Assembly (NCBI RefSeq): GCF_000287675.1
Contig: NZ_ALJL01000023.1
Span: 62,001 to 126,000 of the forward strand
Direction: 5' to 3'
Length of the DNA stretch: 64,000 nucleotides
Source: Lachnoanaerobaculum sp. ICM7
GTDB lineage: Bacteria > Bacillota > Clostridia > Lachnospirales > Lachnospiraceae
Every line of letters starts with the position of its first letter. Positions within the stretch are counted from its first letter, which is position 1. The notes beneath the pieces are model-generated. The model saw only the letters and a program-made list of their open reading frames with translations. It ran no database searches and was not told the DNA's origin. A program made the position numbers and the translations under genes. Shown one piece after another: positions 1 to 64,000 of the stretch.

Positions 1-2
1 TT

Positions 3-518
3 ACCGCACAGTATATGGATACTGAACCTCTGATAAATATGCTTAAGCAGATAAAAGACAGAGGACATAATGTAGCCGTTCACAGTTTGACACATAACTA
101 TAAGCAGATATATGCTTCTGTGGATGCTTTTATGGCAGACTATGACGCTATGGACGATCTTATATTTAAGGCTACAGGTCAGCACAGTACTATGCTTCGC
201 TTCCCGGGCGGAAGCAATGCAAGCTATAATAAAGCTATCAGACCTCAGCTTTTACAGGCTGTAAGAGACAGAGGAATAGTATACTTTGACTGGAATTCAT
301 TTGACGGTGACGTAGAGGGCAAGAGAGGTCAGGAACTTATCGACCAGACTATCAGACAGGTAAATGAGAATACTCACTCTATTTTACTTATGCATGATAT
401 GCCGAATACAGCATTCGTACACGATGCTCTCCCTACAATCATTGAGAGACTTCAGGCTGACGGATATAAGTTTGAGCTTCTTAATGAAAATACACCACCA
501 AGACAGTTTGCAAAATAA
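3..518 (+). CDS. Polysaccharide deacetylase (NodB domain), 5' end cut off
   Basis: C-terminal part of a NodB-type (carbohydrate esterase 4) deacetylase; the frame is open to the left edge, so the N-terminus lies outside the window. Counting from the first visible Met (base 15), the metal-binding HSLTH is at residues 23-27, the RFPGG motif near 62-66, the FDWNSFDGD motif near 91-99 and the LLMHD motif near 124-128, with the catalytic-base His at 127. These are motifs 2-5 of the family in the right order. Family members remove acetyl groups from peptidoglycan or other surface N-acetylglucosamine polymers outside the membrane. The exact substrate cannot be told. It is followed at once by a strong terminator. 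Confidence 0.9.
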   Translation, partial: TAQYMDTEPLINMLKQIKDRGHNVAVHSLTHNYKQIYASVDAFMADYDAMDDLIFKATGQHSTMLRFPGGSNASYNKAIRPQLLQAVRDRGIVYFDWNSFDGDVEGKRGQELIDQTIRQVNENTHSILLMHDMPNTAFVHDALPTIIERLQADGYKFELLNENTPPRQFAK

Positions 519-523
519 TATAT

Positions 524-577
524 AAAGGTCTTAATTTTTCCGTTTTATTGCTTCGGAATGAATTAAGACCTTTTTTC
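524..577 (+). terminator. Rho-independent terminator after deacetylase gene
   Basis: A 13-bp perfect inverted repeat (524-536 with 561-573, AAAGGTCTTAATT and its complement) is followed by a T run, directly downstream of the plus-strand stop. Confidence 0.9.
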
Positions 578-596
578 AATACACACAATATAAAAA

Positions 597-621
597 AGAG
601 AAAACCGAAATGATTTTCTCT
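597..621 (-). terminator. Probable terminator for the 3D-domain gene
   Basis: On the minus strand AGAGAAAA pairs with TTTTCTCT across a 9-base loop and is followed by six T's. It lies about 150 bases past the stop of the 3D-domain gene, with no convincing gene between, so it probably ends that transcript. Confidence 0.6.
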
Positions 622-770
622 CTAATATCCCTTTTGCAAATGTATTAACTATATTACCCCTTCTTTATAAAGAGGCCTCTGAGCTATATATACTTTAATA
701 TTGCTCACGTTACCTGCTGTAACTATGTATAACTGTTCTTTTATATTAACTTATTTGCTGTATTCTATTT

Positions 771-1364
771 TTACTGATTCTGTCCGGCCTGTCTTTCAGC
801 TCTTCTTGCCAAGATTGCATCAATCTTTTGCTGAGCTTCCTTCGCATCGCCTTCAACAATATAAAGTTCCGGATATCTTACTCCGTGCGCTCTGGCTTCA
901 CTATCATTGTTCATATAGATATCAATGGTCTTTCCCTTAATATTGCCGCCTGTATCCTCAACAACATAGATAGTATCACTATTTCCGATGCGGACTCTTG
1001 TACCCCTTGGGAGCACTGACCAGTCAGCCGCAATAGTCCTTCCAACAACCGGTGTTGTACCTGACTTTGTTATATTTGAAGGATCACAATCATGTGAGTA
1101 GGCATAGGCTTTAAATTTACCTACGGATCTTCCCTTAGCCGCTTCTCTAAGAGCAGCTATTTCTGCATCCTCCTTTGCTACAAGCTCAGCTTCCTGCTGT
1201 TGTTTATATGAGTCAAGCGTTGTTTCATACTGATCGGCATTCAAACCGAATGCAGGACCTGTAACTTTATCAACCTCCGCCTGTGTAGCCGCATAAGCAC
1301 TTCCTGCCATCAATGCGGAAAATACAAATGCTGCTAAAGTAACCTTTTTTATTTTATTTATCAT
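771..1364 (-). CDS. Secreted 3D (Asp-Asp-Asp) domain protein, MltA-like fold
   Basis: The 197-residue protein starts with a classical signal peptide (cleavage likely after AYA near residue 26). A Gln/Glu/Ala-rich helical linker (about 45-80) follows, then a 3D domain (about 84-171) carrying its three Asp residues in IAAD (114), VEDTGG (137) and IDIYM (148). In Firmicutes this domain resembles the catalytic core of lytic transglycosylases and the resuscitation-promoting YabE/YuiC/YocH group, so a role in peptidoglycan turnover outside the cell is likely. It lacks the G5 or LysM modules of larger relatives. It stands alone, convergent with the deacetylase gene. Confidence 0.85.
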   Translation of the reverse strand: MINKIKKVTLAAFVFSALMAGSAYAATQAEVDKVTGPAFGLNADQYETTLDSYKQQQEAELVAKEDAEIAALREAAKGRSVGKFKAYAYSHDCDPSNITKSGTTPVVGRTIAADWSVLPRGTRVRIGNSDTIYVVEDTGGNIKGKTIDIYMNNDSEARAHGVRYPELYIVEGDAKEAQQKIDAILARRAERQAGQNQ

Positions 1365-1516
1365 TTACTTCCTTTCTTGCAAAGAACGAATCTTTTGTTC
1401 GTCGGGATACACTAATTATATTACATAAATGTTAAATGTCAATAAGAAAATGTTGCATTCTCTTTGCAAAGCATTAAAAAAGGCTCAGCCACTCTATTTT
1501 TTTCGGTTTTTATGCA

Positions 1517-1562
1517 TAAAAAAATCACGTTAAAATACATTAATTATATATAATAACGTGAT
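1517..1562 (-). terminator. Terminator downstream of the DsbA-like gene
   Basis: A 9-bp perfect stem (ATCACGTTA at 1524-1532, complement at 1554-1562) is followed on the minus strand by seven T's. It lies about 80 bases past the thiol-oxidoreductase stop. Nothing else is recognisable in 1365-1638. Confidence 0.85.
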
Positions 1563-1638
1563 ATCTCTTATGTTATCTATAAAACTTTGTTAAATATTTT
1601 TTAAGTAACTTTTGTAAATTTCTACACAAAATCACATT

Positions 1639-2154
1639 TTATTCACCCTTTGAAGCAAGCTTAAAAAGCTCTGCAACTTTGGTGATAGGAACCAAAAGTC
1701 CGCCTCCCGATGCCGCCATCTTATCGCCATATACATAAGAAGGTACAGCCTGAATCTCCAGAGTCTGCCAAACTTCAATGTTTGAATCTTCCACCTTCTT
1801 TGCATTCCTGTTCTCATTAAGTAAGGCAATGATATCTTCTTTCTTTGCTCCTGCAGCTTCAGCCAAATCCGCCAAAAGCTCTATATCATCAATTCTTTGC
1901 TGATTCTCAAAATGTGCTTCAAATACGGAATCATTGTACTTTTTGATATTCAAGCCGTTTTCCGACAAATAAAATCCTACCTGTGCGGCCAAATCCGAAT
2001 GCACTCTTGCAGGTTCGGGGCTTGGATGAGCTTCACATGGTGACCATTCAATCTCTACAGTTTTATAATCCGGAAGAATATCTCCAAGTTCCTTTAAACC
2101 TTTATAACAAAACGGACAGGTATAATCATAAAAAACTTTAATCTTCTTTGACAT
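1639..2154 (-). CDS. DsbA-family thiol oxidoreductase (FrnE/2-hydroxychromene isomerase-like)
   Basis: A thioredoxin-fold protein of 171 residues. It has a CPFC redox motif at residues 13-16 right after the first strand, and the cis-Pro of the fold in QAVPSY near 138. The helical insertion (about 55-125) is typical of the DsbA/FrnE class. No signal peptide is visible, so it probably works in the cytoplasm rather than in secreted disulfide formation. It is shorter than most FrnE proteins (around 200-240). Its neighbour upstream on the same strand is a metal-binding HMA protein, 80 bases away, which hints at a thiol/metal-stress link but does not prove one. The substrate is unknown. Confidence 0.85.
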   Translation of the reverse strand: MSKKIKVFYDYTCPFCYKGLKELGDILPDYKTVEIEWSPCEAHPSPEPARVHSDLAAQVGFYLSENGLNIKKYNDSVFEAHFENQQRIDDIELLADLAEAAGAKKEDIIALLNENRNAKKVEDSNIEVWQTLEIQAVPSYVYGDKMAASGGGLLVPITKVAELFKLASKGE

Positions 2155-2234
2155 AGACTTTTTCCTTTCTACTCACAGTATATGATATATTCATACTTTG
2201 TAATATTTATTATAACATATACATATCATTAAGG

Positions 2235-2615
2235 CTATATCTTTGATTTTCTCTTTAATACCATATATCCCGCATCCGCTACCGCCTTTGAGAGCTTCTC
2301 AATATCAGGCGGATTTTTTAAAAGGACTGTCGCCATATTATCTTCAAGACTCACAGTTGCCCAAGTTCCGTCAAGAGCATTTAATGCATTCTCTACATTT
2401 CTTACGCAATTATTGCAACTCATACCGTCAATGGCAAGCTTTGCTTCATACGGATAATGTGACTTATCTCTATCCTTTACTTTTACGGACTTGGTGGCTT
2501 CTTCATGCTCAGGACAGCAATCTCCGCCTTTTTTCAACTTCTTTATATAGTTGATTGAACCGAATACAACTATTGCCGCGACAATTAATACTATAATTAT
2601 ATTTACTATATTCAT
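2235..2615 (-). CDS. Membrane-anchored heavy-metal-associated (HMA) domain protein
   Basis: A 126-residue protein. It has one N-terminal membrane helix (about 4-20), a basic stretch and a Cys-Cys pair (33-34) resembling the small FeoB-associated Cys-rich membrane proteins. An HMA domain (about 57-124) with the metal site GMSCNNC (Cys67, Cys70) follows. HMA domains carry copper(I) or similar soft metals and pass them to P-type ATPases or repressors. No ATPase lies nearby, so this may be a membrane-tethered metallochaperone. The ribosome site GGGAGG sits inside a palindrome (2624-2651), suggesting control at the start of the transcript or of translation. Confidence 0.8.
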   Translation of the reverse strand: MNIVNIIIVLIVAAIVVFGSINYIKKLKKGGDCCPEHEEATKSVKVKDRDKSHYPYEAKLAIDGMSCNNCVRNVENALNALDGTWATVSLEDNMATVLLKNPPDIEKLSKAVADAGYMVLKRKSKI

Positions 2616-2623
2616 TAAAAAAC

Positions 2624-2651
2624 CTCCCAGTTAGATATCGCTAACTAGGAG
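2624..2651 (-). promoter_or_regulatory. Palindrome covering the HMA gene's ribosome site
   Basis: An 11-bp inverted repeat (2624-2634 with 2641-2651, one G-T wobble, 6-base loop) whose 3' arm contains the GGGAGG ribosome site of the HMA gene. In RNA it would hide the ribosome site. As DNA, its TTAG...CTAA core could be a repressor operator. Confidence 0.55.
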
Positions 2652-2703
2652 TATATCACTTTGTTCTCAAAAAACAAGTTTCTATTTAAATTTTAATACA
2701 ATA

Positions 2704-3960
2704 TTATTCTATTATCTCTATCGGACTACCTTCGTATACAAAAATCATTGCATCATACAGGCCGCTTGGCATCGCCTTAGGTCTGTAACTACTCTGTACT
2801 ATCCTCATCATCCATGTATACCCTTCTCCAAGGGATCCCATTCTTAACGGAGAATTTATCAGACTGTATAGACTGCTGCCCTCCTTTATATCGGAAAAGT
2901 CCAATAAATACTGCTTATCTTTTGCAAATCTTGCCTGTGCCGCAAACGGATCGGCTGAAATAAAACTTTGTATACTTCTTTTTTTCTTTTCAAGGACCTT
3001 AATATTGTCTGTAACCTTCCAAAAATCGGTACCTATACTGTAGTAAGCATCTTTAAGATCATTTGATAAAACGGCACCCATAGATGTATATCCGTTACCG
3101 ATCTTTGCTATATGTCCGTCATGTGCCGCTATAACAAGCTTTCCGCTACCTATTTTCTTTTCTATATCCAAAACAGCTTCTATATTGCCTGCCATATCAC
3201 TGTCTCTGAGAGTATAATACGATTCATTGCTGTTAGTGAAAGTCTCCATTGACTGTCTTACAGTATTTAACTCAAATACCGCATCTCTGTCATCTGCATT
3301 TGCCACATCTATATCGCCGATTTTTTCTTTCAAGCCGGTAACGAAATCAATAACGGCTTTTGCACTCTCTACGCTTATCTCACCTTTTTCTATACAGTCA
3401 AGTTTTTTATCAAACTCATCTGCACTTGTAAGTCCTTTTGATGTACAGTAACTTTTTAAAAACTCATAACTTGTTTCGGGATTTTGCATATCAAAGCCGT
3501 AGAATCTAAGCTTCTCACCTTCACTTACAGTACTGTTGTATTCCCTCATCCATGAAATAAGCTCTTCCATCTGTTTTGTACGATATATCGGAAATGAGAA
3601 TGTCTTTACAATACTTTCTATATCTCCGTCACCGCCTTGAATATATCTGTTTATTGTGGCACACTCACCATAGTCAGCCTCAAGTGCAAACGCTCTGAAG
3701 TCATAATCTTTCACCATTTTCTTTAATACCGAAAGTTTAAGTTCCTGAAAGTCCTTACAGCCGTGAGCCGCCTCTCCTATCGCAACTACATTTACATTAT
3801 CCGATACTTTTATATCATCCACAGTCTTCATATATGAATTTATATCCGCTATTTTTTTATGAGCACTTATATCTTCCACTTTAAATCTGCCAAACCACAA
3901 ACAAGTTACTGCCGATATAATAATTACAAAACCAAGTAAAATTCTCTTTAATGTCTTCAT
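2704..3960 (-). CDS. Erythromycin esterase-like (EreA/DUF-type) protein, membrane-anchored
   Basis: A 418-residue protein of the erythromycin esterase family. The N-terminus (about 6-24) is a membrane anchor or uncleaved signal. The conserved GEAAHG motif (Glu63, His66), the ALEADYGE motif (Glu94) and AAHDGH (His280, His283) supply the family's active-site Glu and His residues, and RDSDMAGN lies near 252-259. Family members hydrolyse macrolide lactones, but many act on unknown natural esters, so resistance should not be assumed. The gene begins 8 bases after the 195-residue gene's stop, so the two are probably co-transcribed. Confidence 0.8.
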   Translation of the reverse strand: MKTLKRILLGFVIIISAVTCLWFGRFKVEDISAHKKIADINSYMKTVDDIKVSDNVNVVAIGEAAHGCKDFQELKLSVLKKMVKDYDFRAFALEADYGECATINRYIQGGDGDIESIVKTFSFPIYRTKQMEELISWMREYNSTVSEGEKLRFYGFDMQNPETSYEFLKSYCTSKGLTSADEFDKKLDCIEKGEISVESAKAVIDFVTGLKEKIGDIDVANADDRDAVFELNTVRQSMETFTNSNESYYTLRDSDMAGNIEAVLDIEKKIGSGKLVIAAHDGHIAKIGNGYTSMGAVLSNDLKDAYYSIGTDFWKVTDNIKVLEKKKRSIQSFISADPFAAQARFAKDKQYLLDFSDIKEGSSLYSLINSPLRMGSLGEGYTWMMRIVQSSYRPKAMPSGLYDAMIFVYEGSPIEIIE

Positions 3961-3968
3961 ATTGTCTC

Positions 3969-4556
3969 CTATTCTTTTATAAGCTCATATAATTTCTTAG
4001 AACATTCATCATCCGCCTGTTTTAATAAAGGTTTTAAAAGCAGCAGCACCTGTTTTGAATAATAATAAAAGCTGTAAAATAAATCATCAGGAAATACGTC
4101 TTCTTCTTCCCATCTCATTTCATCCTCTTCTTCATCATAAACTTCGGACCAAAGATACTTTTCATCAATCATATCTTTAAAGTTCGGTAAAGGATCTGCA
4201 TGTTCCATATTTTCTACAATATTTACCGCTTCAGCTATATATCCGAACAATTCCGCAAGCTCCGGTACAAGGTAGTCTGCTACAGGGTTTTTATCTCTGT
4301 CCTTTAAAGCCTTTTTAAAGACTCTGTATAGGAATATACAGGCAAAAGGTGTTGCATGCCACAGTGTAGACTGATGTTCAATTCCCATGGCTATCTCCTC
4401 TCCTGCCGTCTCTATAGACTTTTTATCCTTCATTTCATTTAATATTTCAAAGCACTCCGGAAAGTCGGTAGCTCTTTTATAAGTTGTGGTTATTCTGTGC
4501 CAAGGTATATCCTCGACTTTTACATTTTCTATATACTTTAAGTTTTCTTTTGTCAT
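3969..4556 (-). CDS. Hypothetical protein, acidic, helical
   Basis: I do not recognise this 195-residue protein. It has no signal peptide or membrane segment. It is rich in acidic and aromatic residues, with a strongly acidic patch near 140-155 (runs of Glu/Asp), and appears mostly helical. It lies in frame with good spacing, 8 bases upstream of the erythromycin-esterase-like gene and downstream of a terminator, so it probably starts that two-gene transcript. The function is unknown. Confidence 0.6.
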   Translation of the reverse strand: MTKENLKYIENVKVEDIPWHRITTTYKRATDFPECFEILNEMKDKKSIETAGEEIAMGIEHQSTLWHATPFACIFLYRVFKKALKDRDKNPVADYLVPELAELFGYIAEAVNIVENMEHADPLPNFKDMIDEKYLWSEVYDEEEDEMRWEEEDVFPDDLFYSFYYYSKQVLLLLKPLLKQADDECSKKLYELIKE

Positions 4557-4566
4557 TTTTACTCCT

Positions 4567-4602
4567 AAAAAATACCCCTCATTATTTTTATCAAATGAGG
4601 GG
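4567..4602 (-). terminator. Terminator after the AI-2E permease gene
   Basis: A 9-bp perfect stem (CCCCTCATT at 4575-4583, complement at 4594-4602), followed on the minus strand by TATTTTTT. It separates the permease gene from the 195-residue hypothetical gene. Confidence 0.85.
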
Positions 4603-4610
4603 CAAATAAA

Positions 4611-5849
4611 TTATTCCAATTTTATATATTTCTTTGTTTCTTCATCTATATGATCAAGGTCCATGTAATGTTTGCTGTCAGACTCCAATCCCTTTTTCTT
4701 TAAGAAATGCTCTGCAAGCCTGCTTATAGTCCTGTATATTATAGCCCAAGTAGGCACAGCTATTATCATTCCCACAATACCGAAAAGTCCGCCAAACAGA
4801 AGTATCGAAAACAGTACCCAAAAGCTTGGAAGTCCTGTAGTCTGTCCCAGTATCTTAGGTCCGATAATATTTCCGTCCACCTGCTGTAATACCAAAATCC
4901 ATACGGCAAACTGAAGTGCCGTAACAGGCGATATAAGAAGCAAAAGTATAATACTTGGAATTGCACCTATAAAAGGTCCGAAGAAAGGTATTACATTGGT
5001 TACACCTACCACCACACTTATAAGCAAGGCATATGGCATATGTATTATGGCCATAAATACATAGTTTATTATTCCTATTATAATAGAATCTATTATCTTA
5101 CCTACAATAAACTTTTCAAACATGTTCTTGATATATCTGGCCTCTGTAACTATTTCATTTCCTATCTTTACTCCTGCAACCGCATACACTATTTTCTTTG
5201 CCTGTGATGCCAGCGTGGTTTTCATATTTAGAAGATACATCATTACCATTAAGCCTATAATAATATTTACAACCACACCAAGAGCATTGATTACACCGCT
5301 TGAGAGATTCTTTATATAGGTATTTACATTAGGCAATACCGTTGTAGTGGCTATATCACTGAGTCTCTCACTGATATCCAGATAATTCCCGATTATAAGT
5401 TTCTCCAGATTCGGATTTTTATTCAGTATATCCTTAAGCCAGGCTTCCAAATTCTGTGTACCCGAAGGTGCGTAGCTTATAACATTTGTGATACTGTTTA
5501 CCAACTCAGGTATAATCATCATTATCAATGTAAACACTACCAAAATAAGTATTACGAGGCAGGCCAGAGTAGCTATCATCTTCGCATACTTATCGGATTT
5601 CTTCCACTTTGGAAACAGTGATGATAATATCTCACCCACCCATATGCCGATACGATCATATACAGGTGCCATCAAAAACGCCATAACCACACCGTAAAGC
5701 ACTGAAGAAACGGTTGATATTATGGTGCTTATAGCTGTAGCAATAGGCCCAAGTTTACTGAAAATCAAAGATATTACAAGGGCTATTACTATAACCGCAA
5801 CTGCTGTTAAACCCCATTTAAAATATATGTCATTCTTATTTTCTTCCAT
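4611..5849 (-). CDS. AI-2E family transporter (TqsA/PerM/YtvI-like permease)
   Basis: A 412-residue membrane protein with about eight hydrophobic segments. Its layout is that of the AI-2E (UPF0118) family: two N-terminal helix pairs, a soluble middle region (about 115-190), then a C-terminal bundle with the family's PFFGPFIGAIPS stretch and a QQVDGNIIGPKILG motif. Members export or import small solutes; some act in AI-2 release, others as Na+/H+ antiporters or in sporulation. The C-terminus is a charged cytoplasmic tail. It starts immediately after the aminopeptidase stop codon, so the two form an operon with tight coupling. Confidence 0.85.
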   Translation of the reverse strand: MEENKNDIYFKWGLTAVAVIVIALVISLIFSKLGPIATAISTIISTVSSVLYGVVMAFLMAPVYDRIGIWVGEILSSLFPKWKKSDKYAKMIATLACLVILILVVFTLIMMIIPELVNSITNVISYAPSGTQNLEAWLKDILNKNPNLEKLIIGNYLDISERLSDIATTTVLPNVNTYIKNLSSGVINALGVVVNIIIGLMVMMYLLNMKTTLASQAKKIVYAVAGVKIGNEIVTEARYIKNMFEKFIVGKIIDSIIIGIINYVFMAIIHMPYALLISVVVGVTNVIPFFGPFIGAIPSIILLLLISPVTALQFAVWILVLQQVDGNIIGPKILGQTTGLPSFWVLFSILLFGGLFGIVGMIIAVPTWAIIYRTISRLAEHFLKKKGLESDSKHYMDLDHIDEETKKYIKLE

Positions 5850-7148
5850 TTAAACCTCTACAGCGACCTTGTCATCTTTTATATCAATATTTGCTTCAAA
5901 AAAGGCTTTAAGTGTCTCAAAAGCATATCCTACATCCTTTGCACCTGCAGTCTCATATGCGGAATGCATTGCCAACTGCGGCAATCCGATATCCACAGCA
6001 TTCATACTTACAACGGTATTTGAAAGATTTCCAAGAGTTGAACCACCTGCAATATCACTTCTGTTTGCAAAAGTCTGATAAGGTATATTTTTCTTTTCAA
6101 GAATCTTTTTAAGTATTGCTCTGCTGAATGCATCTGTTGTATATTTTTGATTTGCACTTTCTTTAATTGCAATTCCTTGATTTAAAACCGGTCTGTTCTT
6201 TACATCAAACAGTTCAGGGTGATTTGGATGAACGGCATGTGCATTATCACAGCTGATAAGCATACTCTTTGCTATAGCCCTGTAATACTCTTCCTTTGAT
6301 TTTCCAAGTGCAGTATTTACTCTGTCAAGTGTGCTTGCAAGGAATGTAGACATGGCCCCCTGCTTTGTAACGGAGCCCACCTCTTCATTGTCAAATACCG
6401 CAAAGACATTTATATGATTTTTATTTTCAGCCTCAACAAATCCTCTAAGCGATGTGTAAACACACTCCAAATCGTCAAGTCTTCCGCTTGATATAAGCTC
6501 ATTGTCAAATCCGATAACCGCCGCCTTTTGTCTGTTTACCAGATATAAATCTTTTGCAAGTATGGCCTCAGCCTCTATATCCAGTTCCTTTGCAAGAATA
6601 TTGTCAAAGTCGGCTTCTTTAAGATTACCTGCACTGAGTATCGGAAGCATATCAACTTGATTGTTGAAAGCAAATCCCTTATTTATCTCCCTGTTAAAAT
6701 GTATAGGTACATTAGGAATAATAAGTAAATCTCTATCTATATGAAGAAGTCTTGTTTCAATACCCTTGTCTGTATTTACCATAACTCTTCCTGCCAGTGT
6801 CAGAGGTTTATCAAGCCATGTGGCATTTATCATACCGCCATAACCTTCCACATTCAGCTTTAAATAGCCGTTTGCTTCTATTACCGGCCTGTCCTTCAGT
6901 TTAAATGTTGGTGAGTCGGAATGTGCGGCACTTATCTGAAAATGATAATCTCCCTCAGCTATATCAAAAGCTATAAGACTTGATGAGTTCCTTTTTGTAT
7001 AATACTTTCCTTTGTTTATATTCCATTTCTCATTCTCGGGCAGATAAGTAAAGCCTGATTTTTGTAAAACTTTTTCGCATTCATTTATCGCATGAAACAT
7101 TGTCACTGATGAATCCAAAAAATCCATCAAATCTCTTAAAATATCCAT
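5850..7148 (-). CDS. apeB: M18 family aminopeptidase (aspartyl-type)
   Basis: A 432-residue metallopeptidase of family M18. Metal ligands of the dinuclear zinc site can be seen in AAHSDSP (near residue 75), the Asp of RLDDLECV, the DNEEVGS pair of Glu residues, and the C-terminal LAMHSAYE His. The NAHAVHPNHPE and SDIAGGSTLG stretches are also family hallmarks. It removes N-terminal, often acidic, residues from peptides in the cytoplasm. The length matches the bacterial family (about 430). It forms an operon with the AI-2E permease. Confidence 0.92.
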   Translation of the reverse strand: MDILRDLMDFLDSSVTMFHAINECEKVLQKSGFTYLPENEKWNINKGKYYTKRNSSSLIAFDIAEGDYHFQISAAHSDSPTFKLKDRPVIEANGYLKLNVEGYGGMINATWLDKPLTLAGRVMVNTDKGIETRLLHIDRDLLIIPNVPIHFNREINKGFAFNNQVDMLPILSAGNLKEADFDNILAKELDIEAEAILAKDLYLVNRQKAAVIGFDNELISSGRLDDLECVYTSLRGFVEAENKNHINVFAVFDNEEVGSVTKQGAMSTFLASTLDRVNTALGKSKEEYYRAIAKSMLISCDNAHAVHPNHPELFDVKNRPVLNQGIAIKESANQKYTTDAFSRAILKKILEKKNIPYQTFANRSDIAGGSTLGNLSNTVVSMNAVDIGLPQLAMHSAYETAGAKDVGYAFETLKAFFEANIDIKDDKVAVEV

Positions 7149-7265
7149 ACAGCCTCTTTCTATCTTATAATGTCATCTTAATACTGCATTATACCATAGA
7201 AAACCCTATCTGTATTATCTAAATTTATTATGATTCTTATATTTAAATATTTAATGAACTTAAAT

Positions 7266-9230
7266 TTATCTGACTATATTCGTGTAAACTTTTGATGTGA
7301 GTTTGAAAATAACAAAATAAATAAGTGCAAATATTAACAGCACATCCCCAAGGCATATCATATACAGTAAAGCGTCCGATACTCCAAACAGCCCCAAAAG
7401 TCTGAAGATAATCTTTGACGCCACAATACAATGAATAGCCGCTACAATAAGAGGTCCGTAAAACATCAGGCAGATTTGAGAGTCGGTGGTTTTCTTTATC
7501 AAATCATCTGAAAGCCCCAGTTTTTTCATGATTTGATACTTTTCTCTGTCCTCAAAACCTTCACTGATTCTCTTATAATAAGTAATCAGAACCGTTCCTG
7601 TGAGGAAGATAATACCTATCAAAACTCCAAGGAATAAAAATCCTCCGTTTACCTCATACTGATTGTGTATCATCTCACTACGACTGCTTACATCATACAC
7701 ACTTCTGCCAGCACCTGTAAGCTGATTCTTTATGCCGTCTTTAAGCTTTACCAATGTATCCTCATATTCCTTATCATCTACTCCGTCTACATCCCAATAT
7801 ACACTGCAATTTATATCCAAACCGTCCAAAGCCTCTCTTAAAAATTCCAGAGTAGCCATATCCTTAACAACAATACTGTATCCTTCCACTCCTGAATATT
7901 CATAAGGAAATATACTGTCTATTTTTCTGACCTTAAAATCTCTGTCTCCTATTTTTAATGTATCACCGATTTTATTATTTTTATTATCTCCCAGTAAAAT
8001 TTCTCCTTCATCAAGTTTAAAATTTTGATGCGTCCTCCAATTGTATCCGTCAAGGTCGCTTGCAATCACAAATATAGGATCAGCTTTGCTGTCTCTTTGA
8101 TATTCAGCTATTGTATCACCTGTCTTTACTGCAGCTGTAGTCATATCAAATATAGTGTACTCATCTTTAATCATTGACGCATCCGGTACACTTGACTCCA
8201 CAAGGCTTTGCAGTCTCTTTGCCATATCCTCATTGCTTATATTCTCACTTCCGGCTGCAATCCTGTATTCTCTTGGCATTACACTGTCCCCAAGCTTTAT
8301 ATAGTTTGAGTATATCGTTATCGTAGTGGACAGACTGATAATAACTCCGGCACTTAGAATAGAGATACTTGCAAGCGATATTGCATTCCCTTTCATTCTG
8401 TATAAAAGACCGCTTATACTCAAAAATCTCTTCGGTGTATAAAAGCTCTTATTATTTCTTTGCGCTTTCAACATAAATACCGTAAAAGTTGCATATAAAA
8501 GGTAAGTTGCAAATATGGTGGCAAGCACCGCTACAAAGAAATAGTTAATAGAGGAAAGCAATCCGCCTACAAACAGTGCAATACCGTAACCCGCTGCCAA
8601 CAGTAGAAATCCTGTAAGCATTATTATGATTCTTGACTTCGGCTCACCCTCACCTTTGTGAGTTCTTTGTAAGAGCTCCATAGGTGTGGACATATATATT
8701 CTAAATACACTTCCGATAATAATAATCAGGTAGAGTACCACTACCAAAGCTGTAGTATTTATAAGTGCCGAAATACTGAAAGGATAATCCATCAGTCTTC
8801 CGGACACATCCTTCATTAAAAAGTTTAGGAATAAAAAGCAAAGCTGTCCGAATATATATCCGCCTACTATACCTGCAAACCATATGATTGCAAACAGTAT
8901 AAGAAATTCAATACTGATAATCTTGCCTACATGTTTCTTCTCAAGACCTAAGATGCCGTAAAGTGCAAACTCCTTACTTCTTCTCTTTAGCCAAAAGGTG
9001 GCGGCGTACTGTACAAATATAAATGTAAATATTGCCAGAATGACTATTCCGAACTTTATAAGCGTCGGCAAAACCACATGCCTTGTTCTGACATAATTGT
9101 TGTTTACCAAGCTTGCCGTTATATTAAAAAGTATCAGCATCACGCCTGATGAAAGTACAAAAGGAATCTCAAGCAATTTATTTGCTTTAAGGTTTTGAAG
9201 AGCAAATTTTTTTGCCATTGAAAAACTCAT
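7266..9230 (-). CDS. BceB-type ABC transporter permease (FtsX family)
   Basis: A 654-residue permease with the BceB/VraG topology. There are about ten membrane helices, FtsX-like domains near 60-190 and near 540-650, and one large extracytoplasmic domain (about 310-520) between helices seven and eight. This domain is the hallmark of peptide-antibiotic resistance and sensing transporters. Such permeases free lipid II-cycle intermediates from bacitracin or lantibiotics and signal through the partner kinase. The start overlaps the ATPase stop by 4 bases. With the ATPase, kinase and regulator it makes a complete Bce module. Confidence 0.9.
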   Translation of the reverse strand: MSFSMAKKFALQNLKANKLLEIPFVLSSGVMLILFNITASLVNNNYVRTRHVVLPTLIKFGIVILAIFTFIFVQYAATFWLKRRSKEFALYGILGLEKKHVGKIISIEFLILFAIIWFAGIVGGYIFGQLCFLFLNFLMKDVSGRLMDYPFSISALINTTALVVVLYLIIIIGSVFRIYMSTPMELLQRTHKGEGEPKSRIIIMLTGFLLLAAGYGIALFVGGLLSSINYFFVAVLATIFATYLLYATFTVFMLKAQRNNKSFYTPKRFLSISGLLYRMKGNAISLASISILSAGVIISLSTTITIYSNYIKLGDSVMPREYRIAAGSENISNEDMAKRLQSLVESSVPDASMIKDEYTIFDMTTAAVKTGDTIAEYQRDSKADPIFVIASDLDGYNWRTHQNFKLDEGEILLGDNKNNKIGDTLKIGDRDFKVRKIDSIFPYEYSGVEGYSIVVKDMATLEFLREALDGLDINCSVYWDVDGVDDKEYEDTLVKLKDGIKNQLTGAGRSVYDVSSRSEMIHNQYEVNGGFLFLGVLIGIIFLTGTVLITYYKRISEGFEDREKYQIMKKLGLSDDLIKKTTDSQICLMFYGPLIVAAIHCIVASKIIFRLLGLFGVSDALLYMICLGDVLLIFALIYFVIFKLTSKVYTNIVR

Positions 9231-9985
9231 GCTTTCTTACCTCTGCCAATCATAAACTCCGCCTGACTTATTCTTTCCATAAAGTTATTTCGGCTCTCAT
9301 CCTCACCTCTGTAAATCTCATGGAAAACAACTCCGTCACGAATAAATAATACTCTCTTTGCATAGGCTGCCGCACGGAGTGAATGTGTTACAAGTAAAAC
9401 CGTCTGTCCTTCTTCATTTATTTGATGAAATAAATTCAAAATCATCTCTGAAGATGTTGAATCCAGTGCCCCTGTCGGTTCATCTGCCAAAAGCAATGCC
9501 GGTTTTGTGATAATTGCTCTGGCAATAGCCACTCTCTGTTTTTGTCCACCCGATATTTCATAAGGGTATTTATCCAAAATTTCCCTTATACCAAGTCTTT
9601 CCTGTATCTCATCAAGTCTTTCTTTCATCAAATCCGGCTTTTCATCAGACAATACCAAAGGCAGATAAATATTTTCTCTGTTGTTAAACTGATCCAAAAG
9701 ATTAAAGTCCTGAAATACAAAACCCAATTCTTTTCTTCGAAATATCGATATATCACTTGTTTTTAATGTTCCGATATCATTACCGTTTAGCATTAAAGTA
9801 CCTGAAGTGGCTTTATCCAATGTTGCAATAATATTTAAAAGCGTGGTTTTGCCTGCTCCCGACTCACCCATTATAGAAATAAACTCTCCCTTTTCCACAG
9901 AGAAGTTCACACCCTTTAATGCCTCGGTAGTGACATTCTTTGTCTTATACAGCTTTTTTATATTTTTACATTCTAATATTGTCAT
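9227..9985 (-). CDS. BceA-type ABC transporter ATP-binding protein
   Basis: A 252-residue ABC ATPase. It has Walker A GESGAGKTT (near 39-47), a Q-loop in VFQDFNLLDQ, the signature ISGGQKQR and Walker B LLLADEPTGALD, followed by an H-loop in VTHS. This sequence set (LolD/MacB/BceA group) pairs with FtsX-type permeases. A strong ribosome site (GGAGG) precedes the ATG. A BceR-like operator lies about 80 bases upstream of the start, so the ABC pair is likely transcribed separately from the regulator genes when peptide antibiotic is sensed. Confidence 0.93.
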   Translation of the reverse strand: MTILECKNIKKLYKTKNVTTEALKGVNFSVEKGEFISIMGESGAGKTTLLNIIATLDKATSGTLMLNGNDIGTLKTSDISIFRRKELGFVFQDFNLLDQFNNRENIYLPLVLSDEKPDLMKERLDEIQERLGIREILDKYPYEISGGQKQRVAIARAIITKPALLLADEPTGALDSTSSEMILNLFHQINEEGQTVLLVTHSLRAAAYAKRVLFIRDGVVFHEIYRGEDESRNNFMERISQAEFMIGRGKKA

Positions 9986-10019
9986 TTCTTTCCTCCTTTA
10001 TATTGCCTATTCTACATCC

Positions 10020-10035
10020 GCAGAAAAATTTCTGC
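10020..10035. repeat. Perfect 7+2+7 palindrome in the bceA leader
   Basis: GCAGAAA-AA-TTTCTGC, 35 bases upstream of the ABC ATPase start. It may form a small hairpin in the leader RNA or be a second protein site. No function is assigned. Confidence 0.4.
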
Positions 10036-10066
10036 ATTTATCTAATATGACAAAATCCGGTTTAAT

Positions 10067-10082
10067 CTTACAATCTTGTAAG
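10067..10082. promoter_or_regulatory. BceR-type operator (TTACA-N4-TGTAA)
   Basis: CTTACA-ATCT-TGTAAG is a perfect inverted repeat matching the TnACA-N4-TGTAA consensus reported for BceR-family regulators. It lies between the kinase stop and the ABC ATPase start, where the antibiotic-inducible promoter of such modules normally is. A weak TTGTAA-N18-CATATT promoter overlaps and follows it on the minus strand. Confidence 0.75.
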
Positions 10083-10105
10083 CTTAGACCGAATTTTAAA
10101 TATAA

Positions 10106-10999
10106 TTATCTGTTTTTAAATATAAAGGAGAACTCACTGCCTGCATTAAGCTCAGATTTTACTTCTATTTCAATATTCAAAATCTCGGCTGTCTTTCCTA
10201 CCATATAAAGTCCGAGACCGCTTGATTTTTCATTTATTCTGCCGTTAAATCCAGAATAACCCCTGTCAAAGATTTTTTTGATATCCTTTGAAGGAATTCC
10301 TATTCCGGTATCTTTTATACTTAACTTTGAAAGTTCTTTATCATAGAATATACTTATACTGCCATGTTTTGTGTATTTAAGTGCATTTGAAATAATCTGC
10401 TCCAACAGTATGGAAAGCCATTTTGCATCACTTACTACTCTTTCACCGGTTTTTATGTATTCAAGTTTTATTTTCTTTTCAATAAAGATAAGAGAATACT
10501 TCTTTATAACACTGTTTAATACCTCATCCAGATCCACTTCATATATATCCATATCCGTACTTCTGTCTTTCAGCTTTAAATAGTTCATAGCCATATTTGT
10601 GTATTCCTCTATATAAAATATCTGCTCTTTAAGCCTTTTGTCAGCTCCCGATTTATCCAAAATAAGATTGCAGACCGTGATAGGTGTTTTGATTTGATGT
10701 ATCCAAAGTAAGAAGTACTCCTCCAAATCCTTTCTTTCATCAATTATCTTATTTCTGAGAGTATTATTTTCAATTTGAAGCCTTTCAATTTCCTCAGACA
10801 TTTTTTCTCTCTTTACATAAGATATCCACTCTATAATAAGAAAAACAAACATGCAAAACAATATAAGCTCAAGACTTAAGATAAAATATTGCATATCAAG
10901 ATTTGCAAATAAAAATACCCCTCCAAATATTAAACATACATATAGAAGGGTAATAAAAATACGATATTCATTTTTTAAAAAAGACCATAATCTGTCCAT
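10106..10999 (-). CDS. BceS-type intramembrane-sensing histidine kinase
   Basis: A 297-residue kinase with two adjacent membrane helices (about 14-32 and 37-58) and almost no extracellular loop, the form typical of BceS. Such kinases sense through their cognate ABC transporter rather than a ligand domain. The phospho-accepting His101 lies in WIHQIKTPI. ATP-binding N, G1 and G2 boxes are seen in EQIISNALKYT, DTGIGIP and SSGLGLYM. It starts 2 bases after the response-regulator stop, so it is in one transcript with it and probably with engB. Confidence 0.9.
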   Translation of the reverse strand: MDRLWSFLKNEYRIFITLLYVCLIFGGVFLFANLDMQYFILSLELILFCMFVFLIIEWISYVKREKMSEEIERLQIENNTLRNKIIDERKDLEEYFLLWIHQIKTPITVCNLILDKSGADKRLKEQIFYIEEYTNMAMNYLKLKDRSTDMDIYEVDLDEVLNSVIKKYSLIFIEKKIKLEYIKTGERVVSDAKWLSILLEQIISNALKYTKHGSISIFYDKELSKLSIKDTGIGIPSKDIKKIFDRGYSGFNGRINEKSSGLGLYMVGKTAEILNIEIEVKSELNAGSEFSFIFKNR

Positions 11000-11001
11000 A
11001 T

Positions 11002-11673
11002 CTACCTCACAAGATAATATCCCATACCTTTTTTAGTCTGTATAAATTCTTTATATCCGACATTATCAAGTTTCTTTCTAAGCCTTGTAATATTCACCGC
11101 CAAAGTATTGTCATCTATAAAATCATCACCCTGCCAACAGTGATCCATAATGTCCTCTCTTCTTACTATCTGTCCTTTCGCATTAAACAGTGCCTCAAGT
11201 ATAAGAAGCTCGGTCTTTGTAAGGTCTATATCAAAGCTTTCACCAATAAGCTTTGCCCTTGAAGTATCCAGACTTATTCCTTCAAATGTCAATTTATCGA
11301 CCTGCATTGTATATTCATAAGTCCTTCTTAAAATTGCCTGTATTTTTACTCTTGTCAGGTTGATATCAATAGGCTTTGTAATATAGTCATCGGCTCCAAA
11401 TTGCATTGCGGATACCATATCCATAGAATTATTGTGAGAAGAGATGAAAATTATAGGTACATTTGAACTTTCTCTGATTTTCCGGGTCCAGTAAAATCCG
11501 TTGTAGTATGGTAGAGTGATATCCATAAGTACAAGATCCGACTTAAACTCTTCCACCTCTTCTGCCACATTATTAAAGTCTTTCACAGACATTGTTTCAT
11601 ATCCCCACGCTCTGAGTTCATCTCCCAAAAGTTCCACTATATTTTCATCATCTTCCACAATAAATATCTTCAT
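11002..11673 (-). CDS. BceR-type response regulator (OmpR/winged-helix family)
   Basis: A 223-residue regulator with a receiver domain (acidic EDD at 7-9, phospho-Asp51 in LMDITLP, Lys in ITKPID near 100) and a C-terminal winged-helix DNA-binding domain (about 125-223). The gene partner and the matching operator at 10067-10082 support a BceR role. It lies 4 bases downstream of engB, so basal expression may come from the proteostasis-gene transcripts upstream. Confidence 0.92.
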   Translation of the reverse strand: MKIFIVEDDENIVELLGDELRAWGYETMSVKDFNNVAEEVEEFKSDLVLMDITLPYYNGFYWTRKIRESSNVPIIFISSHNNSMDMVSAMQFGADDYITKPIDINLTRVKIQAILRRTYEYTMQVDKLTFEGISLDTSRAKLIGESFDIDLTKTELLILEALFNAKGQIVRREDIMDHCWQGDDFIDDNTLAVNITRLRKKLDNVGYKEFIQTKKGMGYYLVR

Positions 11674-11677
11674 TAAA

Positions 11678-12274
11678 TTAAACCTGTTCTTCTGCCAAAA
11701 GATTTTCTATAAATTCATATACTTCTTCTCTGCCCTGTTTGGTCTGTGATGAGAAGGGTATAAGCACGCCGTTCTTAGGTAATCCAAGTCCTTCTCTAAC
11801 GACCTTAACGCATTTAGCCACCTGACTTCTTTTTAACTTATCAAGCTTTGTAGCTATAATTACAGGCTGAAATCCGTTATATACAATCCAGTCATACATC
11901 TGCTTATCATTTTTACCCGGCTCATGCCTTATATCGATCAGCAAAAATATACATCTGATTTGCTTTGAAGTATGTAGGTACTTTTCTATCATCTTACCCC
12001 ATTTTTCCTTCGTGGCAAGATTTGCATTGGCATAGCCGTACCCCGGAAGGTCAACGAAATATAGATCATCATTCACTTTATAATAATTTATTGTCTGCGT
12101 CTTTCCCGGTTGACTTGATGTCCTTGCCAAAGATTTCCTGTTCATAAGAGAATTTATCAATGATGATTTTCCTACATTTGACTTGCCTGCAAAGACTATT
12201 TCCGGGTCTGTATTTTCAGGAAATGTACTGGTAATACCGCATACCGTCTCCAGCTCCGCTTTTTTTATTATCAT
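11678..12274 (-). CDS. engB: Ribosome biogenesis GTPase EngB/YsxC (YihA)
   Basis: A 198-residue TrmE-Era-class GTPase. It has G1 GKSNVGKS (30-37), the G2 Thr region in SSQPGKTQT, G3 DLPGYGYA, and G4 TKLDK near 142-146. The length equals that of the essential EngB/YsxC family, which assists late assembly of the large ribosomal subunit. The lon-engB order (lon first, 40 bases apart) is the usual arrangement in Firmicutes. Confidence 0.95.
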   Translation of the reverse strand: MIIKKAELETVCGITSTFPENTDPEIVFAGKSNVGKSSLINSLMNRKSLARTSSQPGKTQTINYYKVNDDLYFVDLPGYGYANANLATKEKWGKMIEKYLHTSKQIRCIFLLIDIRHEPGKNDKQMYDWIVYNGFQPVIIATKLDKLKRSQVAKCVKVVREGLGLPKNGVLIPFSSQTKQGREEVYEFIENLLAEEQV

Positions 12275-12314
12275 AAGTACCTCATTTATATTCTTTTATT
12301 ATTACATCGAAATT

Positions 12315-14609
12315 TTAATCTGTCAGCGCTGTCTTTAGGACTTCTTTTATATCCTTGACATATACGATTTCCAAACCGCCTGTGATTTCTGACGACAATT
12401 CGGATACATCAGCTTCATTTTCCTTAGGCACACATACCGTCTTTACTCCCGCAAGCTTGGCAGCCAGAAGCTTTTCTTTTAGACCGCCTATAGGAAGCAC
12501 CTTTCCCCTTAGTGTTATCTCTCCTGTCATTGCCACATCGGCTCTCACTCTTTTTCCTGTGATAGCTGAAATGATTGCGGTGGTCATCGTCACTCCGGCA
12601 CTTGGACCGTCCTTCGGTACTGCACCCTCCGGTATATGCAAATGTATGTCGTTCTTTTCAAAGAATCCTTCTTCTACATCATATTCCTTTGCCATGCTTC
12701 TTACAAGACTCTTTGAAATTCCGGCACTCTCCTTCATTACATCACCCATATTTCCTGTAAGTGTAAGTACTCCTTTTCCGGGCATTATATTTACCTCGAT
12801 ACTTAAAGTATCTCCGCCCACACTTGTCCATGCAAGTCCTGTTACCATTCCGACCTGTGGCTCTTTTTCAACCTCATCATGTCTTACTTTTTCTTTTCCA
12901 AGGTATTTGCCGATGTTTTTCTCTGTGATTTTAAAACTCTTTTTACCCTCAAGTGATTCTCTGGCACATTTTCTGCAGATATCTCCGATCCTTCTTGAAA
13001 GGTTTCTTACTCCGGCCTCTCTTGTATAATTATGGATTATCTTCTTTATAGCCTTATCGCTGAAATGAATTCCCTTATCCTTCATGCCGTTTGCTTCCAC
13101 TTCCTTCGGAACAAGGTAGCTCTTGGCAATATGATATTTTTCATTTTCAGTATATGAGCTGATTTCAATTATATCCATTCTGTCAAGAAGCGGTCTCGGA
13201 ATAGTATCCAAAGTATTTGCTGTAGCTATAAATAAAACCTTAGACAAATCAAGAGGTATTTCAAGATATCTGTCTCTAAAGGTCTTATTTTGTTCTCCGT
13301 CAAGCACCTCCAAAAGTGCGGCTGATACATCACCCTTATAATCTTTTGAACTTTTATCTATCTCATCCAACAAAAGCAGCGGATTTGCAACTTTGGCATG
13401 CTTTATAGCTTCCACTATTCTTCCCGGCATAGCACCCACATAGGTTCTTCTATGTCCTCTGATTTCCGCCTCATCTCCCACTCCGCCAAGACTTATTCTT
13501 ACATACTTTCTACCAAGTGCCTTTGCAACACTCTTTGCAATTGAAGTCTTACCTGTTCCCGGTGGGCCTACAAGACAAAGTATAGGTGAATTTCCTGTCG
13601 GATTTAATATTCTTACAGATAGATATTCAAGTATTCTGTCCTTTACTTTTTCAAGTCCGTAATGGTCCTCATCCAAAATATTTTTTGCCCGAATAATATC
13701 ATTAAAATCATCACTGTATACACCGAAAGGCATTTCAAAAACAGTGTCCAGATATGTTCTGATTACATTTCCCTCTGCACCGTTACTGCCGGCTGTATTA
13801 AGTCTGAAAATATCTTTTTTTATCTTCTCTTTATATTCATCAGCAAGCGCCAAGTTTTTAAGTTTCTCTTCGTACTCGTCGGAAACAGTCTCATAGCCGC
13901 TGTTTTTTGCCATTTCATTTTGGATTACCTTCAAATGTTCTCTGAGAATATAATCTCTTTGATTCTTTGAAATGTCCTTATCTACTTCCGATTTTATTTT
14001 TTCCGCAATCTCTTTTCTGTCTATGGCCTCGCTCATAATCTCCATAAGCAGCATAGACTCTTCAACAGGTGTCTTTGCGGCATTTATAATCTTTTTCTTC
14101 TCATAATCAAGGTTTAGAGCAAGTCTTAATCTGTCCAAAAGCTCAGGCAGATTATCGATAGCAAGTAATTCGTTTAAGATATGTTTTTTAAATCTCTCAT
14201 TTACATCGCTATAGCCTCTCATAGTCAGCTGCAGACTGTTTAACATTCTGTCAAAGCCTTCATCCGACTGTATATACTCTTCTACTTCCGCCTCATATTC
14301 ATTTTCGGCATAATTATTCAGAGAAATCAACTTACCGCGTCTTAAGGCTCTTACTACAACCTCTATTACACCGTTATCTTTGTTTTTTACACTCTCAACC
14401 TTCGCAATTACACCGTTGGTCTCAGTATATGCACTGTCTTTTCTCTCTTCCTCATTGTCCGCTTTGTATCTTAAAATAAAAAGTTCTTCATCATTCTCAT
14501 AAGCATCCAGCTGTGCCTTTATTATATTGCTGTCTGCGGATGAAAACCCTATCACCTCTCCCGGAAAGATGATTTGATTCCTTATCAATATTGTTTTTAA
14601 TTTATTCAT
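12315..14609 (-). CDS. lon: ATP-dependent endopeptidase La (Lon)
   Basis: A 764-residue Lon protease. It has an N-terminal substrate-recognition domain (about 1-200), a coiled central region, an AAA+ module with Walker A GPPGTGKTS (near 350) and Walker B LLLLDEIDK, and a C-terminal Ser-Lys protease domain. The catalytic Ser670 lies in DGPSAG and Lys713 in GGLKEK. It degrades misfolded and regulatory proteins in the cytoplasm. Slightly shorter than E. coli Lon (784), it looks intact. It lies 50 bases downstream of clpX, with a hairpin between. Confidence 0.97.
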   Translation of the reverse strand: MNKLKTILIRNQIIFPGEVIGFSSADSNIIKAQLDAYENDEELFILRYKADNEEERKDSAYTETNGVIAKVESVKNKDNGVIEVVVRALRRGKLISLNNYAENEYEAEVEEYIQSDEGFDRMLNSLQLTMRGYSDVNERFKKHILNELLAIDNLPELLDRLRLALNLDYEKKKIINAAKTPVEESMLLMEIMSEAIDRKEIAEKIKSEVDKDISKNQRDYILREHLKVIQNEMAKNSGYETVSDEYEEKLKNLALADEYKEKIKKDIFRLNTAGSNGAEGNVIRTYLDTVFEMPFGVYSDDFNDIIRAKNILDEDHYGLEKVKDRILEYLSVRILNPTGNSPILCLVGPPGTGKTSIAKSVAKALGRKYVRISLGGVGDEAEIRGHRRTYVGAMPGRIVEAIKHAKVANPLLLLDEIDKSSKDYKGDVSAALLEVLDGEQNKTFRDRYLEIPLDLSKVLFIATANTLDTIPRPLLDRMDIIEISSYTENEKYHIAKSYLVPKEVEANGMKDKGIHFSDKAIKKIIHNYTREAGVRNLSRRIGDICRKCARESLEGKKSFKITEKNIGKYLGKEKVRHDEVEKEPQVGMVTGLAWTSVGGDTLSIEVNIMPGKGVLTLTGNMGDVMKESAGISKSLVRSMAKEYDVEEGFFEKNDIHLHIPEGAVPKDGPSAGVTMTTAIISAITGKRVRADVAMTGEITLRGKVLPIGGLKEKLLAAKLAGVKTVCVPKENEADVSELSSEITGGLEIVYVKDIKEVLKTALTD

Positions 14610-14626
14610 TTACTCCCTAATATAAT

Positions 14627-14649
14627 ACCCCCGGCTGATATCCGAGGGT
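14627..14649 (-). terminator. Hairpin between clpX and lon (weak terminator or attenuator)
   Basis: An 8-bp GC-rich stem (14627-14634 with 14642-14649, one G-T wobble) and a 7-base loop. Only ATTATATT follows on the minus strand, so termination is probably partial. Confidence 0.45.
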
Positions 14650-14659
14650 AAAATTAAAT

Positions 14660-15943
14660 TTAAGCAATTTCGCTGTTTTCGTCTGTTTCTTTTCTCTTTT
14701 TTGATCTTACAGATTTATCTCTGTACACAATATCAGGCTCTCCACCGTCAATCGTTTCTTTTGTAATAGTACAAATACCTATATTCGGATCTGAAGGTAT
14801 TTCATACATCATATCCGTCATCACACCCTCAAGTATAGATCTTAAGCCTCTGGCACCGATTTTTCTCTCAAGCGCAAGGTTGGCCACTTCTTCAACCGCA
14901 GATTGATCAAACTCAAGCTTAACGTCATCAAGCTCAAAAAGCTTTTGATACTGCTTAGTAATGGCGTTCTTAGGCTTTGTCATTATCTGTACAAGCGCAT
15001 CTTTATCAAGCATATCAAGTGATACTGTTACGGGTACACGTCCTATAAACTCAGGTATAAGACCGAACTTGGTCAAATCTCCCGGAAGTACCATCTTGAA
15101 AAGCTCATCTATAGACTTTGAGCCCTTTTCCACAACATCTGAATTAAATCCTATGCTGCCCTTTGAAAGTCTGTTCTCAACTATTTTTTCAAGTCCGTCA
15201 AATGCACCGCCGCATATAAACAGTATATTTGTAGTATCTATCTGGATAAGTTCCTGTTGAGGATGCTTTCTTCCGCCCTGTGGCGGTACCGAAGCCACAC
15301 TGCCTTCCAGTATTTTCAGTAAAGCCTGCTGTACACCCTCACCCGACACATCTCTGGTGATAGATACATTCTCAGACTTCTTTGTTATTTTATCTATCTC
15401 ATCTATATAAATGATTCCATATTCAGCTCTCTTGACATCACCGTCAGCCGCCTGAATAAGTTTAAGAAGAATATTCTCAACATCTTCTCCGACATATCCC
15501 GCCTCTGTAAGTGTAGTAGCGTCTGCTATAGCAAAAGGTACATTTAAAATCTTTGCAAGAGTCTGTGCCAAATATGTTTTACCCGAACCTGTAGGTCCAA
15601 GCATAAGTATATTACTCTTTTGAATCTCAACTTCCGAGCTTTTCTTTGATTTAATTCTCTTATAATGATTGTATACCGCTACAGACAATACCTTCTTGGC
15701 ATCATCCTGTCCGATTACATAATCATCAAGGAAATTCTTGATTTCCTTAGGTTTTAAAAGATTTATTTCATTTGAAGCATCATAGTAGTCAGATACTCCG
15801 TCAAGCTCCTCTTCAAGTATCTCTGAACATAATTCTATACATTCATCACAAATATATACTCCGTTCGGACCTGAAAGAAGTCGTCTAACCTGATCTGATG
15901 TTTTTCCACAAAATGAGCAACATATTTTGTCCTTATTGGCCAT
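14660..15943 (-). CDS. clpX: ClpX, ATPase subunit of the ClpXP protease
   Basis: A 427-residue AAA+ unfoldase. It has the N-terminal zinc-binding domain (Cys9, Cys12, Cys32, Cys35), Walker A GPTGSGKT (116-123), Walker [10 protein letters not shown], the GYVGED pore loop, and sensor motifs in the C-terminal part. The IGFN loop region that docks on ClpP is present as GSIGFNSD. It selects tagged or regulatory proteins for ClpP. It starts 9 bases after the clpP stop, the usual operon. Confidence 0.97.
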
Positions 15944-15952
15944 GATACCTCC

Positions 15953-16534
15953 TTAGTGGTGTTCTATAACCTTATCTATGATTCCATAAGAAAGAGCCTC
16001 CTCGGCAGACATATAATTGTCTCTTTCAGTATCTCTTTCTATGACTTCTATCGGCTGATTTGTATTCTCCGCCAATATTTTATTTAATTTCTGTTTTGTC
16101 TTTAATATTTGTTCTGCAACAATTTTTATATCGCTGGCCTGACCCTGTGCGCCGCCTGAAGGCTGGTGAATCATTATCTCGGCATTTGGAAGAGCATATC
16201 TTTTACCCTTTGTGCCTCCTGCCAAAAGGAATGCGCCCATGCTTGCAGCCATACCCATACATATGGTTGATACATCACATTTTACATATTGCATTGTATC
16301 ATATATAGCCATACCTGCCACAACACTTCCGCCCGGGCTGTTTATATAAAGATTGATATCCTTTGTAGGATCTTCCGATTCAAGGAAAAGAATCTGTGCG
16401 ACTACAAGACTTGCAGTAACATCATTTACCTCTTCTCCTAAGAAAATTATTCTATCCTTTAAAAGTCTTGAGTATATATCAAAAGCTCTCTCGCCTCTGC
16501 TTGTAGACTCAATGACTGTAGGTACTAAACTCAT
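15953..16534 (-). CDS. clpP: ClpP serine protease subunit
   Basis: A 193-residue peptidase of family S14 with the catalytic triad Ser98 (GMAASMG), His123 (MIHQPSGG) and Asp172 ([10 protein letters not shown]). It forms the double-heptamer chamber that works with ClpX. Its length is typical. It lies between tig (84 bases upstream) and clpX. Confidence 0.97.
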
Positions 16535-16581
16535 AACTCTCCTATTCTTTAAGAATTTTTTAAAATCCTTTAATACTCCAA

Positions 16582-16605
16582 TAAGCCAGCCTTATGGCTG
16601 ACTTA
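16582..16605. repeat. Hairpin in the tig-clpP spacer
   Basis: A 10-bp stem (one G-T wobble) with a 4-base loop between tig and clpP. On the minus strand it has no T run after it, so it is more likely an RNA-processing or attenuation element than a full terminator. Confidence 0.4.
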
Positions 16606-16618
16606 TTTTTAAATTGGT

Positions 16619-17905
16619 TTATACTAATTTAGCATTTTCTACTAAAAAGTCAATAGCTTTTTGAACTGCAAGATCATCAGTCATCTGCTTTCTCTCATTC
16701 TCGCCAAAGAATCCTTTAATCTTTTCCAAGTCCATCTTATAAGAATCTGCTATCTTCTGAAGCTCTTCATCTATCTCGGCCTCGCTTACAGTAATCTTCT
16801 CAGCCTTTGCAACTTCCTCAAGTACAAGTCTTGTCTTGATTTGCTTTAATGCCTGAGGCTTAAACTGATTGTTTAAATCAGCCTTTGTCATACCTGTAAT
16901 CTGAAGGTACTGATCAAGTGTAATACCCTGGCTCTCCATTCTTCTGCCATAGTCTGCCACAAGTCCTTCAACCTGTGCTTCAACCATAGGCTCAGGAATA
17001 TCCATAGTAGAAGTCTCAATCAACTTATCCACAACAGCATTCTCATTCTCTGTAGCCGCTCTCTTTGCCTTAGCCTCTGAAAGCTGCTTCTTCAAATCTT
17101 CCTTGTACTCAGCCAATGTATCGAACTCGCTGATCTCGCTTGCGAAATCATCATCAAGCTCAGGAAGTTCTTTCTTCTTTATTTCCTTTACGGTACAGGC
17201 AAATACTGCAGCCTTACCTGCAAGGTCCTTCATCTGATAGTTCTCAGGGAAAGTGATATTTACATCAAAAGCCTCTCCAACATTATGTCCTATGATCTGA
17301 TCCTCAAATCCCGGAATAAATGCACCTGAACCGATAACAAGAGGATAATCCTCGCCCTTACCGCCATCAAAAGGAACTCCGTCAATGCTTCCCTCGAAAT
17401 CAAGTGAAATATTGTCTCCGTTTTCTACAGCTCTTCCCTCAACAGTGATAAGTCTTGCGTTCTTCTCCTGCTCGCTCTTTAATGCACTTGCTATATCCTC
17501 GTCGTTAACAACTTCGTCAGCCTTCTTTACTTCGATACCCTTGTACTCACCAAGAGTTACTGCCGGCTTAACTGCAACCAATGCCTCATATACGAAATCT
17601 TCGCCTTTTTTAGCATTCTTAATCTCTATCTGCGGTCTTGAAACGATTTCAAGCTCACTGTCTCTTACTGCGCTTGGGTATGTTGCATCAAGCATAAAAT
17701 CTATAGCATCAGGAATCAGGTTGTCTGAACCATACATCTTCTCAAAAACTTCCTGTGTAACATGTCCTTTTCTAAATCCCGGAACATTGAATTTATTTTT
17801 ATTTCTCTTAAAGGAATCAGCTATAGCCTTATCAAATTCTTTAGCTTCTACTGTGACTGTAAGCTTTGCCATGTTTTTTTCTAATTTTTGTACTTCTACG
17901 CTCAT
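16619..17905 (-). CDS. tig: Trigger factor (ribosome-associated chaperone, FKBP-type PPIase)
   Basis: The first longer reading begins at 17926, but the ATG at 17905 has a GGAG ribosome site 8 bases upstream and gives the family's usual N-terminus (MSVEVQKLEKN), so I start it there (428 residues). It has an N-terminal ribosome-binding domain with the GFRKGH signature near 43-48, an FKBP-type PPIase domain (about 150-235), and a C-terminal chaperone domain rich in charged helices. It binds nascent chains at the ribosome exit. It is the first gene of the tig-clpP-clpX-lon-engB stretch. Confidence 0.96.
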   Translation of the reverse strand: MSVEVQKLEKNMAKLTVTVEAKEFDKAIADSFKRNKNKFNVPGFRKGHVTQEVFEKMYGSDNLIPDAIDFMLDATYPSAVRDSELEIVSRPQIEIKNAKKGEDFVYEALVAVKPAVTLGEYKGIEVKKADEVVNDEDIASALKSEQEKNARLITVEGRAVENGDNISLDFEGSIDGVPFDGGKGEDYPLVIGSGAFIPGFEDQIIGHNVGEAFDVNITFPENYQMKDLAGKAAVFACTVKEIKKKELPELDDDFASEISEFDTLAEYKEDLKKQLSEAKAKRAATENENAVVDKLIETSTMDIPEPMVEAQVEGLVADYGRRMESQGITLDQYLQITGMTKADLNNQFKPQALKQIKTRLVLEEVAKAEKITVSEAEIDEELQKIADSYKMDLEKIKGFFGENERKQMTDDLAVQKAIDFLVENAKLV

Positions 17906-17957
17906 TAAAGTTTCTCCTTGTTTCATAAATGCCCAAAAGAGGCATATCTAATTAACC

Positions 17958-17986
17958 ATTATAACATAAAGATAAATCTCATACAA
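17958..17986 (-). promoter_or_regulatory. Sigma-A promoter for tig
   Basis: On the minus strand: -35 TTGTAT (17981-17986), 17-base spacer, -10 TATAAT (17958-17963), about 50 bases upstream of the chosen tig start. Confidence 0.75.
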
Positions 17987-18014
17987 CAGTCATTAAAAAG
18001 TTTTAGAATGAAAA

Positions 18015-18524
18015 TTACTTATCGCATGTTACTACCAGGCAGCCTCTTGCGTAATCACTCTCCTTGTAAAGACTTAAAGGCATCACAAGAATATCCTCCA
18101 CCCTGCTGCCATATTCCTTTACATAGCGCTCTCTATCCTCAGGTGAATAATCATATATACCTGCCGAGTAAATACGTCCGCTCTGCAAATCCACTTCAAA
18201 CTGCAAATTTTCTGTCTTTATATTTATATTTTTTCCTGCAGCACCTACCGCTGTAGTTTCAAAAACACCCTCAAAGCTATGTTTACCGGCATCAAGCGCT
18301 ACAACCTTTTCCAGACTCTCACCGGTAGTCGTATCAAAATGTGAAATATCATTTCCGTCAATCTTTAAATCTTTTCCATATAGATGTACAATGGCTCTGT
18401 CTCTATTCTCATTATTAAATTCATTAGCCTTTGCCTGTCTCTTTTTATTAAAGCTCATCATAATAACAAAGAGCACCGCCCAAACTACAACTACAATCGC
18501 AACAATTAAAAATGTATTATTCAT
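18015..18524 (-). CDS. Hypothetical membrane-anchored protein
   Basis: A 169-residue protein with one N-terminal membrane helix (about 4-23), a basic region and then a probably beta-rich soluble domain. I do not recognise the family. The soluble part contains a DITTGE-like loop (HFDTTTGES) and ends in CLVVTCDK. It stands alone behind its own strong promoter, upstream of tig and divergent from the CYTH gene. The function is unknown. Confidence 0.6.
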   Translation of the reverse strand: MNNTFLIVAIVVVVWAVLFVIMMSFNKKRQAKANEFNNENRDRAIVHLYGKDLKIDGNDISHFDTTTGESLEKVVALDAGKHSFEGVFETTAVGAAGKNINIKTENLQFEVDLQSGRIYSAGIYDYSPEDRERYVKEYGSRVEDILVMPLSLYKESDYARGCLVVTCDK

Positions 18525-18572
18525 AATTCCTCCAAAAATATTTCCTGCACTTTATATATTAAAGGCACGAAT

Positions 18573-18601
18573 ATTATAACAAATATGGTTTAAGTCTACA
18601 A
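18573..18601 (-). promoter_or_regulatory. Sigma-A promoter for the 169-residue gene
   Basis: Minus strand: -35 TTGTAG (18596-18601), 17-base spacer, -10 TATAAT (18573-18578), about 50 bases before the ATG. Confidence 0.7.
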
Positions 18602-18743
18602 TGTTTCTATGTCGTTTATATTCAAATATTTTCTTTAATTAGTGCAAGAAATTATGTATACTAATTTTGAACCGGAACAGGCTTATAATTTAAGCATAAG
18701 ACAATTTATAAAGCAGAATCAACTTATAATACGAAGGAGTACT

Positions 18744-19217
18744 ATGGAAAATATAGAAATAGAAAGAAAATTTCTTGTAAAGGAAATCCCCGATAAACTT
18801 GACACCTTTGAAAGAATAGATATGACTCAAGGATATTTAAATACAAATCCTGTAGTCAGAATCCGAAAAGAAAATGATGATTATGTTCTTACTTATAAAG
18901 GAAGCGGATTGCTGTCACGAAGCGAATATAATCTTCCGCTTAATGAAGAGTCCTTTGAACATTTACTAAAAAAATGTGACGGTATTATTATATCAAAAAG
19001 CAGATATAAAATACCGCTTGAAAATGGCTTGATTGCAGAACTTGATATTTTCAAAGGTGATCTTGACAGTCTCAAACTGGTAGAGGTGGAGTTTGGCTCG
19101 GTAGAAGAAGCAAATAATTTTATTCCTCCTGAATGGTTCGGCAAAGACGTTACCACGGACGGCAGATACCACAACTCATATATATCCAAGTACGGATTAC
19201 TTAAGTGGAGATACTAA
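18744..19217 (+). CDS. CYTH domain protein (putative triphosphatase)
   Basis: The ATG at 18744 has AAGGAG just upstream and puts the family's ExExK motif (EIERKF) at residues 4-9, so the longer reading from 18642 is rejected. The 157-residue protein is one CYTH tunnel domain with alternating charged strands, including RIRK, YKGSG, KSRYKIP, ELDIFKGDL and VEVEFGS. Relatives hydrolyse inorganic tripolyphosphate, thiamine triphosphate or nucleoside triphosphates with Mg2+. The substrate cannot be told from sequence. It is one of few plus-strand genes and ends in a bidirectional terminator. Confidence 0.88.
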   Translation: MENIEIERKFLVKEIPDKLDTFERIDMTQGYLNTNPVVRIRKENDDYVLTYKGSGLLSRSEYNLPLNEESFEHLLKKCDGIIISKSRYKIPLENGLIAELDIFKGDLDSLKLVEVEFGSVEEANNFIPPEWFGKDVTTDGRYHNSYISKYGLLKWRY

Positions 19218-19250
19218 AAAAGGACTTGAGCTTTTGCTCAAATCCTTTTT
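19218..19250 (+). terminator. Bidirectional terminator between the CYTH and TOPRIM-like genes
   Basis: A 12-13 bp stem (AAGGACTTGAGC region 19219-19231 with 19236-19248), 4-base TTTT loop, T run on the plus strand and A run on the other side. It serves the convergent CYTH gene and the minus-strand TOPRIM-like gene, whose stop lies inside it. Confidence 0.85.
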
Positions 19251-19764
19251 ATTTTTCTATTTTATGTATACCGTTTTTAATCCCGGCAAATACACCGTTT
19301 GTTTTCTTTCTCCACAATTTATTAAATGTAAACTCCGCTTTAATCAAATGCTCATTTAAATTATTAACCTTATTAAAGTCACTTTTAAACTCCTTCTTCG
19401 ACTTGCTTCCAAGCAATTGCAGTATATTCTTTATATTACAGCTTCTAATCAACTCATCCTCTAAATTGTAAACTTGTGGTATAAGTATAACATCCTTTAT
19501 CTTTTTATGTTTCTCTAAAAACTTAGTGTTTTTATCCAAAATAGCTCTACTTTTTGTATCAGTATCAAATACCAACACCACTACCGTATTATCTTTTAAG
19601 TTCAACATATGAGTACTTTTTATCTCTCGTTCAACAACATTAAATACATCTATTTTTCCTGGTCTTATAACATTAAATTTTTCATCCTTACACTTACTCA
19701 ATATCTCTACAAGAACTCTTTCGTTCTCGCCTTCCACATAATAATGGTATTGACCTAATTCCAT
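19249..19764 (-). CDS. TOPRIM-like putative nuclease partner of the AAA ATPase (RloB/AriB-like)
   Basis: The 171-residue reading starts at ATG 19764; a GTG at 19773, overlapping the ATPase stop, is possible and adds three residues. Counting from the GTG start, it shows the two TOPRIM acidic motifs: VEGENE (Glu14, Glu16, Glu18) after a hydrophobic strand, and LVFDTDT (Asp70, Asp72) after another. A NLEDE segment follows near 103-107. This order matches RloB, AriB and OLD-type nucleases, although the protein is much shorter than AriB or OLD. It directly follows an AAA-type ATPase, the pairing used in several anti-phage systems. The nuclease role is inferred, not shown. Confidence 0.6.
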   Translation of the reverse strand: MELGQYHYYVEGENERVLVEILSKCKDEKFNVIRPGKIDVFNVVEREIKSTHMLNLKDNTVVVLVFDTDTKSRAILDKNTKFLEKHKKIKDVILIPQVYNLEDELIRSCNIKNILQLLGSKSKKEFKSDFNKVNNLNEHLIKAEFTFNKLWRKKTNGVFAGIKNGIHKIEK

Positions 19765-19769
19765 TGATT

Positions 19770-20939
19770 TCACCCCGCATCTTCATCTAATACATCATCT
19801 ATATCATCTTCATATGCCAAATCATATATTAACTCAATTCTTGGTGCCACTGCAAAAATATCATTATCTACTGCATTCCTTACCGAATCTGTTGCTTTCT
19901 TTAGTCTGTTTGATACAGACTCACACGAAATAAAAAATTCACCACCTATATTTTCCTTTCTCATGAACAAAAAAGAATGCTTAGGTAAGTCCATATCTGT
20001 AATGTCCATATTATGTGTTGTAAAGAACATCTGCTCTCCACTACCGAGTTTAGATATCATTACTGATAGGATAGCTTTCTCAATATCGCTGTGTATATAC
20101 GAAAACTTCTCATCACAATAATAAAATCCATTTCTATGCTCCATAAGCGCAGTAAGAAAGCCTGCTATTTCAATTCCTGCTTTCGTTCCGCTTGAAAGAA
20201 TATTGTTAGGGTCCAGTACTTTTCCTTCCTGTATTATAAGATTTTTATTATTCATCACTATGGCATAAGTATGTTCAATTTTGTCAACTTTTTTTATATC
20301 GACAATTGAATTGTCTAATGTCATCAACACATTTTTCAAAACTTTTAAATACAATTCATTCTCCAAGTCATCAACTTTTATGTCTCGAATATAGTAATTG
20401 GAATCCATAGGATATGTAAAATTCCATCCAAGTCTACTTGATTTTGAAACTTTATCTAAAGCCTCTATTCCCTCAAACACCTCTACTTCTTTTCCAATTT
20501 TTAATCTCTCAACACACTTTTCATAGCTGTCACCTTTTTTAATATTTACACACTTCAACGATATTTTGCATCGTTCAATAGAATATTCTTCCTCTTCGGG
20601 AGGTATAATAACTTCCAGCGAATATAAAGTATTCTTGTCGGAAACATAGTCGATTGAGAAAATACTTTCTTTTTTATTATCAGATATTCTATCAGTTATA
20701 TTTAACAATTCCTTCCTCTTCATAAAGTTAAATATATACATTAACATTTTCCCAAAAGAGGTTTTTCCACTTGCATTAGTACCCATAAGTATATTAACTT
20801 TCTTATATCTGAAATTAGGAAACCCGGGTAAATACTCTCTTTCTATAGAGCTGTTCACTATCTTTTTAGGGTATGAAAAATTTGCATAAAAATCATCAAA
20901 CGCACAAATATTCTTCAACTTTACATACATAACAATCAT
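19770..20939 (-). CDS. AAA-type (ABC/OLD-like) ATPase of a two-gene putative defence system
   Basis: A 389-residue ATPase of the AAA_15/AAA_21 (SMC/ABC-like) group. It has Walker A GTNASGKT (53-60), a signature-like LSSGTKAG (248-255), Walker B YYCDEKF with Asp276-Glu277, and an H-loop TTHN (His309). The arrangement is that of OLD/AriA/RloA ATPases rather than transporters, with no membrane partner nearby. Codon use and base composition appear more AT-rich than the flanking housekeeping genes, fitting horizontal gain. It is followed by the TOPRIM-like gene with overlapping ends. A long palindrome precedes its ribosome site. Confidence 0.82.
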   Translation of the reverse strand: MIVMYVKLKNICAFDDFYANFSYPKKIVNSSIEREYLPGFPNFRYKKVNILMGTNASGKTSFGKMLMYIFNFMKRKELLNITDRISDNKKESIFSIDYVSDKNTLYSLEVIIPPEEEEYSIERCKISLKCVNIKKGDSYEKCVERLKIGKEVEVFEGIEALDKVSKSSRLGWNFTYPMDSNYYIRDIKVDDLENELYLKVLKNVLMTLDNSIVDIKKVDKIEHTYAIVMNNKNLIIQEGKVLDPNNILSSGTKAGIEIAGFLTALMEHRNGFYYCDEKFSYIHSDIEKAILSVMISKLGSGEQMFFTTHNMDITDMDLPKHSFLFMRKENIGGEFFISCESVSNRLKKATDSVRNAVDNDIFAVAPRIELIYDLAYEDDIDDVLDEDAG

Positions 20940-20952
20940 AAGCTTTCTCCTG

Positions 20953-20981
20953 TTATTACTTCTATTTATAAGAAGTAATAA
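20953..20981. promoter_or_regulatory. 11-bp perfect palindrome upstream of the ATPase gene
   Basis: TTATTACTTCT at 20953-20963 and its exact complement at 20971-20981, loop ATTTATA. It ends about 13 bases before the ATPase start, beside the ribosome site (AGGAG). It could be an operator or an RNA hairpin limiting expression. Confidence 0.6.
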
Positions 20982-21040
20982 TAGAATTATAGCATATTAT
21001 AATTATAGAGTCAAAGATAGCAAAGCCTAATTTGAATATA

Positions 21041-21079
21041 AAAAAGGCTCCGGGAACCTAATCCTAAAGCCTTCTTTTT
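21041..21079 (-). terminator. Probable terminator after the alcohol dehydrogenase
   Basis: On the minus strand AAGGCT...AGCC flanks an imperfect inner stem and is followed by a run of six T's directly after the stop. The stem is short, so confidence is moderate. Confidence 0.6.
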
Positions 21080-21082
21080 GCA

Positions 21083-22285
21083 TTATCTCGCAGCCATATA
21101 GATATTATACATATCATTATAGTCAAGTGATTTGAAACTTCCTATACTTCTTGATTTTTTATAGGAACAGTTTATTGCCAAGTCCTCACAGTCTTTTTCA
21201 CTTACCTCTCTGTTAAGAAGCTCATGTAGGCTTACAGGCATTCCGACGGATTTGAAAAATTCAACAGTCTTTTCAATACCTGTATCAGCCGCCTTTTTAT
21301 CATCAGCCTCAACTACTCCATATACCTTTCTTGCAAAATTTGCAAATCGCTCTATATTTTCATTCTTTACATAATTTGCCCAAGAAGCCCAAATCGCACT
21401 TAGAGTTGCACCATGTGTGGAGTCAAAGAGCGCTGATATAGCCATTCCAAGCTGATGACATGACCAGTCACCGTCTCTTGGAGTATCACCTTTTGCTCCA
21501 AGACCTGTAAGTCCTATATGCGATACACTTCCACACCACATAACTTCACTCATCGCTTCATAGTCAGTTGGATTTTTTACAGCCTTTACTCCAAACTTTA
21601 TAATATCTCTAAAAAGTCCCTCGGCCATTTCATCAGTCAAATGATTTCCGAGAATATTTGTAAAATATCTCTCGGCTGTATGCATAAAAATATCTGCCAC
21701 ACCTGCACCTATCTGATACTTCGGTAAAGTGTATGTAAGTTCCGGATCCATTATCGCAAACTTGCATCTGTTAAAATCAGTTGTTATTCCCTTCTTTATA
21801 CAGCTTCCTGTTACATCATCTGTCAGAACAGCTGAGTCACTGGTTTCAGAGCCTGCTGCTGATATTGTAAGTATGCTACCGCTTGGTAAAGACTTCTCTA
21901 CCTTTTTTCTTTGAAAGAAAAACTCTTCTATATCGGTACCTTGATTTGCCACACCTATTGCCACAAACTTTGCGGTATCTATTACACTTCCGCCACCCAC
22001 AGCCAATACAAACTCGGCTCCAAACTTTACAGCCTCCTTTGTCATCTCCTTTGCCTTACTTAAAAGCGGATTCGGTACAACTCCTCCAAGTAAGAGTACA
22101 TCTATACCTTCAGACTTTATCTTTTCTTCTACCAAATCAATCAGGCCGCTTTTCTTTGCACTGTTTCCACCATAGATAACAGCCACCTTTTTTGCCCCGA
22201 AACCTTCAATAAGATTTCCCACTTCTTCTCTTGTTCCTTTACCGAAAACAATTCTTGTAGGTGAATAATAATTGAACTTTTGCAT
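21083..22285 (-). CDS. Iron-containing alcohol dehydrogenase (butanol dehydrogenase type)
   Basis: A 400-residue group III dehydrogenase. It has a coenzyme-binding GGGSVID motif (97-103) and the four metal ligands Asp198, His202, His277 and His291, seen in VADIFMH and CHQLGMA...DSTHG. It is closest in look to NADPH-type BDH/YqhD/YugJ proteins that reduce aldehydes to alcohols. The N-terminus MQKFNYYSPTRIVFGKG is typical. It starts 8 bases after a TRAP-type binding protein gene, in an operon with that and a YcxB-like gene. The true substrate is unknown. Confidence 0.92.
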   Translation of the reverse strand: MQKFNYYSPTRIVFGKGTREEVGNLIEGFGAKKVAVIYGGNSAKKSGLIDLVEEKIKSEGIDVLLLGGVVPNPLLSKAKEMTKEAVKFGAEFVLAVGGGSVIDTAKFVAIGVANQGTDIEEFFFQRKKVEKSLPSGSILTISAAGSETSDSAVLTDDVTGSCIKKGITTDFNRCKFAIMDPELTYTLPKYQIGAGVADIFMHTAERYFTNILGNHLTDEMAEGLFRDIIKFGVKAVKNPTDYEAMSEVMWCGSVSHIGLTGLGAKGDTPRDGDWSCHQLGMAISALFDSTHGATLSAIWASWANYVKNENIERFANFARKVYGVVEADDKKAADTGIEKTVEFFKSVGMPVSLHELLNREVSEKDCEDLAINCSYKKSRSIGSFKSLDYNDMYNIYMAAR

Positions 22286-22293
22286 ACACTACC

Positions 22294-23280
22294 TCACATT
22301 TCATTTATTCTCTTTATTAAGTCCATATAGTCCTTGCAATATTTTTCATAGAGTGGTTCTAAAATACTCTTGAATTTCATCCTCTCCTCGCCTGATAAAG
22401 TATTTATCTCTATCCCTTTATCAACAAGCTCCTTCTCATATATCTTTTCCTGTTCCTCCCAAATTTCTCTCTCATAAATGCTGCTCTCTATGGCAGCCTC
22501 CTTTATAATTGCTCTGTCTTTTTCTGAAAGCTTACTCCATGTGACATCAGAGCAAAGTTGCATTTCAGGAACTCTTGTGTGCTCATCCTTTGTGTAATAT
22601 TTTGCATATTGATAGTGCATAGCCGATATATAAGACGGAATATTATTCTCCGCACCGTCTATCACACCTCTTTCAAGAGAGCCGTAAACCAGACTGTACT
22701 CCTGCGCTACAGGCTCAGCACCCAAAGCTCTTATCATATCTTTCATGAGATCTGATTGCTGTACTCTGATTTTTAATCCTGAAAGATCCGATATATCTTC
22801 TATCGGCCTCACATTATTATAAAAGTTTCTTGCACCGGCAGTATAAAATGACAGCGGCTCAATACCGGAACCTTCAAACTGTGCAAGAATCTCATCTCCT
22901 ATCTCACTGTAAAGTACATTCCACATATGCTCCTCATCCCTGTATAAATAAGGCATCTGCAAAACATTCAAAATAGCAATATCATTTGAAAGCGGTGAAA
23001 TAGAGGCTCTTGTAAAATCAATCCCGCCAAACTTCAGCTGTTTTATAACACTTAGCTCGTCTCCAAGTTTACCGTCATATACTACTTCTATTGCTATTCT
23101 TCCATTGCTCTTTTCCTCTACAAGTCTGGCAAACTCAAACGCTCCGAGAGTAGTAGGATAATCCTTTGGGTGGTTTTCCGCATATGTAAAAACATACTCG
23201 GTAGTCGGCTTTTTTCTCACACATGAAGTATTAATAATCACAACCGTAATGATTAAAAGCCATATCAGTTTTCTCTTCAT
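22294..23280 (-). CDS. TRAP transporter solute-binding lipoprotein (DctP family)
   Basis: A 328-residue binding protein with a lipoprotein signal (hydrophobic core, then Cys20). It has a DctP domain containing the conserved carboxylate-binding Arg in LKIRVQQSDL and the family's DGAENNIP stretch. It would capture an organic acid or similar solute outside the membrane. No DctQ/DctM genes adjoin it, so it must share a permease encoded elsewhere or act in sensing. The stop is 8 bases before the alcohol dehydrogenase. The start overlaps the YcxB-like stop by 4 bases. Confidence 0.88.
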   Translation of the reverse strand: MKRKLIWLLIITVVIINTSCVRKKPTTEYVFTYAENHPKDYPTTLGAFEFARLVEEKSNGRIAIEVVYDGKLGDELSVIKQLKFGGIDFTRASISPLSNDIAILNVLQMPYLYRDEEHMWNVLYSEIGDEILAQFEGSGIEPLSFYTAGARNFYNNVRPIEDISDLSGLKIRVQQSDLMKDMIRALGAEPVAQEYSLVYGSLERGVIDGAENNIPSYISAMHYQYAKYYTKDEHTRVPEMQLCSDVTWSKLSEKDRAIIKEAAIESSIYEREIWEEQEKIYEKELVDKGIEINTLSGEERMKFKSILEPLYEKYCKDYMDLIKRINEM

Positions 23281-23744
23281 CCTTTTATTTTTCCCAAAAT
23301 ATCATTAAATATTTTTTTGTGGTCTTTACCTACAATTCTCTTTGTCAAAATATACCCGTTTGTATTGTCGGTAAAAATTATAAGCATTCCCGGAAATCTC
23401 TTTCCGGCTTTGACTCTGCTCCAGTCAATATACTCGTGCTTCCCCTCCACCTCTACGGTTATTCCTTTTTCACCCGGTTCAAGTGTCAATTCCTTCAGTG
23501 ATTTTACATTTCCTCTTGCTCTGTTATACATCATAAACGGTTGAAAGAGCACAAAGAAAAGTAGAGCAAATACAAGTATTGCTCTAAGAAAATTGTTTAC
23601 TTCATGCCATCTTGAACTTATAAGTGCAAGCATTGCAAAAGTAAAAATAATATTCACAATTCCCGCAAGTGAAGAATATAGAAAAAAGAACGACAGCTTA
23701 AATAGCTCAAAAGCTGTATTCTTGTAGTGAAATTTGTAATTCAT
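23277..23744 (-). CDS. YcxB-like membrane protein
   Basis: The ATG at 23744 is preceded by GGAGG at ideal spacing, so it is preferred over the ATG at 23780. The 155-residue protein has two membrane helices (about 18-42 and 48-68) and a C-terminal beta-rich YcxB-like domain (about 75-150), a PH-like fold containing YIDWSRV. The function of the family is not known. It is the first gene of a three-gene operon with the TRAP binding protein and the alcohol dehydrogenase. Confidence 0.7.
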   Translation of the reverse strand: MNYKFHYKNTAFELFKLSFFFLYSSLAGIVNIIFTFAMLALISSRWHEVNNFLRAILVFALLFFVLFQPFMMYNRARGNVKSLKELTLEPGEKGITVEVEGKHEYIDWSRVKAGKRFPGMLIIFTDNTNGYILTKRIVGKDHKKIFNDILGKIKG

Positions 23745-23842
23745 AGGGCCTCCATGTTTTAGTGTGAAATTCATACTCATTTTTATATTTTATATCAAAA
23801 ACCCAGTATTAGCAAACAGGAAGTACTCTTACTAAATAGAAC

Positions 23843-23867
23843 ACAGCCATGCTTTTGACATGGCTGT
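23843..23867 (-). terminator. Hairpin after the ROK-linked sugar operon
   Basis: A 9-bp perfect stem (ACAGCCATG with its complement), 7-base loop, about 35 bases past the last gene of the operon. The T run after it is weak (GTTCTATTT). Confidence 0.55.
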
Positions 23868-23903
23868 ATAATGGCTACTATAATTTTTTAGTTAATAGTA
23901 ACT

Positions 23904-24755
23904 TTATATTTTTTCATACATGGATTTTAGTCTATCCATAGCCGGCTTATTTGAATAAATTGATAGTTCAGGAAGCCTTTTATAATTTGGTAACATTTCT
24001 AATGTCAAGTAATCATCATATCCTATTTTCTTTAGTGCTTTAATAACTTCCAAAAAGTCTACATCCCCTGCAAATATATCCACAAATGCCCCCAAACCGG
24101 TTTGCTCTACTCTATAATCGCTTATATGAATCTTTTTAATATGTCCGCCTAATATTTCTATATAATCACTTGGATCACCTATGTACATAATATTTCCAAC
24201 ATCAAAATAGGCACCCACATATTCAGAGTTTATATCATCCAAAAACTGTTTTATCTCTAGTGGAGATAGCAAAAACTTGTTCCATACATTCTCTATACCT
24301 ATAGATACTTTATACTTTCTGGCTACTTTTTCCAATTTAAAAAATAATTCATACGCTCTATCATATGCTAGATCATACGATACCTTTTCAGGATTTTTCG
24401 CAAAACTACAATTCGTATATCCGGGAATTACTAAAATAGTATCAGCACCAAGTATACTTGCAAACTCTAATTGTCTTTCTATAATATCTTCGGCTTTTTT
24501 TCTAATGCTTAAATCATTTGAAACAGGATTATTATCCCACAAAGACCAAACACCGACGCTAGGTATTTCCAAACCATTTGCATTTGCCATTTTTTTGATT
24601 TCCAACACTTCGCCTTCTCTCATACTTGGATTTAGATACCCTTCCTTGCTAAGTACCGGTTCAACTCCATCATATTTCATACGACTTATATCAGAAAAGA
24701 CATTCTTTAAATCTATGTTCTCGGAAAAAGAGAACAGGCTATATCCTAATTTCAT
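23904..24755 (-). CDS. Sugar phosphate isomerase/epimerase (xylose isomerase-like TIM barrel)
   Basis: A 283-residue AP-endonuclease-2-type TIM barrel with the family's metal-binding layout: the Glu of GIENVWN (near 152), the Asp/His of YFDVGN and KKIHISDY, and the late Glu of LTLEMLP. Relatives include tagatose 3-epimerase, hydroxypyruvate isomerase and inosose dehydratase (IolE). It is last in the ROK-linked operon, overlapping the Gfo/Idh gene by 4 bases, as in inositol-type pathways. Which keto-sugar it acts on is not clear. Confidence 0.8.
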   Translation of the reverse strand: MKLGYSLFSFSENIDLKNVFSDISRMKYDGVEPVLSKEGYLNPSMREGEVLEIKKMANANGLEIPSVGVWSLWDNNPVSNDLSIRKKAEDIIERQLEFASILGADTILVIPGYTNCSFAKNPEKVSYDLAYDRAYELFFKLEKVARKYKVSIGIENVWNKFLLSPLEIKQFLDDINSEYVGAYFDVGNIMYIGDPSDYIEILGGHIKKIHISDYRVEQTGLGAFVDIFAGDVDFLEVIKALKKIGYDDYLTLEMLPNYKRLPELSIYSNKPAMDRLKSMYEKI

Positions 24756-25762
24756 ATACTATCTCCGAGTGCGACTATTCTTCCTGTCTCTAAAGACTCC
24801 TTTATAGCCTCCATAACCTGCATTGTATTTTTAATACTCTTTAAGCTTACTATTTCCGAATCTCTATCTTCATTAATACATTCTACAAAATGTTTCAACT
24901 CTGATTGATATGCATCAACACCATACGTAACGATTTCTTCTATACCGTTCTTACTATAAACACTAGAACACCTTATTGCACTTTCTCTATTTTCAAGGTT
25001 TTTACCGGCTTTCATTTCATATTCGTAACTAGCATCATCTCCAACCATACACAACTTCATAGTAAATGGATAATTTTCACTCATGCTTATTACTCCATGA
25101 ATACTCGCAATCAAATTTTCAGAAAAAGTCATACTTGTGTTAACAAAATTCCAAGCATCATTTTCGTCCTTAATACCATTTGCATATACAGTGACAGGTT
25201 TTCCAAACAGATACACCAAGAAATCTATATCATGTAAATGCAAGTCAAATAATCCACCACCACTCTTATCGGCCTTTTTATACCATAAACTCCAACTTGG
25301 TGGCTCAGATAGTCTGTCAGCTTCTATATACCTTAATTTACCTAGTAGTCCTGTCTCATATATACTCTTTGCATTTATATACTCTTCCCAAAATCTTAAC
25401 ACTTGGCCTAAATACAGTTTTGTATTATTTTTTTCAAGTACCTGAAATATATTCTCTAATGAACTCATACTCAGAGTTATTGGCTTTTCACATATTATAT
25501 ACTTTACGTATTCACTTGCTTTTATAATATACTCTTCATGTAAAAATGTCGGAAGACATATATCCACAAAATCTACAGTTTTTAAATTAAAAGTATCTAA
25601 TAAATCCTGACTGTAAAGACAATTATATTCTTTGGCAAACTTTTCCCCTTTTTCTTTATCCTTATCTACAATACCAACAAGCTCAACTTCATCCATGCTA
25701 TTGTATATGGATGCATGAGTTTGTCCCATAAACCCTGCACCTATAATTAATACCCTTAACAT
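24752..25762 (-). CDS. Gfo/Idh/MocA family NAD(P)-dependent oxidoreductase
   Basis: A 336-residue sugar dehydrogenase. The Rossmann motif GAGFMGQTH lies at 8-16, the CEKPI(T) catalytic Lys motif near 91-95, and a C-terminal sugar-binding domain includes GGGLFDLHLHDIDF. It oxidises a hydroxyl of a cyclitol, sugar or sugar acid. It lies between the permease and a TIM-barrel isomerase gene and overlaps both, so uptake and first oxidation are linked. Confidence 0.88.
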   Translation of the reverse strand: MLRVLIIGAGFMGQTHASIYNSMDEVELVGIVDKDKEKGEKFAKEYNCLYSQDLLDTFNLKTVDFVDICLPTFLHEEYIIKASEYVKYIICEKPITLSMSSLENIFQVLEKNNTKLYLGQVLRFWEEYINAKSIYETGLLGKLRYIEADRLSEPPSWSLWYKKADKSGGGLFDLHLHDIDFLVYLFGKPVTVYANGIKDENDAWNFVNTSMTFSENLIASIHGVISMSENYPFTMKLCMVGDDASYEYEMKAGKNLENRESAIRCSSVYSKNGIEEIVTYGVDAYQSELKHFVECINEDRDSEIVSLKSIKNTMQVMEAIKESLETGRIVALGDSI

Positions 25763-26706
25763 TTTCTTCCCCTCATACTCGCTACGTTACTAAAAACTAC
25801 TGCTGCTGCAATAATGATGCCTGTTATAATTGTTTGTATATAAGTTTCTACCTGTAAAATATTCATAGCATTACTTATAACGCCCATCAAAATACATCCT
25901 AGAAAAGCACCTGCTATGCTTCCCTTTCCACCTTCAAATGTAACTCCACCTATAATCGCTGCAGTCAACGCACTTGTTTCGTAACCCAAACCTGCATTTG
26001 CGGTTACAGAATCTATTCGGGCTGAAAAAACTATAGCTGCCACAGAGCAAAATATTCCTGATAATGAATATATCAGTATCTTGTACTTGTCTATTTCTAT
26101 TCCACATAAATAAGCATTTTTCTCATTTCCACCAATAGCCATCAGCCGCTTTCCAACAATAGTTTTATTCATTAGAATATAGGCCAAAATAATCATAAGA
26201 ATCAGCACTATAAGCATTGCAGGAAAAACCCCAAAAAATTTTGTTTTGCTTAAAACATCAAACACACCTGAGAAACTCATTATTCTTCCCTTAGATATTG
26301 TAAGGGATAGACCATAAAATATTTGGCTGGTTCCTAAAGTTATTATGAGTGGAATGCATTTTGATTTTGCTATTATAAAACCATTTAATAGTCCACAAAC
26401 CAAGCCTATAATGATTCCACCAAATATCACTATAAAAATATTTTGTCCCTTTGCCAGCAATGCAGCCATTACAACTGAAGAAAGTGCCATTATATTTCCA
26501 AGAGAGAGATCTATTCCACCACTTATAAGTAACATGCTCATAGCCATAGTAAGTACACCTATTACGGATATTTGACCCAAAATAGTAACTATATTTTTTA
26601 TAGTTATAAATTTAGGATTTATAACTGTAACACAAGCTATTATTGCAAATATCACAAATAGCAAAAGTATCCTTTGATCTTTAAGTATAAACTTATTCTC
26701 TTTCAT
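25756..26706 (-). CDS. Sugar ABC transporter permease (RbsC family)
   Basis: A 316-residue permease with about ten membrane helices. The Rbs-type motif GGIDLSLGN (near 66-74) and the EGGKGSIAGAFLG loop both mark BPD_transp_2 sugar permeases. It forms a homodimer channel for the adjacent ATPase. It ends inside the Gfo/Idh start and begins 2 bases after the ATPase stop. Confidence 0.92.
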   Translation of the reverse strand: MKENKFILKDQRILLLFVIFAIIACVTVINPKFITIKNIVTILGQISVIGVLTMAMSMLLISGGIDLSLGNIMALSSVVMAALLAKGQNIFIVIFGGIIIGLVCGLLNGFIIAKSKCIPLIITLGTSQIFYGLSLTISKGRIMSFSGVFDVLSKTKFFGVFPAMLIVLILMIILAYILMNKTIVGKRLMAIGGNEKNAYLCGIEIDKYKILIYSLSGIFCSVAAIVFSARIDSVTANAGLGYETSALTAAIIGGVTFEGGKGSIAGAFLGCILMGVISNAMNILQVETYIQTIITGIIIAAAVVFSNVASMRGRKC

Positions 26707-26708
26707 AA

Positions 26709-28208
26709 TTAATTTACTCCTAAAGCTTTTTCTATGATATTTTCTTCATTTATCTCATCACCTATCAGCTCTGTTTCTATTTTATGGTCCCTAATAACTA
26801 ACACTCTATCACTCATAGAAATAAGCTCCGGCATATCTGAACTTATCATTATTATACTTTTTCCCTCTTTACAAAGTTTTGACATCTGGCTATAAAACTC
26901 CGACTTAGCACCAATATCTATACCTCTCGTTGGTTCATCAAAAATGTAAATATTTTGGTCCATCAATAACCATTTAGCTAATACCACCTTTTGCTGGTTT
27001 CCACCTGATAAATATATAACTTCTGTATTTAAACTTGGAACTTTTATATGCAAGTCATTTATCAAAGGAGAAATAGCCTCTTTTTGTTTCTTTACATTAT
27101 TAAATATCCCTTTAAATATTTTACCTATAGCTACCAAACTGATATTATCCAGAACGCTTGCCCTCAAGCCAAGTCCAAGTGCCTGTCTGTCTTCTGTTAT
27201 ATGTGCAAATCCCTCTTTTATACTATCCTTAGGCGATTTTATTTTCACCAAACTACCATTAACATAGACTTCACCACTATAAAAACTGTCCGCTCCAGTT
27301 ATTGCTCTAACTATCTCCGTCCTACCGGAACCAACCATTCCGGAGAATCCAAGTATTTCACCTCTTTTTAAAGAAAAACTTATAGGTTCAAACTCTTCAT
27401 ATAGCTTTAAATCTTTTACTTCAAGTACTACATCACCTATCTGATTTTTCTCTCTAGTATAAAAACTATCTATAGATCTTCCCACCATGTCTTTAGTAAT
27501 TACTCTTAAGTCTATGTCTTTACCTGAATTTTCATAAGTACAAATTGATTTACCATCTCTTATAACACTTATCCTATCAGCTATTTCTCTAACTTCCTCC
27601 AGAAAATGAGAAATATATATTATACCAACACCTTTATCAGATATTCTCTTAACCAAGTTTAATACTCTTTTTGCATCTTTAATATTAAACATCGAAGTAG
27701 GTTCATCCATAATAAGTATTTTAGGATTAGTTACAAGAGCTTTTAATATTTTTACAAACTGTTTATCTGCCACCGATATATCAGCAACCTTATCTAAAGG
27801 ATTTAAGTTTATTCCTAAATCTCTTATAAACTCGGATGTCTTATTTATAGCTGCCTTACTATCATAAAAAATAACGTTTTTCTTTATCTCATTTCCTATA
27901 AATATATTTTCAGCTATAGACATATTCTGTACCAAATCATTCTCTTGATAGATTATACTTATACCTAAACTTTTAGATAAATTGGGATTCAGCTTTGTAT
28001 AATTTTCTCCCAGAATATTTATATCTCCACTATCAGGAATATATGCTCCTGATAGTATTTTCATAAAAGTTGATTTACCTGCACCGTTCTCTCCAACCAG
28101 ACAATGTATCTCTCCTTTTATAAGATTAAAATTAATATCTGATAAAGCATATATTCCTGAAAAGCTCTTTTTTAATCCCTTGATTTCCAATAACTTTTCA
28201 TCACTCAT
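26709..28208 (-). CDS. Sugar ABC transporter ATP-binding protein (RbsA/MglA family)
   Basis: A tandem ABC ATPase of about 499 residues. The ATG at 28208 (GGAAAG upstream) is preferred to one at 28220 that overlaps the previous stop codon. The first domain has Walker A GENGAGKST and Walker B ILIMDEPTS. The second has LSGGNQQK and YIFDEPTRGID, with a degenerate Walker A (GSGRTE) as usual for RbsA. It powers uptake through the RbsC-type partner. Confidence 0.92.
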   Translation of the reverse strand: MSDEKLLEIKGLKKSFSGIYALSDINFNLIKGEIHCLVGENGAGKSTFMKILSGAYIPDSGDINILGENYTKLNPNLSKSLGISIIYQENDLVQNMSIAENIFIGNEIKKNVIFYDSKAAINKTSEFIRDLGINLNPLDKVADISVADKQFVKILKALVTNPKILIMDEPTSMFNIKDAKRVLNLVKRISDKGVGIIYISHFLEEVREIADRISVIRDGKSICTYENSGKDIDLRVITKDMVGRSIDSFYTREKNQIGDVVLEVKDLKLYEEFEPISFSLKRGEILGFSGMVGSGRTEIVRAITGADSFYSGEVYVNGSLVKIKSPKDSIKEGFAHITEDRQALGLGLRASVLDNISLVAIGKIFKGIFNNVKKQKEAISPLINDLHIKVPSLNTEVIYLSGGNQQKVVLAKWLLMDQNIYIFDEPTRGIDIGAKSEFYSQMSKLCKEGKSIIMISSDMPELISMSDRVLVIRDHKIETELIGDEINEENIIEKALGVN

Positions 28209-28219
28209 TATTCTTTCCA

Positions 28220-29248
28220 TTACTTAGTATACACATAATTATATGCGGCATTATAATCATCCCAAGCTATAAAATCATCTAATTTATCCGCACCAACCGG
28301 TATTATTGGAAGAGCCTTAAATTTCTCTACCTCCTTATTTAAAACCACGCTGTCATAAAGATTCTGGAATGTTGTTATACCTTGTATACTTACCGGTGCT
28401 GTCATATTTGCACTTTCTATACCATCCTGCAGCATTTTGTAATCATCTGGTGATCCGCCTGTTGAAACTATAGGAATATTATCTAAACCTGCATCTTTTA
28501 CCGCCTTATAACATCCCTGAGCCATCAATCCATTATTTGCAAATATATAATCAAACTCTTTACCTGATGATATTAGGTCTGTAGTAATATTATATGCCTT
28601 TTCTGTTTGCCAATCTCCATGTAAGGTAGAAACCACACTTACCTTATCGCCAAATTCTTTTAACGCTCTATCTACACCTTCCTGATACTTCTCATACACT
28701 CCTGCACCCTCTTGTCCTGCACAGAAAAAGACTTTTGCATTAGGTTTAGTCTCTGCAATATATTTTATAGCCGCATATCCTATATCATCATATTTACAGG
28801 CTATACTTGCAATGTAGTCACCTGAATCATCATTCATCTCAAAGTTTTCCACAGTTACAGGTATTCCTGCTTCATTCGCCATTTTTACCAATGTACTTCC
28901 TTGTTCTGTGGATATAGGAAATATAGAAATACCATCTACACCCTGCTGTATTAATGACTCCATCGCTGCAACCGACTCCTCTAAGCTATTTTGAGAATCA
29001 AGAATTACCGTTTTCACCTTTACATCTTGTTTTGTTGCAGCATATTCAAAAGCCTTGGCTGAATATTCATTCCATATATCCTTCATATCATAAGCAATAT
29101 ATCCGAAAGTATATTCATCTTTTGTTTCAGCCTTCTCTGTAGCTTGTTGCTTGTCATCTCCTACATTACCACTATCTTTAGCACATGCAGCTAAACCAAT
29201 ACCTAATACCATACAACCAAGTGCAACCAATAATTTACTTTTTCTCAT
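28220..29248 (-). CDS. Sugar ABC transporter substrate-binding lipoprotein (RbsB family)
   Basis: A 342-residue periplasmic-binding-protein-like lipoprotein. The signal ends at GIGLAAC (Cys22), followed by an acid-rich linker and a type I sugar-binding domain (about 45-335), with the family's DGISIFPIS and VSTGGSPDD-like stretches. It is anchored on the outer face of the membrane and delivers sugar to RbsC/A-type partners. It differs in sequence from the second binding protein at 48.1 kb, so the two systems probably serve different sugars. Confidence 0.9.
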   Translation of the reverse strand: MRKSKLLVALGCMVLGIGLAACAKDSGNVGDDKQQATEKAETKDEYTFGYIAYDMKDIWNEYSAKAFEYAATKQDVKVKTVILDSQNSLEESVAAMESLIQQGVDGISIFPISTEQGSTLVKMANEAGIPVTVENFEMNDDSGDYIASIACKYDDIGYAAIKYIAETKPNAKVFFCAGQEGAGVYEKYQEGVDRALKEFGDKVSVVSTLHGDWQTEKAYNITTDLISSGKEFDYIFANNGLMAQGCYKAVKDAGLDNIPIVSTGGSPDDYKMLQDGIESANMTAPVSIQGITTFQNLYDSVVLNKEVEKFKALPIIPVGADKLDDFIAWDDYNAAYNYVYTK

Positions 29249-29257
29249 ATTTCCCTC

Positions 29258-30067
29258 CTAAAATGAAAAACCTTTTTTCTTTAAATAAGCTGCTGAATCT
29301 ATAACAGCCTTAGTTACATCCTCTATGTCCTTTACACCTTTTTCTGTAAACTCTATCTCTATGCTGAAAGGACAATTATTATTTTCCAGCCCTAACTTCT
29401 TAAATATTATATCAAAGTCTATATTCCCTTTTCCTAATGCAGGAAAATTCCACTCATTATTTTTTCCAACCTTATCCTTAAGGTGCATATATGCTACATC
29501 CTTTATACAAAAATCTATATCGAATTCCGGCCTTACATTACTATAAAAAATAACATTTGCAGTATCATAATTAATACCTACATACTTACTACCCACTTTA
29601 TCAATTATATCCTTTAATACTCTTGCATTTGAATGCTCACCATGAGTTTCTAGTACAAGTTGTATATCTTCTGACTCTAATATTTCTATTAATTCTTTAA
29701 TATTTTTTATTAAATCCGCATCTTCACACTCTTTATCTTTTAAATGTGCCTCTCCCACAGAAGATACTATATATTTAGCTCCAAAAAATTTAGCAAGATG
29801 TATATTACATATAAAATCTTTCAACCTGTCCTTATCCAAAAGATTAGAATGCCCACTAAATCCTACACATTCCAGATTTAATCTATGCATTAAGTCCTTT
29901 ATGCTTTGTAGATATTCAAAGCTCATATCTTTATATACATGTTCCGTCCATCCCTTAGTGGCCGTAAGTTCTATATATTTAAATCCGGCTTTTTTTATTT
30001 CATAAAGTGTTTCCTCTATACCAAAACCATGATATGTGTTTGTATTTACAGCTATAATTCTTTCCAT
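29258..30067 (-). CDS. Sugar phosphate isomerase/epimerase (TIM barrel)
   Basis: A 269-residue TIM barrel of the same superfamily as the gene at 23.9 kb but a distant paralogue. Metal-binding candidates are the Glu of LVLETHG (about 130), the Asp of INYDTANV and His of YMHLKDK, and the late Glu of FSIEIEF. It is the first enzyme gene after the ROK regulator and precedes the binding protein by 9 bases. Two such isomerases in one operon point to a multi-step rearrangement of an unusual sugar. Confidence 0.8.
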   Translation of the reverse strand: MERIIAVNTNTYHGFGIEETLYEIKKAGFKYIELTATKGWTEHVYKDMSFEYLQSIKDLMHRLNLECVGFSGHSNLLDKDRLKDFICNIHLAKFFGAKYIVSSVGEAHLKDKECEDADLIKNIKELIEILESEDIQLVLETHGEHSNARVLKDIIDKVGSKYVGINYDTANVIFYSNVRPEFDIDFCIKDVAYMHLKDKVGKNNEWNFPALGKGNIDFDIIFKKLGLENNNCPFSIEIEFTEKGVKDIEDVTKAVIDSAAYLKKKGFSF

Positions 30068-30079
30068 ACTCTCTTTTTC

Positions 30080-31261
30080 CTAACTCAAAAACAAATCTCC
30101 CTCTGAATTCTTGCTAAAATCAAAATGCTTATCAATATAATACTTTGCAGCTCCTATAAATATTGCTGAATCTTTCAGTTTTGTATACTTTATGTTTATA
30201 TTCTTACAAAACTGTGTAAACCCATTAATTTTTATATTTGTCTGTATCCTATTCAAATACTTCTCTCCCAGTTTCCTACCAATTCCTCCTATCACAATTA
30301 TTTCTGGATTTAAAATCACAATAATTTTCCCCAAAGCATCACTCAACTCATCTGCTAATTCATATATTAAAGCATCTGCTTTTTCATTCCCCTTAGACGA
30401 CATCTCTTCAAGGTCCCTAAACAAGAAATCACTATCAAAATCTTTATCTATAAGACCATACTCGATAGCTCTACTTCTAAGAGATAGCTCTCCTATATAA
30501 TTTTCTAAACACCCCCTATTCCCACAACTACATGGTACACCGTCCTTTTTAATTGACATATGTCCCAACTGCATAGCTAATCCCGTAGTTCCTCTAAGTA
30601 TTTTTGAATCATGTATAAAACTTGCTCCCACTCCTTCATTTATATTTATATATGCATAGTTTGCACTCTCCACAGAACCAAAAGTATTTTCTGCATATGC
30701 TAAACTCGTAGTATCATTAAAAAAAGCAAGTCCATATTCTCGTGGAATATAATCTCTCAAATCATCTATAAATGTTTCATTCTTTTCCATATCAAGAACC
30801 ATAGTGATTATATTCCTATTAACATTATCTATTATTGCCGGTAATACTATACATACACCTAATATTTCTGATGCGTACTTTTTCAATTTTTCTATTATAA
30901 TATCAGATAGATACTTTACATATATTTTACCTTTATATGTATAGCTGTAGTTTTCTCGTACCTCATATGATAGTGTGATCAAGTCTATTTCTACACTTTT
31001 TTTCATTATATTGACTACCAATATAAATCTATCTTTATTCACTACTAGTCCATTAGGTTTACGTCCTTGTACTCCACTCTCTACTGTACCAATGTCTACA
31101 AGCATTTTTTCATTTATCAATTCATCCACCAACAATGATACCGTTGATTTACTGAGTTTGGTTTTACTTGCAAGTCTTGCTCTGGATATACCCTCGTTGT
31201 TAGATATTATATTGTATAAATTCTTCTTATTTTTATTCTTTATAACTTGTTGATGAGTCAT
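30080..31261 (-). CDS. ROK family transcriptional regulator (NagC/XylR-like)
   Basis: A 393-residue regulator. It has an N-terminal winged helix-turn-helix (about 8-65, with SRARLASKTKLSKSTVS) and a C-terminal ROK sugar-sensing domain carrying the zinc motif CSCGNRGCLE. It probably represses the sugar operon it heads and releases DNA when the sugar or its phosphate binds. The start follows a strong GGGGG ribosome site and a good promoter at 31317-31345. Confidence 0.9.
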   Translation of the reverse strand: MTHQQVIKNKNKKNLYNIISNNEGISRARLASKTKLSKSTVSLLVDELINEKMLVDIGTVESGVQGRKPNGLVVNKDRFILVVNIMKKSVEIDLITLSYEVRENYSYTYKGKIYVKYLSDIIIEKLKKYASEILGVCIVLPAIIDNVNRNIITMVLDMEKNETFIDDLRDYIPREYGLAFFNDTTSLAYAENTFGSVESANYAYININEGVGASFIHDSKILRGTTGLAMQLGHMSIKKDGVPCSCGNRGCLENYIGELSLRSRAIEYGLIDKDFDSDFLFRDLEEMSSKGNEKADALIYELADELSDALGKIIVILNPEIIVIGGIGRKLGEKYLNRIQTNIKINGFTQFCKNINIKYTKLKDSAIFIGAAKYYIDKHFDFSKNSEGDLFLS

Positions 31262-31316
31262 TATTCCCCCTATAATTCATAGTGGATTTAGTTCGTTCGT
31301 CGTACTTATTAAATGT

Positions 31317-31345
31317 AGTATATTATATATTTTTTTGTATTTCAA
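31317..31345 (-). promoter_or_regulatory. Sigma-A promoter for the ROK sugar operon
   Basis: Minus strand: -35 TTGAAA (31340-31345), 17-base spacer, -10 TATACT (31317-31322), about 55 bases upstream of the ROK start. The leader has a repeated GTTCGTTCGTCG stretch that may be the regulator's site. Confidence 0.7.
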
Positions 31346-31501
31346 TATACTTTGTTTATAAATTGTATTTTTAGTTAAATATATAAGTTTTATTGTGTTG
31401 TATTACATATTATCCTTTTATAATTTATGTATTTTAATTTTTTGATATGTTTTAATTAAATATTTTTGTATATTATAGTTTTTTTCTCTGAATGTATTAT
31501 A

Positions 31502-31690
31502 TTAATGATTTGTAATCGTCAATTCAAGTACACCTCCACATAAATATACTTCCACTATAATATGATGAACAGATATAAACAAGACCCTAATCACCTGTAC
31601 AATAGCCTGTCCTGCAGTCGGGTCAAAGTACCCTTCCTAATTCTTGAAACCACTCCCCATCGGTCTCATCTCACTTTCGTTAAATTGTTG
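31502..31690 (-). pseudogene. Possible decayed ORF fragment
   Basis: Minus-strand reading of about 60 codons with one internal TAG. It contains EMRPMGSGFKN, then EGYFDPTAGQAIVQVIRV, a hydrophobic stretch and a final TAA at 31502-31504. The conserved-looking composition suggests the remnant of a real gene in the accessory region, but I cannot name its family, and there is no start codon with a ribosome site. Confidence 0.35.
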
Positions 31691-31760
31691 TTAGGACTTC
31701 ATCCTCTAATATCCTAAGTAAAGTTGGTTTTCATTTTTCCAGGCCAATCATAAAAAATAC

Positions 31761-31794
31761 AAAAATAACAGCCACCTCTTTCAAAGTGACTGCT
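31761..31794 (-). terminator. Terminator of the accessory cassette
   Basis: Minus strand: AGCAGTCAC pairs with GTGGCTGTT (two G-T wobbles), loop of 10, then ATTTTT. It probably ended the zinc-ribbon gene's transcript. Confidence 0.6.
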
Positions 31795-31951
31795 ATAAGT
31801 CTTTTCATAATATTAATCTGTACTATCTGCTTTTTTTCTTCAGCATTTCTTATTTAAAACGTTCTCATTCTTACATCTTCTTATTATATAAAGAAATTCT
31901 TGCTTCCTTACAATCTGAGTACAATGTACTAATCTACCTAAAAACTGGTGG

Positions 31952-32401
31952 CTAATTGCAAAGTTCTGTATTTTCAGAACCACATTGTTCACAAATACTT
32001 TTAGATTTAGCTTCTGCTACTCTCACACACTCAGCTATCTTTCTCTCTAATGAATCCTATTCTCCATCTGGAAACATTCTAATACTTCCAGCACCCATAA
32101 AATCAAAAACCTGAATTCCAAGCTCTTTTCCTGGAAGAACAAAATAAAATCTGAGCTGTACAAATTTGGATTTAACCTGGACAACCCTTATTGTAACTGG
32201 TTGATTATATTCCTTATAAATCTCTTCAATTCTAATGCAAAGGTCAAAAAGTAATTTATACCACCCATCTCCAACCTCGAAACCATAGTTTTCACAAAGA
32301 GTATAGCCTTTAACAAACTCGCATGCTTTATCGACGTGAAGTTCAAGTCCCTTTAACCATGCAAAGGTGTCCTGAAGCTTCTCATCTAATTCCTTTTTCA
32401 A
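31952..32401 (-). pseudogene. Hypothetical zinc-ribbon protein, interrupted by an in-frame TAG
   Basis: The 114-residue reading (32401 to 32057) stops at TAG, but the same frame continues for 34 more codons to a second TAG at 31952-31954. It encodes DSLERKIAECVRVAEA and then a zinc-ribbon-like tail with CEQC and a later Cys. A C-terminal CxxC tail after an Ala/Glu-rich helix is common in small mobile-element proteins of Clostridia, so the full protein was probably 149 residues and is now cut short. The family is not recognised. It lies 15 bases after the 189-residue gene. Confidence 0.55.
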
Positions 32402-32416
32402 ATAATCACAATTTCA

Positions 32417-32986
32417 TTATGATTCTTCTGATAAAACACCCCTCTTTATTAAATTAATAGCACCTTCTACTGTTACTTTCTTCATGAGCAAGAAAAACAT
32501 CGGAAGCGACAGCTTAGACATGAGCTCTGGAATAGTGGCAGTACAGTAATCCTCTGTTTCCAATGGTGCCATCTCAAAAAGATCATAGTCAATAATAGTA
32601 GTTGCTGTAATATCATAATATCCGTCTTCTGTAATATAAATGCGAGGTGTCTGTAAATGATTGGGAGCATACAATTTACCTTCAATACCATCATGAGAAG
32701 AAGGCCAGACTCTTGCGTTTATAAAATTTAAGAGTCTATAAATATCAGCTAAGTCTTCTGAACGTTCTTTAATCCAGCTAGATGCGTTCTCTGTAAAGAA
32801 AACCCTTGTTTCCATATAAGTATCTAGGAATTCAATACTACATTCCAGTACTTTGTCAGGGCATGTAGTATATCCTTCAAAGGCCATTACAATGCTACCA
32901 TCCCCGTTATGTAGATGTTCAAAATACTTAATATTTCTTTCTCTAAGATAAGTAACCATTTTTCGTCTTGCTTCAGTCTTATTCAA
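32417..32986 (-). CDS. Hypothetical protein, possibly YbjN-like
   Basis: A 189-residue protein without signal or membrane helix. The first half (about 1-95) has the alternating beta/alpha pattern with aromatic residues seen in YbjN or SRS-like small folds, and the C-terminal third is helical with a Leu/Met-rich segment. I do not recognise it with confidence. It is part of the accessory cassette with the interrupted zinc-ribbon gene 15 bases downstream. Confidence 0.5.
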   Translation of the reverse strand: MNKTEARRKMVTYLRERNIKYFEHLHNGDGSIVMAFEGYTTCPDKVLECSIEFLDTYMETRVFFTENASSWIKERSEDLADIYRLLNFINARVWPSSHDGIEGKLYAPNHLQTPRIYITEDGYYDITATTIIDYDLFEMAPLETEDYCTATIPELMSKLSLPMFFLLMKKVTVEGAINLIKRGVLSEES

Positions 32987-33065
32987 AAATCATCTCCTTA
33001 TATTAAAAGTGCTATAACAACCAAAAATAAATCAAATATGAGTATAATACAATCTCGTTTCTTCT

Positions 33066-33176
33066 TTAATCCAGCTTCCGTTTTAAAAAACCAGTTCCGC
33101 TGCCACAGGTATCATATGCAACAACTTTTATTTTGCTTTCTATTCTCAGTTTGGCTTCTTCAAAATCTATTAACAT
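33066..33176 (-). CDS. Possible 36-residue small ORF coupled to the EEP gene
   Basis: The ATG overlaps the end of the endonuclease/exonuclease/phosphatase-family gene (ATGTTAA), and the reading runs 36 codons (MLIDFEEAKLRIESK..., ending LKRKLD). Its composition is protein-like, but it could equally be the remaining start of a longer deleted gene. There is no clear ribosome site of its own. Confidence 0.3.
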   Translation of the reverse strand: MLIDFEEAKLRIESKIKVVAYDTCGSGTGFLKRKLD

Positions 33177-33943
33177 AAGCAGAGTAATGTGTGGTCGCTA
33201 TACTTGCCTACACCACTACAGTTATAAATAATTTCAGTGTCTTTTCCAAAAGCAGTTCTAGCACTTGTGCTAAGAATGATGTGATCTATACATGATTCCT
33301 CGTTAAAGAAGTTATTTCTTACAGCCTTTGTTCCAGATGCACCAGAAACAATGTATCCATCTTCCATCAGTTTATTTAAGTTTGATGAACTCTTCGATTC
33401 CTGCATATCTCCTGCAAAAATTACATTTGCATCCTTATTATTGTGAAGTGCCTCATGTAATAACTCCCACTGCCGATCGTGCAGCCTTCTTCTCTCTGCA
33501 ATGTACCAGTCAGCCTGATACTTAAAGTTCTGGATCTGGGTAAGATGCGAATTAATTATATGTGTTTCAACTCCATTCAATTCTGCTACAACATAGCACG
33601 TTCTATTAGGAAGCTCTGAATCTAATTCAACTACTCGGTAACTACCAAGTGCATCTCGCCTAATCAATGTTACAGACATAATCGATTTGAAATGCTTGAC
33701 ATAATCAAATCCAGCCGGAACGAATAATTCATACTCCGGATATAGTGACCTAAGCGAAGTCAAGAATTTATTGTTGCAACCCGCTAAGATCTCTTGAAAC
33801 ATAACTATCAAAGGAAATTCATATGTCTCCTTTATACCTTTTGCTGTATCTTTAAGTTTCTGATCGAATGATATAGTTTTATTTACTGGTCTGTGACCAT
33901 TCTCATTGTAACAAACAATACTATTATTTCTTTTCATAACCAA
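33170..33943 (-). CDS. Endonuclease/exonuclease/phosphatase (EEP) family protein
   Basis: A 257-residue protein of the DNase I-like fold. The metal Glu is in MFQEI (about 49), the Asn/His in INSHLT (near 134), Asp and Asn-position residues in IFAGDMQES (near 172-176), and the C-terminal Asp-His pairs in CIDHII and YSDHTL. The acidic and His residues needed for catalysis appear present. There is no signal peptide, so it acts in the cytoplasm. The family covers nucleases and phosphoesterases; the substrate is unknown. It sits 8 bases after a ribbon-helix-helix-like gene in the accessory cassette. Confidence 0.75.
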   Translation of the reverse strand: MVMKRNNSIVCYNENGHRPVNKTISFDQKLKDTAKGIKETYEFPLIVMFQEILAGCNNKFLTSLRSLYPEYELFVPAGFDYVKHFKSIMSVTLIRRDALGSYRVVELDSELPNRTCYVVAELNGVETHIINSHLTQIQNFKYQADWYIAERRRLHDRQWELLHEALHNNKDANVIFAGDMQESKSSSNLNKLMEDGYIVSGASGTKAVRNNFFNEESCIDHIILSTSARTAFGKDTEIIYNCSGVGKYSDHTLLCLC

Positions 33944-33951
33944 ATTCCTCC

Positions 33952-34377
33952 TTATAAAATCTCATACAAAGTTGCCCTATTTACACTCTTCTTCGCAGCG
34001 CCAGATTGGGTTCTAACTATAGCTACATTCTTAAATTCATTCTTACCTAATTTAGACACAAATACTTTTCCTACAGTAGCGCGATTTGTTGATGGTTTTC
34101 CATCTGACACCATGTGTATATTCTTAAATGTTTCAGAAGCAGTAAGTAAATCAAATGTAGTCCCTGCCGGATTTTCTTTGATAAATACTTTAACCTCTTC
34201 GATTACTTCATCAATTATTTCAGGTAAAGCCTTCTTATTTTCAGTAGGAACTGCAAGTCCGTAATGCTGCATCAAAATATCAACTGTTAACTGACTTATA
34301 CTAAGTCCTTTTACCTCGGCATCCTTCTGTATCACATTTTTTAGGTTCTCTGGCGGGTATAATTGTATTCTTTCCAC
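33952..34377 (-). CDS. Ribbon-helix-helix-like protein of the accessory cassette
   Basis: A 141-residue protein. The N-terminal 45 residues (MERIQLYPPENLKNVI... with GLSISQLTVDIL) look like an Arc/MetJ-type ribbon-helix-helix DNA-binding unit. The C-terminal part (about 75-141) is a basic domain with STNRATVGKVFVSKLG, perhaps a second nucleic-acid-binding region. It may regulate the cassette promoter at 34635-34663 together with the EEP gene it precedes. The assignment rests on pattern only. Confidence 0.55.
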   Translation of the reverse strand: MERIQLYPPENLKNVIQKDAEVKGLSISQLTVDILMQHYGLAVPTENKKALPEIIDEVIEEVKVFIKENPAGTTFDLLTASETFKNIHMVSDGKPSTNRATVGKVFVSKLGKNEFKNVAIVRTQSGAAKKSVNRATLYEIL

Positions 34378-34426
34378 ATCTCTCTCCTTTCATTGGTGGA
34401 GCATTTCTGCTTAGCCACTTCTCTTG

Positions 34427-34543
34427 TTAATCTGGATCATAGCTGTCATAAAAATCATCGAGAGTGTATTCATTATCGCACCCAAGCAGCTCCTCGATAA
34501 ACTCTTCTTCCGAGCTATAACCTAATTCTTCATACTCTGTCAT
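34427..34543 (-). CDS. Small acidic protein (38 residues)
   Basis: An ATG at 34543 with TTGGAA upstream gives MTEYEELGYSSEEEF..., ending YDSYDPD and TAA. It is strongly acidic (about 16 Asp/Glu) with only one Cys. It is the first ORF after the cassette promoter and precedes the ribbon-helix-helix-like gene by 49 bases. Acidic mini-proteins of this size are common in mobile elements. The function is unknown. Confidence 0.5.
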   Translation of the reverse strand: MTEYEELGYSSEEEFIEELLGCDNEYTLDDFYDSYDPD

Positions 34544-34609
34544 AAGTATTCCAACCTTTCGCATTATTCCGATTAAATCACCCGTTAAATATAGTATACT
34601 GCGCTATTC

Positions 34610-34629
34610 CGTACAACTTACGCGGTACG
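34610..34629. repeat. Inverted repeat in the cassette leader
   Basis: CGTAC at 34610-34614 and GTACG at 34625-34629, centred about 15 bases downstream of the -10 box. A possible operator for the cassette's ribbon-helix-helix-like protein. Confidence 0.35.
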
Positions 34630-34634
34630 ATTGC

Positions 34635-34663
34635 ACTATAGCATATTTTTCCTATTTTGACAA
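34635..34663 (-). promoter_or_regulatory. Sigma-A promoter of the accessory cassette
   Basis: Minus strand: -35 TTGTCA (34658-34663), 17-base spacer, -10 TATAGT (34635-34640). It reads toward the 38-residue ORF and the cassette genes. Confidence 0.75.
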
Positions 34664-34742
34664 GCCACTTCTAATGCTCTTTATATATTTTATTATATTA
34701 TATTTATTTATTTTAAATACCAATATTCAAGTTTTCCCACAT

Positions 34743-34771
34743 AAAAAAGACGGGTTGAATTTCAACCCGTC
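34743..34771 (-). terminator. Terminator of the SipW/TasA-like locus
   Basis: An 11-bp perfect stem (GACGGGTTGAA, 34749-34759 with 34761-34771), followed on the minus strand by six T's. It lies about 35 bases past the TasA-like stop. Confidence 0.92.
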
Positions 34772-34807
34772 CCTGATGTCAAAGCCTTTTCTATTACTTT
34801 TTTGTTA

Positions 34808-35821
34808 TTACTTAGCAGCCTTATTCTGGTTTACCAAGATATTTGTTGTTCCTGCATCCTTGCCTGCATTGAACTGATCCCAAAGAAGATCCATTGAAAG
34901 CTGAACGCCCTTGCCCTGGCTTAACTTATCATCTTTATCTGTTCTGTTCTCTGTTGTACCTGTTGTGTAAACACCCTTTGCATCAGGATCCATAGCTACA
35001 CCAACGAAGATATCAAGTCTTTGATCTGTAGCAGGTGCACACTTAATAATGTTGTTCTGTAAAGCCTTCTTTAAATCTACATCATCAAGAGCTGACAATC
35101 TAACAAAGTCAACACCGCCAACTGTGAAGAATCTGTCATCATTAGGTACTTCGCTTGCTACGGCCTTAGCAAGTTTGAATGTATCTTCATTTCCTGTATT
35201 CTTAGGATTATACTGCTCTCTGTGAATATATACGGCAACACCGATCATATCCTCAAGATTTCCCATATCCTTCTTATCAAGTGTCTTTGCTTCAAACTTA
35301 ATATTGCTAAGCTTTGCTGCGATATCACCGACATTTACGATATCTGAACGGAATACCTGTGCATATCCCGGATACATATTGTCAACTGTTATCTGAATCT
35401 TACCGCTTGCATCTGTAACTGCCTTATTGTATGGTCCAACTTTCTTTGATAATCCCTCTTTGTCTACAAGTTCTGCATTGAATTCAACACTGTTGTATCC
35501 CTTTGATCTCTCTTTGTAAGCGTCGATTGTTCCCGGTGCCGCAATACTGTTGTAGTCCTTAGGACCTCTTAAGAAGAACTGATCACCAACAAATCCCGAC
35601 TCATCTATACCGTCTACGATTGACCAGCCTGCGCCCTTCATTGTCTCATCTGAGTACTGTCCGTATAATCCAAGGTCAACGAACCTTACACCGAAATCTC
35701 CTGTTGTTGCCTTAGTTGTTACGTTTAATGAATCTGTCCAATAAGCATAACCTGTTCCTGCCAATACTAACCCCAATGCTACTATTCCACCAACTAATGT
35801 GTTTCTTCTTGATTTTCTCAT
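34808..35821 (-). CDS. TasA/camelysin-like surface protein with SipW-type signal peptide
   Basis: A 337-residue secreted protein. The signal contains GTGYAYWTDSLNV, the mark of SipW-cleaved proteins such as TasA. The mature part is a beta-rich domain with a long N-terminal strand after the cleavage site, the shape of TasA-type matrix-fibre proteins. It has its own leader with a palindrome and probable promoter 172 bases downstream of the DUF5305-like gene, so it can be expressed far above the rest. In Bacillus TasA forms biofilm fibres; here that is an inference from signal type and locus. Confidence 0.8.
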   Translation of the reverse strand: MRKSRRNTLVGGIVALGLVLAGTGYAYWTDSLNVTTKATTGDFGVRFVDLGLYGQYSDETMKGAGWSIVDGIDESGFVGDQFFLRGPKDYNSIAAPGTIDAYKERSKGYNSVEFNAELVDKEGLSKKVGPYNKAVTDASGKIQITVDNMYPGYAQVFRSDIVNVGDIAAKLSNIKFEAKTLDKKDMGNLEDMIGVAVYIHREQYNPKNTGNEDTFKLAKAVASEVPNDDRFFTVGGVDFVRLSALDDVDLKKALQNNIIKCAPATDQRLDIFVGVAMDPDAKGVYTTGTTENRTDKDDKLSQGKGVQLSMDLLWDQFNAGKDAGTTNILVNQNKAAK

Positions 35822-35873
35822 CTTTCCCTCCTAAAAATCGGATATTAAATTGTGAATCATGATTTCAATTTTT

Positions 35874-35899
35874 GAAAAACGGGTATTTTCTCGTTTTTC
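35874..35899 (-). terminator. Hairpin in the TasA-like leader (terminator or attenuator)
   Basis: An 8-bp perfect stem (GAAAAACG with its complement), 10-base loop, then AAAAATTG on the minus strand. It may separate the TasA-like transcript from upstream read-through. Confidence 0.45.
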
Positions 35900-35913
35900 A
35901 CTTATGTCCCAAT

Positions 35914-35944
35914 TGTATAGCATTTGTTACATTTATAAAATGTA
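35914..35944 (-). promoter_or_regulatory. Probable tasA-like promoter with a 7+3+7 palindrome
   Basis: The palindrome TACATTT-ATA-AAATGTA (35928-35944) lies 8 bases upstream of a -10-like TATACA (35914-35919 on the minus strand). No good -35 is seen, as expected for an activated promoter; the palindrome is a candidate site for the locus's LuxR-type regulator. Confidence 0.5.
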
Positions 35945-35993
35945 CTCAAGTCATAATTTGGACTACCACTAAAGTAGTATATGAATATCAAAT

Positions 35994-37094
35994 CTAAACA
36001 TTACTCTCAAAGAAGTATATATATTCCTTTGAAAGTATGTATATCTTACCGTCCTTAGGCAGCTTGTTTTCACCTTCAATATAAAGTACGGACTCTCTGA
36101 TTTCATCTGCCAATTCTATCAGATCTGTAATACTTTTTACTCTTATTTCAGACTTTTGCGAAATATCCGGTATATTCTCGATGCAAACCATTCTGCTGCC
36201 GTACTTTCTCATCAACTCTGAAAGTTTCTTTTGTTCAAGTTCCTTTCCCTCCATATTTGAAGTAAAGAATCTTACAAATACAATAATACCTGCAGCTACA
36301 AAAAGCAATAATATAAATATCGCATAAGAACTGAAAGCAGGCATAACATTAACAAGATTTGACTCTTTAATATCACCACTGTCCTCCTCTAGCTCGGACT
36401 TTCTTATTTCATAGAATTTATCATTGTTTATAGGTATATCAATTCTGTATGAAAAAGGCTTTTCCTCTCCGTCCACAGTATATTTTCCGCTAAGCTCAAC
36501 ATAGAAATCCTTTCCTGTTTCTCCGCCAAGTGCATCTTCTATCTCCTGTGCATAATTTCTGTATGTTGCTCTGTCTATACTTAGACTTTCATTTATTGAT
36601 GCACTGCTTGTAACACTCTCAATCACCCTGCCCTCAATAACAGGATATATTTTTTCATATACAGGAACTTTATCTTCATCTTTTCCGGTTTGATATCCTT
36701 CCAAAACAGCCTGTATAATGTAGTCTCCGGATATACTGACAGCATTTGTCATAGCTATTTCAGAATTAAAATCAATATTTATAAAATCCGTAATCGCACT
36801 TGGATATACCCTTCCTTCTTCCAAAAACTCTTCTTCAAAAACATTGTTTTCTTTCAGATGTACCCTATAAGAAGCACCTGTTGTTATATTATAGGAATTT
36901 ACCACCACTTCCTCTGTCCGGGTATGCGGTCTTATATTTATAAATAAAAGTATCAAACTTATCAGACACAATATACCGCCTACAGTATAAAGAAAAATTC
37001 TTGTATTTTTTGTCAATTTAATATCTTCTTTTTTATCCTGTTCCAAGGTATGTACATCTTTTGTCTTTTTCTTGTTCTCTTTTATGATTTTCAT
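35994..37094 (-). CDS. DUF5305-like membrane protein of the SipW locus
   Basis: A 366-residue protein. It has a basic N-terminus, one membrane helix (about 32-52), a large extracellular beta-rich domain (about 55-245), a second helix near 255-275, and a charged cytoplasmic tail. This two-helix layout, and its place directly after a SipW gene, match the DUF5305 family found in SipW operons of clostridia and archaea. Its role is unknown; assembly or anchoring of fibre proteins is plausible. It overlaps the SipW stop by one base (TAATG). Confidence 0.7.
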   Translation of the reverse strand: MKIIKENKKKTKDVHTLEQDKKEDIKLTKNTRIFLYTVGGILCLISLILLFINIRPHTRTEEVVVNSYNITTGASYRVHLKENNVFEEEFLEEGRVYPSAITDFINIDFNSEIAMTNAVSISGDYIIQAVLEGYQTGKDEDKVPVYEKIYPVIEGRVIESVTSSASINESLSIDRATYRNYAQEIEDALGGETGKDFYVELSGKYTVDGEEKPFSYRIDIPINNDKFYEIRKSELEEDSGDIKESNLVNVMPAFSSYAIFILLLFVAAGIIVFVRFFTSNMEGKELEQKKLSELMRKYGSRMVCIENIPDISQKSEIRVKSITDLIELADEIRESVLYIEGENKLPKDGKIYILSKEYIYFFESNV

Positions 37095-38287
37095 TAATTG
37101 TCTATAACTCCCTCCGGAATTTTATCCTGTCCTTTCAGTATCAATGTCGGCAAACCAATCTTAGGTACAACTTTTATCACTGTACCCTTTACATCATTCG
37201 GCTGTACTTTCTCTTCATCAACCGCATTATTGTTATCTCCCTTAGTCTCAAAGCTTACATTACCCGCTTCGTCTTTAAATACTTCTTTAATTCTATGGGT
37301 TATTATGATATTCCCCCGCTTAAAGTTTATAATATCACCCTCTGAAAGCTCATATATTTCATCTTCATTTGATATTTTATGCACAAGTACCACATCTCCC
37401 GGCATTATTAAAGGTTCCATACTCCCTGTAAGTATTACAGAAGGATATACCGGAAATACCCCCACGCAAAACCAGGCAAAAGCTGTTGCAACTAAAAGTG
37501 AAATCAGATACATCACATCACTTTTTTTATTTTCTATACTTTTTCTTCCGGTTGCAAAAACATGATCCGATATAAACACGGCATAGATAATCGGGAAAGC
37601 AATTCCTATAGCTCCGTCAAGAAGCCATGACAATTCCGGCAATACCGGAAAGCATTTTTCAAAAATCTGTATTATCCCGATATACACTACACTTGGCAAA
37701 ACACCTCCGTAGAATACAAATACAGACATGAGAATATTCTTTGCCGCTATCGGCAATAAAATCTGTGTACTGTATATAAACAACTCTTTGAATTCTTTTA
37801 TAGCCAAAAGACTTCCAAAGTTGATTTCTATAAGGCACATTATTATTGTTATAAGAAATATAGCTGTTCTCTTATGTTTTAAAGTTTTACATACAGCCGC
37901 AAATGAATAATACCTAACCATTTCCTTTGCTGTAATTGCAGGTATTATTGTCAAAGCATTTACAAATATTCCTGAAATTGATGTATCATAGGGGCTGGCT
38001 CCCAACTTTTTCATAAAAACAGCAGGCACAAATTTCAGTGCTATAAATATTATCCCCCCGGATAAACCGTATCCGACAAGATATCTGCTTGCCGGATTTT
38101 TTACAGGTATATAAAGCCATGGTAAAATAAAAAGTATAATGCCTATAAGAGTGCACCAATATAATGATGTAATAAAAGGCATACCTGAGCTCTTTACTTT
38201 AAGGTATGGTAAAGCCGGAATTATAACACATAATAAAAGTATACTTGCATAAATAATATATTTTTTTTCAAGGCTTATCTTTTTCAT
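37094..38287 (-). CDS. sipW: SipW-type signal peptidase I with a large multi-pass N-terminal domain
   Basis: A 397-residue protein. The C-terminal third (about 260-397) is an ER/archaeal-type S26 peptidase. Catalytic Ser289 is in TGSMEP, His331 in ITHRI in place of the bacterial Lys, and the Asp of TKGDNN is at 351. The first 250 residues hold about seven membrane helices that ordinary SipW (about 190 residues) lacks. It should process the SipW-type signals encoded on both sides of it. It starts one base after the small SipW-substrate gene and overlaps the DUF5305-like gene. Confidence 0.85.
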   Translation of the reverse strand: MKKISLEKKYIIYASILLLCVIIPALPYLKVKSSGMPFITSLYWCTLIGIILFILPWLYIPVKNPASRYLVGYGLSGGIIFIALKFVPAVFMKKLGASPYDTSISGIFVNALTIIPAITAKEMVRYYSFAAVCKTLKHKRTAIFLITIIMCLIEINFGSLLAIKEFKELFIYSTQILLPIAAKNILMSVFVFYGGVLPSVVYIGIIQIFEKCFPVLPELSWLLDGAIGIAFPIIYAVFISDHVFATGRKSIENKKSDVMYLISLLVATAFAWFCVGVFPVYPSVILTGSMEPLIMPGDVVLVHKISNEDEIYELSEGDIINFKRGNIIITHRIKEVFKDEAGNVSFETKGDNNNAVDEEKVQPNDVKGTVIKVVPKIGLPTLILKGQDKIPEGVIDN

Positions 38288-38288
38288 A

Positions 38289-38642
38289 TTATTTTAATTC
38301 TTTGATATTTTCAGGCTTATCTTCATTTATAGGTTTATAATTTTCCTGTAATGTTTCTGCAGACTTTTTCGGCCTTATAACAAGATCTCTTTGATCGGGC
38401 TTAACAATATCATTTTGTTCGGATTTTTTAACTGTATCTTCCTTTTCCTCTTTTATAGTCGCACTTTCATCCGACTTAACTTCTTTTGTCTCTACCTCTT
38501 CTTTTACTTCTATTTGTGCATCATAAATAAATGCAACATTTGCTTTTACCTTCAACTCATCTTTCCAGTATGCCCATGAAGTCAGGCAGAATATTGAAGC
38601 CATTGCCGATGCGGCTATACATAAACAAATTCTTTTTTTCAT
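38289..38642 (-). CDS. Small SipW-type secreted protein with charged tail
   Basis: A 117-residue protein whose signal ends in SWAYWKDELKV, the same YW-type mark as the TasA-like protein. The mature part is short and then a long Glu/Lys-rich, low-complexity tail (about 45-117) likely to be unfolded. It may be a spacer, anchor or fibre nucleator. Its stop is one base from the SipW start, so translation is coupled. Confidence 0.7.
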   Translation of the reverse strand: MKKRICLCIAASAMASIFCLTSWAYWKDELKVKANVAFIYDAQIEVKEEVETKEVKSDESATIKEEKEDTVKKSEQNDIVKPDQRDLVIRPKKSAETLQENYKPINEDKPENIKELK

Positions 38643-38651
38643 ATTCCTCTC

Positions 38652-39416
38652 CTATTTACCGCCGTCCTGCACTTTAGATCCTCCCTGAAATACATCAAAA
38701 GGTATATCACAGGAATATGTCACCACTACACCGTTTCCTACTGAAGCTACAAGATTTCCTTCATTAAAATCTAGATCTATACTTTCCTGCATTTTCTCAC
38801 TGTTTATAATGAAACTTACCGGCAATTCAAGTATTTTTTCTGCACTGTCAGCTTGAAGTTTTAAATAAATCTGTCCGCCAAACTCATCATTTGACTCTTC
38901 ACTTAAAGTCTTGTAAACTTCAAACTGCAGAGGTTGCATAAAAGCAGCCTCATCTTCTCCAAGAGAATAAGCCACTCCCTCATATGCAAGCACAGCCTTA
39001 TCAGCTTTCAACTCCAAGACCTCTCCTGTCTTTGTCATATCAAGCTTTGTATAATTTAATTTATTAACGGTACTGTCCTCTGAAGTTGTAAGAGGAAAAT
39101 CCAATTTCAAGAGTTTTCCTTCAAGTAATGAATTCACAGGTAACCCTTCATTAAATGTAATCTCAACTTCCTTATCTGTTGTTCTGAATTCGGCACCTAT
39201 CAAGTTTTCACTATCTCCACTTTCATCAGTCAGATATACCGAATACTTTTCATCAGCATCTTCATCAAATAAAACATCCAACACTCCGCTTGTCATCTTT
39301 ACCTCTGCCGATAAAGCCGAATGCCAACTTGAATAAGCCCCTCCTATTGTAGCCAATCCGAAAAATAAAATTAAAAATACATACGGTTTTTTTGAAAACA
39401 TTTTTTTCCTGCGCAT
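38652..39416 (-). CDS. SipW-type secreted protein, TasA/TapA-like
   Basis: A 254-residue protein with a signal peptide followed by GAYSSWHSALSAEVKMTSG. This fits the SipW-substrate pattern (hydrophobic core, then a Trp-containing stretch and a beta strand), and a beta-rich mature domain follows. It may be a minor fibre or accessory subunit like TapA. It lies 24 bases after the regulator gene and 9 bases before the small secreted protein. Confidence 0.7.
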   Translation of the reverse strand: MRRKKMFSKKPYVFLILFFGLATIGGAYSSWHSALSAEVKMTSGVLDVLFDEDADEKYSVYLTDESGDSENLIGAEFRTTDKEVEITFNEGLPVNSLLEGKLLKLDFPLTTSEDSTVNKLNYTKLDMTKTGEVLELKADKAVLAYEGVAYSLGEDEAAFMQPLQFEVYKTLSEESNDEFGGQIYLKLQADSAEKILELPVSFIINSEKMQESIDLDFNEGNLVASVGNGVVVTYSCDIPFDVFQGGSKVQDGGK

Positions 39417-39440
39417 ACTCCCTCTATCCTATCTCTATAT

Positions 39441-40097
39441 TTATAAATTATGATTTGAATCAACCGAATTTAGAGCCAACTCAAATTTCTCTATATTTCT
39501 TTCAACAAATACCAATACTTCCGTTCTGCTGTACATATCAAGCTTACCGAATATATTTGAAATATGTTTCTTTACAGTACCTTCAGATACAAACAAGGCC
39601 TCTGCAATTTTTGCATTTGTATAGCCCTCTCTTAAAAGCAATGCAACTTCCAGTTCTCTTTTTGTCAAAGTCTCTATCTTTTTTTCTTCTTCCGTAAAGC
39701 TTCCCATATTGTCAACCAGATTTGAAGAGTAGAACTTTCCTCCCCTATCAACAACTTTGAGGCTATACATAATATCGTCTATAAACGCATCCTTTAATAC
39801 ATACGCATCTATCCCGAGGTTTTTTGCTTTTACAAAGTCGCTTTCACTTGAAGATGAAGTTATTACAAATGTCTTTATAGCTTTATCATGTCTTTGTACC
39901 CACTCCAAAAACTCAAATCCGCTCTCATTATGTAAATGCAAATCTACAAATGCTATGTCTATATGCTTGTGCTCTACCAAATCGATAGCTTCACCGACAG
40001 TGCCCGCCTGTAGAGTCTCCTCCTCAGGCTTATGAAGTTTTATAATTGATTCCAGTCCCTGTCTTGCAATAGGGTGATCGTCTAAAACAAGTACCAT
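39441..40097 (-). CDS. NarL/LuxR-type response regulator of the SipW locus
   Basis: A 218-residue regulator. The receiver domain has acidic DD (6-7) and phospho-Asp52 in FVDLHLH, and the LuxR helix-turn-helix lies at about 148-205 (TKRELEVALLLREGYTNAKIAEAL...). It is the partner of the adjacent kinase and probably controls the secreted-protein genes downstream, with which it is co-transcribed. Confidence 0.9.
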   Translation of the reverse strand: MVLVLDDHPIARQGLESIIKLHKPEEETLQAGTVGEAIDLVEHKHIDIAFVDLHLHNESGFEFLEWVQRHDKAIKTFVITSSSSESDFVKAKNLGIDAYVLKDAFIDDIMYSLKVVDRGGKFYSSNLVDNMGSFTEEEKKIETLTKRELEVALLLREGYTNAKIAEALFVSEGTVKKHISNIFGKLDMYSRTEVLVFVERNIEKFELALNSVDSNHNL

Positions 40098-40111
40098 ATT
40101 CCGTCCTCCTG

Positions 40112-41725
40112 TTATCTTGGTAAACTAAGTTTAACTCTAACGCCTTTTTTATCGTCATATACCACACTCAAATATCCTTTTAATAAAACGGCTATATTTC
40201 GCATATTTCTCAATCCGTTACCTTCTGAGAAGTTTTTATCCTCTCTTGAAAAACCTGTTCCGTCATCTTCTATCAAAAGCTCTACAGTATCGGATTGCAT
40301 TTTTAATTCTATATTTATATTTTTTGACTTGCCATGTTTTATAGCATTATTCACAGCCTCACATGCAACTCTGTATAGAGCTATCTTTTGCGCTATCTTT
40401 ATATAATCCGCTTCTTCATCCAAATTTAAATTTATCTTTACATCATTAAGCCTTTCAAGTTCCTCCATATATGCATATAGCGCATGAATAAATGTATTTA
40501 TATTATCCTTGAATCTTTTTCCGTAGATACTTTCTCTAAGTTCCGCCATCGTGCTCTCCACTGATTTTTTCAGCATCTGTATAGACTCTATTATCTCACC
40601 TTTTTCTATGGACTGCTCCGACATCTTTGCCTTGCTTTCCAAAACCGCCAGATTACAGGTGATTCCGAAAAGTTTTTGTATTACCGTGTCATGTATTTCA
40701 TTTGCTATACGATTTTGTTCCTCTACAGCTACATATCTTTCTATTTGGGCGTAGGTATCCAGATTATTGAATACCGTCTTTATCAACTGTAAGTAGAAAT
40801 CCTTTCCGTCATCATGCAACTCCGATGCGCGCCTTATCAAAATACCGCTTAGATAATCAGACTCTCCTATTTTTATTAATTCATAAGTATTACCGTCCGA
40901 CTCTATATTTAATACTTCGATATTCTCACCATTACCGGAATCTTCATATTGAAACTTTGCCTTTGCCGATATATCATCATATACATCTTTTTCAATACCG
41001 CAGCTCTCTATAATCTCAGGAAAATCATCACGTTCAAATTTTACAAGCACAAATTCCCGATACAAATTGTTATTTCTAAGCAGCATTGACAGCTTTTCCA
41101 TGATTTTTTTCGGATCCGTCATTGCAAAAAGTCCAAAGCTTTCACTCAGCTCCGTCAACATTACAAAGGCATAATTGCTAAGTTCTTTTTCTTTATTCAA
41201 CTCCGTATTCAAGCTTTCAAGTTCTTCATTTTGCTTTCCTATGTATGCTACATAATAACGGATTATATAAAACTCACACATAAGCATACCCATGCCCAGA
41301 ATGATATTGATATCCTGATAAGACGAATTTTCTATACTCTTTCCGGCTATGGCACAAAATAAACACCAGATACATGCAATGAATGTCACTGTGATATTTT
41401 TGTCTAAAGCAACCATCAATAAAATACAGTTGACTTCATACCACAAATACGGACTGTTAAATCCTCCGCTAAGAAATATAAATATCCCATAAGCAAATAC
41501 TTCCAAAACGAACATAATCCTAAAGTGCATTCTGTTCTCACAGACCTTTTTATACAACCAGCAACTTAATGCACATGAGACTGACATTCCCAAAAAAATA
41601 ATCAGATTTATATTCTCTTTGTTATATACCGAAACCGAAATATAAAATACTGTTGATATTATAAAAGCCGCTATTCTCCACAATACGTTTATATTTATAT
41701 ATGTGGAGCATTCTTTTCCACCCAT
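40112..41725 (-). CDS. NarX/DegS-type sensor histidine kinase of the SipW locus
   Basis: The ATG at 41725 with GGGG upstream is preferred to a GTG at 41743. The 537-residue protein has about six membrane helices in the first 170 residues (MASE/7TM-like sensor) and a coiled linker. A GAF-like region (about 185-325) follows, then a HisKA_3 domain with the His in NEIHDTVIQK. It ends in an HATPase domain with EAVNNAIKHGK and a DDGTGF motif. The signal is sensed in or at the membrane, not by a large outside domain. Confidence 0.88.
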   Translation of the reverse strand: MGGKECSTYININVLWRIAAFIISTVFYISVSVYNKENINLIIFLGMSVSCALSCWLYKKVCENRMHFRIMFVLEVFAYGIFIFLSGGFNSPYLWYEVNCILLMVALDKNITVTFIACIWCLFCAIAGKSIENSSYQDINIILGMGMLMCEFYIIRYYVAYIGKQNEELESLNTELNKEKELSNYAFVMLTELSESFGLFAMTDPKKIMEKLSMLLRNNNLYREFVLVKFERDDFPEIIESCGIEKDVYDDISAKAKFQYEDSGNGENIEVLNIESDGNTYELIKIGESDYLSGILIRRASELHDDGKDFYLQLIKTVFNNLDTYAQIERYVAVEEQNRIANEIHDTVIQKLFGITCNLAVLESKAKMSEQSIEKGEIIESIQMLKKSVESTMAELRESIYGKRFKDNINTFIHALYAYMEELERLNDVKINLNLDEEADYIKIAQKIALYRVACEAVNNAIKHGKSKNINIELKMQSDTVELLIEDDGTGFSREDKNFSEGNGLRNMRNIAVLLKGYLSVVYDDKKGVRVKLSLPR

Positions 41726-41822
41726 TAAACCGTTCCCCTGCACAGCCCCTAGAGCCGTCTATTAAAATTTATTTAATTTATGATTTAAACTTTCTATTAC
41801 TTTCTTATTATATATCACTATA

Positions 41823-41834
41823 AGATATATATCT
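41823..41834. repeat. 12-bp perfect palindrome upstream of the kinase gene
   Basis: AGATATATATCT, about 100 bases before the kinase start, next to TATAAT-like sequence on the minus strand. It is a candidate operator or, given the AT content, chance. Confidence 0.3.
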
Positions 41835-41886
41835 AGTAAAACTTTTTTGGTAATAGTCACATGTCGAAAAGTTTGTATTGCAATAA

Positions 41887-41927
41887 AAAAGAGTTCCGTG
41901 ATTTTATAAAAATCACGGAACTCTTTT
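41887..41927. terminator. Bidirectional terminator between the RpiB-like and SipW loci
   Basis: A 19-bp perfect stem (41887-41905 with 41909-41927, 3-base loop) with A and T runs at its ends. It ends the minus-strand RpiB-like gene's transcript. Confidence 0.92.
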
Positions 41928-41935
41928 TACTTGAA

Positions 41936-42379
41936 TTATCTGTTCATATCATATGAAATAAATGCGTCCACCTTCTCTTTAGAAGGGCTTCCTTCATCAA
42001 ATTCATTTGTAAGAAATGCATATATCAACTCTTCTCTGAGCTTTTCTCCAATAGTAAATGCACCCATACATGCTATATTGGCATTATTACTCAATACAGC
42101 TCTTTTGGCAGAATAAATATCTGAAATCAAAGCAGCATATGCTCCCTTTACTTTATTTGCAGCAATGGACATCCCCAAACCGGTACCACATAGCAGTATA
42201 CCTCTATCAAATTTTTTATTGGCAACCTGTTCTGCTACTTCTATCGCAACATTTGCATATATTGCATCATCACTTCCAAAATCTGTAACTTCACCCAAAT
42301 CGCTTTTTTTTATAAATTCTATTAATCTATATTTCTCTTCAACAGCATTTGGATCTGAACCTATAGCTATTTTCATCAT
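41936..42379 (-). CDS. RpiB/LacAB-family sugar-phosphate isomerase
   Basis: A 147-residue isomerase of the RpiB family. The active-site Cys64 lies in LLCGTGLGMS. The family's SDH and HND His residues are replaced (SDPNA near 8-12; SNNAN near 97-101), suggesting a substrate other than ribose 5-phosphate. Its operon with a DhaK-type kinase recalls D-erythrulose- or tetrose-4-phosphate isomerases of tetritol pathways (DerI/EryI), which is an inference. Its start abuts the kinase stop. Confidence 0.8.
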   Translation of the reverse strand: MMKIAIGSDPNAVEEKYRLIEFIKKSDLGEVTDFGSDDAIYANVAIEVAEQVANKKFDRGILLCGTGLGMSIAANKVKGAYAALISDIYSAKRAVLSNNANIACMGAFTIGEKLREELIYAFLTNEFDEGSPSKEKVDAFISYDMNR

Positions 42380-44128
42380 CTATACCTCCAATTTCCCTTC
42401 AACAAATTCTCTCATGCCTTGTATTATCAAATATACTGATGTTGCTCCTGCATCTTGGAATCCAACTGCCCTCTCGCCTAAAGACTTAGCTCTTCCAAAT
42501 TTAGCCACATATTTCTTTGTGTTTTCTACACCTGTTCTTGCAGCTTCCTCAGCAGCTACAAGCATTTCTAATAACCCTTTATCGGCATTATTCTTCATTG
42601 TTATAACTACAGGATGCAATGCATCTACCATTGTTTTATCGCCAAGCCCTGCATGCCCTATCTCAACCACGGAATTTAAACTCTTTTCTTCCATATCAGC
42701 CAAATCAAATGCTGTTAAAGATGCTTTTGGTGCCATATCTTTAGCACCCGCTAAATACATACTTCCAAAAATCACTCCTGAAGCACCACCCATTGACATC
42801 AACATAGCATTACCTGCTTCTTCAAACAATTTATATACACTGTCTACACCATTTAGTTTATGTAATACTTTTTTTACTTCTTCCATTCCAAGCGCCATGC
42901 CTATACCATGGTCACCATCTCCTATCTTACTGTCTACTTCTGTCAAATATGGCTTATTGGATATTATTTTATTTGCAATGTAAAGTAACATATTTTTTGT
43001 ATCACTTACATTTAGTGTTTCCAATACACCGGATTTACTTCTTTCAATTGACTCATTTTCAACATTTTCATTTTTCACTTCAAAGAAATTTTCGCTATCA
43101 TCAGACTCGGTTATCTGATTTACATAACTTCCCTTAGCATAATATGGTGAGAAACATGGCATATCATAGTATTTTTTAAGTTCTTCATCTATTCTGAATA
43201 CAGAAATTGAAAATCCTCCCATTTCCATACATGTACAATAAGAACCTATATCTGCATCATGTACCTTTAAACCATCTTTATGCATAAGTCTATATAAATT
43301 ATAATAAACTATATTTAATTCAAATAATGGCGTGGATCCGAGACCATTGATAAGGACACAAATCTCGTCTCCTTTTTTCAGGTCCATCTCTTTTTTTATT
43401 TCACTATACATCCTGTCTACTATGGTCTCAGCATCTACAAGTTTTGTTCTTTCAATTCCGGGCTCACCATGTAATCCCATTCCGTATTCCATCTCATCAT
43501 CTTCAAGCTCAAATGTTGGTTTATCATTTCCCGGAAGTGTTGCAGGACTTGTTGCTAACCCGATAGTACTCACATTATCTCTTGCTTTTGAAGTAATCCT
43601 ATGAACTTCCTCTAAAGATTCACCGGCGTCCGCTGCCGCACCGGCTATCTTAAATACAAATACATCTCCTGCAATTCCTCTTCTATCATATTTTCTTTCT
43701 TTGGGTGCGGATGAGAAATCATCTTGTACCCTTACGTTCTTCGTCTTAATACCTACACTATTACATAAATCTTCAGCCATATCGAAATTCAGGTTATCAC
43801 CGGCATAACATCCGTATATAAACAGAACGCCTTTTCTCTGGTCCACCTCTTTAGCTGTATCAAAAATCAACTTAGGATTTGGGGATGCACAAATATTTCC
43901 ACATGCTACGGCATCTGCCAAACCTGCTCCACAATATCCTATAAAAAGTGGCTCATGTCCGCTTCCACCACCTATAACGATGGCAACCTTATCTTTTCTA
44001 TGCCCTTTATATATAATAGAATTCTCATCTACCGGCTTTTTATAATATCTATTATAAGCATATACATATCCGGACAACATTTCTTTAACTGAATTACCAA
44101 TATCTTTATTCAAAATTTTTTTTGACAT
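42380..44128 (-). CDS. DhaKL-type (fused) dihydroxyacetone/tetrulose kinase
   Basis: A 582-residue two-domain kinase. The N-terminal DhaK domain (about 1-330) has GGGSGHEPLF and the substrate-binding His in MGLHGEPG. The C-terminal DhaL ATP-binding domain (about 370-575) has GDGDHGIGM, whose Asp residues bind Mg-ATP. The ATP-dependent fusion form phosphorylates dihydroxyacetone or short ketoses, including erythrulose. Gene context (RpiB-like, SIS, TIM-barrel isomerases and sugar transporter) favours a C4-C5 ketose over dihydroxyacetone. Confidence 0.88.
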   Translation of the reverse strand: MSKKILNKDIGNSVKEMLSGYVYAYNRYYKKPVDENSIIYKGHRKDKVAIVIGGGSGHEPLFIGYCGAGLADAVACGNICASPNPKLIFDTAKEVDQRKGVLFIYGCYAGDNLNFDMAEDLCNSVGIKTKNVRVQDDFSSAPKERKYDRRGIAGDVFVFKIAGAAADAGESLEEVHRITSKARDNVSTIGLATSPATLPGNDKPTFELEDDEMEYGMGLHGEPGIERTKLVDAETIVDRMYSEIKKEMDLKKGDEICVLINGLGSTPLFELNIVYYNLYRLMHKDGLKVHDADIGSYCTCMEMGGFSISVFRIDEELKKYYDMPCFSPYYAKGSYVNQITESDDSENFFEVKNENVENESIERSKSGVLETLNVSDTKNMLLYIANKIISNKPYLTEVDSKIGDGDHGIGMALGMEEVKKVLHKLNGVDSVYKLFEEAGNAMLMSMGGASGVIFGSMYLAGAKDMAPKASLTAFDLADMEEKSLNSVVEIGHAGLGDKTMVDALHPVVITMKNNADKGLLEMLVAAEEAARTGVENTKKYVAKFGRAKSLGERAVGFQDAGATSVYLIIQGMREFVEGKLEV

Positions 44129-44131
44129 ATA

Positions 44132-44692
44132 TTACTCCACATTCCTATGTCTCTTTGACATATCCTCAAATGTTAAATCACAACTGTCTACTATCATCAT
44201 TACTACCATATCAAGTACAATAAATAAAGTTTGTTCAAATAGGTTTCCCATTGGCTGAATCGATTCTACAACTTTATCTCTACCTCTATAAACACTTGCC
44301 GGAACGAATAGTACATCATCTGCCAGTTCTTTTACAGCACTCCCCGATTTCGATCCGGTAATCATATATATGTATCCGCCATTTTCTTTTGCCTTTTGGC
44401 AAATATACCTTATATGTCCAATCTCACCGTCTCCTAATGTAGCAATGAGCAAATCTCCTTTATTTATAGAAGGTGTAGTATCATCCCATATCCAATGTAT
44501 CTCTTTTCCCATATGCATGAGTCTCATAGCAAACGCTCTGGTTGCCATTCCCTCTCTACCCACACCAATTAAAAATATCCTATTATATTTTTTTACTGTA
44601 TCTATAAATCTATATAAGTCTTTTTCATCCAAACTTTCATATACTCTTCGGTGCTCTTGTAAAATATCCTCATATAACTTTTTATATTCCAT
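44132..44692 (-). CDS. SIS-domain sugar isomerase (hexulose-phosphate isomerase-like)
   Basis: A 186-residue SIS domain protein with the phosphosugar-binding loop in FLIGVGREGMA (near 39-49) and a TPSINKGDLLIATLGDGE stretch. The length and one-domain form match HxlB/GutQ-type isomerases. It may convert an aldose/ketose phosphate. It lies 3 bases from both neighbours, in the sugar operon. Confidence 0.8.
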   Translation of the reverse strand: MEYKKLYEDILQEHRRVYESLDEKDLYRFIDTVKKYNRIFLIGVGREGMATRAFAMRLMHMGKEIHWIWDDTTPSINKGDLLIATLGDGEIGHIRYICQKAKENGGYIYMITGSKSGSAVKELADDVLFVPASVYRGRDKVVESIQPMGNLFEQTLFIVLDMVVMMIVDSCDLTFEDMSKRHRNVE

Positions 44693-44695
44693 AGT

Positions 44696-45586
44696 TTACA
44701 CTCCAAGATTCTTATGTAAGAAGTCCATTGTTTTTTTCATGTTTTCAAAAACAATTTCATCCTTTTCTTCATAAGCTGTAACAACTTCCAAATATTGATA
44801 AATGTCATCCAAACCGGACTTTTTTGTGGCCTCTAAGATTTTCTCCGGCGTTATTATTCCATTTGGATTTGTAAAATCCCAATGCCTATCATATAGTCCA
44901 TCTGTTTGTTGTAAATGTATTCCACCTATATGTTTTTTACATTTTCCAAACCATATATCAATATCTGCTTCTTCTTTTAACAACGGATTAAATAATGCAT
45001 GTCCCCAATCAATCAATAACTTATATGGTATACTGCTTCCCGACAAATCTTCCATAAGTTTCAATGATGCTCCGGGTGAGTGCGGAAACTCTGTTTCCAA
45101 TGGAGTTGCTTCTATTTGTATCTCTTTTATTCCGCTTTCGGAAGCATATTCTGCCAAAACAAACAAGTATTCCAACAACTCCTTATATGCTTCCTCCCTT
45201 AATTTACTGTCGTATGAAACTTTATTTGACATACCGCCTACAGGACTTCCAATAATATCTGTACCAAGTTCAAGTGAAACATCTACAGCTCTTTTAAAGT
45301 ATTCTAACGCCAAATTTCTCTGTTCTTTTATCGGGCCCAAGAAATGTGGAAATGTGTATGCGGCATTTCCTGCAAAATTACTGTCTATCACCAATCCAAA
45401 GCTATTAAAAGCATCTCTGTACTGCCTGGCAATGCTGTTTCTTTCTTTTTCACTCCACCATGGGTCTATAAAGTCCCATGAGAATTGTATATGATCTATA
45501 TTAAAGTCTTCTTTACATATTTTTGCTAATATTTCAGGTTCCATCCACCTTTTTACAGCAAACGATAAGTTTAAACCCAGCTTCAT
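44696..45586 (-). CDS. Sugar phosphate isomerase/epimerase (TIM barrel, tetrulose/erythrulose type?)
   Basis: A 296-residue xylose-isomerase-like TIM barrel. Metal-ligand candidates are the Glu of IEATPLETE (near 150), Asp of LIDWGHA, His of GGIHLQQTDG, and the Glu of YLEVV. It overlaps the permease stop by 4 bases. A fourth sugar-isomerase-type enzyme in this regulon, so the incoming sugar probably needs several rearrangements. Confidence 0.78.
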   Translation of the reverse strand: MKLGLNLSFAVKRWMEPEILAKICKEDFNIDHIQFSWDFIDPWWSEKERNSIARQYRDAFNSFGLVIDSNFAGNAAYTFPHFLGPIKEQRNLALEYFKRAVDVSLELGTDIIGSPVGGMSNKVSYDSKLREEAYKELLEYLFVLAEYASESGIKEIQIEATPLETEFPHSPGASLKLMEDLSGSSIPYKLLIDWGHALFNPLLKEEADIDIWFGKCKKHIGGIHLQQTDGLYDRHWDFTNPNGIITPEKILEATKKSGLDDIYQYLEVVTAYEEKDEIVFENMKKTMDFLHKNLGV

Positions 45587-46560
45587 GATCTTGCCCTTCT
45601 TTCTCTAATTATTTCCATTATAGAACTGAAAGAAATTGCAAGAACCACTACTATTCCACTTACTGCTTGCTGCCAATATGCATTTACTCCAAATAATACT
45701 ATCATATTTGATATTATGCTTATAATAGCTGCACCTATTAATGCACCGGCCGGATTTCCAATACCTCCATTTAATGAAACACCACCTATAACTGATGCTG
45801 CAATTGAGTTCATTGGCCAGCTTTCACCTAATGTAGACTGTGCGGAGCCAAGTCTGCAAACGTACAACAATCCTGCCAATGACGATATCAAACCAACTGC
45901 AACGTAAATGAACACCCTTATTTTATCTACTTTTATACCCAAAATAGTTGCCGCTTCTCTTGAGTTACCTATAGCATATATATATCTACCTGTTTTAGTT
46001 TTCTTTACTAAAAATAACACAAGTAGCAATACTATTATACAAAAGATAAATGGCATAGGCACAATACCAAGGCTTCCTTTGCCTAAAAACTGAATTTGCT
46101 CCGGTATTCCTGTTATTGCCTTTCCCTTCGTTAAGACCAAGTTTATTCCACCATAAACTCCCTGCATACCTATTGTGGCAACCATTGAATTTAATCTAAG
46201 CTTTGTTATAATAAGTCCGTTTAGTAATCCAAAAAATATTCCAAATATTAAACCACATATAAGAGCTAACCAAGGATTTATTTTTGCATAAATCATAAGC
46301 ATTCCTGATAATATTCCACATAAGGTTGCTATCTTTCCAACTGATAAATCAAGTTCTCCCACTAAAAGTAATAAAGATTGTGCAATACCTATCATACCTA
46401 TTATAGCCAGATCTCTTAGTAAAGACTGAATATTATATACATCCAGAAAATATGGAGATCCTATACATGCAATAACAAACATTATAATTAAAACCATTCC
46501 GATGGCAGTCATATTGCTACGCTTAAATATATTTAAAATGCTATTTTTATTTTTCATCAC
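45583..46560 (-). CDS. Sugar ABC transporter permease (RbsC family)
   Basis: A 325-residue BPD_transp_2 permease of about ten helices with GELDLSVGK (near 67-75) and GGVSLNGGIGNPAG. It is partner to the ATPase directly upstream, whose coding region it overlaps by 14 bases. Confidence 0.92.
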   Translation of the reverse strand: MMKNKNSILNIFKRSNMTAIGMVLIIMFVIACIGSPYFLDVYNIQSLLRDLAIIGMIGIAQSLLLLVGELDLSVGKIATLCGILSGMLMIYAKINPWLALICGLIFGIFFGLLNGLIITKLRLNSMVATIGMQGVYGGINLVLTKGKAITGIPEQIQFLGKGSLGIVPMPFIFCIIVLLLVLFLVKKTKTGRYIYAIGNSREAATILGIKVDKIRVFIYVAVGLISSLAGLLYVCRLGSAQSTLGESWPMNSIAASVIGGVSLNGGIGNPAGALIGAAIISIISNMIVLFGVNAYWQQAVSGIVVVLAISFSSIMEIIRERRARS

Positions 46561-48055
46561 TTGTCACCTGTTTAACCTTATTTAATCCTATTATCGCTCC
46601 AAGTAGAGTTCTATCATCAGTTGATGCATCATATTCTCCTGCATTGTGGCCATCATAAAGAGCTATGATTCTATTGGAACACTTCATTATTTCTTCCATT
46701 TCCGAAGATATCATTATTATTCCTATTTGTTCCTCTTCTGCTAACCTTTTCATCAATTTATATATTTCAATCTTAGTTCCAACATCTATTCCTTTTGTCG
46801 GCTCATCAAATACTAAAACTTTAGGTTTTGCATTCATGGATCTTCCGATAATTACTTTTTGTTGATTTCCTCCACTTAAGAATTGTATCTGCTTATCTGC
46901 ATCAGGAGTTTTTATATCATATAATTTAATTATATCATCCGCCAAGTCTTGCTCTTTTGTTCTTGAAAGGCCAAGACCCGACCTTAAACTGTCTAAAGCA
47001 GTAATTGATATATTTTCTCTAATTGAAAGCATCGGAAGAATTCCATCTTTTTTTCTTTCTTCCGGTAAATAAATATACCCTTTAGACACGCTCCAATTAC
47101 TATCACCCTTTTTCCAAGGTTCACCTTCAAATATGATTTCACCGGAATATATAGGTAGTATTCCCAGAATAGCTTGCATTAACTCGCTCCTTCCGGCTCC
47201 TACCAAACCTGTAAATCCGAGTATCTCCCCTCTTCTCAAATTAAAACTGACATCATGGAATCTTTCACCACTCAGTTTTTTTACTTCCATAATATTTTCA
47301 TTGCTAACTTTTTCTGAATAAAACTTCTGATCAAGCACTTTTTCTCTACCTGTCATCTGCTTTACTATCCAGCTATCATCGACTTCGCTTATCTTTGCAT
47401 ATGATATCCTCTTACCATTTCTAAATACTGTAATTACATCACATAACTCAAATATTTCTTCAAGTTTATGAGAAATAAAAACAACAGCTTTATTCTCACT
47501 TGCTATCCTTTTAACAATATCAAATAATATTCTGGTGTCCTTAACAGTAAGGCTGGTGGTAGGTTCGTCCAACATAAGAACTTCATAATCTACATTCGAT
47601 ACGGCTCTTGCAATTTGAAGTAACTGCTGTGATGATACTGAAATATCTCTCACCAAGTCACTTGGACTTACCGGTATATTAAACTTCTCTAAAATAGGTA
47701 ACGCTTTTTTCCCTAATTCTCCTTGATTTATTGTGCCCTTAATATCAAATTTTTCAAAAGGCATAAACAAGTTTTCTGCAACAGTCATATGTTTAAACAG
47801 ATCTATCTCTTGCGGTACATACGCAACCTTTTTAAATAAGTCCTTATTTTTTATTGCATTTCTTCCTTCTACTAAAACTTCTCCTTCTTCAGGTGTATAT
47901 ACTCCTGTAAGGCATTTTATCAATGTACTCTTTCCGGCTCCGTTTTCTCCTATTACTGCATGTATTTCTCCAGGTTCAAATGAAATATCTACTGAGTCCA
48001 GAGCCAAAACCCCAGGAAATTTTTTACTTATATTTTTTGCTTCTAATACTGACAC
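46547..48055 (-). CDS. Sugar ABC transporter ATP-binding protein (RbsA family)
   Basis: A 502-residue tandem ATPase. The first domain has GENGAGKST and LMLDEPTTSL. The second has LSGGNQQKV and LVFDEPTKGID with GAGRSE in the P-loop position, as usual for RbsA. It contrasts with the degenerate paralogue at 49.3 kb. A hairpin separates it from the upstream binding-protein gene. Confidence 0.92.
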   Translation of the reverse strand: MSVLEAKNISKKFPGVLALDSVDISFEPGEIHAVIGENGAGKSTLIKCLTGVYTPEEGEVLVEGRNAIKNKDLFKKVAYVPQEIDLFKHMTVAENLFMPFEKFDIKGTINQGELGKKALPILEKFNIPVSPSDLVRDISVSSQQLLQIARAVSNVDYEVLMLDEPTTSLTVKDTRILFDIVKRIASENKAVVFISHKLEEIFELCDVITVFRNGKRISYAKISEVDDSWIVKQMTGREKVLDQKFYSEKVSNENIMEVKKLSGERFHDVSFNLRRGEILGFTGLVGAGRSELMQAILGILPIYSGEIIFEGEPWKKGDSNWSVSKGYIYLPEERKKDGILPMLSIRENISITALDSLRSGLGLSRTKEQDLADDIIKLYDIKTPDADKQIQFLSGGNQQKVIIGRSMNAKPKVLVFDEPTKGIDVGTKIEIYKLMKRLAEEEQIGIIMISSEMEEIMKCSNRIIALYDGHNAGEYDASTDDRTLLGAIIGLNKVKQVTSDEK

Positions 48056-48084
48056 ATTGACCTCTTTTTATAATTTTTGGTATT

Positions 48085-48122
48085 AAAAAAGACCCATGAG
48101 CCAATTAATTAGCCATAGGTCT
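48085..48122 (-). terminator. Hairpin/partial terminator between binding protein and ATPase genes
   Basis: An imperfect stem (48090-48104 with 48111-48122, about 12 pairs), followed by six T's on the minus strand. It would let the binding-protein mRNA accumulate over the rest of the operon. Confidence 0.65.
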
Positions 48123-48142
48123 CATATCTTCTACATTTTATT

Positions 48143-49153
48143 CTATTTTCCTGATACTATTTGTTTCCACTCATCTATATTTGTAGCATCAATATAGCCA
48201 ATTCCTGTATCAATCTTCTTTGGAATTTCCATACCATTTGCTTTTTGCCACATCATAAGAACTGCGTATTCTCCCTGCATCTGTGGCATTGTTGATGATG
48301 TAGCTTGAATAGTATTTGGTACATAATCTAATATCTCAATAAGATTATCCATAGCTACGAACTTAACTGTACCTGACTTACCTGCTTCCTCTATAGCTGC
48401 TGCTATACCGGAACCACCGGCATCACAGTTTAAGAATCCTGCCAAATCAGGATTTGCGGCCAAAACTGCTGCTGCTTGAGTCTTTGCAGTTTCTATACTG
48501 TCATTATCAATTCCACCATCAATAACTTCAATATTAGGATACTTTTTCAATGCTTCTAAATGTGCTTTATATCTCTCTGCATGATTTGGAGCCGATGGTG
48601 CACCTTGCATAACTGCAACTTTTCCCTTCTCGCCGATCAACTCTGCCAGTTTATCTGCAGCAATTGTAGCTTGCTCCGAAAAATCATTTCCAACGCTTGT
48701 CAAATTACTTCCTTCCGGAGTTGGTGCATCAAAAAGTATTACCGGAATGCCTCTAGCCTCTATCTCCTCAATAACTGCCTTACTGCCCTCATAATCTACC
48801 GGGTCAAGGCAAATCCCATCCGGATGAGTTGCAGCCGCCTGCTCAAGTGTTGAGTTCTGCTCAGTCACATCTGCATTCTCAGGTGCGCGATAATCAATTG
48901 TTATTTTTCTTCCTGTTTGTGCTGAGAGCATATCTGCTTGTTTCTTAGCACCTATATTTACTTGATCAAACCATGCATGTACAGTCTTTGGAACTATAAC
49001 AAATGTCATATCTTTGCCCTCACCTGTAGCTGTTTGAGCAGCTTCGGTGTTAGCCCCTGTATTTTCTACCTTGCCCCCTGTATTTGAGCATCCTGCAAGA
49101 AGTGTGAATGTCAAACAACAACCAACGATTGCTCCCAAAATTCTTCTCTTCAT
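48143..49153 (-). CDS. Sugar ABC transporter substrate-binding lipoprotein (RbsB family)
   Basis: The ATG at 49153 follows GGGAGG, so the 12-residue longer reading is rejected. The 336-residue protein has a lipoprotein signal ending LLAGCS, an acidic linker, and a type I sugar-binding domain with a ligand-binding DPVDYEGS and FNCDAGGSG-like hinge. It resembles binding proteins for ribose, erythritol or similar polyols. It is the first gene of the uptake operon, just downstream of the YesMN-like regulator genes. Confidence 0.9.
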   Translation of the reverse strand: MKRRILGAIVGCCLTFTLLAGCSNTGGKVENTGANTEAAQTATGEGKDMTFVIVPKTVHAWFDQVNIGAKKQADMLSAQTGRKITIDYRAPENADVTEQNSTLEQAAATHPDGICLDPVDYEGSKAVIEEIEARGIPVILFDAPTPEGSNLTSVGNDFSEQATIAADKLAELIGEKGKVAVMQGAPSAPNHAERYKAHLEALKKYPNIEVIDGGIDNDSIETAKTQAAAVLAANPDLAGFLNCDAGGSGIAAAIEEAGKSGTVKFVAMDNLIEILDYVPNTIQATSSTMPQMQGEYAVLMMWQKANGMEIPKKIDTGIGYIDATNIDEWKQIVSGK

Positions 49154-49264
49154 TACTACCTCCCTACGTACTGTTTTATTTATATACAATATACTTATAA
49201 TATCACTCTAAAACAATGTGAATAAACAAAGAATTTGTGTGAGTAATTCAAGATAGTTTATCTT

Positions 49265-50677
49265 TTATATACATATAATTTCATCTGAAATGTCTTCCAT
49301 ATACTCAGTCCTTGATTTTATTACTATTACTGTCGTCCCCGCTTTAGCAAATTTTTTCAGATAATTTTTAATCAACGACAATCCATAGTTATCACAATAT
49401 ATAAACGGCTCAAATATAATAAAAACCTTTGGTCTAAAAATAAGCCATCTTTCCAGTGAAACACATATCTTTTGGTTTACATCTAATGCACTCACCAAAT
49501 CCGACTTATTTATATCCTTAGATTTTAATTCTTCAAATATAACCCTTTTTAATTCATATTGATTTATTAAATAATTAAGATTAGATATTTTGTTCAAAGA
49601 AGGTAATAAAAGATTATCTTCTATACTCATATTTTCAGCCAAAAAATCTCTCTCTCCTATCCCATCAACGGAAATTATTTTCTTCTCAATTAAATCTTGT
49701 ACACGTATAACTTTTTGATAGTATCCTTCTATAAAATATTTTTTATCTCTATTATTAACTCCGGATATAGCCTCAAAAAATTTATATCTATTATTATGAT
49801 CTTCTATTATAAAGCTATATACCTTTCCCTTTGAAAAACTATATGTTTCAATATTTTTACCGAAGAAATTCCCACTTACCGAATATACTTCATCATTACT
49901 ATGTAATCTATTATATGTATATACACTACTTAAACTACTTATTTTTTCATTCATAGTACTTCCAACTATAAAATTATATAATTTATCTATACCTTCGATA
50001 CTATCTTTTCTACATACTTTTACTATGCAACCCTTCTTGAAACAAACAAATATATCAGAACATTTATATGAAGCCATTTGTGAATATGTATTCAATATTA
50101 TTGTCATATCCTCTTTCATATTTGTTTTAATCCATTTTGAGAATAGTTCTATATATTCATATTTCATATTTGTAAACTCATCTTCAATTATCACAATCTT
50201 CTTATTTAGAATAATTGCTCTTATAAATTCTATCTGATACCTTGTCAGGACACCCAACTCCCCTACTTTTTTACTACCTGAAATATCTAACCCAAAATCT
50301 CCTAAAACCACCTCTATTCTCTTTATCATATTTCTTAAGTTATTTTTACTTAAGAACCATTTTCCCTCTCTCAAATATATATATTCAGCCACGGTCCAAT
50401 CATCTATTATCTTGTTTTGTAATGAGAATATGTATATATACTCTTTAATTTTTTTTGCACTATTCAATAGTTTATTATCAACAAAAAACACTCCTTCATA
50501 TTTCTTCTCGTCAATGTTGCCTTTAATAATCTTCAGAAAAATATCTCTGCCTGAATAATCTAAACCCGCAAGAGAATATATCATTCCACCAAAAAAAGAT
50601 ATTGAAGCATTATATAGTTTCCCCATGCTTTCTTTTTTCAAACTCAAATTTTTTACCTGAAACAAGATTTTCATCAT
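49265..50677 (-). CDS. Degenerate RbsA-like ABC protein (likely ATPase-dead) in a two-component operon
   Basis: A 470-residue tandem ABC-like protein. It has the RbsA length and domain order, but the first Walker A reads GLDYSGRD (38-45), without the Lys-Ser/Thr, and the second P-loop region has no match (IIEDHNNRYK). The first signature is ELGVLTRYQ rather than LSGGQ. The first Walker B is partly kept (VIIEDEF), and the second half keeps a trace in ALDVNQK and FIIFEPF. It shares a 4-base overlap with the sensor kinase gene. A binding or sensing role beside the kinase is more likely than transport. No permease adjoins it. Confidence 0.75.
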   Translation of the reverse strand: MMKILFQVKNLSLKKESMGKLYNASISFFGGMIYSLAGLDYSGRDIFLKIIKGNIDEKKYEGVFFVDNKLLNSAKKIKEYIYIFSLQNKIIDDWTVAEYIYLREGKWFLSKNNLRNMIKRIEVVLGDFGLDISGSKKVGELGVLTRYQIEFIRAIILNKKIVIIEDEFTNMKYEYIELFSKWIKTNMKEDMTIILNTYSQMASYKCSDIFVCFKKGCIVKVCRKDSIEGIDKLYNFIVGSTMNEKISSLSSVYTYNRLHSNDEVYSVSGNFFGKNIETYSFSKGKVYSFIIEDHNNRYKFFEAISGVNNRDKKYFIEGYYQKVIRVQDLIEKKIISVDGIGERDFLAENMSIEDNLLLPSLNKISNLNYLINQYELKRVIFEELKSKDINKSDLVSALDVNQKICVSLERWLIFRPKVFIIFEPFIYCDNYGLSLIKNYLKKFAKAGTTVIVIKSRTEYMEDISDEIICI

Positions 50678-51642
50678 AACTCATCCTCATAAGCTTTCAG
50701 CTGTATCGGTAGCAATATTTCAACATCTGTTCCTTGTCCAAAACTGCTATACACCGTTAACCCATAATCCTCTCCATACAGTAAATTAATTCTTTTATGT
50801 ATATTAGGTAAAGCGATTCCTGTATTATTTGAATTGGGATTATCTACTAACTTTCTATAGTCTCCTTCAAATATTCTTCTATTAAGTTCTTTTAGTTCCT
50901 CTACCTTCATTCCCCTTCCGTTGTCCATTATCATAATCATTAAATATTTTTCAATTAAGTTCACTTCTATCCTTACAACACCACCGTTACGTACTCCTTC
51001 AAGACCATGATAAATTGCATTTTCTACTATAGGTTGCAGAATAAGCCTTGGAACATAGCAATCATATACGTTTATGTCCTCTTCCCCTACTTCTATCTCC
51101 AAGTGAAATCGTCCCCTAAATCTATATTCCTGTATCTTCATATAGTTCTTAACATTTTCCAACTCATCTCTTAACCTGGACATATTTCCATTTTTACTTA
51201 TACTATATCTAAAAAAAGATCCTAATGTCGCTATCATATCTGCAACATTATCATCATCATTACATAATGCTTCTCCTCTTATTGAATCTAGCGTATTATA
51301 TAGAAAATGAGGATTTATTTGACTTTGTAATGCTGTCAATTCAGTTTGTTTATTAAAAATTTCAACGATATTTTTTTTGATTTTTTCATTTGTATATTTT
51401 TCTATATAATTTATCAGTTCATTACAAAAATCATTTTCCTTCAAATTATCCTCAAATACATCATTCATTGTATTTAACAGTCTTGAATATTCCAAAAAGG
51501 TTTTTAATAAATATAAAAAAACAGCAATTAGTATAAGTTCTTTGGTTATTTTAAAAAACACATTTGTACTATAGATGATTTCAGCAACACTAAGAACTAT
51601 AGCAATACCCACCATACATACAATTTTAATAAAAAATCTCAT
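50674..51642 (-). CDS. YesM/LytS-type sensor histidine kinase without a sensor domain
   Basis: A 322-residue kinase of the His_kinase (PF06580) class. It has two membrane helices (about 5-22 and 28-46) with almost no outside loop, a coiled segment, then the His in QINPHFLYNTLD. The ATPase domain has ENAIYHGLEG and DNGRGM. Most YesM kinases carry a large extracellular dCACHE domain; this one lacks it, so the signal must come through a partner, such as the co-transcribed RbsA-like protein or the binding protein. Confidence 0.85.
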   Translation of the reverse strand: MRFFIKIVCMVGIAIVLSVAEIIYSTNVFFKITKELILIAVFLYLLKTFLEYSRLLNTMNDVFEDNLKENDFCNELINYIEKYTNEKIKKNIVEIFNKQTELTALQSQINPHFLYNTLDSIRGEALCNDDDNVADMIATLGSFFRYSISKNGNMSRLRDELENVKNYMKIQEYRFRGRFHLEIEVGEEDINVYDCYVPRLILQPIVENAIYHGLEGVRNGGVVRIEVNLIEKYLMIMIMDNGRGMKVEELKELNRRIFEGDYRKLVDNPNSNNTGIALPNIHKRINLLYGEDYGLTVYSSFGQGTDVEILLPIQLKAYEDEL

Positions 51643-51652
51643 ATGGCTCCCT

Positions 51653-53233
51653 CTAAGAATGTATCTTTCTATACAAAGCCGGCTTTATTCCCACCGTCTT
51701 TTCAAATAGTTGGCTAAAGTATCTGGTATCTTTATAACCCACCTCACTCCCTATTGCTGCAATAGTATAATTTGTTTCTATTAATAAACTTTTCGCAGCA
51801 TCTATCCTTACTTTTATCAGATATGAAGAGAAGTTTAACCCAATTTCCTTTTTAAATAAACTACCCAAGTATATCGGGTTTAGATCTACTATCTCTGCCA
51901 TATCTTCAATAGTGATTTTTTCCCTATAATTGTCTTTAATATATGAAATCATAGTTCTTATAGGTTTTAATACCCGACCTTCCGATTTGCTTTTTATATA
52001 TTCCAAGCAATCTAATACATATTTTAATATAACTTTTTTACAATCGCTTAAATTACAACATGAATTAAGCAGCGATAATGCATCTCTATACTCTTCCTCT
52101 ATTTTTTCATCACTATAATCTTTAAATAGCCCATAAATCCGGTCATATATTTGATAAACAATATCCTCATTTTGTCCATCAGATATCTTTCTAAAAATCT
52201 CAGATAATATATACTTTATTTTTTCTATATCGAATGATTCCATACCTTTTTTTAATTCATCATTATATTCATTCATTATATCTACATATTCATTAGATGA
52301 ATTTACCCTATTTAAGTCCTCAAAATATATGACCCTATTAATTCCAATACTTAATCTTTTTTCTACAGTATAACGCGCTTCATTAATTGATATTTTTATA
52401 TCATTTAGCTCGCTCTTTTCATTACCTACTCCTATGGTTGCACGGTATCTTTCAAATCCTATTAAATATTCATTTATTTTGCTTAGAATAGCATTTAGTA
52501 TACTCCCTATAGACTTTGCTTCTTCCATGCTATAGTTAAATAAAAAGAATATATTCATAAATTCCTTATTACACCCTATGACTTCTCCCACATTTACCTC
52601 GAGGATTTTATTTACTATATCAACCACCTTGGCTACCGTTATACTATCCTGTCTTTTATAAACCTGGTCTATATTCTCATAATCCAACTTTATATTTATG
52701 GCTCTAAACAGCCTTGAATCTTTATTTAGAAAAATACTGTTATCATAATCATTATTTTCTATCATATCTTTCAAAATACTTGATTTAATTATCTTTTTAC
52801 TATTCTCAACTGTTTCTATAAGTCTTTTTTCTCTGGCTTCTTTGTTTTCAATTTCGCCAAGTATATTTATAACATCATCCAGAGCTTCGCTTAAGTCATC
52901 TTTATTTATAGGTTTTAGTACATAATGATCTATACCGTATTTCATTGCTTCTCTGGCATACTCAAACTCACGATATCCGCTTATGATAATATATTGAATT
53001 TTATTTGAAGTATCTCTTGTCTCCCTGATAAGATCCAGTCCTGAGACTCCGGGCATTCTTATATCGGTTATAACTATATCAGGAGTATTATTCTTAATGA
53101 AATTTATTGCATCTTCTCCATTGTCTAAAATACTCACACACTCTAAATTTTTCTCGTCCCATGCAATTAATTTATATATTAATTTACCAATAAAATATTC
53201 ATCGTCTACAATTAATACTTTCTTCTTTTCCAT
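51653..53233 (-). CDS. YesN-type response regulator with AraC-type DNA-binding domain
   Basis: A 526-residue regulator. The receiver domain has phospho-Asp57 in ITDIRMP. A long middle region (about 130-410) follows, with a degenerate cyclase-like or helical fold, and the AraC helix-turn-helix pair lies at about 425-524, ending with GYKDTRYFSQLFEKTVGIKP. It probably activates the adjacent sugar-uptake and catabolic genes. The start is 10 bases before the kinase's frame and follows a palindrome at 53271-53285. Confidence 0.9.
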   Translation of the reverse strand: MEKKKVLIVDDEYFIGKLIYKLIAWDEKNLECVSILDNGEDAINFIKNNTPDIVITDIRMPGVSGLDLIRETRDTSNKIQYIIISGYREFEYAREAMKYGIDHYVLKPINKDDLSEALDDVINILGEIENKEAREKRLIETVENSKKIIKSSILKDMIENNDYDNSIFLNKDSRLFRAINIKLDYENIDQVYKRQDSITVAKVVDIVNKILEVNVGEVIGCNKEFMNIFFLFNYSMEEAKSIGSILNAILSKINEYLIGFERYRATIGVGNEKSELNDIKISINEARYTVEKRLSIGINRVIYFEDLNRVNSSNEYVDIMNEYNDELKKGMESFDIEKIKYILSEIFRKISDGQNEDIVYQIYDRIYGLFKDYSDEKIEEEYRDALSLLNSCCNLSDCKKVILKYVLDCLEYIKSKSEGRVLKPIRTMISYIKDNYREKITIEDMAEIVDLNPIYLGSLFKKEIGLNFSSYLIKVRIDAAKSLLIETNYTIAAIGSEVGYKDTRYFSQLFEKTVGIKPALYRKIHS

Positions 53234-53270
53234 AATGCCTAACCACCAAAATGTATATTAAATCCTTACC

Positions 53271-53285
53271 TATACTATAAGTATA
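53271..53285. promoter_or_regulatory. Perfect 6+3+6 palindrome over the yesN-like -10 region
   Basis: TATACT-ATA-AGTATA, 38 bases upstream of the regulator start. Its minus-strand TATACT can act as a -10 box, so a bound protein would control this promoter. Confidence 0.4.
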
Positions 53286-53328
53286 TCATAATCTAACATA
53301 AGTATATATTAATATGTATATTATGAAA

Positions 53329-53360
53329 TATAGGCTATCACCTTATTATGATAGCCTATA
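53329..53360 (-). terminator. Terminator after the tpiA-like gene
   Basis: A 12-bp perfect stem (TATAGGCTATCA, 53329-53340 with 53349-53360), followed by TTTCAT on the minus strand. It separates the pentose genes from the YesMN-like operon. Confidence 0.75.
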
Positions 53361-53431
53361 TCCCATATTATTAATCTGTTTTTAGTTTTTATACTTCTAT
53401 ATATAACAATCAAACATACATTAAGTATATA

Positions 53432-54226
53432 TTACATCACCTTTTTATTATGTTTTTTTAATGTATCTATGCTTTTAAATATAAGGGACGAAAACTGTTC
53501 CGCATTCCAAGCACTTCTTCCTACAAATAATCCATCAATATACTCTTGTGTAATTAATGAATCAGCATTCTGAGGATTAACACTACCACCATACAACACC
53601 GGAATTTCAAGTCCACATTCTCCAAAAATATCTATCAGACATTCTTTTATCACTTTATGTTTAGAATTAGCGTATTCCTCTGATGCCGGCTTACCATTTA
53701 CTCCAATTGCCCAAACAGGTTCATAAGCAATCCAAATTTTTTTAACTTCTTCTTTTCTTACACAATGAAGTCCCTTTATAAGTTGACTACGAAGCACCTC
53801 ATTGCTTATACCAAACTCCTTCTCATTCTCTGTTTCTCCAATACATAAAAGCATTGTAAAACCATGCTTTAAACCACAAAGAACCTTTTTATTCTCCTCT
53901 TCATCTGTTTCCCTAAATACATGCCTTCTCTCTGAATGGCCTACCATCACAAGTTTTACACTTATCTCATCAAGCATACGTGGTGAAATTTCGCCTGTGT
54001 ACTGTCCTTCTTCCTCCCATCCCATATTTTGTGCACCTATTCTTATTTTATCCTGTGAAACAGAATTAGTTGCACTTGGTAAAGATATATATGAAGGAAT
54101 AACAAAAAATTCATACTCTTCTCTATTTATTAATTCAGTTCCTTTCTCTAATTCCTTCAAATAATCTACAGTCTGTTGTATGTTTTTATACATTTTTAAG
54201 TTCGTTCCAAAATATACTTTTTTCAT
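53432..54226 (-). CDS. Triosephosphate isomerase paralogue (possibly tetrulose-phosphate isomerase)
   Basis: A 264-residue TIM-type isomerase with the active-site set Lys11 (TNLKMY), His97 (GHSERR) and Glu169 (AYEPVW), and the phosphate loop in LYGGSVNP. Glycolytic tpiA normally lies with gapA-pgk; this copy lies with araB-like, araD-like and sugar-uptake genes. Tetritol pathways use a TpiA paralogue (EryH/TpiA2) for L-3-tetrulose 4-phosphate, so that is a candidate role. The start follows the kinase stop by 82 bases. Confidence 0.85.
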   Translation of the reverse strand: MKKVYFGTNLKMYKNIQQTVDYLKELEKGTELINREEYEFFVIPSYISLPSATNSVSQDKIRIGAQNMGWEEEGQYTGEISPRMLDEISVKLVMVGHSERRHVFRETDEEENKKVLCGLKHGFTMLLCIGETENEKEFGISNEVLRSQLIKGLHCVRKEEVKKIWIAYEPVWAIGVNGKPASEEYANSKHKVIKECLIDIFGECGLEIPVLYGGSVNPQNADSLITQEYIDGLFVGRSAWNAEQFSSLIFKSIDTLKKHNKKVM

Positions 54227-54308
54227 AAGCTTATATCCTCTTTTTCATTATCATAATATAATTAAAATAAAAGTAGAATAATTATATTTATTAAATTTAG
54301 TATCACTA

Positions 54309-55901
54309 TTATTCAGCGAATTTTTCCACGCTAAACTTTTCAATATCTACAGCATTCAGATATCTCTGTGTAAAGGTCTTAAATCCTTCCACATCCTTTT
54401 CATCAGCCATAATTTCACTTCCGGTGTTTTTGTCAAAAATCTTATTAGACAGGAACTCATCTAAGCTGTACTTATCCGCCTGACTGACATATAATGCCAA
54501 CAATGCTATTCCCCACGCACCGCCTTCACTTGCAGTATCAAGCACTTCTACAGGAGCATTGATAGCTGCAGAAAGGTATCTTTGTCCGACTCCTTTTGTT
54601 TTGAACAGTCCTCCATGTCCCATCATTTTCTCTATCTTTACATTCTCTTTCTCTGTTAAGATATCAAGCCCCACTTTAACTGCTGTAAGTGAGCTGTATA
54701 AATGTGCTCTCATAAAGTTTGCCAGATTGAACTCACTCTTAGGGCTTCGTAAAAATAAAGGTCTTCCTTCATTTAGCTTCGTAATACCCTCTCCTGAAAA
54801 ATATCCGAATGACATCAGATTGCCACAGTCGGGACTACCGTTTAATGAATTTGTATAGAGTTTTTCAAACAATTCTCCATCTGAAATATTTATACCGAAA
54901 AGCTTTGAAAATTCTCTAAATAAGCCAACCCAGGCATTCAAATCACTTGTACCGTTATTTGCATGTGACATAGCCACAGGATATCCGTCCGGTGTAGTCA
55001 CCATGTCTATTTCCTCATAGTAATCATTAAGTTTCTTATCAAGTACAAGCATTGCAAACATACTTGTACCTGCAGACATATTTCCTGTGCCTTTTTTAAT
55101 AGAGTTGGTCGCTACCATTCCTGTACCTGCATCACCCTCCGGTGGGCAAAGTATACTTCCCTCTTGTAAGTCACCGTCTTTATCTAAAAGACTTGCACCC
55201 AACTTTGTGAGTACTCCGGCTCTTTGCCCTGCCGGCATTACCTTTGGCAATATCTCTCTTATCTTCCATGGAAATTTGTACTCTGCAATCTTTTCTTCAA
55301 AAATATCAAGCATTGATGCATCATAATCCATAGCCGTTGAATCTATGGGGAATATTCCGGAAGCATCGCCTATACCTATGTTCTTTTCACCCGTAAGCAT
55401 GTAGTGAATATATGATGACAATGTTGTAACAAAATTAAGCTTCTCTACATGCTCTTCTTTATCAAGTATTCTCTGATACAGATGTGCTATTGTCCATCTG
55501 AGCGGAATATTGAACTTAAAGCTTTCACTTAAATCCTTTGCAGCTTCTTCGGTATTTGAGTTTCTCCAAGTTTGAAAAGGAGCAAGCAAATTCATATCCT
55601 TATCAAATGCCATATATCCATGCATCATAGCACTTATACCCATGTATTTTATCTGCTTTATAGTCACTCCATACTTCTCTTTTATATCTGACTTTATACT
55701 TGTATAACAGCTTGAAAGTCCTAAGAGTATCTCATCAAGAGGATATGTCCAAATGCCCTCTATAAAGCTGTTTTCCCAATCATGTATACCTGTTCCCAGT
55801 ACTTCTCCGTTTTCATCAGTCAATACAGCTTTTATTCTTGTAGAGCCGAACTCAATTCCTAAGAATATATCTCCGGCTTCTATTATCTTTTTTACTTCCA
55901 T
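54309..55901 (-). CDS. FGGY-family carbohydrate kinase (ribulokinase/xylulokinase-like)
   Basis: The ATG at 55901 with AGAGGG upstream is chosen over a longer reading to 55937. The 530-residue protein has the FGGY layout: phosphate-1 motif LGIEFGSTRIKA (near 12-23), a hinge with GDAGTGMVATN near 260, and an ATP domain with GGLFKTKGVGQR and SEGGAWGIAL. Clostridia place such a kinase with araD for L-ribulose. The overlap with the araD-like gene's end supports that pentose role, but the substrate is not proven. Confidence 0.82.
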   Translation of the reverse strand: MEVKKIIEAGDIFLGIEFGSTRIKAVLTDENGEVLGTGIHDWENSFIEGIWTYPLDEILLGLSSCYTSIKSDIKEKYGVTIKQIKYMGISAMMHGYMAFDKDMNLLAPFQTWRNSNTEEAAKDLSESFKFNIPLRWTIAHLYQRILDKEEHVEKLNFVTTLSSYIHYMLTGEKNIGIGDASGIFPIDSTAMDYDASMLDIFEEKIAEYKFPWKIREILPKVMPAGQRAGVLTKLGASLLDKDGDLQEGSILCPPEGDAGTGMVATNSIKKGTGNMSAGTSMFAMLVLDKKLNDYYEEIDMVTTPDGYPVAMSHANNGTSDLNAWVGLFREFSKLFGINISDGELFEKLYTNSLNGSPDCGNLMSFGYFSGEGITKLNEGRPLFLRSPKSEFNLANFMRAHLYSSLTAVKVGLDILTEKENVKIEKMMGHGGLFKTKGVGQRYLSAAINAPVEVLDTASEGGAWGIALLALYVSQADKYSLDEFLSNKIFDKNTGSEIMADEKDVEGFKTFTQRYLNAVDIEKFSVEKFAE

Positions 55902-55908
55902 ATTCCCT

Positions 55909-56601
55909 CTAATTACCATAGTAGGCATTCTTACCATGCTTTCTCAAAAAATGCTTATCCTGTAAATATTTCGGCGCTTTCTTCGCATCCGGATTTATAC
56001 TTATTGCAAACAAATTCATTTTCGCAACTTCTTCCATTACCACTGCATTATGTACTGCCGTATATGCATCCTTGCCCCATGCAAAAGGGCCATGACTGTG
56101 ACATATACATCCGGGTATATATAAAGGATCAATCTTTCTATCCTTAAAGGTTTCCACTATAACTTTTCCGGTATTCAGTTCATAGTCCTCATCAAGTTCT
56201 TCCTTTGTAAGATGCCTTATACATGGAATATCTCCATAGAAATAGTCACATTGTGTGGTTCCCATACAGGCAATATCCACTCCTGCCTGTGCAAATCCCG
56301 TTGCATAGGGAGAATGTGTGTGTACAACCCCACCTATATCCTTAAAGTTTTGATACAGTATAAGATGCGTCTTTGTATCGGATGAAGGATTATATCTTCC
56401 TTCCACACGGTTGCCGTCAAGGTCCATTACCACCATATCCTCAGGTGTAAGTCTGTCATACTCTATTCCGCTTGGCTTTATTACAAAGTATTTTCCGCTT
56501 TCATCAATGCCCGATACATTTCCCCATGTAAATGTCACCAGACCATATTTTGGCAAAAGCATATTTGCCTCATATACCTCTTTTTTCAGTTTCTCCAGCA
56601 T
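55909..56601 (-). CDS. araD: L-ribulose-5-phosphate 4-epimerase
   Basis: A 230-residue class II aldolase-type epimerase. The zinc ligands are His94, His96 (VVHTHSPYA) and His170 (HSHGPFAWG), with catalytic Asp119 and Asp75 in the positions used by AraD. It links L-ribulose 5-phosphate to D-xylulose 5-phosphate. It ends 7 bases before the kinase's chosen start, so the two are co-transcribed, probably with the tpiA-like gene. Confidence 0.92.
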
Positions 56602-56649
56602 ATTCCTCCTGATATAAATACATAGATTTTACGAATTATTATATTAAAT

Positions 56650-56678
56650 ATTTTAGCTTTTAATGTATTTATTAGCAA
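56650..56678 (-). promoter_or_regulatory. Sigma-A promoter of the araD operon
   Basis: Minus strand: -35 TTGCTA (56673-56678), 17-base spacer, -10 TAAAAT (56650-56655), about 50 bases from the AGGAGG ribosome site and start. Confidence 0.65.
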
Positions 56679-56776
56679 TATATTAATACTTTAATTTTTA
56701 CTGTATTCATCACATTTTCTTGATTCTTTATCTATTATCCCCAATTTTACAAATATAATTTCCTACATTTTGCCGA

Positions 56777-56805
56777 TTGATTTATCTTAAGAATTCTGTC
56801 ATAAT
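56777..56805 (+). promoter_or_regulatory. Sigma-A promoter of the licT-PTS operon
   Basis: Plus strand: -35 TTGATT (56777-56782), 17-base spacer, -10 CATAAT (56800-56805). It would start RNA just before the antiterminator leader. Confidence 0.65.
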
Positions 56806-56829
56806 ACTTACATAAATTCTAATATTTTA

Positions 56830-56895
56830 GGATTGTTACTGAGACGCAGGCAAGACCGAATTTACCATAGTACTATGGTTTATTTGGTTTTTTTT
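56830..56895 (+). promoter_or_regulatory. RAT antiterminator and overlapping terminator (BglG/LicT leader)
   Basis: The RAT-like sequence at 56830-56857 begins GGATTGTTACTG and ends GGCAAGACC, the BglG-family consensus. It overlaps a 16-bp terminator stem (56855-56870 with 56873-56888, then a T run). LicT binding to the RAT would block the terminator and turn on its own operon. Confidence 0.88.
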
Positions 56896-56914
56896 ATTGC
56901 TTTATGGTGGTGCG

Positions 56915-57751
56915 ATGATCATTGAAAAAATTATAAATAATAATATCGTCTTGACCCATGACCATAAAAACAAGGAAATTATTGCCATGGGTAAGGGTAT
57001 AGGCTTTGGCAGAAAAAAAGGAGATACTCTATCGGAGGCTGAAATAGAGAAGGTATTTCGTATCAAGGAAAATGAAATGCTTCTTAAGTTTCAGGATATG
57101 ATTGCGGATATCCCTATTGAAAGAATAACTCTTACTGATGATGTCATTTCATATGCAATCAATGTAGAAAAGCTCAAACTCAGCCAAAGTATTTATCTTA
57201 CTCTGGTTGACCATGTGAATTTTGCCATTGAAAGATTTAAAGAAGGTATGACTCCCGAGAATGCCCTGATGTGGGAAATCAAAAGATTTTATCCTCAGGA
57301 ATATGCGCTTGGACTCTATACTCTCAGACTCATAAATGATAGAATAGGACTTTCTCTTCCGGATTCGGAGGCAGGCTTTATTGCACTTCATTTTGTAAAT
57401 GCGCAGTACAGCACTCATATGAAGGAGACTTTGAGCCTTCCACATCTTATGAGAGATATAATGGATATTGTAAAAAGTGAATTGAATGTAGAGCTTAATG
57501 AAAATTCTATTCATTATGAAAGGTTTGTAACTCACGTAAAGTTTCTTATTCAAAGACTTTATAGAAATGAAATGCTCCATGATGATGATACGATTTTTGA
57601 GGATATGATGAAGGAAAAATATCCCGAAGAATTTGAATGCGGAAAAAGAATTGCAGAATATATAGAGGTTGAAACCCGTTCAAAAATAACCCGAATGGAA
57701 ATGACCTATTTGGCAATTCATATAAAAAGAGTAACTATGGCAGAGGAGTAA
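56915..57751 (+). CDS. licT: BglG/LicT-type transcriptional antiterminator
   Basis: The ATG at 56915 with GGTGG upstream is chosen over a TTG at 56897. The 278-residue protein has an N-terminal RNA-binding CAT domain (about 1-57) and two PRD domains with His100, His159, His207 and His269 in the regulatory positions. PTS enzymes phosphorylate these residues to set its activity. It matches the RAT in its own leader and the PTS genes that follow at 3 and 60 bases. Confidence 0.92.
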   Translation: MIIEKIINNNIVLTHDHKNKEIIAMGKGIGFGRKKGDTLSEAEIEKVFRIKENEMLLKFQDMIADIPIERITLTDDVISYAINVEKLKLSQSIYLTLVDHVNFAIERFKEGMTPENALMWEIKRFYPQEYALGLYTLRLINDRIGLSLPDSEAGFIALHFVNAQYSTHMKETLSLPHLMRDIMDIVKSELNVELNENSIHYERFVTHVKFLIQRLYRNEMLHDDDTIFEDMMKEKYPEEFECGKRIAEYIEVETRSKITRMEMTYLAIHIKRVTMAEE

Positions 57752-57754
57752 AAT

Positions 57755-58234
57755 ATGTTTGGTTTATTTAAGAAGAAGAAAAATGCATTTTTCAGCCCTA
57801 TGAGCGGAAAAAGTGTTTCTATAAAAGAAGTTCCTGATGAGACATTTTCATCAGAGATGCTTGGAAAGGGAGTAGCAATCGTTCCAAACGACGGTCTTGT
57901 AACCTCTCCTGCTGACGGCAAGGTGACCATGGTTTTTGAGACCTTACACGCTGTCAGTATATTAGCCGATACCGGTGAGGAAATTCTCATACATATCGGT
58001 CTTGATACAGTAAAGATGAACGGTGAGGGATTCTCTTCCTTTGTAAAAGCAGGAGATAGAGTTAAAGCAAAAGATCCGCTTATACAGGCAGATCTTGAAA
58101 AGATAAAATCGGCAGGATTTAATACCATTACCATGATGCTTATTTGCAATACTATGGATTTTAAATCTGTTGAAAGTATCACAGATAAAGCTGTGAATAA
58201 GGACAGTGAAATATTGGTAGTAATACCAAAATAA
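57755..58234 (+). CDS. PTS glucose-type EIIA domain protein
   Basis: A 159-residue EIIA-Glc-type protein with the phospho-His80 in EEILIHIGLDT and His65 nearby, flanked by the family's SPADGKV and AGDRV stretches. It passes phosphate from HPr to the EIIB domain of the next gene. As a separate protein it can also serve several sugar transporters. Confidence 0.92.
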   Translation: MFGLFKKKKNAFFSPMSGKSVSIKEVPDETFSSEMLGKGVAIVPNDGLVTSPADGKVTMVFETLHAVSILADTGEEILIHIGLDTVKMNGEGFSSFVKAGDRVKAKDPLIQADLEKIKSAGFNTITMMLICNTMDFKSVESITDKAVNKDSEILVVIPK

Positions 58235-58244
58235 TAAATTTTCT

Positions 58245-58263
58245 CTTTGACCGGCCGGCAAAG
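58245..58263 (+). repeat. GC-rich hairpin between EIIA and EIICB genes
   Basis: CTTTG/CAAAG arms around a CCGGCCGG core. It may stabilise the upstream mRNA or slow read-through; no T run follows. Confidence 0.4.
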
Positions 58264-58294
58264 GGATGATCTTAAATAATAAGGAGAAATTTTT

Positions 58295-59740
58295 ATGAAG
58301 TATTTACAACGACTTGGGAAGTCTTTGATGCTTCCTGTAGCCTGCCTTCCTGTGGCGGCGATTTTGATGGGTATAGGTTATTGGATCGATCCTACCGGTT
58401 GGGGTGGAAATAATATAGTAGCGGCTTTTCTTTTAAAGGCAGGTGGTGCTATCATCGACAATATGGCTATTTTGTTTGCCATAGGTGTTGCTGTCGGTAT
58501 GAGTGATGACGGTGACGGTGCCGCCGCACTTGCAGGTCTTGTTTCATGGCTTGTTATCACAACTCTTTTATCAAAGGGTTCTGTAGCTATGTTTACAGGT
58601 GTTGAAGCGGATGCTGTCCCTGCAGCTTTCGGTAAGACACAGACTCAGTTTATCGGAATTGTTTGTGGTCTTATAGGTGCAGCTTGCTATAATAAGTTTA
58701 AAACAACAAAGCTTCCTGACGCACTCTCTTTCTTTAGCGGTAAGAGAAGCGTGGCTATTGTTACTGCAGGATTTTCACTTATTGCAGCTATTGTTTTATT
58801 CTTTATTTGGCCTCTTATTTATGGAGCATTGGTAAGCTTTGGTGAAGCAATTCTCAGCACAGGTGCTGTAGGTGCAGGTATCTACGGTTTCCTCAACAGA
58901 CTTTTAATTCCATTCGGACTTCACCATGCACTTAACTCAGTATTCTGGTTTGATGTTGCAGGTATCAATGATATCGGTAAATTCTGGGGAAGCGCAGAAG
59001 GCGGTGTTCTCGGACAGACAGGTATGTATATGTCAGGATTCTTCCCTGTAATGATGTTCGGTCTTCCCGGCGCTGCACTTGCTATGTATCACACAGCTAA
59101 GGATGCAAGAAAGAAAGCCGCTTACGGTCTTTTACTTGCTGCCGCTCTTTCATCATTCTTTACAGGTGTTACAGAGCCGCTGGAGTTTGCATTCATGTTC
59201 CTTGCACCGGTACTTTACCTTATCCACGCTCTTTTAACAGGTATTTCACTTGCCGTAGTTTCACTTCTTCCTATAAGAGCAGGATTTAACTTCAGTGCAG
59301 GTCTTGTTGACTGGGTACTTAGTTTTAAGGCGCCATTTGCACAAAATCCACTTCTTTTGATTCCAATCGGTGTGGTTTACGGTGCTATCTACTATGCAAT
59401 CTTCCGCTTCGTTATCACAAAGTTTGACTTAAAGACTCCGGGTAGAGAGGATGATGAGGAAGAAGAAAAGAAAGCTGTTTTAGCTAATGATGACTTTACT
59501 GCAGTTGCAGCTATTATCCTAGAGGGTGTAGGCGGTCCTGAAAACCTTACATCTATTGATAACTGTATCACAAGACTTCGTCTTGAGATCAAAGACTATA
59601 CAAAGGTTGACGAAAAAAAGATTAAATCTGCAGGTGTTGCAGGTGTTATCAGGCCTTCAAAGACTGCCGTACAGGTTATTATCGGTACAAAAGTTCAGTT
59701 CGTAGCGGACGAGTTCAAAAAACTTGCTAAAAATAAATAA
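58295..59740 (+). CDS. PTS sugar transporter EIICB (glucose/N-acetylglucosamine type)
   Basis: A 481-residue permease. The EIIC domain of about ten helices (1-385) includes the substrate-loop motif FGLHHALN and a GVTEPLEFAF stretch. An acidic linker follows, then an EIIB domain with phospho-Cys424 in SIDNCITRLR. It resembles NagE/PtsG more than maltose types, but glucose and N-acetylglucosamine cannot be separated by eye. LicT control suggests a PTS sugar-induced operon. Confidence 0.88.
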   Translation: MKYLQRLGKSLMLPVACLPVAAILMGIGYWIDPTGWGGNNIVAAFLLKAGGAIIDNMAILFAIGVAVGMSDDGDGAAALAGLVSWLVITTLLSKGSVAMFTGVEADAVPAAFGKTQTQFIGIVCGLIGAACYNKFKTTKLPDALSFFSGKRSVAIVTAGFSLIAAIVLFFIWPLIYGALVSFGEAILSTGAVGAGIYGFLNRLLIPFGLHHALNSVFWFDVAGINDIGKFWGSAEGGVLGQTGMYMSGFFPVMMFGLPGAALAMYHTAKDARKKAAYGLLLAAALSSFFTGVTEPLEFAFMFLAPVLYLIHALLTGISLAVVSLLPIRAGFNFSAGLVDWVLSFKAPFAQNPLLLIPIGVVYGAIYYAIFRFVITKFDLKTPGREDDEEEEKKAVLANDDFTAVAAIILEGVGGPENLTSIDNCITRLRLEIKDYTKVDEKKIKSAGVAGVIRPSKTAVQVIIGTKVQFVADEFKKLAKNK

Positions 59741-59756
59741 TAATTAACACACTTCA

Positions 59757-59792
59757 TAAAAAGGGGAGCATATCAAATATGCTCCCTTTTGG
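59757..59792 (+). terminator. Terminator of the licT-PTS operon
   Basis: A 14-bp stem with one bulge (AAAAGGGAGCATAT-like arms, 59759-59773 with 59777-59790) and flanking A/T runs. It can also work for the convergent oxidase gene. Confidence 0.88.
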
Positions 59793-59805
59793 TTTACTAT
59801 AAGTT

Positions 59806-61140
59806 TTATTTTGCGGATAATGCAGCCATTGTGATGTAGTTATATGGCTGATTGAAATGTGGAAGGAAGAATATATCAAGCAATTTGAGCTTGTCTATAG
59901 TCACCTTCTCCTGTATTGCAAGCGAGAACATATGTATACCCATTGACATATCATATGTAGATGCCATCTGCGCTCCGAGTATTACTCTTGTCTTTGCGTC
60001 ATATACTATCTTTATATTTACCTTAGGATTTGTTGTTTCAATGAATGTTGCCTTTTGTAAGTCTTCAAATGAAGTAGAAAGCACATCCATACCAAGCTGC
60101 TTTGCCTTCTGTTCGCTGAGTCCTGTAGATACAAGTTTTAAATCATAAATTGAAATGGCATTTGATCCCTGTACGCCGATGGTCTCAAGTTTCTTGCCGC
60201 AGGCATTATATGCGGCTATAATTCCCGAACGTACAGCATTTGTTGCAAGCGCAATATATGACTTCTCTCCTGTAGAGTTGAAAAGTACTGTTGCACAGTC
60301 ACCGATTGCATATACATCCTTCTTGCTTGTCTGCTGAGTTTCATCAACGATATATGCACCGTTTGACATTGTTTCAAGATAATCTTTTCCAAGCTCCGTA
60401 TTAGGTCTGAATCCGATAGCAAGAATAACCATATCACACTGATATTCATTCTTATCTGTTACTATGGCCTCTACCTTACCGTTACCCTTAATCTCCTTTA
60501 CAGTCTCACCGAAAGCAAGTTTAATACCGTGATCTGATAGATTTTTATCCATAAGTGCACTGAACTCAGGATCATAGTAGCTTGAAAGCGAAGTATTTGC
60601 TATATCAACAACTATTACCTTCTTATTATGTCTCTCAAACGCCTCTGCAAGTTCCACTCCGATATATCCCGCACCTACTACTGCAATTGTCTTGATATCA
60701 GGATTTTCAAGTTTCTTAATTACTTCTTCGGCATTCTGGAAAAGCTTTACAAGCTGAACGTTCTCCAAGTCTCTACCCGGTATCTGTGGTACTATAGGAA
60801 GTGAACCTGTAGCCAGTATCAACTTATCATAGCTCTCTTCTACTTTCTGACCGTTCTCCAAAGTTGCACATACGAACTTTTTATCAAAATCTATTCTTTC
60901 AACCTTGCTGTTCATATTTACTTTTGCACCCTGAGACTCAAGCTTTTCTTTATTTGAATAGAAAAGTCCGTCCGGCTTTGATATCTGGCCGCCTATCCAA
61001 AGTGCCATACCACAACCTAAAAAGCTGATATTTGAGTTCTGATCAAATACTACTACTTCATCTCCCTCATTGAATCCTGTGATTGTATTGATTGCACAAG
61101 TACCGGCATGATTTGCTCCAACTACTACTATCTTGCTCAT
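59806..61140 (-). CDS. nox: NADH oxidase / CoA-disulfide reductase family flavoprotein
   Basis: The ATG at 61140 follows GGAGG, so the longer TTG reading is rejected. The 444-residue flavoprotein has an FAD-binding VGANHAG motif with His11, the redox-active Cys43 in [10 protein letters not shown], and an NAD-binding [11 protein letters not shown] near 155. The C-terminal dimerisation domain starts near 325. It matches water-forming NADH oxidases of anaerobes, which remove O2, but CoA-disulfide reductases share this layout. A short palindrome lies in the leader at 61189-61203. Confidence 0.9.
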
Positions 61141-61188
61141 ATTTTCCTCCAAAATATATTATAATATTTATTTTTGACTTAATGGCCC

Positions 61189-61203
61189 TGTCTTTTTAAG
61201 ACA
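61189..61203. repeat. 6+3+6 palindrome in the nox leader
   Basis: TGTCTT-TTT-AAGACA, about 50 bases upstream of the oxidase start. A candidate redox-regulator site; it does not match the Rex consensus. Confidence 0.3.
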
Positions 61204-61322
61204 CAGCTCTTTAATTCATTGTCATCTCTTTAACAAATTGTACTATGTTTTATAACTTTTAACAAGTATTTTCGAGCTTGTACAGTTAAATTTTTTAAAA
61301 TATATTTTGTATACAATGAATA

Positions 61323-61375
61323 TAAAAAGAGCTGCTGCCCCATAGATGTATTTCCGGTCTATTTTGCAACAGCTC
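61323..61375 (-). terminator. Terminator after dctM
   Basis: Minus strand: GAGCTGTTGC pairs with GCAGCAGCTC (one wobble) across a long loop, followed by TTTTT. It lies just past the dctM stop. Confidence 0.7.
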
Positions 61376-61391
61376 GCTATTATATTGTTAT

Positions 61392-62687
61392 TTATAAACT
61401 ACCCAAAAGCATTGGAAGTCCAAGGCTTATAACAGGTATAAATGTTATAAGTAAAAGTGTAATTATCATGCACAGATAGAATGGCAATGTTGCCTTTACT
61501 ACCTTTTCCATAGGCAATTTTGCTACGGCTGAACCGATAAAGAGCACTCCTCCAACCGGTGGTGTAAGAAGACCTATACCGCAGTTTAAGATAACCATGA
61601 TACCGAACTGTATCGGTCCGATTCCTATAGAGTTTGCAATAGGAAGAAGTATCGGTGTGGCGATAAGTATGATAGGTGCCATATCCATGATACATCCGAG
61701 TATAAGCAAGATAAGGTTAAGAAGTAATGCAAGTATTATAGGATTGTTTGTAAATCCTGTGATTGCACTTGCAGCCATATCCGGAACATGAAGTGTTGTA
61801 AGGCAATATCCGAAAATACTTGATGTTGAGATAAGGATAAGTACAATTGACAATGTATTTACACATTCATCAAGAGTCTTCCATACACCCTTCCAGTCAA
61901 GACCTTTATATATGAATACGCTGACAATAAGGCTGTAGATAACCGCTATAGCAGCCGACTCTGTAGCTGTGAACACACCGCCTACTACACCTACTACTAC
62001 GATAAGTACTGCCGCCAATGCCCAGAATGATACACTAAGCTGCTTTAAAAGCACCTTCATCGAGAACTTCTCACCCTTTGGATAATTCTTTCTCACTGAA
62101 ATAATATATGAACCGATCATAAGTGATACCGCAAGCAATGCACCCGGAATATATCCTGCAAGAAATAAGCTTCCTACCGATACACCGCCCGCTGTGGTAG
62201 CATATATAACCATGTTATGTGAAGGAGGTACCAAAAGTCCCTCGCATGATGATGTAATTGTAACCGCTGTGGAAAAATCCGCATCATATCCCTGATCCAC
62301 CATCATAGGTATAAGGATTGAACCAAGTGATGCCGTATCTGCCGCTGCTGAACCTGAAATTCCTCCAAAGAAGTATGAAGCCACGATATTAACCATCGCC
62401 ATACCTCCACGCATCCAGCCTACACAGGCATTTGCCAGTGCAATAAGTTTCTCCGATATACCGCCGCTTCCCATAAGGCAGCCCATTGTTATAAAGAACG
62501 GTACCGCCATAAGTGAGAATGATGAAATACCCTTAACCATCTGCTGACATATTGTTGAAAGCGGTTGTCCCTGTGCCAAAAGGCAGAGCAAAGATGAAAG
62601 TGCTACCGCATATGCAATCGGGAAACGCAAAAATATCATTACAAAAAAGCTTATAAGTAATATAGCAATTGCTACTCCTGTACTCAT
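61392..62687 (-). CDS. dctM: TRAP transporter large permease (DctM)
   Basis: The ATG at 62687 follows AAAGGAGG, inside the end of dctQ, so the longer TTG reading is rejected. The 431-residue membrane protein has about 12 helices with the TRAP motifs GGISGSAAADTASLG, EGLLVPPSHN and LTPPVGGVLF. It forms the channel with DctQ and the DctP-type binding protein for sodium-driven uptake of an organic acid or related solute. Confidence 0.92.
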   Translation of the reverse strand: MSTGVAIAILLISFFVMIFLRFPIAYAVALSSLLCLLAQGQPLSTICQQMVKGISSFSLMAVPFFITMGCLMGSGGISEKLIALANACVGWMRGGMAMVNIVASYFFGGISGSAAADTASLGSILIPMMVDQGYDADFSTAVTITSSCEGLLVPPSHNMVIYATTAGGVSVGSLFLAGYIPGALLAVSLMIGSYIISVRKNYPKGEKFSMKVLLKQLSVSFWALAAVLIVVVGVVGGVFTATESAAIAVIYSLIVSVFIYKGLDWKGVWKTLDECVNTLSIVLILISTSSIFGYCLTTLHVPDMAASAITGFTNNPIILALLLNLILLILGCIMDMAPIILIATPILLPIANSIGIGPIQFGIMVILNCGIGLLTPPVGGVLFIGSAVAKLPMEKVVKATLPFYLCMIITLLLITFIPVISLGLPMLLGSL

Positions 62688-63220
62688 GCCTGCACCTCCT
62701 TTGGATCTTCTTTTAAGCAAATAGCCTTTATATGATTATAAAGTGCCTCAAGCTCAAATATTAACATTGCAACACCTGCTAAAGGTATCGGGAAGTACTG
62801 CCAGAATTTTGAAACTCCCGGCATACTTACATAAGTACCCTTTGCACCAATCTTCATAGCATATTTCCAGCCCACAACTATCATTACCACTGCAAGTATT
62901 AAAACTGCAATATCTGAAAGTACATCCAAAAATCTTACCACTCCCTTCGGAAGATATGGATCAAAGGCCGTCATTCTGATATGTGCACCTCTTCTTATTG
63001 CAAGTGCTGCTGAAAGCACTGCCATATATGCCATAAATGTAAGAACTATCTCCTCACTCCATGCAGGATCCGGTATAAATGATATATATCTTCCGGCAAC
63101 CGCCATTGTTGTGATGGCAATATCTCCTATCAATAAAAGTTTACATATAAGCAGAACAAATTTGTATGTAGCATCATATGCCGGTTTTATTTTGTCTACC
63201 GCTTTAAAAAAATCTGACAT
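62684..63220 (-). CDS. dctQ: TRAP transporter small permease (DctQ)
   Basis: A 178-residue protein with four membrane helices (about 22-42, 55-75, 95-118 and 138-160) and the DctQ motif RRGAHIRMTAFD. It overlaps the dctM start by 4 bases, a usual translational coupling. It lies 57 bases after the binding-protein gene, with a hairpin between. Confidence 0.9.
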   Translation of the reverse strand: MSDFFKAVDKIKPAYDATYKFVLLICKLLLIGDIAITTMAVAGRYISFIPDPAWSEEIVLTFMAYMAVLSAALAIRRGAHIRMTAFDPYLPKGVVRFLDVLSDIAVLILAVVMIVVGWKYAMKIGAKGTYVSMPGVSKFWQYFPIPLAGVAMLIFELEALYNHIKAICLKEDPKEVQA

Positions 63221-63245
63221 AATTACCTCTTATTCTATCAACAAA

Positions 63246-63269
63246 CCTCTTGGAGAAGTCTCCAAGAGG
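63246..63269 (-). terminator. Hairpin between dctP and dctQ
   Basis: An 11-bp perfect stem with a 2-base loop (CCTCTTGGAGA arms), followed by TTTGTTG on the minus strand. It can lower permease expression relative to the binding protein. Confidence 0.6.
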
Positions 63270-63277
63270 CAATAATA

Positions 63278-64000
63278 TTATTTATCCAAGTCAACTATCT
63301 GCTGATATAATTCCTTCTGATCAGTTGTATTCTTTTCGATAACATTCTTTGTAGCTTCTTTCCAAGGTGTTTTATCTGTAACTTCAACAACATTTACACC
63401 TGATGACTTAAGCTCCTCTAAAACCTTATCCTCCGCCTTTTGAGCGATTTCTCTGTTTACCTCACCTACATACTTTCCTGCTTCAACAAGGATATCCTGC
63501 TGCTCAGGTGTAAGCTTATTCCAAGCGTCATCTGTGATTACTACCTGGAATGCTCCCAGTGTATGACCGTCAAGGATGATATTTGGAGCCACCTCAGGGA
63601 AAGCGTTTGACTTATAGTTTGTTATAGGCTGCTCCGCACCGTCCACAACACCTGTCTGAAGTGCTGAATAAAGCTCGTTAAATGCAACTACTGTAGGAGA
63701 TGCACCAAGTCCCTCAACCATTCCGTTCATTACAGGGTCATTTGAAACTCTCATCTTCATTCCCTTTAAATCCTCAACAGAATTTACAGGATTCTTTGTA
63801 AAGAAATGTCTGAAACCTTCCTCACCATAGTACAAGCTCTTGATACCGAGGTTAAGATCTGATGTTTCCTCTAAGAACTCCTTTGACAAATCACTGTCTA
63901 CAAACTTCCAGAAATGCTCTCTTGAGTTAAACGTGTATGGTAATGAAAGAAGTGAAGCCTTCTTTGCACCATAGCTTGTAAGAGCGAAAGCTGAAATTCT
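63278..64000 (-). CDS. TRAP transporter solute-binding protein (DctP), 5' end off window
   Basis: C-terminal 240 residues of a DctP-family binding protein; the frame is open to the right edge. The carboxylate-binding Arg lies in MKMRVSNDP, and the family's DGAEQPITN and HTLGAFQV stretches follow. It delivers solute to DctQM just downstream. It differs clearly from the orphan binding protein at 22.3 kb. The start codon and signal peptide are outside the window. Confidence 0.92.
   Translation of the reverse strand, partial: RISAFALTSYGAKKASLLSLPYTFNSREHFWKFVDSDLSKEFLEETSDLNLGIKSLYYGEEGFRHFFTKNPVNSVEDLKGMKMRVSNDPVMNGMVEGLGASPTVVAFNELYSALQTGVVDGAEQPITNYKSNAFPEVAPNIILDGHTLGAFQVVITDDAWNKLTPEQQDILVEAGKYVGEVNREIAQKAEDKVLEELKSSGVNVVEVTDKTPWKEATKNVIEKNTTDQKELYQQIVDLDK

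Follow-up and report, generated by a model that had tools for sequence, protein, structure and literature searches.

Two-component regulatory systems coupled to transport are known, BceAB-BceS, PstSCAB-PhoU-PhoR and DctA-DcuS being described cases (PMC7828314; PMC6978683). Coupling through a binding protein, with regulators of the YesN type, is known as well (PMC10384115), as is the re-use of transporter folds as receptors (PMC11109136). The locus that we describe here, found in a stretch of 64,000 nucleotides from Lachnoanaerobaculum sp. ICM7 (henceforth the window), associates a YesN-type response regulator (RR) and a short histidine kinase (HK) with a third component of another kind, a tandem RbsA-like ABC protein that has lost its catalytic motifs and that we name pRbsA. 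As far as can be judged from sequences, many Clostridia of gut and mouth carry such a catalytically dead RbsA-like copy, almost always beside a sensor-less kinase.

The pRbsA reading frame coincides exactly with positions 49265-50677 of the minus strand and stays open for 470 codons. Its start codon and the stop codon of the kinase gene share 4 bp (ATGA, 50674-50677), an overlap already noticed in a first-pass annotation of this DNA. The same annotation saw no permease, which is correct for the gene next door only: the binding protein, a working RbsA and an RbsC permease all lie less than 4 kb downstream of pRbsA, on the same strand (Table 1). The ATG at 49153, placed after a purine-rich ribosome-binding site, is the likely start of the sugar-binding lipoprotein. 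A promoter scan returned fewer sites than were found in shuffled sequence. Genes for a Dak-type kinase, RpiB, SIS, TIM-family and xylose-isomerase-like proteins, an FGGY kinase and a class II aldolase surround the transporter (41936-45586 and 53432-56601). Assuming an analogy with the erythritol and erythrulose pathways, our guess from these catabolic genes would be that a tetrose or a related short sugar, or a tetritol, might be both substrate and inducer. A second two-component pair, made of a LuxR-type regulator and a multi-TM kinase, sits just downstream of the operon (39441-41743).

Table 1. Features of the pRbsA locus, with positions in the window
Feature	Positions	Strand	Description
pRbsA	49265..50677	-	tandem RbsA-like ABC protein, catalytic motifs lost, proposed signal adaptor, 470 aa
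HK	50674..51642	-	short YesM/LytS-type histidine kinase, PF06580 + HATPase_c, without sensor domain, 322 aa
RR	51653..53233	-	YesN-type response regulator, receiver + AraC HTH, 526 aa
Sugar-binding lipoprotein	48143..49189	-	Peripla_BP_4
RbsA	46547..48055	-	ATPase of the transporter, functional type: canonical Walker A + LSGGNQQK
RbsC-type permease	45583..46560	-	BPD_transp_2, proposed docking partner
Xylose-isomerase-like TIM barrel	44696..45586	-	operon catabolic gene
SIS-domain protein	44132..44692	-	operon catabolic gene
Dak1-Dak2 protein	42380..44128	-	fused dihydroxyacetone-kinase-like sugar kinase
RpiB/LacA-type isomerase	41936..42379	-	
Triosephosphate-isomerase family protein	53432..54226	-	upstream of the regulator genes

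The tandem RbsA architecture initially proposed for 49265-50677 is borne out: pRbsA aligns over its full length with the real RbsA of the window (46547-48055), with 20% identity and E=4e-8 for the pair, and both of its halves match the RbsA-family models of NCBIfam. These matches are weak (77.7 bits at best, for a cut-off of 699), and the score on Pfam ABC_tran is 14.9 bits for a cut-off of 25. It may be remarked that the real RbsA, with 450 bits on the ribose model of NCBIfam, is also below the equivalog cut-offs of single sugars. As regards membership of pRbsA in the RbsA (CUT2) family, tandem ABC domains and full-length homology are there and the curated cut-off is missed. Origin by a recent duplication of the neighbouring RbsA is unsupported, the two proteins being only 20% identical. 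The Walker and signature motifs diverge in the alignment. In the Walker A motifs, GENGAGKST has become GLDYSGRDI in NBD1, where the P-loop lysine is lost (GLDYSGRD), and GLVGAGRSE has become IEDHNNRYK in NBD2; in Walker B, LDEPT is replaced by IEDEF (NBD1) and FDEPT by FEPF (NBD2); the NBD2 signature LSGGNQQK reads LDVNQKIC. The catalytic site, formed by the NBD1 Walker A and the LSGGQ-like signature of NBD2, is therefore absent, and the motif alignment agrees with the earlier statement that the window protein has kept neither ABC signature. The companion statement, that both Walker A motifs are lost, holds for the window protein and not for the class, since orthologues outside Lachnoanaerobaculum retain a P-loop remnant, GxxYSGKD, and 5 of the 64 pRbsAs compared below have a canonical NBD1 Walker A.

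A structure predicted from 24 sequences shows a tandem NBD fold (pLDDT 77.7, pTM 0.54). When this model was submitted to Foldseek the top match was the DppD subunit of DppABCD, with tandem ABC ATPases among the best matches; VIA-align placed the first half of pRbsA on single ABC domains with Z about 21, the target list being one that tests only that half well. A sequence search of the PDB at E 1e-40 found no RbsA-like chain. The nearest named relative is Lachnoanaerobaculum orale, where pRbsA is 93% identical. Compared with this species, the pRbsA of the window has a dN/dS (Nei-Gojobori) of 0.124; the kinase (0.061) and the real RbsA (0.039) have lower values, the regulator a higher one (0.145). 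Hence pRbsA is under purifying selection, weaker than that on the RbsA of the transporter. A pseudogene or relic is ruled out by this value together with the conservation of the protein.

A protein search of an 84,980-species collection recovered at least 24 orthologous loci, a lower bound because the scan uses two sequence patterns. Outside the genus the identity of pRbsA falls to 23-36%. As far as contigs reach, the order RR-HK-pRbsA on one strand is found at 24/24 loci, recovered by a search in which the kinase played no part (at L043 the kinase ORF was identified through the kinase-based search introduced below). The first-pass annotation had called for a search for such triplets, with random placement of the gene away from the kinase as a refutation; the triplet recurs at every orthologous locus recovered independently of the kinase and random placement is seen at none, therefore this refutation fails. 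The 24/24 count also rules out a chance neighbour of the kinase. True orthologues are present in 8/299 and 10/397 of the genomes sampled in the family (counting that of the window itself), in 2/6 genomes sampled within the genus and, among 398 genomes sampled across the phylum, in the window's own genome only. They occur in other Lachnospiraceae and in one Spirochaetaceae bin, and the wider class extends to other families of Clostridia, which rules out a one-off of Lachnoanaerobaculum.

At most orthologous loci the genes after pRbsA are again those for the binding protein, RbsA, RbsC and sugar catabolism; at L067 regulator cassette and transporter are divergently oriented. In L064 (4458-9412) the cassette stands beside a different RbsABC-type transporter, then a gene that looks by eye like that of a methylthioribose kinase, so that the transporter looks to have been swapped and the signalling module kept. 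L051 carries two 441-aa ORFs with identical start sequence (3584-4909 and 10614-11939), one of them between pRbsA and the binding protein; this pair is probably a mobile element.

The kinase of the window lacks a sensor domain; its two TM helices are joined by a loop some 5 aa long. By hydropathy alone, its L. orale counterpart (97% identical) has TM helices at 5-23 and 28-46, with the catalytic His at 112. A kinase-based search gave 40 further loci with short kinases, outside the orthologue set (L088-L107, L122, L128-L136, L151-L160), and 39 of these 40 sensor-less YesM-type kinases adjoin a pRbsA-like gene. In the single exception (L097, 7571-11030) the sole neighbour of ABC type is a lone NBD of 251 aa; it lies upstream of the regulator, and its P-loop (GDYGVTHST) is damaged. 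The pRbsAs of this wider class have 454-519 aa where complete and score 60-235 bits on an RbsA profile, against about 550-690 for real RbsAs; the incomplete one of L134 scores 46 bits. The orientation is constant except in L135. Hydropathy places the phosphorylated His of the short kinases at about 93-160 (about 55-70 in the shortest), mostly after two TM helices and a short loop, and reveals no extracytoplasmic domain; a single TM helix is predicted in the kinases of L088, L102 and L156, and none in those of L098, L099 and L151. Kinases of this build need a partner for their input.

Long YesM-type kinases (490-630 aa) provide the control. In the same genomes they mostly have about 140-280 aa between TM helices, and pRbsA is found with none of the 19 considered, or with 2/21 when two intermediates are counted. 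The association between kinase length and pRbsA has a Fisher p of about 1e-12 to 1e-14, 1e-12 being obtained with the intermediates taken as exceptions. These intermediates, L137 (3449-7908, kinase of 444 aa) and L161 (5115-10138, kinase of 565 aa), keep the extracytoplasmic region of the kinase; their RbsA-like partners, at 311 and 281 bits respectively, have a mostly intact NBD1 Walker A and damaged NBD2 motifs, so that from their sequences they look like early stages, that is, evolutionary intermediates. Several long kinases adjoin a second binding protein in place of pRbsA. In a tree of kinase cores, which has long branches, 32/33 short kinases fall with L097 and L137 in one clade (support 98/94), L122 standing outside the main short clade. 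As the short kinases make up essentially one clade, the HK-pRbsA pairing goes back to a single old association that later spread and did not arise dozens of times independently.

The permease is the other partner to consider. In a set of 56 loci an RbsC-type permease is present in the fetched flank at 45, and the other 11 are all on stretches ended by the contig. Within 16 kb, no RbsC-type permease or RbsA was found at 2 of the 10 later short-kinase loci, L158 (6155-11461) and L159 (4725-9980), where RR-HK-pRbsA stand beside a gene resembling those of binding proteins and one for a large protein that contains a receiver; there pRbsA keeps a canonical NBD1 Walker A. In L099 (4509-9433) and L151 (7343-12143) the module is made up of RR, TM-less HK, pRbsA and a permease resembling RbsC (85-90 bits on BPD_transp_2). 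Neither RbsA nor a binding protein was recognised in their flanks, and the two modules are possible minimal receptor complexes. L156 (6524-15129) presents RR, HK, pRbsA, a diverged RbsC (73.9 bits) and a binding protein, then a complete RbsA-RbsC pair, and its sequence reads as a whole degenerate importer next to a working one. The permease subfamily of the window operon, looked for in 200 family genomes, occurs only where pRbsA is also present. Over 38 loci, pairwise distances of pRbsA correlate with those of RR (r=0.97), HK (0.94), RbsA (0.89) and RbsC (0.89), and both partial links in this comparison stay positive.

What the class has kept and lost was followed in 64 pRbsAs, set against 44 neighbouring real RbsAs and numbered on that of the window. 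In the NBD2 signature Gly395 remains in 1/64 and Gly396 in 0/64; the NBD2 Walker B Asp persists in 1/64, the Q-loop Gln in 6/64 and the H-loop His in 18/64. The NBD1 Walker A lysine is there in 45/64 and the full canonical motif in 5/64, so that nucleotide binding could matter. By contrast, the acidic residue 94 of the NBD1 post-Q-loop segment (TVAEN) is present in 63/64, and Asn348 of the matching NBD2 segment (LSIREN) in 64/64. From what is known of ABC importers we take these post-Q-loop segments to face the coupling helices of the permease. In MalK, for instance, mutations that suppress defects in the EAA loop of the permease lie immediately behind the Q-loop. Mean retention is 0.62 at the 7 docking columns, against 0.19 at 24 catalytic columns (p=0.001) and 0.28 at 124 other conserved columns (p=0.002). 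This pattern fits a protein that would still dock after losing hydrolysis, and the kept segments may in part be required for folding.

Starting from the linkage to an input-less kinase and from catalytic decay, both of them observed, we infer that RR, HK and pRbsA constitute a three-component sugar sensor, the pseudo-ATPase docking on an RbsC-type permease and relaying its state to the kinase; we hold this to be somewhat on the probable side. The first-pass annotation had suggested docking on the sugar permease or on the kinase as a means of reporting transport activity; this idea is partly supported, in that all its genomic predictions are borne out. A duplicated RbsA would have lost its ATP-hydrolysis residues while keeping both segments through which the NBDs dock on the cytoplasmic coupling helices of RbsC. 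With docking segments kept and hydrolysis residues lost, pRbsA would sit under the permease of the operon, replacing RbsA or exchanging with it, and elsewhere under a dedicated permease paralogue. Once the binding protein, loaded with sugar, had engaged the permease, the resulting conformational change would be directed, via pRbsA, to a signal and not to transport. pRbsA would then signal to the cytoplasmic part of the short kinase, the YesN-type regulator would be phosphorylated, and the transporter and catabolic genes would be induced. Relaying to a kinase without sensor, pRbsA would thus take the place of the extracytoplasmic sensor domain of ordinary YesM kinases. In a broader formulation, to which we give an even chance, a dead ABC importer (RbsC-type permease and pseudo-ATPase, with a binding protein) would serve YesM-type kinases that lack an input of their own as a modular receptor in the membrane, its motor killed and separate copies serving the separate sugar systems of Clostridia.

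Yet pRbsA might be the partner of the kinase and not of the permease, namely a cytoplasmic receptor in which a nucleotide or a sugar phosphate would occupy the former NBD1 pocket and set HK activity. The P-loop lysine kept in 45/64 and the five full Walker A motifs would suit this idea, as would the co-divergence of pRbsA with HK and RR, stronger than with RbsC, and the lack of a nearby permease at L158 and L159. We nonetheless deem it unlikely: the window protein has no such lysine (GLDYSGRD), NBD1 motifs drift widely, the best-kept region is that of the docking segments, not the pocket, and an RbsC-like permease lies directly behind pRbsA in L099, L151 and L156. Docking kept with catalysis lost, in operons that mostly contain a working RbsA, is also what would be expected of a protein that regulates the transporter and not the kinase, the dead ATPase competing with RbsA for RbsC and throttling import. 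This appears quite improbable, because the constant neighbours of pRbsA are HK and RR, with overlap of the kinase gene, and not RbsA/RbsC, because an input-less or cytosolic kinase would have no other candidate input, and because L099 and L151 have no RbsA to compete against.

There is very little chance, in our opinion, that pRbsA is a weak or conditional ATPase energising a transporter. A few relatives do have a canonical NBD1 Walker A, and more motifs survive in the intermediates L137 and L161, but the composite site needs the NBD2 signature, where Gly396 is absent from 64/64 and Gly395 from 63/64, and most pRbsAs have lost Walker B, Q-loop and H-loop residues as well. As for a decaying relic within a regulator operon, the high divergence between genera (23-36% identity) would be in keeping with it, but a dN/dS of 0.124, frames intact throughout the class, invariant residues and a constant gene order make it scarcely credible.

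If the sensor built on permease, pRbsA and kinase is real, it would explain how the sensor-less YesM-type kinases of gut Clostridia, which form a large clade, receive their input, and it would predict the inducers of dozens of orphan two-component systems, each being the substrate of the neighbouring transporter. In the open-access literature searched, a dead importer ATPase is nowhere described as a coupling subunit; the first-pass annotation likewise knew of no description of such a signalling use of an ABC pseudo-enzyme, and we know of no earlier case of an ABC motor subunit duplicated, killed and kept as a signalling part. With RbsA, MglA and XylG (CUT2), pRbsA shares tandem NBDs, alignment over the full length and the post-Q-loop docking segments; it differs from them in having lost signature, Walker A, Walker B, Q-loop and H-loop residues, and in being linked to a kinase, not to a permease. 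Since pRbsAs pass by homology for ordinary ATPases of sugar transporters, the class is easily missed. In Escherichia coli, the importer ATPase subunit MalK doubles as a signalling protein, being active and directly inhibiting the transcription activator MalT. pRbsA would have in common with it the use of an importer ATPase-type subunit in signalling, unlike MalK, which is an active ATPase acting directly on an activator.

By hydropathy, the window kinase has the layout of BceS, with two N-terminal TM helices, a loop of less than about 25 aa and no sensor domain, around a PF06580 core instead. The kinase core of BceS is different from the PF06580 type. In the BceAB-BceS/BceR systems of Firmicutes, and with other intramembrane-sensing kinases coupled to ABC transporters, an ABC transporter drives a sensor-less kinase that has two TM helices and a short loop (PMC7828314; PMC6978683), much as would be the case for pRbsA. 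However, BceAB is an active transporter whose permease presumably binds the ligand through its large loop, whereas the pRbsA system would combine an importer with a separate dead NBD subunit, and its kinase is of the YesM/LytS type (PF06580), in some cases without TM helix, unlike BceS. PstSCAB-PhoU-PhoR of E. coli (PMC6978683) is similar in that an ABC importer signals through a non-transporting linker to a kinase without canonical periplasmic sensor. There the linker, PhoU, is an unrelated adaptor working with an active PstB, whereas pRbsA would be a dead copy of the transporter ATPase itself; neither the Pfam table nor the 25 best NCBIfam matches include PhoU for pRbsA, and both show ABC homology instead. 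Transceptors such as CbrA, Amt-HK and the 5TMR kinases (PMC11109136; PMC5764959) likewise use transporter-derived parts as receptors of histidine kinases, but with a membrane part fused to the kinase, while pRbsA is a separate cytoplasmic ATPase-like protein.

Finally, the XylFII-LytS-YesN and CuaD-CuaS-CuaR systems of Clostridia (PMC10384115) resemble the pRbsA system in that a YesN-type regulator and a kinase control a neighbouring sugar ABC transporter with the help of a transporter-derived third component. In XylFII and CuaD this component is a binding protein acting on the extracellular domain of the kinase; pRbsA, by contrast, would be a cytoplasmic dead ATPase serving a kinase without that domain. 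Loci resembling both types occur in the same genomes. In related genomes, L114, L115, L117 and L119 associate a long YesM-type kinase with an extra binding protein, as in the XylFII and CuaD systems. pRbsA and the extra binding protein thus read as two rival solutions to sugar sensing in one family.
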